From: a virus
Strand: one strand, 5' to 3'
IMG/VR virus record: IMGVR_UViG_3300042945_003255
Location: 1-31,680 of that record
DNA length: 31,680 nt
The position numbers and the translations under genes were made by a program. The notes beneath the pieces are model-generated. The model ran no database searches. It was not told the DNA's origin and was given only the letters and a program-made list of their open reading frames with translations. Positions within the stretch are counted from its first letter, which is position 1; every line of letters starts with the position of its first letter. Positions 1 to 31,680 of the stretch are shown piece after piece.

Positions 1-11
1 CCCCACATTAC

Positions 12-800
12 ATGATGAAATATTACCTTGATTCTGAACAGTCTACTAGTTCTGATTTTGTTAGAAAATTTGATGGAAATAACACTAAAGGATTTACTGT
101 ATATTGTAAATTAGATCATCAACCAAATGTTGAATCTCCAGAAGTGATTATTGATAAGATAAAATCAAAATTTTATGATATGGTAATTTATGGATGCGTA
201 TATACACATCCTTGGTTTCCTCAGAGACAATGCTTAGACTACTTAGAGCATGTAAAAGAACATTATCCAAAAAATAAAGTTCATTTCATTGATGGTGCAG
301 ATGAACCTGATGATTTTGCTGGACAATCTGGTTTACATGAGTATGGGATAGTATGGAAAAGGGAATTGTATGATATTAGCATTGCAAATCCAATTTCCTT
401 TGCAATACCGGAGAGTCAATTTATAGATCATATTCCAACAAAAGAAAAAATATTTGGGCATGTTGTTCCTGGATATGCTGATACATACATTTTTGAAGAT
501 GAAAAATCATATTATGAAGATTATGCTAAATCTTATTATGGCAGAACCTGTAAAAAAATGGGATGGGATTGTTTGAGGCATTATGAAATTCTTGCGAATA
601 GAAGTATTCCATATTTTACTGATTTGAAAGATTGTCCTCCGTATATTATGACTTCTTTACCAAAATCTCTCATCTTAGAGACAAATAAATATGCGATGAA
701 AGGTAAGATACACCCTCAATATGATCAAATTTGTGAATATCTTTTTGACTTTTCTAAAAAGAATTTAACTACAAAAAAATTGGCTCAATTGTTTCTCTAA
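12..800 (+). CDS. Putative glycosyltransferase-like protein, possibly 5'-truncated
   Basis: The first ATG in the window gives 262 residues, but the frame is open to the left edge (no stop in bases 3-11), so the true start may lie outside. I see no clear ribosome binding site. The C-terminal third contains a stretch around residues 187-200 (GWDCLRHYEILANRSIPYF) followed by a Cys-Pro and a Leu-Pro-Lys segment. This resembles the end of CgeB/exostosin-like glycosyltransferases, where a conserved 'cLRhyEiLa...IPyF' block forms part of the nucleotide-sugar site. It lies three bases upstream of a sugar nucleotidyltransferase and heads a glycan cassette, which supports a role in surface polysaccharide or glycoconjugate synthesis. 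The family assignment rests on motif memory only, so the function is tentative. Confidence 0.55.
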   Translation: MMKYYLDSEQSTSSDFVRKFDGNNTKGFTVYCKLDHQPNVESPEVIIDKIKSKFYDMVIYGCVYTHPWFPQRQCLDYLEHVKEHYPKNKVHFIDGADEPDDFAGQSGLHEYGIVWKRELYDISIANPISFAIPESQFIDHIPTKEKIFGHVVPGYADTYIFEDEKSYYEDYAKSYYGRTCKKMGWDCLRHYEILANRSIPYFTDLKDCPPYIMTSLPKSLILETNKYAMKGKIHPQYDQICEYLFDFSKKNLTTKKLAQLFL

Positions 801-803
801 TTC

Positions 804-1517
804 ATGAACATTGTAATTCCAATGGCTGGGGAAGGAACTAGATTTCCCAGAGACACTTATAAAATTCCAAAACCATTAATTGAAATTAATGGGGTTCCAA
901 TGATTAAAATGGCAACAGAATCTTTGGGATTGAATGGAACTTATCACTTTGTGATAAGAAAGGATAGTTATTATGATCAGGTATGTACACTGCTTCATTC
1001 TATTTTTCCAACGTCTAAGATTATTAGTGTAGAGGAAACAACGGAAGGACCTGCATCGAGTTGTTTACTGTTTCGTGATTATATTAATAATGAAGATGAA
1101 TTGGTTGTTGCAAATTGTGATCAAATTATGTGGTGGGATTCTAATTTATTTCTCACTTCTGCAAGATACTATAAGTATGATGGTTTAGTTGTAACGTATA
1201 GTACTAATACTCCAAAAAACAGTTATGCTAGAATTGATAAAAAAGGTTTTGTTCAGGAAATAAAAGAAAAAGAAGTTATAAGTGATATTTCTTTAAATGG
1301 AATTCATTATTGGAGAAAGGGAAAGTATTTTGTACAAAGTGCAGAAAATATGATAAAATGCAATGATAGGGCTCCTAATGGAGAATTTTATGTTGGTCCA
1401 ACTTATAATCATATGATTAAACAAGGTCTCAAAGTTGGCATTCATCATATTCCGAATTGGCAACATAATCCAGTTGGCGTTCCAGAAGATTTAGAAACTT
1501 TTATTTCAAAATTATGA
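804..1517 (+). CDS. Sugar-phosphate nucleotidyltransferase
   Basis: A 237-residue protein starting MNIVIPMAGEGTRF, the nucleotide-binding signature (GxGxRF) of the NTP_transferase family, followed at about residues 22-27 by KPLIEI, the usual second conserved block. Family members join a sugar-1-phosphate to NTP, giving an NDP-sugar and pyrophosphate. The length is that of a catalytic domain alone, without the C-terminal left-handed beta-helix seen in GlmU-type enzymes. The Asp in VANCDQIMWW (about residues 103-111) matches the metal-binding Asp of the fold. The gene starts 3 bases after the previous stop and overlaps the cupin gene by 4 bases (ATGA), so the products probably act in one pathway. 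Which sugar and nucleotide are used cannot be read from sequence. Confidence 0.85.
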   Translation: MNIVIPMAGEGTRFPRDTYKIPKPLIEINGVPMIKMATESLGLNGTYHFVIRKDSYYDQVCTLLHSIFPTSKIISVEETTEGPASSCLLFRDYINNEDELVVANCDQIMWWDSNLFLTSARYYKYDGLVVTYSTNTPKNSYARIDKKGFVQEIKEKEVISDISLNGIHYWRKGKYFVQSAENMIKCNDRAPNGEFYVGPTYNHMIKQGLKVGIHHIPNWQHNPVGVPEDLETFISKL

Positions 1518-1834
1518 ATTTAAGTAATTTAAAGGACTATCATAGAGGGTGGATTATTGGTGATTTTGATCCATCTATCTTAAGAACGAAAGATTTTGAA
1601 GTTGGTGTTTTGTTTCATCCTAAGGGTGAAGTGTGGGCAGCACATTATCATAAAGATAGTGTAGAATATAATGTTCTTCTTTCTGGAAAAATGATGATTC
1701 AAGAAAAGGAGTTAAATAGTGGAGATGTATTTGTATTTGATAAGGGAGAAGTTGCAGATCCTATCTTTCTTGAAGACTGTACAGTAGTATGTGTAAAAGT
1801 TCCCTCCATTCCATCAGATAAATTTGAGGTTTAA
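1514..1834 (+). CDS. Small cupin-domain protein
   Basis: A 106-residue single-domain cupin. The first cupin motif is seen at about residues 37-60 (HYHKDSVEYNVLLSGKMMI): two histidines, then a glutamate and the 'l.G.m' turn. The second is reduced, with G-D-V-F-V-F around residues 70-75 and no obvious second histidine. Small cupins in glycan clusters are usually sugar epimerases or isomerases, or bind metal and sugar without catalysis. The start overlaps the nucleotidyltransferase stop by ATGA. The stop lies just before the RuBisCO-like gene, and the last codons of this gene contain that gene's ribosome binding site. Translation of the three genes is therefore probably coupled. The substrate is unknown. 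Confidence 0.75.
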   Translation: MNLSNLKDYHRGWIIGDFDPSILRTKDFEVGVLFHPKGEVWAAHYHKDSVEYNVLLSGKMMIQEKELNSGDVFVFDKGEVADPIFLEDCTVVCVKVPSIPSDKFEV

Positions 1835-1835
1835 A

Positions 1836-3074
1836 ATGAAGTTTTTTAGAGAATTAACCGAACAAGAAAAAAATCGTTGTGTGATTGCAACGTATTATAT
1901 TGAAGCACATCAACAAGTTGGAGATTTGAGAGATGCTGCCTGGAACCTTGCGATTGGGCAGAGTGTAGGCAATCCAAAGGTTCGTAATCGTTGGGAAAGC
2001 GATGAACTTTTTGAGCTTTCTTCATGTGTAATTTACGATACCGAAGAAAATCTTACGGGTGTCTATTCTGGGAAAGTTAAAATTGGTTTTCCGAAAGTAA
2101 ACACTGATTGGGAAGGTGATGGAATTTCACATCTTCTTTGTCAACTTATGGGAGGACAATTGGATATTGATGTTTTTAAAGCATGTAGACTTCAGAAGTT
2201 AGAGTTTCCTGCAGATGTTGAAGCATCTTTTCTTGGACCAAAGAATGGTATTGACGGTATTCGTAAGTTTGTCAATCGTTATGATAAACCACTTTCTGGT
2301 GCGATTGTAAAACCGAAGACTGGAATTTCTCCACAAACTCTTTCCGAAATGGTGAAAGAACTTCTTGATGGTGGTGTAGACTTTATCAAAGAAGATGAGA
2401 TTCTTTCTAACCCTTCATTCTGCCGTCTTGAAGATCGTGTAGAACTGATTTCTAATATTGTTAATAATTGTGGAAGGAATGTGATTTATGCCTTCTGCAT
2501 TAATGGTGATCACCATACTATTCTTGATCGTGCTAAATTTGTTGCAGACAATGGGGGCAATGGGATTCATATTAACTTCTGGTCTGGTCTTGGAGTTTAT
2601 AACTCTGTTAGAAAAATGGATTTACCTTTGTTTATTCACTATCAAAAGAGTGGTGATAAGATTCTGACTGATAAGAGACATGCATTTGGTATTGATTGGG
2701 ATGTTCTCTGCGATCTTGCAGGTCTTTGTGGTGTGGATACAATTCATGCTGGAATGTGGGGTGGATACTTGAGTGATGATGAGAATGAACTTCGCCAAAC
2801 TATGGAAACTCTTCACAGGCGTAATGTTCTTCCTGCATTGAGCTGTGGTATGCATCCTGGCATCGTAAACACTACGGCAGAGAAGTTTGGTACGGACTTC
2901 CTTGCTAACTGCGGAGGTGCCGTACACGGGCATCCAGGCGGCACTCTGGCGGGTGCTTTGGCAATGCGCCAAGCAATTGATAAGAATCCTGGACCAGAGT
3001 TTCGTGTTGCTATTGATAAGTGGGGTTATGAAACTGGTGGAGGTTCTTTACCCGAGTGGGTTTTAGATTTTTGA
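1836..3074 (+). CDS. RuBisCO-like protein (form IV type)
   Basis: A 412-residue protein with both RuBisCO large-subunit domains. I start it at ATG 1836, with GAGG at 1826-1829 as ribosome site; an in-frame TTG at 1824 is possible but less likely. The N-terminal domain ends near residue 145 and the TIM barrel follows. Aligned by eye to spinach numbering, K159 and K161 match K175 and K177 (IVKPKTG). K185, D187 and E188 match the carbamylated K201 and metal ligands D203 and E204 (DFIKEDE). H268 matches H294, H304 matches H327, and S336 and G338 match S379 and G381. The loop-6 lysine K334 is replaced by Y311, R295 by Y269, H298 by S272, and the N-terminal Thr-Trp pair is missing. The enolase/metal site is thus kept while carboxylation residues are lost, as in form IV proteins. 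Characterised relatives are MtnW-type enolases, methylthioribulose-phosphate isomerases and oxo-isoapionate decarboxylases. Its place in a glycan cassette suggests ketose-phosphate chemistry, which is inference. G+C is visibly higher than in the flanking genes, most of all at the 3' end. Confidence 0.9.
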   Translation: MKFFRELTEQEKNRCVIATYYIEAHQQVGDLRDAAWNLAIGQSVGNPKVRNRWESDELFELSSCVIYDTEENLTGVYSGKVKIGFPKVNTDWEGDGISHLLCQLMGGQLDIDVFKACRLQKLEFPADVEASFLGPKNGIDGIRKFVNRYDKPLSGAIVKPKTGISPQTLSEMVKELLDGGVDFIKEDEILSNPSFCRLEDRVELISNIVNNCGRNVIYAFCINGDHHTILDRAKFVADNGGNGIHINFWSGLGVYNSVRKMDLPLFIHYQKSGDKILTDKRHAFGIDWDVLCDLAGLCGVDTIHAGMWGGYLSDDENELRQTMETLHRRNVLPALSCGMHPGIVNTTAEKFGTDFLANCGGAVHGHPGGTLAGALAMRQAIDKNPGPEFRVAIDKWGYETGGGSLPEWVLDF

Positions 3075-3089
3075 TGGAGATATTTAAAA

Positions 3090-4655
3090 ATGTATGATTT
3101 TTGTGTTAACACTTTAGATTTATTTGCGAATAAAATTCGTGAGGTTTATGGAAATACAGATCCAGAAATTATCTTAGAGATAGGATCTCGTGATTTAAAT
3201 TCTAGTATAGAAATTTTAAGTCATTTTCCAAATTCAAGAATAATTGCTTTTGAACCGACCCCAGAACAATATAATATGTGTTTTGAAAAATCTAAACACT
3301 ATGAAAATATAGAAGTTTATAATTTCGCATTGTCCGACGAGGAAGGTGAGGTTGATTTTTGGGTTGTTGATGGAAATGTCGGTGGTTCTTCAATGTTTGA
3401 ACCTATTGATGTTCCTTATAGTTCTGGAACCTGGAATAAGATAAAAGTTCAATCAAAAAGATTAGATAGTTTTTTGAAATCAATTGGTGTTGAAAAGGTT
3501 GATTGTATCTGGATGGATACTCAAGGGGCAGAATTAAAAGTTCTTAAAGGTATGGGAACTTATTTGGATTCTGTTAAAGTTATTCATACTGAAGCATGTC
3601 CAAAACCATACTATAAAGGACAAGCAGTGAAAAGTGATTTGGAAAATTATTTAATCGGAAATAATTTTAGATTGGATCAGTTTATACCTGCTCCCAATCA
3701 CCCATATGAAGAAGGTGATTGGATTTGTGTTAGAACTAAAGAAACTCAAAGAATATCTTTAATTTGTGCATGTAAAAATAGATATAATGCTCTTAGAATT
3801 GCATTAAATTCTTGGTTGGCATTTGATCAAATACATGAAATTATAATTGTTGATTGGGATTCTGATAAATCTATTTCTCATCTTTCTAAATTGGACGATA
3901 GAATTAAAATTATTGAAGTAAAAAATAAGCAATACTTTAATCAACCACAACCTTTAAATCTTGCTGCAAGTATTGCCACTGGAAATTATATTTTAAAAGT
4001 AGATTGTGATTACATTATCAATCCATATTATAATTTCTTTGATGCTTATCCAGTTGATAATCAAAGTTTTGTTTCTGGAAAAAGCAATTATCAAGCTCCA
4101 GAATATTATTCCGAATCTTACGGTGGATATGTAATTGATATGCACCAAATGAAACCAGAAGAAATTGTTGATTACACTGTTTCCTATAGTCCATATTTTA
4201 AATTCTTAATAGGTCTTTTATTAATCAGTAAAGAAAACTTTTTCAAATGTGGTGGGTATAATGAAAATTTATCTAAGTGTTATGCATTTGAAGATGAAGA
4301 GTTCTATGAAAGGTTAAAATTGATGGGTCTTAAAGAGACTAGATTGAGACACGATTATCACACTATTCATCTTCCACATCCTGATAAAAAAAGAACAGAA
4401 CATTTTGAAGGATTTTCTTGGGAATCTGATTTTATAAAAATGGTTCAAGAAAATATGAGAAATCAAGGACATACTGAACAAGAAGTTCAATGGCAAGTTG
4501 AATATGCTTTGGCACAGAAACATATTGATCAAAATAAAGAAATGGTCGGTGAAATTACTGAGTATTATGTTGAACCAAAATCTAAGTGGAGAGTTTATGA
4601 AATGTGTAAAAATGTCTACAACGCTATAGAAGTTTTAGCATTGAATAATTCATGA
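3090..4655 (+). CDS. FkbM-family methyltransferase fused to GT-A glycosyltransferase
   Basis: A 521-residue two-domain protein. Residues about 25-215 form an FkbM-type SAM-dependent methyltransferase: the SAM loop reads ILEIGSRD (28-35), the acidic end of strand 2 is AFEPTPEQ (53-60), and the family signature is WMDTQGAELKVLKG (141-154). From about residue 221 a GT-A glycosyltransferase begins (ISLICACKNR, 222-231), with the DxD metal motif DCD at 305-307 and a galactosyltransferase-like C-terminal block with acidic residues (AFEDEEF). FkbM domains O-methylate sugars, so one polypeptide could transfer a sugar and methylate it or its neighbour. GGAGA just after the RuBisCO-like stop serves as ribosome site. 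The 3' end overlaps the next gene by ATGA. Confidence 0.85.
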   Translation: MYDFCVNTLDLFANKIREVYGNTDPEIILEIGSRDLNSSIEILSHFPNSRIIAFEPTPEQYNMCFEKSKHYENIEVYNFALSDEEGEVDFWVVDGNVGGSSMFEPIDVPYSSGTWNKIKVQSKRLDSFLKSIGVEKVDCIWMDTQGAELKVLKGMGTYLDSVKVIHTEACPKPYYKGQAVKSDLENYLIGNNFRLDQFIPAPNHPYEEGDWICVRTKETQRISLICACKNRYNALRIALNSWLAFDQIHEIIIVDWDSDKSISHLSKLDDRIKIIEVKNKQYFNQPQPLNLAASIATGNYILKVDCDYIINPYYNFFDAYPVDNQSFVSGKSNYQAPEYYSESYGGYVIDMHQMKPEEIVDYTVSYSPYFKFLIGLLLISKENFFKCGGYNENLSKCYAFEDEEFYERLKLMGLKETRLRHDYHTIHLPHPDKKRTEHFEGFSWESDFIKMVQENMRNQGHTEQEVQWQVEYALAQKHIDQNKEMVGEITEYYVEPKSKWRVYEMCKNVYNAIEVLALNNS

Positions 4656-5458
4656 ACTATTCTGATTTTACATTAGTTGTTCAAGGTCCAACTAATGATC
4701 TTACTAAAATAGATTTTTTGGATTCTATTGATTACTATCAATCTTTATTCTCTAAAATAGTACTATCAACTTACGACGAGCATATTTGCACAAATCAAAA
4801 ACTTTTAAAAATATGCGAAGAAAAAAGTATTCAAATAGTTACTCAAAGTGTAACTAATGGAATAAACAATTTATCATTCAAAGATTTTGATGAGAATCAT
4901 GAAATAGATAATGACTGTGGAATCAAATTTCAAACTGTCAGTACGTTAAATGGGTTGAACAATGTTTCTACTCCTTATGTTTTAAAACATAGAGTGGATG
5001 AAAGATATTCGAATTTACACTTGATTCTAGATAAGTTTTTATTGGATACCGAAAAACTGGTAACTGGTGGAACGTTTTTTGGACAAAAAGTTTATTTTGA
5101 ATATTGTGCGGCAGATCATTTAATGGTGTCTAAAACTAATAAAATGATAAAGACATTTGAAAAAACTCTAGAAATGATAAATTCTGGTATATTAGATAGT
5201 GGGCCAGAAATAATGTACACTAAAAATTTTATTAGAATATCTGGAGAAGATCCTACAAGTGAAAATCATGACATGCTTATGAGAAAGTATATTGATTTTT
5301 TACCAGACAAATATATGGAACCATTTGTTATACGTGCAAATCATTGGAATCAGATTTGGACGACTGCAGATTCACTTGGATACAGAAGAAATGAATATGA
5401 AACTATAGATGATATGATAAACAGTGAAATTGTAGTTTTAAATCAATTTTATAACTAA
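4652..5458 (+). CDS. WavE-like lipopolysaccharide synthesis protein (first copy)
   Basis: A 268-residue protein with the pattern of the WavE family (named after a Vibrio cholerae LPS-core gene): an N-terminal VVQGP at residues 9-13 after a beta strand, a central 'QTVSTLNGL..VSTPYVLKHRVDERY' pattern (described here in pieces) near residues 93-120, and a C-terminal HWNQIW. The segment KHRVDERY resembles the KxRxD..Y motif thought to be part of the donor site. It starts inside the stop region of the previous gene (ATGA) and ends one base before the next start. A diverged relative lies at 7321-8121, so the cassette carries two members. It probably acts as a glycosyltransferase on host-derived or phage-specified glycans; the acceptor is unknown. 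Confidence 0.7.
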   Translation: MNYSDFTLVVQGPTNDLTKIDFLDSIDYYQSLFSKIVLSTYDEHICTNQKLLKICEEKSIQIVTQSVTNGINNLSFKDFDENHEIDNDCGIKFQTVSTLNGLNNVSTPYVLKHRVDERYSNLHLILDKFLLDTEKLVTGGTFFGQKVYFEYCAADHLMVSKTNKMIKTFEKTLEMINSGILDSGPEIMYTKNFIRISGEDPTSENHDMLMRKYIDFLPDKYMEPFVIRANHWNQIWTTADSLGYRRNEYETIDDMINSEIVVLNQFYN

Positions 5459-5459
5459 T

Positions 5460-5939
5460 ATGAAAATTATATCTCATCGTGGTAATTTGAATTCTATAAA
5501 TCCAGTAGAAGAAAATAAACCAGAATATATTGAGAATGCAATTCTAGAGGGATTTGATGTTGAAGTTGATTTAAGAGTGGAAGATAATCAATGCTATCTT
5601 GGTCACGATAATCCTCAATATTTTGTAACTATGGAGTGGTTAAGAAAATATAAGGATGTTCTTTGGATTCATTGCAAAAATCGTGAAGCACTTGAAAAAA
5701 TGTCAAGTTCTGTGGTAAAATTTAACTACTTCTGGCATCAAAACGATAGTTATACGCTAACAAGTAGTGGAATTGGGTGGGTTCTTGTAGGACAAATTCC
5801 ATATTCAAATTCAGTAATTGTATTACCAGAGAATGTTAAATTGTATTCTCAACATCCAGAATACATAAAAAATAGTTTTGGTATATGCACAGACAAACCA
5901 ATTTTTTATAGAGATAAAATTAATGGAGGTAATCAATGA
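5460..5939 (+). CDS. Short glycerophosphodiester phosphodiesterase-like protein
   Basis: A 159-residue protein with the N-terminal half of the GDPD TIM-barrel signature: HRG at residues 6-8, a glutamate-aspartate pair in VEVDLR (E35 and D37) and a histidine in LGHD (H49). These match the two catalytic histidines and the metal-binding acidic residues of glycerophosphodiester phosphodiesterases. At 159 residues it is far shorter than the usual 240-350, so it is either a reduced barrel or a specialised variant of the kind found in polysaccharide clusters. Possible roles are removal of glycerophosphate from a glycan, or handling of a phosphodiester-linked sugar. It lies between a WavE-like gene and a GT25 gene and overlaps the latter by ATGA. 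Confidence 0.65.
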   Translation: MKIISHRGNLNSINPVEENKPEYIENAILEGFDVEVDLRVEDNQCYLGHDNPQYFVTMEWLRKYKDVLWIHCKNREALEKMSSSVVKFNYFWHQNDSYTLTSSGIGWVLVGQIPYSNSVIVLPENVKLYSQHPEYIKNSFGICTDKPIFYRDKINGGNQ

Positions 5940-7321
5940 ATAGTTCGTTAATGATGGCAAGTTATCCCGACCAAAAACAAAAATTGAATAATTTTCCAAA
6001 AGTTTATTATATTAGTTTGGAAGAAAGTGAAGATAGGAGGGAAAACCTGAGAAAAAGTTTTTTAAAATATGGAGTTTATGATTTACAAGGAGTAATTTCT
6101 AAAAGATATTCAGAATCATCCGATCAAGTTTCTGGACCACAATTGCATATTCTTGATGGGGGAACTATTGGATGTGTAGTTTCTCATATTAAAATGATTA
6201 AAAAATGGTATGAGGAAACTGATGACGAATATGCATTCTTTTGTGAGGATGATCTTAGTCTAGAAACTGTTTCTAATTGGAATTTTACTTGGAATGATTT
6301 TGTAAATAATCTTCCCGAAGATTGGGATTGTGTACAATTATGTTGCATTAAACCATCGCACGATTCTATTGTTCTTAAAGAACGATCCATGTATGATTGG
6401 TCGGTGACCGCATACATTATGAAGCGCAATTATGCTAAAAAAATTATAGATCGTTACTGTTTTGGTGATAAGTTTAATCTTGAAATTTACGGAACAGATT
6501 TTTATCCTATGCCGGAAACTGTTCTTTTTTATGATATTGGAAAAGTTTACGCTGTAGATTTATTTGTCGAAGAGGTAAAGTTCCAATCAACTTTTACTGA
6601 AACTGCAAATATTGAAGGTGGTACTAAAGACCATCATGCAGAGAGTCAGGAATTTGTTTCTTCTTGGTGGGAAAAGAACGGACAAAATATTACGATTGAG
6701 GAACTTGTGGGAACTGAACAACCAAAACCAAAAAGAGAAAAAACTGAATTAGAGGATCTTTTGACTAAGTTTTCTCTTGATACTGAAAATGCAATTCATA
6801 ATTTTAATCTTGGCGTTTGGTACGAAAACGGTGGGCATACTGCACCAGCTCTTTCTTATTACTTAAGAGCAGCAGAAAGATCTGAAGATGATAATCTTAC
6901 CTATGAGGCACTTATTAGAGGATCTTATTGTTATGATAAACAGGGAACTAGAGACAATAGTTCTAAGTCCCTTTTAACACAAGCACTTTGTTCTGTACCA
7001 TCTAGACCAGAGGCATATTTCCTTTTGAGTAGATTTGCTGAAAGAAGAAGTCAGTGGATGGAAGCATATACTTTTGCTTGTCAAGGTTTAGAATATTCAA
7101 CATTTGATCACCCAGATCTTATTACTGATGTTGAGTATCCTGGTAAATACGGTCTAATTTATCAAAAAGCACTTTCTGGATGGTGGTGGGGTAAGTCTGA
7201 AGAATGTAAAGAATTATTCCAAGATCTTATGACAAATTATGAAATGAATGATTATTATCTAGAAAGATCTAAGGAGAATATTGCAAGTTTTAATCTTGAA
7301 ATCGTAGAAAAAAAGAATTGA
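5936..7321 (+). CDS. GT25-family glycosyltransferase with C-terminal TPR-like repeats
   Basis: A 461-residue protein. Residues about 20-210 match glycosyltransferase family 25 (LPS-type galactosyltransferases): YYISLEESEDRRENL (24-38), GCVVSHIKMI (79-88) and FFCEDDLS (101-108), whose EDD is the family's metal-binding acidic motif. After a charged linker near 260-272, residues about 279-440 are helical with a TPR-like pattern (NFNLGVWYENGG, then two or three A-rich helix pairs with regularly spaced aromatics), a likely scaffold for partners or a glycan chain. GGAGG at 5924-5928 is a good ribosome site and overlaps the end of the GDPD-like gene. Confidence 0.75.
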   Translation: MNSSLMMASYPDQKQKLNNFPKVYYISLEESEDRRENLRKSFLKYGVYDLQGVISKRYSESSDQVSGPQLHILDGGTIGCVVSHIKMIKKWYEETDDEYAFFCEDDLSLETVSNWNFTWNDFVNNLPEDWDCVQLCCIKPSHDSIVLKERSMYDWSVTAYIMKRNYAKKIIDRYCFGDKFNLEIYGTDFYPMPETVLFYDIGKVYAVDLFVEEVKFQSTFTETANIEGGTKDHHAESQEFVSSWWEKNGQNITIEELVGTEQPKPKREKTELEDLLTKFSLDTENAIHNFNLGVWYENGGHTAPALSYYLRAAERSEDDNLTYEALIRGSYCYDKQGTRDNSSKSLLTQALCSVPSRPEAYFLLSRFAERRSQWMEAYTFACQGLEYSTFDHPDLITDVEYPGKYGLIYQKALSGWWWGKSEECKELFQDLMTNYEMNDYYLERSKENIASFNLEIVEKKN

Positions 7322-8121
7322 TGCAGAATAATAACTTTGAAAAAATTGATATTGTTCTGCAAGGGCGATACGATGAATTTACTAATGAAGTCATAGATTC
7401 TTATTTTGAATTGCCATTCGTAAACAACATTATTCTTTCTTGTTGGGAGGATGATGTTGTTACCTACATTCCGAATTCAAGATTCTTTGTTATTTCAAAT
7501 AAGTTTCCGATTACACCAGGAACAGATAATAGAAATCTGCAAATTGTGACTTCTTTTGCTGGTTTGCAAAAAGTTACAACTGAATACGCAATTAAAATGA
7601 GAACTGATCAAAAATACACTCATCAAAGTATGATGAACATGTATCAGTTCTTTATAGAGCACAGGAATGAAGACCGAATTTTTGTTCCTGGAATGTATCC
7701 ACACCTTTTATTCCACCCAAGAGATCATGTTTTTTGGGGTAAAACCGAACACTTAATTAAAATGTTTGATATTCCCCTTGAAATAAATGGACTTGTTGAC
7801 AAAGTGAGAATAAGTAAGTATGATCTATGGAAATATTATGGACACTTTATAAGAACTGAAACTTATATTGGAGCACATTATTGTTCTAATTATGATGATA
7901 GGATTAAACTGTTTTTACTTTATCCTAACGAATATCTTTATGATTATGCTCCTAAATGGCAAGAAGTTTATGAAATTAGTCAAAATTTGAATAAAAAAAT
8001 ATTTAAATCATTTCCAAAAACTGATATTGATTTAATGTGGCCCAAAAAACAATTAAATTTTTATCCATATGAAGATCAAAAAAATGGATACAATGAATGT
8101 TGGCATGAAGATGGGTATTAA
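7321..8121 (+). CDS. WavE-like lipopolysaccharide synthesis protein (second copy)
   Basis: A 266-residue protein from ATG 7321, directly after the previous coding frame; an in-frame TTG at 7318 is the alternative. It has the WavE pattern: IVLQGR at residues 11-16, NLQIVTSFAGLQKV near 70-83, and KMRTDQKY near 91-98. This parallels the copy at 4652-5458 block by block, although overall identity is low, so the two are probably anciently diverged paralogues with different specificities. It is the last gene of the glycan cassette. A late-promoter-like motif and the glutaredoxin gene follow it. Confidence 0.65.
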   Translation: MQNNNFEKIDIVLQGRYDEFTNEVIDSYFELPFVNNIILSCWEDDVVTYIPNSRFFVISNKFPITPGTDNRNLQIVTSFAGLQKVTTEYAIKMRTDQKYTHQSMMNMYQFFIEHRNEDRIFVPGMYPHLLFHPRDHVFWGKTEHLIKMFDIPLEINGLVDKVRISKYDLWKYYGHFIRTETYIGAHYCSNYDDRIKLFLLYPNEYLYDYAPKWQEVYEISQNLNKKIFKSFPKTDIDLMWPKKQLNFYPYEDQKNGYNECWHEDGY

Positions 8122-8127
8122 TAAATA
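8121..8127 (+). promoter_or_regulatory. Late-promoter-like motif ATAAATA
   Basis: ATAAATA within TTAATAAATATTAAAC, 25 bases upstream of the glutaredoxin start, in the only sizeable gap of this stretch. It resembles T4 TATAAATA and the CTAAATA/NATAAATA late motif described for cyanomyoviruses. The motif is short and the genome AT-rich, so position is the main support. Confidence 0.4.
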
Positions 8128-8152
8128 TTAAACAAAAAACTATTAACTAATT

Positions 8153-8389
8153 ATGAATTTTACAATTTACACTAAACAAGATTGTCCTTACTGTTACAAG
8201 GTTAAGCAGGTTTTGGAGTTGACAGGGAATAAGTTTGTAGAGTATACTCTAGGTGAACACTTTACCAAAGACCAGTTTTATGCTGAATTTGGTGATGGTT
8301 CTACCTTTCCACAAGTTCTTTGTAATGATAAGAAATTGGGTGGGTGTACTGATACTGTTAAATTTTTAAAAGAGAGACAAATTGTCTGA
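8153..8389 (+). CDS. Glutaredoxin
   Basis: A 78-residue glutaredoxin. It has the dithiol active site CPYC at residues 11-14, the cis-proline loop TFPQV near residues 52-56 and the GG turn before the last helix (GGCTD). The length is typical of the compact glutaredoxins found in almost all T4-like cyanophages, comparable to T4 nrdC. It would donate electrons from glutathione to ribonucleotide reductase or other disulfide targets, supporting deoxynucleotide supply. An ATAAATA motif precedes it, and the next ORF overlaps its stop by a few bases. Confidence 0.92.
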   Translation: MNFTIYTKQDCPYCYKVKQVLELTGNKFVEYTLGEHFTKDQFYAEFGDGSTFPQVLCNDKKLGGCTDTVKFLKERQIV

Positions 8390-8591
8390 TACGAACATAA
8401 ATAATTCCAAGATTCGCGTTAATCGTGGACTAGAACTTATCTTAAGTGGAGGTAAGAGAAAGCAGCCCAAGTATTTTCACATTATTTTTGAAAAGTTGGT
8501 CTGCTTTCTTAAGCGGGAAGTGACCATCTATTTTGAATTTTCTTTAGATATAAAGAAATCCAGTAGTTCCCGAGGAAGAAAAAAATGTTAG
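8382..8591 (+). CDS. Conserved cyanophage hypothetical protein (69 aa)
   Basis: A 69-residue basic protein. The only available start is TTG at 8382, which overlaps the glutaredoxin stop by 8 bases; no in-frame ATG precedes the conserved-looking part. The core is mixed helix and strand (NRGLELIL, then KREVTIYFEFSLDI) with a Lys/Arg/Ser-rich tail ending RGRKKC. I recognise no domain and no function. Its close overlap with genes on both sides supports it being translated. The start codon is the least certain part. Confidence 0.6.
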   Translation: MSDTNINNSKIRVNRGLELILSGGKRKQPKYFHIIFEKLVCFLKREVTIYFEFSLDIKKSSSSRGRKKC

Positions 8592-8809
8592 CAACAAGTT
8601 TAGTATTTGGTTCATTCATGACCATTTTGTTTTTTATTGTTGGACTGCTATCTGGATGGGTCGCTAGGGAATACATGATGAATTACAGGGAAATTCCAAG
8701 ACCTCACCCTGAAATGTTTGATTCGCAGGGTAATCTTATACCCGATGAGGTAATTGCATTTAATTTTGAGAACTATTATGACAACGACGACACAGAAGAA
8801 GACGAGTAG
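8585..8809 (+). CDS. Small single-pass membrane protein
   Basis: A 74-residue protein with one hydrophobic segment at about residues 3-26 (rich in L, F, V, I and G). A Trp/Arg boundary and a hydrophilic tail ending in a strongly acidic stretch (DNDDTEEDE) follow. The expected topology is one N-terminal transmembrane helix with a soluble C-terminus. It overlaps the genes on both sides. I know no function; small membrane proteins of this kind recur next to glutaredoxin in cyanomyovirus genomes. Confidence 0.65.
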   Translation: MLATSLVFGSFMTILFFIVGLLSGWVAREYMMNYREIPRPHPEMFDSQGNLIPDEVIAFNFENYYDNDDTEEDE

Positions 8810-9386
8810 AACTTCTAAACCGAAAACAACATCTACTCCGACTAAAAAAATATCAGAGGATCTTCCTGTAAATCCTTTTGCTTTTGAAGTTTTAGAATTA
8901 GTTTCCAGTCAAAGAACTAATGCTAAAAAAGTTGAACTTCTCCAAAGATATGGAGATCCTTCTCTGAAAGCAATCTTTATTTGGAACTTTGATGAGAGCC
9001 TTGTATCTGCCCTTCCAGAAGGCGATGTTCCTTATGCTAATACTGGGGAGCAAAATTCATTCAGTGGCACTGTGAGCGATAAGGTGCGGGACGCAGTGGA
9101 TAAAATGAATGAGATGGGATCTAACTCATTAGGAATGAATGATCAAGGACAAATTACAATACGTAAAGAGTATACTCGTTTCTATAATTTTATCCGTGGT
9201 GGTAATGATGGGTTGAGCTCTCTTCGTAGAGAAACTATGTTCATTAATATCCTTCAAGGTCTTCATCCACTTGAGGCAGAAATTTTAATTCTTGTTAAAG
9301 ATAAAAAATTAGAAACAAAATATAAAGTTAGTAAAGAAATTGTTGCAGAAGCATATCCAGATATTAAATGGGGAAATCGTGTATGA
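8778..9386 (+). CDS. Conserved T4-like cyanophage protein (DUF6433-like)
   Basis: I start this at ATG 8778 (203 residues) and not at the TTG at 8754, because the ATG has a GAG upstream at 8767-8769 and gives the normal Thr/Lys-rich N-terminus. After about 25 low-complexity residues the conserved body begins (NPFAFEVLELV), followed by a KKVELLQRYGDPSLKAIF block and an aromatic-rich IWNFDES segment, then a helical region with RRETMFINILQGLHPLEA. From memory this matches the DUF6433 family common to T4-like phages of marine bacteria. No catalytic motif is seen and the function is unknown. It overlaps the next gene by ATGA. Confidence 0.75.
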   Translation: MTTTTQKKTSRTSKPKTTSTPTKKISEDLPVNPFAFEVLELVSSQRTNAKKVELLQRYGDPSLKAIFIWNFDESLVSALPEGDVPYANTGEQNSFSGTVSDKVRDAVDKMNEMGSNSLGMNDQGQITIRKEYTRFYNFIRGGNDGLSSLRRETMFINILQGLHPLEAEILILVKDKKLETKYKVSKEIVAEAYPDIKWGNRV

Positions 9387-9742
9387 GTAGTAAACTTCGT
9401 GATGTTGTTCAAATGTCCCATAGTAAGGAGGAAGAAATGATTGAATGGACAAAAGAAGAGAAAGAAAATCTTCCTCCTAAGTATGGATGCCAAATTTTAG
9501 TTGAAAATGGAACTCTTGATCAAGTAAAAGATTCATCTTGGCCTAATGATGCATATTTAATTTGGTATAAAATTGGTGAAGAAGTTCATATGGATCTTTG
9601 TAGAGGAACCAGAGTTAGAATCTTTGATCTTTACTATGATAAATTTGGTCCTGGAGCAATTCAAAAAATTGATTTTGGATATGGAAGAATGAGTCCAAAA
9701 CTCTGGGGATACAAAGCACCCGAAAAGAAAAAGCGAAAGTAA
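9383..9742 (+). CDS. Conserved cyanophage hypothetical protein (119 aa)
   Basis: From ATG 9383, which overlaps the previous stop in an ATGA, this encodes 119 residues; an in-frame ATG at 9368 would add five. The protein has an acidic, helical N-terminus (KEEEMIEWTKEEKE) and then a beta-rich body with many aromatics (DAYLIWYKIGEEVHMDLCRGTRVRIFDLY in segments), ending in a basic tail (EKKKRK). The body looks like a small all-beta domain, but I recognise no family. It is the last gene before a strong terminator. Confidence 0.65.
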   Translation: MSSKLRDVVQMSHSKEEEMIEWTKEEKENLPPKYGCQILVENGTLDQVKDSSWPNDAYLIWYKIGEEVHMDLCRGTRVRIFDLYYDKFGPGAIQKIDFGYGRMSPKLWGYKAPEKKKRK

Positions 9743-9752
9743 TTTCCCTGGA

Positions 9753-9781
9753 ACCCCGAAAAAATTTTGGGGTATTTTTTT
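9753..9781 (+). terminator. Rho-independent terminator
   Basis: A hairpin with stem ACCCC (9753-9757) and GGGGT (9769-9773), extended inward by AAAA/TTTT pairing, followed by A and seven T (9775-9781). It closes the glutaredoxin-to-9742 gene run and separates it from the nitrogen-control promoter. Confidence 0.85.
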
Positions 9782-9798
9782 GCCCTTAAGATTTTATA

Positions 9799-9822
9799 AA
9801 ACTGTAACAGATGTTACAGTTT
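9799..9822. promoter_or_regulatory. NtcA-type palindrome (GTA-N8-TAC)
   Basis: A perfect 10-bp inverted repeat, AAACTGTAAC and GTTACAGTTT, separated by AGAT. It contains GTA-N8-TAC at 9804-9817, the consensus of NtcA, the cyanobacterial nitrogen regulator that responds to 2-oxoglutarate. The centre (about 9810.5) lies near -51 of the start expected from the promoter at 9827-9855. That is one helical turn further upstream than the usual -41.5 for NtcA-activated promoters, so either activation or repression is conceivable. The symmetric arms extend beyond the minimal site, making chance unlikely. Confidence 0.65.
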
Positions 9823-9826
9823 AAAC

Positions 9827-9855
9827 TTGCTATATAAATGCAATGGGTCTATAAT
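9827..9855 (+). promoter_or_regulatory. Sigma70-type promoter of the riboswitch transcript
   Basis: TTGCTA (9827-9832), a 17-base spacer and a perfect TATAAT (9850-9855). Initiation would be near 9861-9862, exactly at the 5' edge of the glutamine riboswitch, so promoter and RNA support each other. The NtcA-type palindrome ends 4 bases upstream of the -35 box. Confidence 0.8.
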
Positions 9856-9862
9856 GACCTTA

Positions 9863-9955
9863 CGTTCATCTGGGAAACCAGACGCAAGTAGGACGGCGGA
9901 ACGGGACGTTCATTCGCTATTCGCAAATAGCGAACGCAAACCGCCCGAAGGAACG
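9863..9955 (+). ncRNA. Glutamine riboswitch (glnA / Downstream-peptide class)
   Basis: The sequence follows the known glutamine aptamer of cyanobacteria. P1 is CGTTC (9863-9867) with GAACG (9951-9955). P2 is TCTGG, a GAAA loop, then CCAGA (9869-9882). The conserved junction CGCAAGTAGG is at 9883-9892. P3 is GGCGG (9895-9899) with CCGCC (9941-9945). The conserved CGAAGG precedes the P1 3' strand. The P3 loop holds an extra 9-bp hairpin, TTCGCTATT/AATAGCGAA (9913-9921 and 9926-9934). The following gene encodes a DUF4278-type micro-protein, matching the arrangement that gave the Downstream-peptide motif its name. The RNA would sense L-glutamine and control translation or elongation of the peptide genes; the direction of the response is not visible. 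Confidence 0.88.
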
Positions 9956-9988
9956 GGGCCTAAAAATCTCATTCTGGAGGAAATCCTA

Positions 9989-10126
9989 ATGTCAAAAGTA
10001 GTATATCGTGGTGTCGAATATGATACCCAAAAACGTCTTGAGTATCAACAACAAATGATGCAACAACCTCAACAATATAACGAAACTTATCGTGGCGTTA
10101 AGTTTGTAAAGGAGGGACATAAATGA
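9989..10126 (+). CDS. DUF4278-type micro-protein under riboswitch control
   Basis: A 45-residue protein from ATG 9989 with a strong ribosome site, GGAGG at 9976-9980. Longer in-frame starts upstream would run through the riboswitch and are not used. It has two YRGV motifs (residues 6-9 and 34-37), the first continuing to EYD, with a Gln-rich middle (QQQMMQQPQQ). Paired YRG motifs are characteristic of DUF4278 proteins in cyanobacteria and their phages. In related cyanobacterial systems glutamine riboswitches control small proteins acting on glutamine synthetase (the gifB inactivating factor), but this one shows no clear similarity to that factor. A role in adjusting host nitrogen metabolism is inference. 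The stop overlaps the next start. Confidence 0.8.
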   Translation: MSKVVYRGVEYDTQKRLEYQQQMMQQPQQYNETYRGVKFVKEGHK

Positions 10127-10221
10127 TGAAAAAACTCAATTTTCTTCAACTTATTAAAGAACAAAAGCAAAAACAAGATAGACGTTATCAAGCACTTCTT
10201 ATAAATGCGGGAGCAAGGTAA
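10123..10221 (+). CDS. Micro-protein of 32 residues
   Basis: ATG at 10123 overlaps the stop of the DUF4278 gene (ATGA), with GGAGGG at 10111-10116 as ribosome site. The 32-residue product is basic and helical (MMKKLNFLQLIKEQKQ, then a Gln/Lys run ending NAGAR) and ends in TAA, which overlaps the next ATG. No family is recognised. The good ribosome site and tight coupling between two neighbouring frames support translation within the riboswitch-controlled transcript. Confidence 0.55.
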   Translation: MMKKLNFLQLIKEQKQKQDRRYQALLINAGAR

Positions 10222-10301
10222 TGATGGTTATTGCACAACTTACTGTTGCATCTGTTACGTTTATCACTCTATTATCTTTGTTCATTCAGTTGATTTATAG
10301 G
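10221..10301 (+). CDS. Possible micro-protein, 26 residues, frame uncertain
   Basis: ATG 10221 overlaps the previous stop. Read straight through, it gives 26 residues with a hydrophobic first half (MVIAQLTVASVTF) and a stop TAG at 10299-10301. If one T of the TTTT run at 10260-10263 is skipped, the frame continues to TAA at 10303-10305 with a consistently hydrophobic single-helix product ending LFIQLIYR. The annotated frame could therefore carry an indel, or the peptide may end as written. No homologue is known to me. It is the last ORF before the terminator at 10320-10344. Confidence 0.35.
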
Positions 10302-10319
10302 TAAACGAAATACGTTAAG

Positions 10320-10344
10320 GAGGGATTGATTCCCTCCTTTTTTT
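10320..10344 (+). terminator. Terminator of the riboswitch transcript
   Basis: Stem GAGGGA (10320-10325) with TCCCTC (10331-10336), a five-base loop, then C and seven T (10338-10344). It ends the transcript that begins near 9862, so the whole nitrogen-responsive unit is under 500 bases. The loop overlaps the -35 box of the next promoter. Confidence 0.85.
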
Positions 10345-10354
10345 ATGGTATGAT
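10326..10354 (+). promoter_or_regulatory. Sigma70-type promoter embedded in the terminator
   Basis: TTGATT (10326-10331), a 17-base spacer and TATGAT (10349-10354). The -35 box sits in the terminator loop and the T-tract fills the spacer. A start near 10361 leaves a leader of about 16 bases before ATG 10377, which favours that start for the next gene. Confidence 0.55.
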
Positions 10355-10376
10355 GGTGCGAGAGAACAATATTTTA

Positions 10377-10538
10377 ATGGACAAAGAAAAACTAAAATTA
10401 ATTGTTCGCAATCTGGAATTGTTGGTTGATTCCTTGAAAGCAGAAATCTATTCTGATGTTTCTGCTTATAAACCTAAAGAACCGATGGGAAAAAGACCAA
10501 TTTTAGATTACGACGAAATTTTTGAGGATTCTGAATGA
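10377..10538 (+). CDS. Conserved cyanophage small protein (53 aa)
   Basis: From ATG 10377 (MDKEKLKLIVRNLELLVDSL) this gives 53 residues: an amphipathic helix at residues 2-24, then an acidic tail with DYDEIFEDSE. Upstream in-frame starts would extend into the terminator and promoter region and give an unlikely N-terminus. Small acidic helical proteins of this type are widespread in cyanomyoviruses; the function is unknown. It overlaps the next gene by ATGA and begins a new transcript leading into thyX. Confidence 0.65.
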   Translation: MDKEKLKLIVRNLELLVDSLKAEIYSDVSAYKPKEPMGKRPILDYDEIFEDSE

Positions 10539-10702
10539 GTAGTAGAGCAAGAGAATTAGTAAAGTTGTTGGAAAGGTTGGTCAAACAAGATCATCTCTAT
10601 TCCGATGAGCAACTAAAAGAAATGAAATCACAATTGCGAGTAATAAAACAAGAACTTGCAGATATTGAAGCACAAACATCAAAAGGATTTGGAAAAAAAT
10701 GA
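10535..10702 (+). CDS. Small coiled-coil-like protein (55 aa)
   Basis: ATG 10535 overlaps the preceding stop, and its own stop TGA at 10700-10702 overlaps the thyX start. The 55 residues are almost entirely helical with heptad-like spacing of Leu and Ile (LVKLLERLVK, then LRVIKQELADIEAQ), so a short coiled coil is likely. The tail is glycine- and lysine-rich (SKGFGKK). No family or function is recognised. Precise coupling on both sides supports it being real. Confidence 0.6.
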   Translation: MSSRARELVKLLERLVKQDHLYSDEQLKEMKSQLRVIKQELADIEAQTSKGFGKK

Positions 10703-11334
10703 CGGTAAAACTTATTTCAGTAACGCCCGATGCAGAAAAAACAATGGCGTATGTTGCACGAGTTAGCAATCCTGCGAATCAAGACAACGAAAACTATGCC
10801 AAGTTGCTTGCTTATTGCATTAAGCATAATCATTGGTCTGTTTTTGAACAGTCTTTTATGACTCTTGAGATTGAAACGAATCGTGGTATCGCAGCTCAGA
10901 TTTTGCGTCACCGTTCGTTTACATATCAAGAATTTTCACAACGTTATGCAGATTCTTCTCTGCTAGGCGAAACAATTCCTGTTCCAGAACTTCGCCGCCA
11001 AGACACAAAGAATCGCCAAAACTCTATTGATGATGTTGATCCTTCTGTAGTTGAAAAATATGAATATTTGATTCGTGAGCATTTTAGAGATGCTATGGCA
11101 CTGTATCAAACAATGCTGGATGAGGGAATTGCAAAGGAATGTGCAAGGTTCGTGCTTCCTTTGGCAACACCGACAAAAATTTATATGTCTGGCTCATGCA
11201 GGTCGTGGATTCATTATATCAATCTTCGCTCTGCAAATGGCACTCAAAAAGAGCATATGGATATTGCACTTGCATGTAAGGAAATTTTCAAAGAGCAGTT
11301 CCCATCAGTATCAGAAGCACTTGAATGGGTCTAA
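10699..11334 (+). CDS. thyX: FAD-dependent thymidylate synthase
   Basis: A 211-residue ThyX, which makes dTMP from dUMP using methylene-tetrahydrofolate and FAD/NADPH. The signature motif is at residues 70-83 (RHRSFTYQEFSQRY), matching RHRxxSxNExSxRY with Gln for the usual Asn. NRGIAAQIL precedes it, and a second block near 152-175 (AKECARFVLPL and SCRSWIHYINLR) holds the conserved Arg and His residues that contact dUMP. ThyX is common in T4-like cyanophages, where it substitutes for T4 td and supports phage DNA synthesis. Its start overlaps the upstream coiled-coil gene by ATGA, so it is probably read from the promoter at 10326. Confidence 0.95.
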   Translation: MTVKLISVTPDAEKTMAYVARVSNPANQDNENYAKLLAYCIKHNHWSVFEQSFMTLEIETNRGIAAQILRHRSFTYQEFSQRYADSSLLGETIPVPELRRQDTKNRQNSIDDVDPSVVEKYEYLIREHFRDAMALYQTMLDEGIAKECARFVLPLATPTKIYMSGSCRSWIHYINLRSANGTQKEHMDIALACKEIFKEQFPSVSEALEWV

Positions 11335-11337
11335 ATA
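11331..11337 (+). promoter_or_regulatory. Late-promoter-like motif CTAAATA
   Basis: CTAAATA overlaps the thyX stop codon, 23 bases upstream of the next start. It is an exact match to the late motif described for cyanomyoviruses. No early-type promoter is seen in the gap. Confidence 0.45.
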
Positions 11338-11360
11338 AATTATCTTGATTTCGTAACTTT

Positions 11361-11603
11361 ATGGCAATTTATCCAGTTATTCACGTAGAAACAGGTGAAA
11401 AAAAAGTTGTTGAAATGAGTGTCAACGACATTATGCAATGGTATAAAGACAATCCTGAATGGAAACGGGATTGGTCTGAAGGATGCGCAACTCCAGGAGA
11501 AGTTGGAGATTGGCAGAACAAATTGATTAGTAAAAACCCAGGGTGGAACGACGTTCTAGGACGTGCTGCGAAAATGCCTGGATCTAACGTAAAGAAAATC
11601 TAG
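11361..11603 (+). CDS. Conserved cyanophage protein (80 aa)
   Basis: An 80-residue protein starting MAIYPVIHVETGEKK, with a Trp-rich middle (MQWYKDNPEWKRDW), one CATPGEVGDW segment and a C-terminal GWNDVLGRAAKMPGS. The N-terminal strand pair resembles FmdB-type small regulators, but the zinc-binding cysteine pairs are missing (only one Cys), so I do not call it FmdB. It sits between thyX and phoH, one base before the phoH start, as in other cyanomyoviruses from memory. The function is unknown. Confidence 0.7.
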   Translation: MAIYPVIHVETGEKKVVEMSVNDIMQWYKDNPEWKRDWSEGCATPGEVGDWQNKLISKNPGWNDVLGRAAKMPGSNVKKI

Positions 11604-11604
11604 T

Positions 11605-12363
11605 ATGGCAAGAAGAAAGAGAGGATCTGCAGAGCAACCTATTGGGGTTGGACTCACAGCAAAGCAGATGAAGCGTAGAAAACCCTTAAGTTCTGAATAT
11701 CTTTTAGATATTGAACCAGTTACAGATAATCAGAAAAAGTTTTTTGATGCCTATGCTGAAGGGAAACATTTAGTTGCTTATGGATGTGCTGGAACTGGTA
11801 AAACTTTTATTACTCTCTACAATGCTTTATGTGATGTTTTAGATGAAAATAGTCCTTATGAAAGAATCTATCTAGTTCGCTCTCTTGTTGCGACACGTGA
11901 AATTGGATTCCTTCCAGGAACACATGATGACAAGGCGGATATTTACCAAATTCCTTATAAGAATATGGTGAAATATATGTTCCAGATGCCTACAGATGCT
12001 GATTTTGAAATGCTTTATGGTAATCTAAAGGGGCAAGAAACTATTAAGTTTTGGAGTACATCATTCCTTCGGGGAACAACATTAGATAATGCAATTGTGA
12101 TTGTTGATGAGTTTCAGAATTTAACTTTCCATGAATTGGACAGTATAATTACACGCATAGGTGAAAATTCTAAGATTATGTTCTGTGGAGACGCGACTCA
12201 GTCTGATCTTCAAAAAACAAATGATCGTAATGGAATTATTGATTTCATAAAAATCTTAAGATCCATGCCATCAATTGATTTAATTGAGTTTGGGGTAAAT
12301 GATATTGTTCGCTCTGGTCTTGTTAAAGAATACATTGTTGCAAAAATTGAATCAGGATTTTAA
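11605..12363 (+). CDS. phoH: PhoH-family P-loop ATPase
   Basis: A 252-residue PhoH-like protein. It has Walker A GCAGTGKT at residues 60-67, Walker B IVIVDEFQN at about 164-172 (D168 and E169 catalytic) and a sensor-like segment MFCGDATQSDLQ near 192-203. Residues 1-35 are basic and may be a nucleic-acid contact. PhoH proteins are RNA/DNA-linked ATPases. In cyanobacteria phoH belongs to the phosphate regulon and it is a near-universal cyanophage accessory gene, though its role in infection is not settled. The gene overlaps the following nuclease gene by one base. Confidence 0.93.
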   Translation: MARRKRGSAEQPIGVGLTAKQMKRRKPLSSEYLLDIEPVTDNQKKFFDAYAEGKHLVAYGCAGTGKTFITLYNALCDVLDENSPYERIYLVRSLVATREIGFLPGTHDDKADIYQIPYKNMVKYMFQMPTDADFEMLYGNLKGQETIKFWSTSFLRGTTLDNAIVIVDEFQNLTFHELDSIITRIGENSKIMFCGDATQSDLQKTNDRNGIIDFIKILRSMPSIDLIEFGVNDIVRSGLVKEYIVAKIESGF

Positions 12364-13043
12364 TGTTTAAACATGTTGATATTGAACTCCCTAAACTTGA
12401 AAGGGAGACCATAGATGGAGTTAGGTACTATAAGGTTCCTGATGGTGAAGATCTTATTAAACTATTTTCAATCACTTCAGTAACTAGTCATAAAAATCGC
12501 CAAGTATTTGTTAAATGGCGTAAAAAAGTAGGTGATGAAGAAGCAGATAGAATTACACGACAATCAACAAGTCGTGGAACTGATATGCACACTCTTACTG
12601 AACATCACCTTAAAAATGAAGAACTTCCAGAAGTTCAACCTTTGTCGCAATTTTTATTTAAAATTGCTAAACCAGATTTAAATCGTATAAATAACATTTA
12701 TACTCTTGAAGGTTCCCTGTACAGCAAAGTTCTTGGAGTAGCGGGAACAGTAGATTGTATTGCAGAGTTTGATGGCGAATTAGCAATAATCGACTTTAAA
12801 ACATCTAAAAAACCAAAACCACGGGAGTGGATTGAGCATTATTTTGTTCAGTGTGCTGCTTATGCCTGTATGTTCTATGAACTGACTGGTATTCCCGTCA
12901 AAAAACTTGTAATTATCATGGCTTGCGAAAATGGAGAATGTATCGTTTATGAAGAAAGAGACAAATCAAAGTACATCAAACTACTCACCGAATACATTAG
13001 AGAGTTTGTTAGAGATAAACTGGAATTGTATGGAACACAATAA
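12363..13043 (+). CDS. PD-(D/E)XK exonuclease (RecB/Cas4-like)
   Basis: A 226-residue nuclease-like protein with the RecB-family series of motifs. RGTDMHTLTE is at residues 71-80 (GxxxH and the acidic motif), a Glu occurs at about 116, GTVDCIAEF is at 128-136 (D131), IIDFKTSKK is at 142-150 (catalytic D144 and K146), and QCAAYACMFYEL (about 161-172) is the QxxxY helix. Together these predict a Mg-dependent DNA exonuclease acting on ends or single strands. Cyanomyoviruses carry such a protein beside phoH and gp33 from memory. It starts on the last base of the phoH stop and overlaps gp33 by 14 bases. Confidence 0.85.
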   Translation: MFKHVDIELPKLERETIDGVRYYKVPDGEDLIKLFSITSVTSHKNRQVFVKWRKKVGDEEADRITRQSTSRGTDMHTLTEHHLKNEELPEVQPLSQFLFKIAKPDLNRINNIYTLEGSLYSKVLGVAGTVDCIAEFDGELAIIDFKTSKKPKPREWIEHYFVQCAAYACMFYELTGIPVKKLVIIMACENGECIVYEERDKSKYIKLLTEYIREFVRDKLELYGTQ

Positions 13044-13290
13044 AGAATTAGAACAAGCTATAGAAAATAAATTTTTAACTCCATCTAAATTTTCATTAGA
13101 AATCGAAAAGATAGTGGTATCTGAAAATATGAACTACATTGATGCTATTTGTCATTATTGTGAAGTTAATAGTATTGATGTAGAATCTGTATCAAAACTG
13201 GTTTCAAAACCGTTAAAAGAAAGATTAAAATGGGACGCAACTCGTCTCAATTTTATGAAAAAAACTTCTAGAGCAAAACTGCCCCTATGA
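13030..13290 (+). CDS. gp33: Late promoter transcription coactivator gp33
   Basis: An 86-residue protein from ATG 13030, inside the end of the nuclease gene; longer upstream starts in the same frame run through that gene and give no sensible N-terminus. The sequence matches the cyanophage gp33-like pattern: LTPSKFSLEIEKIV (residues 15-28), MNYIDAICHYCE (33-44), an alternating VES-VSKLV helix, and a basic end (KKTSRAKLPL). In T4, gp33 bridges the sliding clamp and the RNA polymerase flap to drive late transcription. Its presence fits the CTAAATA-type late motifs in this window. The stop overlaps the gp59 start by 4 bases. Confidence 0.85.
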   Translation: MEHNKELEQAIENKFLTPSKFSLEIEKIVVSENMNYIDAICHYCEVNSIDVESVSKLVSKPLKERLKWDATRLNFMKKTSRAKLPL

Positions 13291-13883
13291 TCGTGACCCC
13301 CTTTGAAACTTATCAACATTATTTGTCACTTAAAAATCATTTCACAAATCCAAAATACGACTTCTTTAGATATGGTGGTAAATCACGTGCCAGTGTAACT
13401 TCTTTTAATAAACGAAAAGATAAGTACTGGTTTGAAAAAACCTCACGTAAGTATTCTGATAAAGAAGTCGTAGATTTTCTTGTATCAAACTTTGTATCCG
13501 CAGACAACCCACAAAACTTATGGATTGGAGAAATTATCAATTCTGGAGAAAGGACCTACGCAGATTGGATGCGGAGACAACAGAGTTTAACTTACTTGTT
13601 CAAAGAACAATCGGAGGAATTGTTCTCGGAGATAAAATTAGACGATGCGCTGAATTGTTCCAAGGGGCATCCACCAGTCCTCAAAAGGTTCTTAAGCGGG
13701 AAATTATCGCTAGAAACATTCGTAATTTACGACAAAATATTCCGTTTCTCAACCGATTTTGATAAGAAATTGCTCGATCCAGTGTGGGAAACCGTAAGTT
13801 TAAAACTTAAAAAGTATAGTCCATTCCTAAATATTGATGTGTTCCAATATAAAAAGAAATTAAGGGAAATCTTAAATGAGTGA
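13287..13883 (+). CDS. gp59: DNA helicase loader gp59
   Basis: A 198-residue protein, close to the 217 residues of T4 gp59. Shared features include the N-terminal YQHYLSLKNHF (T4 YKLYLMIKQHM), KYDFFRY, the KRRDKY-like block seen here as KRKDKYWFEKTSRKYSD, LVSNFVSADNPQNLWIGEI, and the C-terminal VWETVSLKLKKY. gp59 binds forked DNA and gp32 and loads the gp41 helicase during recombination-dependent replication. It lies between gp33 and a DUF1825-type gene, a short distance upstream of gp32, its expected partner. It overlaps both neighbours (4 and 8 bases). Confidence 0.88.
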   Translation: MIVTPFETYQHYLSLKNHFTNPKYDFFRYGGKSRASVTSFNKRKDKYWFEKTSRKYSDKEVVDFLVSNFVSADNPQNLWIGEIINSGERTYADWMRRQQSLTYLFKEQSEELFSEIKLDDALNCSKGHPPVLKRFLSGKLSLETFVIYDKIFRFSTDFDKKLLDPVWETVSLKLKKYSPFLNIDVFQYKKKLREILNE

Positions 13884-14214
13884 CTTTTTTGATTCTGAAA
13901 TTATTCAGGAAGAATTGAGAGAAATTAATAAACTACAAGAAGACATTTACGGAAGTATTCTTACTTTCGGTATGATGTCAAATGAAGATAAGTTGGAACA
14001 TATTGAAAAGTTGAGCAACTTATTAGATAAACAACGTATCATGTATACACGTTTATCTCTGTCTGATGATCCAGCGGCAGTTGAAATGAAAGAGAATTTG
14101 CGCAAATCTGTGTCTTTGATGGGATTCCCACCAGACACAGATATGCAGGTGTTATTTACTAGTATGACAAAAACGATTGAGTCTCTTAAAAAGTTTATCA
14201 ATCCTACCCCTTGA
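13876..14214 (+). CDS. DUF1825-type protein
   Basis: A 112-residue helical protein starting MSDFFDSEIIQEE, the opening seen in DUF1825 proteins of cyanobacteria (FFDSEIVQEE-type). A helix with IEKLSNLLDKQRIMYTRL (about residues 43-60), LSLSDDPAAVEM and a final GFPPDTDMQVLF helix follow. DUF1825 is found mainly in cyanobacteria and their phages; the function is unknown. It could be a host-derived gene or an old shared family. It ends 70 bases before gp32, and the gp32 promoter overlaps its last codons. Confidence 0.8.
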   Translation: MSDFFDSEIIQEELREINKLQEDIYGSILTFGMMSNEDKLEHIEKLSNLLDKQRIMYTRLSLSDDPAAVEMKENLRKSVSLMGFPPDTDMQVLFTSMTKTIESLKKFINPTP

Positions 14215-14239
14215 CTTCCCTGCTCTTCCTTGCTATACT
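14211..14239 (+). promoter_or_regulatory. Sigma70-type promoter of gp32
   Basis: TTGACT (14211-14216), a 17-base spacer and TATACT (14234-14239), starting at the stop codon of the preceding gene. Initiation near 14246 gives a leader of about 37 bases with GAGG at 14271-14274 before ATG 14283. This is the strongest consensus promoter in the window and fits a protein needed in large amounts early. Confidence 0.85.
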
Positions 14240-14282
14240 ATCCAAGTAATCCTCCAAATCCAAACTATCCGAGGTAATCCTA

Positions 14283-15209
14283 ATGTCTTTTGCTGATCTT
14301 AAAAAGCAATCTAAACTTGGTTCTCTGACCGCCAAACTGGTCAAAGAAGTTGAAAAAATGAATACTAGTAGCGGTTCTAGTGATGACCGCGTCTGGAAAC
14401 TGGATGTAGACAAAAGCGGCAACGGTTATGCCGTAATCCGTTTCCTTCCTGCCCCCAACGGCGAAGACCTTCCGTTTGTGAAACTCTACAGTCACGCATT
14501 CCAAGGTCCTGGTGGTTGGTATATCGAAAACTCTCTCACCACTCTGGGACAAAAAGATCCTGTATCCGAACTCAATTCCACTCTTTGGAACAACGGTACT
14601 GATGCTGGCAAAGAACTCGCCCGTAAGCAGAAGCGTAAACTGACTTACATCAGCAACATTTACGTGGTGAAGGATCCTGCAAATCCCGAAAACGAAGGTA
14701 AAGTTTTCCTCTTCAAATACGGTAAGAAAATCTTCGACAAACTTACCGAAGCGATGCAACCCGAATTTGAAGATGAGGAAGCAATTGATCCGTTTGACTT
14801 CTGGCAGGGTGCAAACTTTAAACTGAAGGCAAAGAACGTTGCTGGTTATCGTAACTATGACTCTAGCGAGTTTGCCAACCCTTCTCCTCTACTGGACGAT
14901 GATGATGCTCTGGAAGGAATCTGGAAAAAGCAATATTCTCTTGCAGAACTTGTTGCAGCAGATCAATTCAAATCTTATGATGATCTGAAAAAGCGCCTTG
15001 ACTACGTTATCGGAACTAAAGGCACTCCTCGTTATCAAGATCCTGAAGAGTTTGATGAAGAAGACAACTCGCGTGGTTCTACAAAAGAACTTGATGACGA
15101 TCTTCGTTCTGAACTGAACAATCTTCAACCTACCCGCCGTGCTGTGGCACCTGTGGAAGATGATGATGACGATGCTCTTTCTTACTTTGCTCGTTTGGCA
15201 GAAGACTGA
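14283..15209 (+). CDS. gp32: Single-stranded DNA-binding protein gp32
   Basis: A 308-residue gp32 homologue (T4: 301). The order of parts is conserved: a basic N-terminal cooperativity segment (FADLKKQSKLGSLTAKL), an OB-fold core from about residue 37 (VWKLDVDKSGNGYAVIRFLP), KQKRKLTYISNIYVVKDP and GKVFLFKYGKKIFDK, and a very acidic C-terminal tail (VEDDDDDALSYFARLAED) that recruits partners such as gp59. It has no cysteine at all, so the T4 zinc site (one His, three Cys) is absent. Codon use is richer in G and C than in neighbouring phage genes, as expected for a highly expressed gene. Its own promoter precedes it and a strong terminator follows. Confidence 0.95.
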   Translation: MSFADLKKQSKLGSLTAKLVKEVEKMNTSSGSSDDRVWKLDVDKSGNGYAVIRFLPAPNGEDLPFVKLYSHAFQGPGGWYIENSLTTLGQKDPVSELNSTLWNNGTDAGKELARKQKRKLTYISNIYVVKDPANPENEGKVFLFKYGKKIFDKLTEAMQPEFEDEEAIDPFDFWQGANFKLKAKNVAGYRNYDSSEFANPSPLLDDDDALEGIWKKQYSLAELVAADQFKSYDDLKKRLDYVIGTKGTPRYQDPEEFDEEDNSRGSTKELDDDLRSELNNLQPTRRAVAPVEDDDDDALSYFARLAED

Positions 15210-15219
15210 TTAGCATCTG

Positions 15220-15247
15220 GGGAAGGTTTTAAACCTTCCCTTTTTTT
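15220..15247 (+). terminator. Rho-independent terminator of gp32
   Basis: Stem GGGAAGGTTT (15220-15229) with AAACCTTCCC (15231-15240) and seven T (15241-15247). It lies between gp32 and the convergent gp53 gene, whose stop codon (15246-15248, minus strand) touches the T-tract. There is no matching T-tract for minus-strand transcripts, so it acts in one direction only. Confidence 0.9.
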
Positions 15248-15947
15248 ATGGAGAGGTAATTCTTAAGTTTTCCCCTTGTATCAAGTAATCATTGACGTAT
15301 TGTGAAGATTTTTTATATTTCATAATCGTTCTAGTATCGTTTAGGAATTCTTGGAGATATCCTCTTTTAAGAACATAAATTTGTCTTTTAGCATCATTTT
15401 TTTCAATTTCATATTCATAATTTGTAACTGGTTTTGTTATATTAAATACGGTTACATATGTTTGACTTTGGCTGTCATAATATCTTACATAAGACTGTAA
15501 TGGTTGATTATCTGTAGTTGGTTTAGGTAGTTTATAATTTTTTTCTACTATTTTTCCTTCTGGAATAATTATTCTTCCTTTAGAATCTTTTACTTCTTTA
15601 GTTACATAATATCTTGGCGAGTCTATTTCCGTTCCATAAAGTCTTTCCACGTAATTTACAAGATCTTTATTTGATAAAGGCCATTGATCTCTTACATTAA
15701 CTATTCCTGCAGATATTAATACAACCCAATCTAATTCTGGAGAACCATAAAGTTCTTGAGCAACTTGATCTGGACGAATATTTTCTTGTATGGTATATTT
15801 GTTAAATGCAGTAAATACGCTTTCAAAATCTTGCCTTACTCTAATTCTTTTGAAAAGATTTTTGGCTTCGACATAATCTAAAGAAGAACCTCTATCTGGA
15901 AGAGGAGAAATATATTTTAAGTTTGGAAGTTCTCTGAAATAACCCAT
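15246..15947 (-). CDS. gp53: Baseplate wedge protein gp53
   Basis: A 233-residue protein. The N-terminal half matches the gp53 wedge pattern: FNKYTIQENIRPDQVAQELYG (given in two parts, about residues 48-57 and 58-68) followed by LDWVVLISAGIVN, in which DW and the small-residue turn are conserved in T4 gp53. In T4, gp53 joins neighbouring wedges and completes the dome around the hub. It is the last gene of a four-gene leftward unit that encodes tail and head completion proteins, and it ends against the gp32 terminator from the opposite strand. One base separates it from gp48. Confidence 0.8.
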   Translation of the reverse strand: MGYFRELPNLKYISPLPDRGSSLDYVEAKNLFKRIRVRQDFESVFTAFNKYTIQENIRPDQVAQELYGSPELDWVVLISAGIVNVRDQWPLSNKDLVNYVERLYGTEIDSPRYYVTKEVKDSKGRIIIPEGKIVEKNYKLPKPTTDNQPLQSYVRYYDSQSQTYVTVFNITKPVTNYEYEIEKNDAKRQIYVLKRGYLQEFLNDTRTIMKYKKSSQYVNDYLIQGENLRITSP

Positions 15948-15948
15948 T

Positions 15949-16872
15949 TTAGTAACCTACTGATCCATCTGTTTCTAAAATTTGACCGCCTTGTTCTACA
16001 TTGTAGTCTTCTTCATATACTGGAACAAGTTCTTTGAATGTTAAATCCATAATTATAGAAACTGGAGTACTATCACTATAAACTGCATAAACATTATCTC
16101 CAGTATAGTTTACTGACATATCGGATAATGCACATGGTTTGAATCTATGTAAAAAAGGATGAGATCCGCCACCTCTCCTATATTCTAATTGAAATACGTG
16201 AGGTGCTATAAGAAATGCGCCATCACTTTTTGGGGCCATGTTTCTTTTAAATGAACGAATAATTTTTTTAACTTGTGTTGATTCGTTCTGATTTCTCGGA
16301 GTCATTTTAAAAGAAAATCTAAAGCTTCTTAAAGTAACTCCATTAAAAAGGAGTTCCATATTTGGGTTTAAACTTTTACCTTCAGAACGTGCTAATATTT
16401 GATTTACTGTGACATTTCCACCAAAAACAGAAACTGCTTGTGATGCTAACGCTTTGAGCATTATTTCTTTGATTCCAGCATCTTGTAAATTTTTTATTGC
16501 ATCTACGCTTGTATCCGCAATATTTCCTAATACTTTAGCAACTCCTCCCGGTTTACTAAAATCCTGCATCATCATCTTTTGGGCACTTTCTACTCCAATG
16601 GCACTAAAAGCATCTAAACTACCCTCTTCATATGATACAGAATTACTATCTTGAATATTTGACGGCATGGGAAGTAAAATTATTCCCCCATCATTTACTA
16701 AAGTTTGTTTGTATAAATTTGCCGAAGATGTAGTGCTCACATCAGCAGCATTAGTTGGCACTGCTGATGGTGTGGTCAGCATATCTCCCGCTTCGTAATT
16801 TTTTATAGTTATCTGAAGATAATCTGTAGATTTTGTTATGGCTTCGTATGGGTAACGTAAAACTTCTGCCAT
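15949..16872 (-). CDS. gp48: Baseplate tail-tube cap protein gp48
   Basis: A 307-residue protein resembling T4 gp48 (364 aa). The most telling part is the C-terminal tube-like domain from about residue 170: NPNMELLFNGVTLRSFRFSF, a PRN...E block, VKKIIRSFKRNMAPK, and the later FLHRFKPCALSDMSVNYTG and SIIMDLTFKELV. gp48 and gp54 form the platform on which gp19 tube rings polymerise. The N-terminal 160 residues are Ala/Thr/Ser-rich and less conserved. It lies in the leftward operon between gp53 and a conserved unknown. Confidence 0.8.
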   Translation of the reverse strand: MAEVLRYPYEAITKSTDYLQITIKNYEAGDMLTTPSAVPTNAADVSTTSSANLYKQTLVNDGGIILLPMPSNIQDSNSVSYEEGSLDAFSAIGVESAQKMMMQDFSKPGGVAKVLGNIADTSVDAIKNLQDAGIKEIMLKALASQAVSVFGGNVTVNQILARSEGKSLNPNMELLFNGVTLRSFRFSFKMTPRNQNESTQVKKIIRSFKRNMAPKSDGAFLIAPHVFQLEYRRGGGSHPFLHRFKPCALSDMSVNYTGDNVYAVYSDSTPVSIIMDLTFKELVPVYEEDYNVEQGGQILETDGSVGY

Positions 16873-16881
16873 TATCGTTTT

Positions 16882-17286
16882 CTAATTATTTAGACGAAAT
16901 TTTCCAAATGGAATGGTTTGTAAATCTTTTAGTTCTGATGGATACACTTCATAAATTCCACCAGGAATTTCATCCCAGGTATACTGTCTAACTTCTCCCC
17001 AGTGAAAATTGATCCCTCTAAATCCCCAAGGAAAAACATCAGTAACTGCCACTAAAGGATTTTGGTCATATTGAATGTTTGGTGTTTTTGGATTGTATAC
17101 AAAAACATAATATTTTCCAGTTTTTGGAACTTTTTCACTTTCTGTTAGTGCAGTTATAATTTCCAGCATCAAATCATCTGGATCTTCGGTTCCAATTAAA
17201 TTATTAGTTATGTCACGAAGACGATTAACTTTATCATCAGTATCTGTATTTGTTTTTTTCCTTTGCTTTATAGATTTTCTTGGCAT
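16882..17286 (-). CDS. Conserved cyanophage structural-cluster protein (134 aa)
   Basis: A 134-residue protein. The first 20 residues are basic (MPRKSIKQRKK), then come an acidic helical region and a beta-rich body, GKYYVFVYNPKTPNIQYDQ, with aromatic-rich FPWGFRGINFHWGEVRQY. I recognise no named family. It is located between gp4 and gp48 with 1- and 9-base gaps, so it is co-expressed with head completion and baseplate proteins and is probably a virion or assembly component. This is inference from position only. Confidence 0.65.
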   Translation of the reverse strand: MPRKSIKQRKKTNTDTDDKVNRLRDITNNLIGTEDPDDLMLEIITALTESEKVPKTGKYYVFVYNPKTPNIQYDQNPLVAVTDVFPWGFRGINFHWGEVRQYTWDEIPGGIYEVYPSELKDLQTIPFGKFRLNN

Positions 17287-17287
17287 T

Positions 17288-17722
17288 TTAGATATCTAAT
17301 TCCTTTTCGGTAATAACTTTAAACTGCCACTGACGATCTTCGCAAAACTCTCTGGCAGCTTTCCATTTTGCTTGATTTTTTGCATACTCGTATGCTTCAT
17401 AAAGATATTGCTTGGTTTGACGTTTTGGTTTTTGTGGAGGTGATAGTTGTTTTAGTGGTTTGATTTCAATTAGATACTTTTTAATTTCTCCGTTTGATTC
17501 TTTTACCTTAATATAAAAATCTGGAAAATATCTATGAATTCTATTATCTACAGGAGACCGATAAGGTAATGCAATTTCTTCAGAACCCCATTCTAAAATT
17601 CTATTGTTATTATCACAATAGACCATAAACTTTCTTTCCCAAAGAGATCGGTATATAATGTTTGTAGGATCTCCTTTGTATTTTTGTGGATATGATGGTT
17701 TATATTTTCCTTTATATGACAT
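17288..17722 (-). CDS. gp4: Head completion protein gp4
   Basis: A 144-residue protein that follows the T4 gp4 (gp50) pattern: an MSYKGKY start, YRSLWERKFMVYCDNN, LEWGSEEIALPYRSPVDN, and HRYFPDFYIKV, a block like the acidic and lysine motif of TnsA-type PD-(D/E)XK nucleases (FPDF then IEIKP). gp4 with gp50 and gp65 is needed so that filled heads can join tails; the nuclease-like fold may process DNA ends. It is the first gene of the leftward unit, just after a divergent pair of late-promoter motifs. Confidence 0.85.
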   Translation of the reverse strand: MSYKGKYKPSYPQKYKGDPTNIIYRSLWERKFMVYCDNNNRILEWGSEEIALPYRSPVDNRIHRYFPDFYIKVKESNGEIKKYLIEIKPLKQLSPPQKPKRQTKQYLYEAYEYAKNQAKWKAAREFCEDRQWQFKVITEKELDI

Positions 17723-17729
17723 CTAAATA
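17723..17729 (+). promoter_or_regulatory. Late-promoter-like motif CTAAATA, rightward
   Basis: CTAAATA on the + strand, 34 bases upstream of the start of the tail-tube/baseplate gene. It begins one base after the end of the gp4 start codon on the other strand. Confidence 0.55.
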
Positions 17730-17754
17730 TTTCATAACATAGAATTGCTGTAAA

Positions 17755-17761
17755 TATTTAG
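17755..17761 (-). promoter_or_regulatory. Late-promoter-like motif CTAAATA, leftward
   Basis: CTAAATA on the - strand (TATTTAG on the + strand), 32 bases from the gp4 start. It mirrors the rightward motif within the same 41-base spacer, so each promoter sits close to the other gene's start codon. Confidence 0.55.
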
Positions 17762-17763
17762 AA

Positions 17764-18609
17764 ATGGCACAAGTACCAGATATTGGTCAAGTTCATATGA
17801 ATACTTTGCCAAGTTTTTTAAACTTGGCAAGAACAAATTTATATCAAGTGTTTATAACCCCTGGCTGGGGAACGGTAAGTGATAATACAGGTAAAAATTT
17901 TACATCTCCGTTTTTGGATCACATATCAAAATACGGATATGAAAAGTATGGTTTAGTTGGATTTAGTAATGATTTTCAGAATGAGTTGGGATTATTATGC
18001 TCTGAAGCGTCTTTGCCAGCATCTACATATGCAACTTCAGAAGTTAAAGATAATTTTATAGGAGTAAGCCAAGAATTTGCACATACCAGAATTAATACTG
18101 ATGTTGATTTTACATTTTATATTGATAGAGAATATAAAGTTCTAGGTTTTTTCGAGGCCTGGATGGATTACATCTCTGGAGGTAGTGAATTGCCATTAGA
18201 TGATGAAAATATAATTCAGTCTGGAAATTATTACAGGAGATTTAATTATCCAGATTATTATAAAAATTCTGGAGTTTTTATTAAAAAATTTGAAAAAAAT
18301 TGGATGTCTGCAGGAGCCGCAAATATTTCATATCAACTTATTAATGCCTTCCCAAAATCTATGGCATCAATTCCAGTTTCTTATGGAGAAGGTGATTTAA
18401 TGAAAGTTACAGTTACTATGAATTATGACAGATATATTATGAGAAGGGAAAGAGCTGTTGGACAAACTGTTCAAGGAGTTTATGCAAATTCTGATGGAAC
18501 TTATACTTTAGATCTTATTATAGGTGGAAAATATACACAAATTACAGTTGATTCTGCAACCTATAATAGAGATTATGCACCCAAACAAAAATTCGGTGCC
18601 CCCAACTAA
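17764..18609 (+). CDS. gp54: Tail-tube-like baseplate protein (gp54/gp19 family)
   Basis: A 281-residue protein with the tube-fold pattern shared by T4 gp54 and gp19. It has an early NLARTNLYQVFITPG strand, then CSEASLPASTYATSEV, where gp54 has a comparable 'mPenrLsYeTd' block. After that come a run of strands, DVDFTFYIDREYKVLGFFEAWMDYI in pieces (gp54: 'isFrmDse...mqdWvnsv'), and near the end the INAFPKSMASIPVSYGEGD block, matching the tube family's 'cfPisvsspeLsYdg' segment. The gp54 role is initiation of the tube on the hub. Naming it gp54 and not another tube paralogue is an inference from length and from gp48 on the opposite strand. The tail after residue 235 is extra. Confidence 0.6.
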   Translation: MAQVPDIGQVHMNTLPSFLNLARTNLYQVFITPGWGTVSDNTGKNFTSPFLDHISKYGYEKYGLVGFSNDFQNELGLLCSEASLPASTYATSEVKDNFIGVSQEFAHTRINTDVDFTFYIDREYKVLGFFEAWMDYISGGSELPLDDENIIQSGNYYRRFNYPDYYKNSGVFIKKFEKNWMSAGAANISYQLINAFPKSMASIPVSYGEGDLMKVTVTMNYDRYIMRRERAVGQTVQGVYANSDGTYTLDLIIGGKYTQITVDSATYNRDYAPKQKFGAPN

Positions 18610-18615
18610 TAAATA
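18609..18615 (+). promoter_or_regulatory. Late-promoter-like motif ATAAATA
   Basis: ATAAATA within CTAATAAATAATCAC, overlapping the end of the previous gene and 26 bases upstream of the gp26 start. The spacing resembles that of the motifs at 8121 and 11331. Confidence 0.45.
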
Positions 18616-18641
18616 ATCACAACTGAATTTTTTAAAAAATT

Positions 18642-19364
18642 ATGCCTTTACCAAAGATTTCTGTTCCAACTTATGATTTGGAAATACCATCTACAGGAAA
18701 AAAAATTAAATATCGTCCATTTTTAGTTAGAGAAGAGAAAATTCTTATAATGGCATTGGAATCTGAGGACATGAAACAGATTTCTAATGCCATTGTTCAA
18801 ATTTTAGAAGAATGTATTCAAACTAAAGGAATTAAAATATCAAATCTTTCAACCTTTGATATTGAGTATATTTTCTTAAATGTTAGAGCAAAATCTATTG
18901 GTGAAGCAGTAGATGTAACGATAACATGCCCAGATGATGGTGTAACTCAAGTTAACGAATCTATTGATATTGATTTAATTAAAGTACAAAGAGATCCTGA
19001 GCACACAAATATTGTTAAACTTGATGACAATTTATCTATGAAAATGAAATATCCATCTCTAGATCAATTTGTAGAAAATAATTTTGAGTTTAATGAAGAT
19101 GAAACTGATGTTGACAAATCTCTTTCTATGATTATTTCTTGTGTGGATATGGTATACAATAATGAAGAATGTTGGTCTGCTTCAGATTGTTCAAAAGAAG
19201 AACTTAAAGAATTTGTTGAGCAAATGAATACTAAGCAGTTTAAAGAAATTGAGAAATTCTTTACAACAATGCCAAAACTTTCTCACACTGTCGTGGTCAA
19301 GAATCCAAAAACTGGTGTTAAGAATGAAATTGTTTTGGAGGGATTAGCAAGTTTTTTCACTTGA
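18642..19364 (+). CDS. gp26: Baseplate hub / tail assembly protein gp26
   Basis: A 240-residue protein (T4 gp26 is 208). It opens with PLPKISVPTYDLEIPSTGKK, then KYRPFLVREEKILIMALES (given separately) and an IVQILEECIQ helix, the start of the T4_baseplate family (Pfam PF12322). The rest is an acidic helical body with a Cys-Pro-x-Asp-Gly turn and a C-terminal FEFNEDE. T4 gp26 helps assemble the central hub. Its place directly before a short ORF and two very large tail proteins resembles the tail-assembly-chaperone and tape-measure order of other phages. The last codons hold a slippery heptamer, described separately. Confidence 0.8.
   Translation: MPLPKISVPTYDLEIPSTGKKIKYRPFLVREEKILIMALESEDMKQISNAIVQILEECIQTKGIKISNLSTFDIEYIFLNVRAKSIGEAVDVTITCPDDGVTQVNESIDIDLIKVQRDPEHTNIVKLDDNLSMKMKYPSLDQFVENNFEFNEDETDVDKSLSMIISCVDMVYNNEECWSASDCSKEELKEFVEQMNTKQFKEIEKFFTTMPKLSHTVVVKNPKTGVKNEIVLEGLASFFT
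19352..19358 (+). other. Candidate -1 ribosomal frameshift site
   Basis: T TTT TTC read in the gp26 frame (codons TTT at 19353 and TTC at 19356) is a canonical X XXY YYZ slippery heptamer, followed by ACT and the gp26 stop TGA at 19362. After a -1 slip the frame continues CAC TTG ATG ATG directly into the gp51-like ORF with no stop, giving a gp26-gp51 fusion of about 300 residues. No obvious stable hairpin follows. Confidence 0.5.
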
Positions 19365-19540
19365 TGATGGCTCATACAAATCTTGAGTCATATTTTAAAG
19401 TAAATTTTGCTTTGATGCAGCATCATAAATATTCATTATGGGATATTGAAAATATGCAACCTTGGGAAAGGGACATATATGTGACACTACTTCAACAGTA
19501 TATTGAAGAAGAAAACGCAAAGCAGCAAAGTGGAAATTAA
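19364..19540 (+). CDS. gp51: gp51-like baseplate hub assembly protein
   Basis: A 58-residue ORF starting on the last base of the gp26 stop (TGATGATG), with a second ATG as the next codon. It contains NLESYFKVNFALMQHHKYSL, a pattern I recall from small cyanophage proteins annotated as gp51, then WDIENMQPWERDIYVTLL and a Glu-rich end. It is much shorter than T4 gp51 (249 aa), so the name means position and likely role, not full homology. Expression may be by restart at the overlap, by -1 frameshift from gp26, or both. It overlaps the next gene. Confidence 0.6.
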   Translation: MMAHTNLESYFKVNFALMQHHKYSLWDIENMQPWERDIYVTLLQQYIEEENAKQQSGN

Positions 19541-21890
19541 TCAAAGTTATAGCGCACCATCTATACCCAAAAAAATAAAAATAAACAGAAGAAACATCAA
19601 GTCTTCTGTTTTTTCTAGTGCGATTAGACCTCAAATAGAACTGAAAAAAACTTCTTTCAGTTTTATTAAACCAGTTCTTAACTTACCAAAACCTGAATTT
19701 TTAACTTCTTTATTTTCAGAAAGAAGTGAGATTTTCAATAACATAAAAGAAACTGTTATTGAGAAGTTAATTAGGACAGAAGTAAAAAATAATATTATTA
19801 GAATTGTAAAAGAAAACTTTGTAAAGGTTTTTAAAGAAGGCATACAACAAAAGTTTATACGATTATTACCTCGTGGTAAAGACTCTGAAAATCTAGGTAA
19901 AGGTGAAAGTGAATTAGATAAGTCTTTATTTGAAACTAATAAAATACTTTTAGAAATACAGAAGCAATTAGCACTAGATTATAATTCTAGACTTGATGAA
20001 AGAAAAAAAGAATTAGAAAAACGTAAAAAAAGATTATCCAGATCAAGAGCAGAAGGAAAAGAAAAATTTCTTGAAGGTGCTGGTAAATTAGGTGAAGGAA
20101 TTACTAAAACTTTTGATAAAGTTACTTCTCCAATTAAAAGTATTTTTCAAAAAATAATTGAATTTTTTAAAATTATATTAACTGGATTAATACTTAATAA
20201 TGCATTTATATGGTTATCTAAACCTGAAAATAGAGAAAAGTTAAAGAAGTTTTTCCACTTCTTAGCAGATCACTGGAAAGAAATATTAATTATTTTAGGA
20301 ACTGCTAAACTTCTTGGTGTTATACTTAAGGTAGTAGGTGCAGCAAGATCTCTTAAGAAGTTAATAGATCTTTTTAGAAAAAATAAACCTCCTGGGGGTG
20401 GACCTGGTGGAGGACCAGGAAATATTTGTAATCAATTTTTAAATTGTTTTGGAAATCCTGCAGTTGTAACTTCTTTTGCTGGTTTCTTATCTTCTCAACC
20501 TAGAATTTATAACACAATTAAAGGTATTGCTGGAGGAACTGTTTTACCTCCGATTGGTATTCCTGGTGTTCCGCCAGTTACTCCTGGTGCTCCTACTAGA
20601 CCTCCTGTTGGCAATCTACCAACTCAAAAAAATCCTTTAAATCCACTCAATTTAACTCCAAAACAACAAGCTGCTGGATGGGTTAGTCTAGCTGCTGGTT
20701 TGGCTGCACTTGGATTGGTAGTTGCAACTGGCGCTACTGGAGGTGCTGCAACTCCAGCGACAGCACCAGCATTATCAGTACTTGCTCCTTTACTTGGGAT
20801 TGGTAGTGCTGGATCTTTTGGTATTGGTCTTGGTGCTGCTACAACAAAAGCAGAAGGTGGAACAATCAAAGAACCACCTAAGAAAAAATGTACGGCATGT
20901 TCTATAGAGAAATCTTCTGGATTCTCTTTAGGAGGAACTGTAGGTAAAGGCGACCGACCTGGAACTGATATGGTTCCTGCAATGACTAGAGGTGGACAAC
21001 AAATTAGATTAGATGAAAATGAAGAAGTTATTCGTGCAAGTGAAGCAACACGTTGGAGACCTTTATTGAAAGATGTTAATAATAATGGTGCGAAAATGTG
21101 GCAAGCATTTGTTGAGGCTATAAAAAGGCAAGAAAATAACAATACTCTAGATGCTGAAAATATTTTAGAACAAGGAAAAATACTTGATGAATATGATAAA
21201 TCTTTAAAAGAAGAAGCAAGACGTTTAAAATTAAAATATTTAAAAACTGCACCAAGTTCTAGTTCTAGTGGTCCTTCATCAAGTGTTGAAATTCCAAAAT
21301 CTTCTACACATTCTTCGCCAGCAGCATCGCCATCGCCAGCGGCAGCAGCACCAGCGGCATCTCCAGCACCAGCGGCATCTCCAGCACCAGCGGCATCTCC
21401 AGCGCCAGCAGCACCAGCATCATCTATAACACCAACACCAACACCAACAGTAGCGTCATCCGCACCAGAACCTAGTCCCACAATGACTAAAAATTGGTCT
21501 GTTGGTAGACCGATAGAAGAAGTTAATAGAGTAAAAGAAAAATATGAAGGGTTTGGACGTCCAGTCACACAAGAGGAATACTTACGTCCAACTAGAGAAA
21601 CATTTGGTATGGGAGAGTCTTCTTCAACCAAAATTAATAATACATTATCTCAAGTTATACAAAATACTAAAAAATGGAATATCGCAAATTTAGATTTGGG
21701 AACTGCTTCACCAAAAACAACTTTTATTAATATGCCTTTACCGGCACAAGTGATCAATAACCAACCTAAAACCAAATCACTTCCTGGTCCTCAAGGAAAT
21801 CCAACTCCTCTTCCATCAGTATCATCGGTAAATCCTGCATTTTCTGATGATATTTCTAGAACTGCAATTGCTTTAGGTATTGTAGGATGA
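19530..21890 (+). CDS. Tape-measure-like tail protein with Ala/Pro-rich tail
   Basis: I start it at GTG 19530 (786 residues, MEINQSYSAPSIPKKI); TTG 19503 is an alternative adding nine residues. Both overlap the gp51-like gene. Parts in order: an N-terminal helical region, a charged coiled-coil-like stretch (about residues 130-180), a hydrophobic segment near 205-225 (FFKIILTGLILNN) and another near 245-262, a Gly/Pro-rich part with PPGGGPGGGPG, and a hydrophobic Ala-rich part. A block near 460-490 (GGTVGKGDRPGTDMVPAM) resembles the 'GG.V.G.G.gD.VPaMLtPGE' motif of many tape-measure proteins. Residues about 595-650 are Ala/Pro/Ser repeats. It probably fixes tail length or passes through the tube into the cell. 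It is not clearly T4 gp29. Confidence 0.6.
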   Translation: MEINQSYSAPSIPKKIKINRRNIKSSVFSSAIRPQIELKKTSFSFIKPVLNLPKPEFLTSLFSERSEIFNNIKETVIEKLIRTEVKNNIIRIVKENFVKVFKEGIQQKFIRLLPRGKDSENLGKGESELDKSLFETNKILLEIQKQLALDYNSRLDERKKELEKRKKRLSRSRAEGKEKFLEGAGKLGEGITKTFDKVTSPIKSIFQKIIEFFKIILTGLILNNAFIWLSKPENREKLKKFFHFLADHWKEILIILGTAKLLGVILKVVGAARSLKKLIDLFRKNKPPGGGPGGGPGNICNQFLNCFGNPAVVTSFAGFLSSQPRIYNTIKGIAGGTVLPPIGIPGVPPVTPGAPTRPPVGNLPTQKNPLNPLNLTPKQQAAGWVSLAAGLAALGLVVATGATGGAATPATAPALSVLAPLLGIGSAGSFGIGLGAATTKAEGGTIKEPPKKKCTACSIEKSSGFSLGGTVGKGDRPGTDMVPAMTRGGQQIRLDENEEVIRASEATRWRPLLKDVNNNGAKMWQAFVEAIKRQENNNTLDAENILEQGKILDEYDKSLKEEARRLKLKYLKTAPSSSSSGPSSSVEIPKSSTHSSPAASPSPAAAAPAASPAPAASPAPAASPAPAAPASSITPTPTPTVASSAPEPSPTMTKNWSVGRPIEEVNRVKEKYEGFGRPVTQEEYLRPTRETFGMGESSSTKINNTLSQVIQNTKKWNIANLDLGTASPKTTFINMPLPAQVINNQPKTKSLPGPQGNPTPLPSVSSVNPAFSDDISRTAIALGIVG
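21345..21415 (+). repeat. 18-base tandem repeat coding for Ala-Pro-Ala-Ala-Ser-Pro
   Basis: A unit CCAGCACCAGCGGCATCT is repeated head to tail (21363-21380 and 21381-21398 exact), with partial copies on both sides. It encodes Pro-Ala-Pro-Ala-Ala-Ser periods within the tail of the tape-measure-like protein. It is far richer in G and C than the surrounding DNA. Such repeats vary in copy number by slippage. Confidence 0.8.
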
Positions 21891-24337
21891 TTAACACTCA
21901 ATCTAAAAAATTAAAACTAACTGTTACAAAAATAAAAAGTTCTTTATTTTCTTATAATAAGAAAATAAAAAAAATACGTTTAGATAAAGAAAGATTTGAT
22001 TCTCAAGAAGAAAAAAGATCTTTTTTATCAAAGAAAGAAACGTCCATAGAATCTGCCAAATCTAAAATTACATCTCCCCTAAAAAAAGTATCTTCTGCGA
22101 TATTATCTGGACCAAAAAGTATTTTTGACAAAATTATGGATTTTTTGGGTACAATATTTTTAGGTTTATTGGTTAATAATCTTCCAATAATTATTTCTAA
22201 GTTAAAAAAATTCTTTGGAAATAATCCATGGATTTTAAATACTATTAAATTTACTATTGATATCATTGGTAAAGGATTAAATGCTATTATTTGGGCAATT
22301 CAAAATTTTCCAAAACTTGCTGGTGGTACTTATGATGTCATTAAATCTGCTAGAAAAAACATATCAACGGAAATTGATAAATTAGGACGTTTGTATGATG
22401 GTGTAGAATATGGAATTGAATCCTTATCAAAATCTTGGAAGTCATTTTTTAATCCACCAAGGCCACAAAGTTCTGGACCAATTCCACCTACATCTCCATC
22501 ACAGTCTCCATCTGCAACACAACAATCCCCTCCACCAACTTCAACTCCGTTAGCACCTTTTACTTTACCTACAACTGCATCTCCTTCTTCACAAAATCCT
22601 TACGGTTTTGCTAAGGGTGGAACAGTTTCTCAAGCAAGAAAAACTGCAGCAGGAACTGCTACTCAACCATCTGCAACTAAAACTACAACACCATTTGCTA
22701 AACCTGGAGGAAGTGCAAAAGGCAAAAAAGCAAATCAAGCAGTAAATTATTTTGAGTTTTTTAGAAAGAATACTTTAGTAGAAGAAGAAAATACAAAATT
22801 GAGTGATGAAAATAATAATAAATTTAAAGAGGTTTTAAAAAAGTTTAACGAACTTAAAATTTTAAAAACTAAAGTAAAAGATGAAGAAGGTGGTGGAGGA
22901 GGTGGAGGAGGAGGGGATGGTCCAGAAGGATTTGGTGGTCAATTTACTGGATCTGCTGCTGATATCCCACCAGAAGGTAAAGCACTTTTAGATGCTATTG
23001 CTGGTGCTGAAGCTCCTGGGTACAATTCTCGGTATCCAAGTAAAACTTTTAGTAATGGATATAAAGACCACCCTAGAATTTCAGAACCAACTCCTGATGG
23101 AAGAACAAGTGATGCTGCTGGTAGATATCAATTTCTATCTACTACTTGGGATCGGTATAAACCAGCAAAAGCATTTACGCCAGAAAATCAAGATATAGCT
23201 GCTTGGAAATTAGCGGTTGCTGCTTATGGTAAAGGACAAAATGGGATAGTGAAAGATTTACAAAAAGATCCAATGATAGTTGCCCAAGGATTAACTGGGC
23301 AGTGGCCATCTCTTCCTGGAGGATCTCAAGAAAATGTTCACACTAGAGGATTTTTAAAAAGATATCAATCTGCTCTTAAAAAATATAAATCTTTGGATGT
23401 AAAACCAACTTCAGGATCTTTTAAATATGTTCTTCCTCAAGGAAATCCACAATTCACTAGTGGGTTTAGAACAACTGATAGACCAAATCACAGGGGAATT
23501 GATATTGGTGTTGATGCAAATTCACCAGTTACTGCATTTGAATCTGGAACAATCGTTCATATAGAACCAAAATTTGGTGATTGGGGTGATGCAATTTATG
23601 TTCAACATGCAGATAAAACAAAAGTAGTATACGGACATGTTATTGTTGCTCCTGGATTAAGAAAAGGAAGTTATATTAACCAAGGACAAGTTATTGCAAA
23701 AGTTAAATATTGGCCTCCCAATACTGTAGGATCTGGAAATTATGATAATACACATTTACATTTAGAACGAATAGTAAATGGTGCTTATGTCAATCCTGCT
23801 AGATATGTGAATTCAGTATTTGATCTCAGAAAAAATCAAGTACAAAAAACTCAAGTATCTACATCCAATAAAATTGACAATAAAACATCAAAACCTATAA
23901 TAGGATCTGTACCTAAAGGTGGTTTTGAATTTGCTGCTAGAGATGGAAATAGGTATATGGTTCAAGATCTTCCTGGAATGGGAATTGTTTTTGTAAAGAA
24001 AACAAATGCTGGATTAGTTCCTGATATTATTAAAATTGACGCGAAAAACAAATGGTTAATAGATGACTATAATAAATCTCTTGAATTGATGCAAATTCAG
24101 CAACAAATAAAACCACAACCACAAGCGTTTTTTCCTACAACCGCTAAAAATTTTGATGTTGCTTCAATAAAATCTTCCAAATCTCGTGATGTGGTATACA
24201 TAAACAGTATACAACCATACATTGTTAATAATACTGAAGTTGTTGCTTATGCAGTCAAACAAGGATCTAATACTTCTTCGTCTACCCCTAGATCAAATAA
24301 ACTTCTTTCACAAGCACTAGACATATTAGAGAGTTAA
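21887..24337 (+). CDS. Hub/tail protein with GH104 lysozyme and M23 peptidase domains
   Basis: An 816-residue protein that starts on the last bases of the previous gene. Residues 1-190 are basic and helical with a hydrophobic stretch at 86-105. Residues 190-345 are low-complexity, with Pro/Ser/Thr-rich linkers, a GGTV motif and a nine-Gly run. Residues about 362-500 match lambda-endolysin-type lytic transglycosylases (GH104): AIAGAEAPGYNS with the likely catalytic E375, KDHPRI, and DAAGRYQFLSTTWDRY at 409-424. Residues about 515-640 match an M23 (LytM) zinc endopeptidase: HRGIDIG (H535, D539), YGH (H584) and HLHLE (H623, H625). The protein should cut both glycan strands and peptide cross-links of peptidoglycan during DNA entry. 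In T4 the lysozyme is part of gp5; here it lies in a separate large protein. Confidence 0.85.
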   Translation: MINTQSKKLKLTVTKIKSSLFSYNKKIKKIRLDKERFDSQEEKRSFLSKKETSIESAKSKITSPLKKVSSAILSGPKSIFDKIMDFLGTIFLGLLVNNLPIIISKLKKFFGNNPWILNTIKFTIDIIGKGLNAIIWAIQNFPKLAGGTYDVIKSARKNISTEIDKLGRLYDGVEYGIESLSKSWKSFFNPPRPQSSGPIPPTSPSQSPSATQQSPPPTSTPLAPFTLPTTASPSSQNPYGFAKGGTVSQARKTAAGTATQPSATKTTTPFAKPGGSAKGKKANQAVNYFEFFRKNTLVEEENTKLSDENNNKFKEVLKKFNELKILKTKVKDEEGGGGGGGGGDGPEGFGGQFTGSAADIPPEGKALLDAIAGAEAPGYNSRYPSKTFSNGYKDHPRISEPTPDGRTSDAAGRYQFLSTTWDRYKPAKAFTPENQDIAAWKLAVAAYGKGQNGIVKDLQKDPMIVAQGLTGQWPSLPGGSQENVHTRGFLKRYQSALKKYKSLDVKPTSGSFKYVLPQGNPQFTSGFRTTDRPNHRGIDIGVDANSPVTAFESGTIVHIEPKFGDWGDAIYVQHADKTKVVYGHVIVAPGLRKGSYINQGQVIAKVKYWPPNTVGSGNYDNTHLHLERIVNGAYVNPARYVNSVFDLRKNQVQKTQVSTSNKIDNKTSKPIIGSVPKGGFEFAARDGNRYMVQDLPGMGIVFVKKTNAGLVPDIIKIDAKNKWLIDDYNKSLELMQIQQQIKPQPQAFFPTTAKNFDVASIKSSKSRDVVYINSIQPYIVNNTEVVAYAVKQGSNTSSSTPRSNKLLSQALDILES

Positions 24338-24338
24338 T

Positions 24339-25631
24339 ATGGTAAAAAATATAGCAAGAGGTCCATCAAATTATCAACATTTAGTTGTTCAACGAGAGGG
24401 AACTAGAGTAGATTTTATAAATCCTGATAGTAAACTAGATGTTGTTAAGTTTTCTTATTATGAAAGTATATTATCTCCGTTTATTAGTGCTAATGTAGTA
24501 TACACGGATTTGGGTTACTCTGTAAAATCGGACAAAGCAATTGATCCTACAGAAAGAAGAGGAACTCTTGTAAATTCTTTACCAATAACTTCAAGTGGCA
24601 AAGAAAAATTTGAGTTTATAATAAAACCAAAACTTGGGGAATTAAATTTTAAATCTTATCCATTATCAATAATTGCTGCACCACCTGCAGGAAAACAAGA
24701 AAGTTTTAGAAATGCAACGATGTTAGTTTTAACATCAGAGTTTGCTGTCACAAATGAAACAACAACTGTTTATAAAAAATATTATAACAATCTTTCAAAT
24801 TCCGTAAAAGAAATCCTTGAAAAAGAATTAAAAATACCTTTAAATAAATTAACTATAGAACAAACAAAAAATTCTTGTGCATTTCCAGGATCTGGAGTTT
24901 CACCATTTACGTTAATAAAATCTTTGTGCCCCCAAGCAGTTCCTGTAGAAGGCTCTGCTGGATTTTTGTTTTGGGAAACTAGGACTGGATTTAATTTTAG
25001 ATCAATTGATAGTTTATTTTCCGCACAACCATATCCTAGAAAATATGTGTATAAAGAAATTTCCACATCTAGTATTGATGAAGATAATGATTTTAGAATT
25101 ATTTCATACTCTATAGATAAAAATCAAAATCTTTTAACTGCATTGAAAAATGGAGTATATAAAACTAAAAATATATTTTTTGATCCATTTACATTTGAGT
25201 ATAAAGAAATATATCTTTCATTGACTAGTAGTGGAATTGTACCTTTAGGTTTAAATGTAGATTATTCTTCTGAATTTGATGCCAAAGATTCTTTTAGTAG
25301 AATTTACAATTACATATTTGATACTGGAAATATGGAAGTTGGTATCTCGACAAATTTGAATAATGATCCTAGATTGCATTTAGCACAATCTAGAATGAGA
25401 TATAATACATTAACTGCACAAGTTGTTAATATGATTATACCTTGTAATGCAGAATTACAGGCTGGAGATGTTATAGAATGTGAATTTAATAAAGTAACTC
25501 CTGATAATAAATCTGTTGGTGCAATAGATCGTTTTCAAAGTGGAAAATATTTAATTATGCATTTGTGTCATGATTTTGATCCAAAAAATTCATACACTTC
25601 ACTTACTTTAGTTAAGGATACATATGGTTAA
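24339..25631 (+). CDS. gp27: Baseplate hub protein, gp27-like
   Basis: A 430-residue protein (T4 gp27: 391). Its features are an N-terminal strand-rich domain (YESILSPFISANVVYTDLG), a central block with GFLFWETRTGFNFRSIDSL, which is the hub signature shared with gp27 of other T4-like phages, and a C-terminal part with LQAGDVIECEF and the FQSGKYLIMHLCHDFD strand pair. Hub proteins of this type form a trimer that adapts six-fold wedges to three-fold spike symmetry and bind the gp5 OB domain. The gene lies directly before the gp5-type OB gene, supporting the pairing. It starts two bases after the previous stop. Confidence 0.8.
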   Translation: MVKNIARGPSNYQHLVVQREGTRVDFINPDSKLDVVKFSYYESILSPFISANVVYTDLGYSVKSDKAIDPTERRGTLVNSLPITSSGKEKFEFIIKPKLGELNFKSYPLSIIAAPPAGKQESFRNATMLVLTSEFAVTNETTTVYKKYYNNLSNSVKEILEKELKIPLNKLTIEQTKNSCAFPGSGVSPFTLIKSLCPQAVPVEGSAGFLFWETRTGFNFRSIDSLFSAQPYPRKYVYKEISTSSIDEDNDFRIISYSIDKNQNLLTALKNGVYKTKNIFFDPFTFEYKEIYLSLTSSGIVPLGLNVDYSSEFDAKDSFSRIYNYIFDTGNMEVGISTNLNNDPRLHLAQSRMRYNTLTAQVVNMIIPCNAELQAGDVIECEFNKVTPDNKSVGAIDRFQSGKYLIMHLCHDFDPKNSYTSLTLVKDTYG

Positions 25632-25656
25632 ATGTATATCCTCAACTATATACATT
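25631..25656 (+). other. Hairpin between the gp27-like and gp5 genes
   Basis: A perfect 9-bp inverted repeat, AATGTATAT (25631-25639) and ATATACATT (25648-25656), with an 8-base loop CCTCAACT. It begins on the last base of the stop codon of the gp27-like gene, in a 52-base gap. There is no T-tract, so it is not a typical terminator; an RNA processing or stability element is possible. Confidence 0.45.
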
Positions 25657-25683
25657 AAGACATAATTAGGCATATTCAATTAA

Positions 25684-26184
25684 ATGTTTAATCCAGGTTT
25701 TTTTGGAAAAAATCCTCCTCGTTGGTTTTTAGGACAAGTTGCACTTGGGCAAACTGTTAATAAAGAAGATGCAAACGGATGGGGAGATAGGGTTAAAGTT
25801 CGCATTACTGGGTATGATCCGGCAGAAGGAAGTTTATGCGCTGATGATGATTTGAGATGGGCAATTATTGCAAGACCATCAACGCACGGTTCTCTAAATA
25901 AAACAACAGTTGCAATCACTGGTGGAGAGTGGGTATTTGGCATATTTTTGGATGATGAAAACCCTCCAAAAAGACCCATGATTTTAGGAGTCCTTGGCAG
26001 AAATGATCCTTCATATGAAATAACTGGAAAAGAAGTTGAATCTAAAAAAAGCTCTGAATTTAAAAGGACACTGAACTGGTACAAAACAGTAACACCGCAA
26101 GTTTATCATGTTTTATCTAAAGGATCCTCATCCTCAAAACCGACATTACCAACAAAAAAAGAGTTTGGAATAAAGGAAAAGTAA
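25684..26184 (+). CDS. gp5: gp5-type OB-fold hub protein without lysozyme domain
   Basis: A 166-residue protein. The start, PGFFGKNPPRWFLGQVALG, and then DRVKVRITGYDPAEG, with a later FGIFLDDENPPKRPMILGVLG, form the N-terminal OB-fold of T4 gp5 that binds gp27 (related to the VgrG/gpV spike base). T4 gp5 is 575 residues and continues with a lysozyme and a beta-helix. Here the reading frame ends after a Ser/Lys-rich tail of about 35 residues, so both later domains are missing from this gene. A beta-helix-like product is encoded at 28740 and a lysozyme at 21887, which suggests the functions are shared among three genes. Confidence 0.75.
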   Translation: MFNPGFFGKNPPRWFLGQVALGQTVNKEDANGWGDRVKVRITGYDPAEGSLCADDDLRWAIIARPSTHGSLNKTTVAITGGEWVFGIFLDDENPPKRPMILGVLGRNDPSYEITGKEVESKKSSEFKRTLNWYKTVTPQVYHVLSKGSSSSKPTLPTKKEFGIKEK

Positions 26185-26190
26185 AAAAAT

Positions 26191-28740
26191 ATGGCAACAA
26201 CTAATGTATCTGACGCCTGTAATGATGATTTAGGTCAATCTTGGAAAGATATTAAAATAGATGGTAGTGGTGCAAAAATACCCCAAGAAACTTTAGCAAA
26301 TAATAGAATTTATGTTGCTAGAACTGTTGCTGGAAAAACTTTTGAGGAAATGTGCGCTGTTCCAATAGGAAAAGCAGATCCTTGTGGTGATGATAAGATG
26401 GGAGGTATATGGAGAGCTCTTAAAAAGTTTTTTGCTGTTCTGAAAAGCGTACAAAAGTATTATGATAAGTACGTAAATGGAGCGTTAAATTTTATTCAAA
26501 ATTTACAAGGAGAAATAAAAGAAACTATATCAGCAATATCTGCAGGATTAAGAACGTTTATTCAAAGAATACGCGAATGGATTTTAAATAAAATAAGAAG
26601 AGGTATAGAAGATTTACTGAATTCTGTTTTACCACCACTTATGAAGCAAATTAAAAGTGGTTTGTTAAAAGAAGTTATTGATCAAATTTTTTGCAAATTT
26701 GAAGACATTATTGCCGGTCTTGCCAAAATGGTTGCCGAATTTTTATACTCATTAGTTGGGCAAGTTATTAATACTCCTTTATGTGCAGCAGAAAACTTTT
26801 TAAATGCTTTATTAAATAAATTAGCCAATGATTTAGATAAAGCATTAGAACCAATATTTGCTCAAATAAATGATATTCTCGGTGGAATTACTAAAGTTGC
26901 AGGTTCTGTTTTTGAAGCTATAGATTTTATTTTAGGATTTGAGGGATTTTTATGCGACAGACCAAATTGTCCAGAAATAAAAGAATTTACAGCATCTCTT
27001 GATGGCGGTTTAAAAAGTCCTGGATTTGATAATTTTGCAAACTTTGATTTATCTGGATCTGTAGATAAAACAATTACGGGATGGATGAATGATTTCTTTG
27101 GACCCTCTGATGGTTCATATGTTTCTCCTGGGGGATGTTATAGCGGAACTTTCCAGTGTGGTTTGCCTCAAGTATCCATTTTTGGTGGTGGTGGATCTGG
27201 AGCAGTTGCAAATGCAGTTGTTAATGAGATAGGACAAGTTATAGGCGCAAATCTTTTATCCAATGGAAAAGGTTATAAGTCAACTCCTTTTGTTACTATT
27301 GCTGATCCTGGAAATTGTGGGAAAAATGCTCATGCTTATGCAGAAATGGAAGAAGATGAAAATGGAAACTTAAAAGTTAAAGACATAATAATTATAAATC
27401 CTGGAATTGGATATACTGATAATATAACTTCTGGTATTATACCGCCAATTATAAAAAGTTTTACTGGATCTCCAAGTCCAGTTCAGATAAACAATGTATT
27501 GACATTATCATGGGAAGTTGAAAATGCCGATTATGTTACAATTTTAAAAGAACCTGGATACAATAAACTTCCAATTTCTTCTAAAGCAAATTTATCCATT
27601 AATTCTTCAAATATTTTATTTCCTGCAGGAAGTAAAAAAACTAAGAAAAAATATACACTTAAAGCTACAAAAAATATTGCAAATTCTGCTCCAATAGAGA
27701 TATATCAAGACTTGGAAGTTGAAATAGTAGATTTAAATAATAGTGCAACAACCTCTCCTACTCAAACAAATTCCAATAAACCTTCCATTGATAAATTTAC
27801 AGTCAAACCAACAAAATTATATCAGGGAGAGGTGTATAAATTTGAATGGGAAACTACCGATGCTAATCAAGTTGGGTTGAATATTGTTGGATATAATAAT
27901 GTCCCCGAAGATGGATCTGCATCTTTAGTTGTTCCTCAAAATTTAAATCTTTCCGGTGTTAGTACATTTTTCACTTATACTTTAACTGCAACTAATAAAA
28001 ATGCACCTATAGGAAATAATACTGTTACTAGTAGTGTAACTATAGAAGTTTTACCTCCATTGTCAAGTATCGCTGGAATAGGATCTACAAGTCAACTTTT
28101 TGTTCCTCCGATTGGTACAGGAAGAACAACGATAGGTAATGTTGGAACTGGAAACACATCTTTACCCAATAATTTAATAAATTCCAATACTTTAGTAGGA
28201 TCTGGATCTTCGGGTGGTGTAACTAAAAATGGTCAAGGAAATTTTAATGCTAACAACAACACACCTGGATTTATCAATGGTGGCAAATATAATACTTCAG
28301 TAAATGGTACACCTTCTTCTGATCCTTCTGATCCCGGAACACGTATTCCTGGTGGGGGAACTACACCTCCAATTTCAACAACAGTTAACTTACCTATTCC
28401 ATATAAAAACACAGTATCTCAAATTAAAGATATTAAGATTTTGAATACTGGCAGTGGTTATAGTCCAAATGATACTGTTGAAATAGAAGGTGGTAATAAT
28501 GGTGCAGAATTTAATTTACAATTAACACCTACAGGTCAAATTGTTGGAATTGAAATTGTAAATCCAGGAGTTGGATTTTTAGTTCTTCCTGTGATTAGGA
28601 TAAATAGTAGAACAGGAGTTGGGGCAAAATTTAGATCTGTTCTTAAATTTACACCAGTTGATGAATTAGTTGGTCAAGGACAAATTGATGCCATAACTTC
28701 AGATAAATTAATTAAAGTTATAGATTGTGTACTTAGATAA
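26191..28740 (+). CDS. Large structural protein with Ig-like and GxGY repeat domains
   Basis: An 849-residue protein. Residues 1-260 are helical and amphipathic, with several cysteines (DACNDD, CAVPIGKADPCG, FCKFED and FLCDRPNCPEI). From about residue 340 it becomes beta-rich. One repeated unit is GKGYKSTPFVTIADPG near residue 362, with NPGIGYTDN near 405; it recurs near 750-790 (LNTGSGYSPNDTVEIEGG, NPGVGF). Between these are two Ig-like modules (KSFTGSPSPVQINNVLTLSW near 425, DKFTVKPTKLYQGE near 530), and a Gly/Ser/Thr/Asn-rich linker at about 630-730. It lies between the gp5 OB gene and the spike gene, so a baseplate or fibre-network role is likely. No precise homologue is named. Confidence 0.65.
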   Translation: MATTNVSDACNDDLGQSWKDIKIDGSGAKIPQETLANNRIYVARTVAGKTFEEMCAVPIGKADPCGDDKMGGIWRALKKFFAVLKSVQKYYDKYVNGALNFIQNLQGEIKETISAISAGLRTFIQRIREWILNKIRRGIEDLLNSVLPPLMKQIKSGLLKEVIDQIFCKFEDIIAGLAKMVAEFLYSLVGQVINTPLCAAENFLNALLNKLANDLDKALEPIFAQINDILGGITKVAGSVFEAIDFILGFEGFLCDRPNCPEIKEFTASLDGGLKSPGFDNFANFDLSGSVDKTITGWMNDFFGPSDGSYVSPGGCYSGTFQCGLPQVSIFGGGGSGAVANAVVNEIGQVIGANLLSNGKGYKSTPFVTIADPGNCGKNAHAYAEMEEDENGNLKVKDIIIINPGIGYTDNITSGIIPPIIKSFTGSPSPVQINNVLTLSWEVENADYVTILKEPGYNKLPISSKANLSINSSNILFPAGSKKTKKKYTLKATKNIANSAPIEIYQDLEVEIVDLNNSATTSPTQTNSNKPSIDKFTVKPTKLYQGEVYKFEWETTDANQVGLNIVGYNNVPEDGSASLVVPQNLNLSGVSTFFTYTLTATNKNAPIGNNTVTSSVTIEVLPPLSSIAGIGSTSQLFVPPIGTGRTTIGNVGTGNTSLPNNLINSNTLVGSGSSGGVTKNGQGNFNANNNTPGFINGGKYNTSVNGTPSSDPSDPGTRIPGGGTTPPISTTVNLPIPYKNTVSQIKDIKILNTGSGYSPNDTVEIEGGNNGAEFNLQLTPTGQIVGIEIVNPGVGFLVLPVIRINSRTGVGAKFRSVLKFTPVDELVGQGQIDAITSDKLIKVIDCVLR

Positions 28741-29339
28741 TGGCAGATAGAGCACCAGACATTACAATATCAAACAATCCATATTGTTTTATTCATGCTG
28801 GACCAATTGGCCCAGAATCTACTGATGATGGAAGAGATCTTACAATCATAACTTCGGCAAATAACCATGTCGTTTATGGTAGTAATGGAAATAAAGTAGA
28901 ACATATTCAGGGAACATATCATGAGGTTAGTGGGCACAGTATACCTCCCGATGAAAAAGAAGCAATTGCAAGATCAATTGTAGCAAAGAATGGGGATATT
29001 ATTATATCTGCAGAGAGAGGAACTATATCATTAAAAGCAAAAAATATACACATTGAATCTATGGGTGAAAAAGGTGAAGGAAATTTTTTAGTAGGATCAA
29101 ACGGGCATATTATTTTTGCATCATCCGAAGAAGTTAGACTTGCTGGGTCAAGAATATGTATTAACGGAACTTCTGGTGTAAATGTAATCAGTGGAAATTT
29201 TATTAATATGTCTGGTGATATAAAATATTTTGGTCCTGTTAGTGCATTATCTACTATAAAGAATCTTCTTGCAGGAAATTGGGGAAATTTAATTGAAGGA
29301 TTAACAAAATCTTGTGGTAAAACTGGAGCTCCATTATGA
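28740..29339 (+). CDS. Beta-helix cell-puncturing spike protein
   Basis: A 199-residue protein. From about residue 82 it shows regular short strands separated by turns: GDIIISAERGTISLKAKNIH, then FLVGSNGHIIFASSEEVRLAG, then ICINGTSGVNVISGNFINMSG. Alternating hydrophobic positions about every 8-10 residues indicate a triple-stranded or single beta-helix like the gp5 C-terminal needle or the gpV/VgrG spike. There is no obvious lysozyme or metal-binding HxH tip. It overlaps both neighbours (1 and 4 bases). It probably forms the needle on the OB-fold hub encoded at 25684. Confidence 0.65.
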   Translation: MADRAPDITISNNPYCFIHAGPIGPESTDDGRDLTIITSANNHVVYGSNGNKVEHIQGTYHEVSGHSIPPDEKEAIARSIVAKNGDIIISAERGTISLKAKNIHIESMGEKGEGNFLVGSNGHIIFASSEEVRLAGSRICINGTSGVNVISGNFINMSGDIKYFGPVSALSTIKNLLAGNWGNLIEGLTKSCGKTGAPL

Positions 29340-30223
29340 CACATTACGCAGATAGTAACGCTTTTGGTATGTTGGAATGTTTGAGTGGAACATTCGGTGC
29401 TGCCGTAAACATTCCAACGAATTTTTTTAAAAGCGGAGTAGCAAATATATACGAATGTTACATTGGATCAGCATCTGGAATAGATGGAGCAGCATTAACA
29501 GTTGGTCCTAATATAACAAATCCTGTTACCATAGAAAGTAAAGGATTTACTAACTTTAAAGGATTACATACTCAAACTGGAGGATTAGTTGTTAATGGTT
29601 ATTGTAAAATTAAAGGAAGTGGATTTTTTTGCACTTCACCAGTAACTTCTTTTAAAGGTGCAACTCTTTCAATTAATAGTGGAGGTAAAAATACTTTTAC
29701 CGCAGGAACTGCCAATAAAATTGTTTCTCCAGTAACAATTGTTGATAGTGCAGTTACTAGATTGAAAGGAGTCGTTATGGTTGATGGTCTAGGAAACCTA
29801 CAAACAGTAGTGAATTCCAAAAAAGGATTTGATATTCCTCACCCAAATAAACCTAATCATCGTTTACGACATATTTGTGTAGAAGGACCAGAATCTGCAG
29901 TTTATGTTCGCGGAAGATTGGTAAATAGTAATATTATTGAACTTCCAGATTATTGGGATGGTCTTGTTGATTTAGAAACTATTAGTGTAAATTTAACACA
30001 AATTGGGCATAGTCAAGATTTATTTGTTGAAAAAATACAATGGGGTAAACAAATAGTTGTTAAATCTGGAAATGGGACATCTATAGATTGTTTTTATCAA
30101 ATCTGGGCTGATCGTTTAGGTGAAAAATTAATTGTTGAATATGAAGGAAACACTCCTAAAGATTATCCAGGTGACAATTCGGAATATTCAATTGCTGGTT
30201 GGGACTACGACAACAGGTCATAA
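29336..30223 (+). CDS. Fibre/baseplate protein with conserved cyanophage C-terminal domain
   Basis: A 295-residue protein. The first half is beta-repetitive (short Gly/Thr/Val strands such as NPVTIESKGFTNFKG and SPVTSFKGATLSI), suggesting a beta-helical or fibrous shaft. Residues about 164-265 hold KKGFDIPHPNKPNHRLRHI, VEGPESAVYVRGRL, IELPDYWDGLVDLETISVNL and CFYQIWADRLGEKL, a C-terminal domain I recall from several cyanomyovirus structural proteins. Its chemistry is unknown; it may be a chaperone or attachment tip. It overlaps the spike gene by 4 bases and lies three bases before the collagen-like gene. Confidence 0.6.
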   Translation: MTHYADSNAFGMLECLSGTFGAAVNIPTNFFKSGVANIYECYIGSASGIDGAALTVGPNITNPVTIESKGFTNFKGLHTQTGGLVVNGYCKIKGSGFFCTSPVTSFKGATLSINSGGKNTFTAGTANKIVSPVTIVDSAVTRLKGVVMVDGLGNLQTVVNSKKGFDIPHPNKPNHRLRHICVEGPESAVYVRGRLVNSNIIELPDYWDGLVDLETISVNLTQIGHSQDLFVEKIQWGKQIVVKSGNGTSIDCFYQIWADRLGEKLIVEYEGNTPKDYPGDNSEYSIAGWDYDNRS

Positions 30224-30226
30224 AAA

Positions 30227-31680
30227 ATGACAAAAATTAAAATTTACTACGCAGATAGACCACCTGAAGATATAACAGATCTTGAGGTTGAAAATTTAAT
30301 AGTTACTGGCCAATTAGGTGGTGGTGGGGTAGGTTCGGGAATTTCTATCTCAAATGGTATACTTAGTGGTGGGCATATTATATTAAAATATGCTAATCAA
30401 TCTGAGTGGAATGCCGAAAATCCAGTTTTATTAGAAGGTGAAGTTGGTCTTGAAGTTGATACTAGTAGATTAAAAATTGGCAATGGCACTACTCCTTGGG
30501 CAGGATTGCCCTATATAGGTTCTACTCAAGGAACTCAGGGTCTCCAAGGACAAATAAGTAATTTCCAAGGAACTCAAGGTCCTATAAGTAATTTCCAAGG
30601 AACTCAGGGAAATCAAGGACTTCAGGGGCAAATTGGATTTCAAGGAACTCAAGGATCTATAGGAATTCAAGGAAATCAGGGTACACAAGGTTCTATAGGC
30701 ATTCAAGGACTTCAAGGATCTCAAGGATCTCAAGGATCTCAAGGAACTCAAGGTAGACAAGGCATTCAAGGATCTATAAGTAATTTCCAAGGAACTCAAG
30801 GAAATCAAGGTCTATCGGGACTTTATGTTGGTCAAGGTGCTCAAGGTACTGTAGGATTTCAAGGAACGCAAGGAACGCAAGGAACGCAGGGAAATCAAGG
30901 TTCTCAAGGATCTCAAGGTTCTCAGGGATTAAGTAATCAAGGTATTCAAGGAACATTAAGTAATTTTCAAGGTACACAAGGTCCTATAAGTAATTTCCAA
31001 GGAACTCAAGGAAGACAAGGTATCCAAGGAAGACAGGGTGTTCAGGGAATACCAGGATTTCAAGGTGCTCAGGGTTTGCAGGGTGTTCAAGGCCCAATAA
31101 GTAATTTTCAAGGTACACAAGGACTTCAAGGAGAGTCTATTCAAGGAACTCAAGGAATACAAGGAAGACAAGGTGTTCAAGGCAATCAAGGTGTTCAAGG
31201 TTCACAAGGAAGGCAAGGTATTCAAGGAACCCAAGGTGTCCAGGCAACACAAGGTAATCAAGGACTTCAAGGATCTCTAAGTAATTTCCAAGGAACTCAA
31301 GGTAATCAAGGAACTCAAGGAACTCAAGGTGTTCAAGGATTAAGTAATCAAGGTGTTCAAGGTTCACAAGGAAGACAAGGTATTCAAGGATCACAAGGAT
31401 CGCAGGGAACTCAAGGTTCTCAAGGCTCTCAAGGTCTTCAGGGATCTCTAAGCAATTTCCAAGGAACTCAAGGATCCCAAGGATCCCAAGGATCCCAAGG
31501 TGTTCAGGGATTAAGTAATCAAGGTGCTCAAGGATCACAAGGATCACAAGGATCACAAGGATCTCAAGGAAGACAAGGTACTCAAGGGTTTCAAGGTCTT
31601 CAGGGATCTCTAAGTAATTTCCAAGGAACTCAAGGTAATCAGGGTGTTCAAGGAACTCAAGGAACTCAAGGAACTCAAGG
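30227..31680 (+). CDS. Collagen-like tail fibre protein (3' end outside window)
   Basis: ATG 30227 opens a frame that runs to the right edge without a stop (at least 484 residues). Residues about 1-60 are a short N-terminal domain. At about 62-98, SEWNAENPVLLEGEVGLEVD and then LKIGNGTTPWAGLPY match the Mtd_N-type fibre-start domain (phage tropism-determinant-like). From about residue 98 the sequence is almost pure Gly-X-Gln triplets (GTQ, GLQ, GIQ, GSQ, GRQ, GNQ, GVQ), interrupted at intervals by SNFQ or SNQ. The pattern predicts a collagen triple helix with Gln in the Y position in place of Pro. The product is probably an adhesive fibre shaft whose receptor-binding end lies beyond the window. 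Confidence 0.85.
   Translation, partial: MTKIKIYYADRPPEDITDLEVENLIVTGQLGGGGVGSGISISNGILSGGHIILKYANQSEWNAENPVLLEGEVGLEVDTSRLKIGNGTTPWAGLPYIGSTQGTQGLQGQISNFQGTQGPISNFQGTQGNQGLQGQIGFQGTQGSIGIQGNQGTQGSIGIQGLQGSQGSQGSQGTQGRQGIQGSISNFQGTQGNQGLSGLYVGQGAQGTVGFQGTQGTQGTQGNQGSQGSQGSQGLSNQGIQGTLSNFQGTQGPISNFQGTQGRQGIQGRQGVQGIPGFQGAQGLQGVQGPISNFQGTQGLQGESIQGTQGIQGRQGVQGNQGVQGSQGRQGIQGTQGVQATQGNQGLQGSLSNFQGTQGNQGTQGTQGVQGLSNQGVQGSQGRQGIQGSQGSQGTQGSQGSQGLQGSLSNFQGTQGSQGSQGSQGVQGLSNQGAQGSQGSQGSQGSQGRQGTQGFQGLQGSLSNFQGTQGNQGVQGTQGTQGTQ
30519..31680 (+). repeat. Collagen-like 9-base periodic repeat with interruptions
   Basis: CAAGGA-type 9-base periods (Gly-X-Gln) run to the window edge. Breaks of the type AGTAATTTCCAAGG or close variants (SNFQ) occur nine times, starting near 30557, 30587, 30779, 30959, 30989, 31100, 31280, 31451 and 31613; all intervals are multiples of three. 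A shorter AGTAATCAAGG (SNQ) break occurs near 30928, 31341 and 31511. Long perfect tandem runs (for example GGATCACAA at about 31530-31560) suggest copy-number change. Confidence 0.9.

Follow-up and report, generated by a model that had tools for sequence, protein, structure and literature searches.

Known members of the RuBisCO superfamily serve in carbon fixation, in nucleotide or sugar-acid catabolism, or in sulfur salvage, and known RuBisCO carboxylation needs the loop-6 lysine K334. The described enzymes closest to the protein reported here are form III RuBisCO (Pyrococcus horikoshii 2d69/2cwx, Thermococcus 3a12), the DK-MTP-1-P enolase MtnW (Bacillus 2zvi, Geobacillus 2oem), and the form IV-NonPhoto RuBisCO-like proteins (RLPs) with OiaX (3nwr; Agrobacterium OiaX), whose known members are catabolic. 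Our protein is encoded by a viral DNA of 31,680 nucleotides (IMG/VR record IMGVR_UViG_3300042945_003255, the whole of which we call the window). The open reading frame lies on the forward strand at 1836..3074, from the ATG at 1836 to a stop codon that ends at 3074, and specifies 412 aa. A Shine-Dalgarno GAGG at 1826-1829 lies 5' of this ATG, and the preceding cupin gene ends at 1834; an in-frame TTG at 1824 is a possible, less likely start.

The initial annotation had recognised both RuBisCO large-subunit domains in this frame, and Pfam, NCBIfam and a structural model bear this out. RuBisCO_large (PF00016) matches the protein with an E of 2.7e-43, and rubisco_III comes out best in NCBIfam, over residues 17-386 (E 2.5e-60, 204 bits, cut-off 497). 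We modelled the protein with AlphaFold2 from a 42-sequence alignment (mean pLDDT 93.6, pTM 0.91). Since residues 1-394 of the model align to Pyrococcus form III 2d69 (Z 43.1, 2.4 Å, 381 residues), both domains are present, and the two-domain fold with its catalytic barrel places the protein in the RuBisCO superfamily. The match to Bacillus MtnW is about equal (Z 42.3). Against close viral relatives, in the pairs for which dS could be estimated, dN/dS of the gene is about 0.04-0.07, a sign of purifying selection.

Despite the shared fold, the window protein is only 28% identical to form III, falls in a separate clade and, unlike form III, is encoded beside a sugar nucleotidyltransferase. Form III and the family described below have in common K175, K177, K201, D203, E204, S379, the Gly P1 loop and, mostly, H327. 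Relative to form III, the window protein carries Tyr for K334, Gln for H294, Lys for R295, Asp for H298, Asn-Pro for T65-W66 and Gly for N123.

Phylogenetic position and active-site residues

In a careful tree of 62 rows the window protein and its relatives form one clade (support 100/99). It had been proposed that the protein is RuBisCO-like and lies outside forms I-III, placement among these forms being named as one of the findings that would overturn the proposal. The tree agrees with the proposal: forms I-III split off without the family (100/98), and the window protein is not among them. In a quicker tree of 85 rows the family likewise makes up one side of a branch (SH-aLRT 100). We rejected a form III identity based on the best HMM match, as the protein scores under half of the cut-off and the tree puts it outside that form.

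The RLPs sampled in the careful tree were the MtnW, Photo and NonPhoto/OiaX clades, which are part of the published RLP clades only, and the window family belongs to none of them. The rows for MtnW, Photo, NonPhoto and two form III proteins were copied from PDB alignments; an approximate MtnW query served only to retrieve deposited sequences. MtnW is the nearest clade (95/91), but its branch is very long (2.15) and the grouping may for that reason be an artefact. Lying outside forms I-III and having at least one essential carboxylase residue replaced, the protein is form IV in the broad sense. Judged by its sequence, it appears to be a member of an undescribed RuBisCO-superfamily lineage that stands apart from the sampled RLP clades.

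We compared active-site residues in an alignment of 85 rows, made up of 42 family members and 43 sequences from forms I, II, III and II/III and from the MtnW, Photo, NonPhoto and OiaX groups. The carbamylatable lysine and metal ligands of active RuBisCO, K185, D187 and E188 (K201, D203 and E204), are invariant in all 42 members, as are both active-site lysines, K159 and K161 (K175 and K177), and S336, G338 and G360 (S379, G381 and G403). The loop-6 lysine is not kept: every member has Tyr311 at the K334 position, where all sampled forms I-III have Lys. N46-P47 replaces the T65-W66 pair and G107 stands at the N123 position, again in 42/42. Gln270 occupies the H294 position throughout the family, whereas all other sampled forms have His there; at the R295 position, 39 of the 42 have Lys271. 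Two histidines are less constant: H268, the equivalent of His292, is Phe in ten members and Met in one, and H304, the equivalent of H327, is replaced by Gln in seven.

These columns uphold most of the residue assignments first made from the window alone, namely K159/K161, K185, D187/E188, H304 and S336 as K175/K177, K201, D203/E204, H327 and S379, Tyr311 in place of K334, and the loss of the N-terminal Thr-Trp pair. Two assignments were wrong by two residues. H268 had been taken for H294 and Tyr269 for R295; we dropped both, as the gap-free alignment to form III in this region and the 85-row alignment contradict them. The description of the whole as a form IV pattern with an intact metal site is right about the metal site; the pattern differs in that K177, found in the family and in forms I-III, is absent from every other RLP sampled. 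From the aligned columns, then, the metal and enolisation core is intact and the carboxylase loop residue is gone, a combination unlike that of the sampled form IV clades. MtnW shares with the family the Mg site, K175 and a Gly at the position of E60, and is itself an enolising RLP, but it has neither K177 nor R295, and its residue 294 is still His; the family keeps K177 and has Gln at 294. The OiaX/NonPhoto proteins share the Mg site, a Gln after E60, Arg or Lys at 295 and, in part, S379; they keep K334 and H294 without K177, the opposite of the family.

A conserved cassette in viruses and cells

The RuBisCO-like gene of the window sits in a cluster of forward-strand genes which the initial annotation described as sugar-nucleotide and glycosyltransferase genes, and gene-by-gene annotation gives the same picture. 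Upstream, at 804..1517, lies a gene for a 237-aa protein (PF00483, E 2.9e-9, 37.3 bits against a cut-off of 21.2; phrog_3980) whose AlphaFold2 model (pLDDT 94.8) matches PDB 4evw (Z 29.7), GlmU (Z 26) and GalU/RmlA (Z 23-25). Fold and Pfam match both point to a sugar-1-phosphate-type nucleotidyltransferase, and this is the activity we predict, with GlmU/GalU/RmlA as the nearest fold models; identity to these enzymes is only 15-23% for folds that match at Z 23-30, and none of the NCBIfam equivalog models reached its cut-off. Between this gene and the RuBisCO-like gene, at 1514..1834, is a small cupin of 106 aa (phrog_24762) with an HxH...E metal-type motif 1 in the alignment; its match to PF07883 (E 1e-4) is under the curated cut-off.

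Downstream are an FkbM methyltransferase fused to a GT2-type glycosyltransferase (3090..4655; Pfam/NCBIfam), which is a variable neighbour, and an uncharacterised glycan-cluster protein without a Pfam or NCBIfam match (4652..5458). They are followed by a short GDPD-like protein of 159 aa (5460..5939), a GT25-family glycosyltransferase (5936..7321; PF01755, E 2.2e-8) and a WavE-type LPS-synthesis protein (7318..8121; PF07507, E 1.6e-12). The GDPD-like protein has no Pfam match of its own but keeps HR...ExD...GHD in the alignment, and its family profile aligns to a PF03009 GDPD in hhalign (probability 95.6, E 1.2e-8) over 49 columns, in the catalytic N-terminal part only.

One scan of IMG/VR yielded 225 confirmed relatives of the window protein, the best 80 of which are 55-100% identical to it. 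A family HMM separates them cleanly, with its own members at 318 bits or more and all other sequences at 201 or less. The family is not confined to viruses. Among 84,980 prokaryote genomes we recovered 32 loci, 23 of them in the new family; the other nine (L105-L113) are ordinary form III and II/III enzymes and were set aside. Cellular members occur in SAR11 and other Alphaproteobacteria, Azospirillum oleiclasticum, three Legionella species, Elusimicrobia, Verrucomicrobiia, Sphingobacteriales (Bacteroidota), Patescibacteria and nanoarchaeal lineages, the Elusimicrobia and Azospirillum RLPs being 41-44% identical to that of the window. None of the genomes scanned places a member in cyanobacteria. 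The distribution is patchy, and we dismissed a broad occurrence in SAR11, as only 2 of 297 Pelagibacterales genomes carry the gene.

The predicted nucleotidyltransferase accompanies the RuBisCO-like gene almost without exception. It lies beside it in 71 of the 72 viral loci with room for it, always upstream and on the same strand. A cupin is present in 65/78 viral loci with room, and the short GDPD-like protein within 5 kb in 50/53. All 21 cellular loci with room, including L097 with a fragment of the nucleotidyltransferase only and excluding L088 and L104 as too short, have the nucleotidyltransferase adjacent or within ~1 kb, although order and strand vary; they span Pseudomonadota, Elusimicrobiota, Bacteroidota, Verrucomicrobiota, Patescibacteria and Nanoarchaeota. 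In Elusimicrobia and Azospirillum the order is GDPD-like, RLP, cupin, nucleotidyltransferase. The three Legionella genomes have the RLP and nucleotidyltransferase side by side and no match to the cupin or the short GDPD-like protein anywhere, and a cassette of these two genes alone suggests a minimal two-step route. Phages, bacteria and archaea thus share a small cassette that unites the RuBisCO-like gene with one for a sugar nucleotidyltransferase. Around this core the gene content varies between loci, glycosyltransferases, methyltransferases and epimerases making up most of it.

Several loci depart from this arrangement in detail. Beside the RLP of SAR11 and of a nanoarchaeon there is an additional, divergent nucleotidyltransferase paralogue from which the usual glycine-rich/PKP signature is missing (L089 4930-5667; L093 13298-13918; L095 9219-9959); a reading of the extra SAR11 gene as HAD was rejected in favour of this paralogue. 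One viral subgroup (L025-L035) has a fixed five-gene block 3' of the RLP, which includes a 3-dehydroquinate-synthase-like protein and a weakly fructosamine-kinase-like one. The cultured Synechococcus phages Bellamy and SynMITS9220M01 have a HAD-nucleotidyltransferase adjoining a cupin in a glycan cluster, as in the cassette, but unlike the window phage they lack the RuBisCO-like gene. A HAD fusion is not a general part of the cassette and was rejected as such, being carried only by L077 and the cultured-phage relatives.

Candidate function and alternatives

Other RLPs enolise or isomerise phosphorylated ketose-type compounds (PMC6302742). On balance we favour a comparable role, in which the window protein would be a Mg-dependent enolising enzyme that feeds a sugar phosphate to nucleotide activation and glycan transfer. 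Given that the gene almost always adjoins a sugar-activating enzyme, a part in making an unusual surface sugar is probable, rather than CO2 fixation. In the proposed route K185, expected to be carbamylated, would form the Mg site with D187 and E188; the RLP would bind a phosphorylated ketose-type sugar, form a Mg-stabilised enediolate and release an isomerised or tautomerised sugar phosphate. From this product, perhaps once the cupin has acted on it, the nucleotidyltransferase would make an NDP-sugar, which glycosyltransferases encoded nearby would attach to a glycan on the surface of the infected host cell; in bacteria and archaea the glycan target would be the cell's own surface. In support of this model, the Mg site and K175/K177 are invariant while the loop-6 lysine (now Y311) and the Thr-Trp phosphate clamp are gone; further support comes from the near-obligatory nucleotidyltransferase, the frequent cupin and GDPD-like genes, and the variable glycosyltransferases around a constant core.

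Other observations count against the enolising model or complicate it. The P1 and P2 phosphate sites are both altered, and a simple route from isomerase to nucleotidyltransferase does not account for the GDPD-like protein. We infer strongly that RLP, nucleotidyltransferase and glycan belong to one pathway, yet gene neighbourhood speaks for a shared pathway and not for the order of its steps, and the RLP could act on a side branch. In R. rubrum a cupin acts downstream of an RLP (PMC6302742), a precedent that fits our model but proves nothing. Because H294, kept in the other sampled forms, is Gln here, the chemistry may differ from that of known RLPs. We tentatively suggest a reaction new to the superfamily, in which a protein with Gln for H294 and Tyr for K334 would act on a sugar phosphate and catalyse the committed step to a nucleotide-activated sugar. 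The initial annotation had raised the idea of a new subfamily used for an unusual sugar; the separate clade agrees with the first part, and the nucleotidyltransferase cassette strengthens the second, which keeps its conditional standing.

A catabolic auxiliary gene is unlikely. On this reading the infecting phage would use an OiaX-like decarboxylase or MtnW-like enolase to salvage sugar acids or methylthio-sugars of its host, and the glycan genes next to it would be incidental. The nearness of MtnW in the careful tree, and the fact that the OiaX and MtnW models can be aligned to the protein, fit this reading, but the scores are far under the cut-offs (OiaX 155 bits against 700; MtnW 167.5 against 409 for PRK09549 and 125.6 against 513.6 for TIGR03332), OiaX forms a separate clade and the MtnW grouping is open to the long-branch doubt noted above. 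Both groups lack K177 and differ in many active-site columns. The near-universal nucleotidyltransferase link also argues against salvage; the gene context of MtnW is different, and among the genes beside ours we recognised none for apiose or for methionine salvage.

A divergent carboxylase that adds CO2, making a branched or carboxylated sugar for the nucleotidyltransferase, seems to us decidedly improbable. It would explain why K175, K177, K201, D203, E204 and S379 are kept, K177 being otherwise common to forms I-III only, and form III is the best structural match, tied with MtnW. The position outside forms I-III speaks against it, as do Tyr at K334 in 42/42 members, Gln at H294 and the replacement of T65, W66 and N123. 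Very improbable, too, is a non-catalytic scaffold or regulator that only binds the nucleotidyltransferase: its constant partner and the two altered phosphate sites would suit such a role, but metal ligands and both active-site lysines that are invariant in 42/42 members, across viruses and several phyla, are unexpected in a dead enzyme.

In viruses, bacteria and archaea alike this deep lineage is linked to a sugar nucleotidyltransferase, which points to the fold being used in biosynthesis, probably of surface glycans. If so, the RuBisCO fold would here have its first biosynthetic, glycan-building role, with the window protein the first member of the superfamily shown to act in phages, and this would imply an unrecognised sugar by which phages may alter the surface of infected cyanobacteria. 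Natural variants that keep K177 while H294 and K334 are replaced also bear on the evolution of RuBisCO chemistry. As the Legionella two-gene form occurs in cultured strains, the substrate can be sought directly.

The phage carrier

The window had been attributed to a T4-like cyanophage, and both gene content and DNA identity agree. PHROGs matches at 10699..19364 identify a phage core of thymidylate synthase, PhoH, exonuclease, gp59 helicase loader, gp32, baseplate wedge, tail-tube cap, head closure, tail tube and baseplate hub, T4-type core genes like those of cultured cyanomyoviruses, and stretches of the contig are 75-78% identical in DNA to S-SKS1, S-SRM01 and P-SSM2. Six of 50 related viral records, 111 to 519 kb long, have the gene together with both a T4-like capsid gp23 and a terminase over the cut-off, and a seventh has the terminase alone; low-scoring terminase matches of ~255 aa we take to be PhoH. 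Since gp23 and terminase share contigs with the gene, it resides in real phages, one of them at least 518 kb. The core genes and these six contigs likewise answer the earlier concern that the flanking DNA might be cellular. It is hardly credible that errors of assembly or binning made cellular DNA pass for viral contigs and that the gene is bacterial: some IMG/VR matches near 65% identity do resemble SAR11 loci, and a 3.3-kb 'Crocinitomicaceae' contig has an RLP identical to a viral one, but the window links the gene to T4-like core genes, as do the six long contigs, and the arrangement is common to many contigs.

Some of the contigs near 65% identity may be SAR11 fragments. The Crocinitomicaceae MAG contig (L082, 3302 bases), whose RLP matches that of viral contig L044, probably derives from a phage and ended up in a bacterial MAG through binning. 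The initial annotation had also stated that the gene is not among known cyanophage metabolic genes, and tblastn of the window protein against 50,697 deposited INPHARED phage records indeed gave no match; the viral structures in BFVD include no RuBisCO match either. A search of open-licence PMC literature found no earlier description of a phage or glycan-linked RuBisCO-like protein. In the Lac Pavin paper, which deals with phages and RuBisCO, no report of phage RuBisCO was found (PMC9875498). A 2007 GOS paper lists 65 RuBisCO homologues outside known clades (PMC1821046), which may include the present family.

The longest of the gp23-bearing contigs (L057, 518,643 bases) has gp23, terminase and the full cassette of nucleotidyltransferase, cupin, RLP and GDPD-like genes. 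In the window the RuBisCO-like gene has a GC content of 40% (27% at GC3), compared with ~30% (~18%) in the flanking glycan genes, and in base composition it is closer to the phage's own thyX and gp32; this may be a mark of high expression or of an origin of its own. In the tail cluster, a single 816-aa chain (21887-24337) has both lysozyme-like and M23 metallo-endopeptidase matches; at 30227-31678, truncated by the contig end, a tail-fibre-like protein repeats collagen-like G-x-Q / G-T-Q-G triplets dozens of times.
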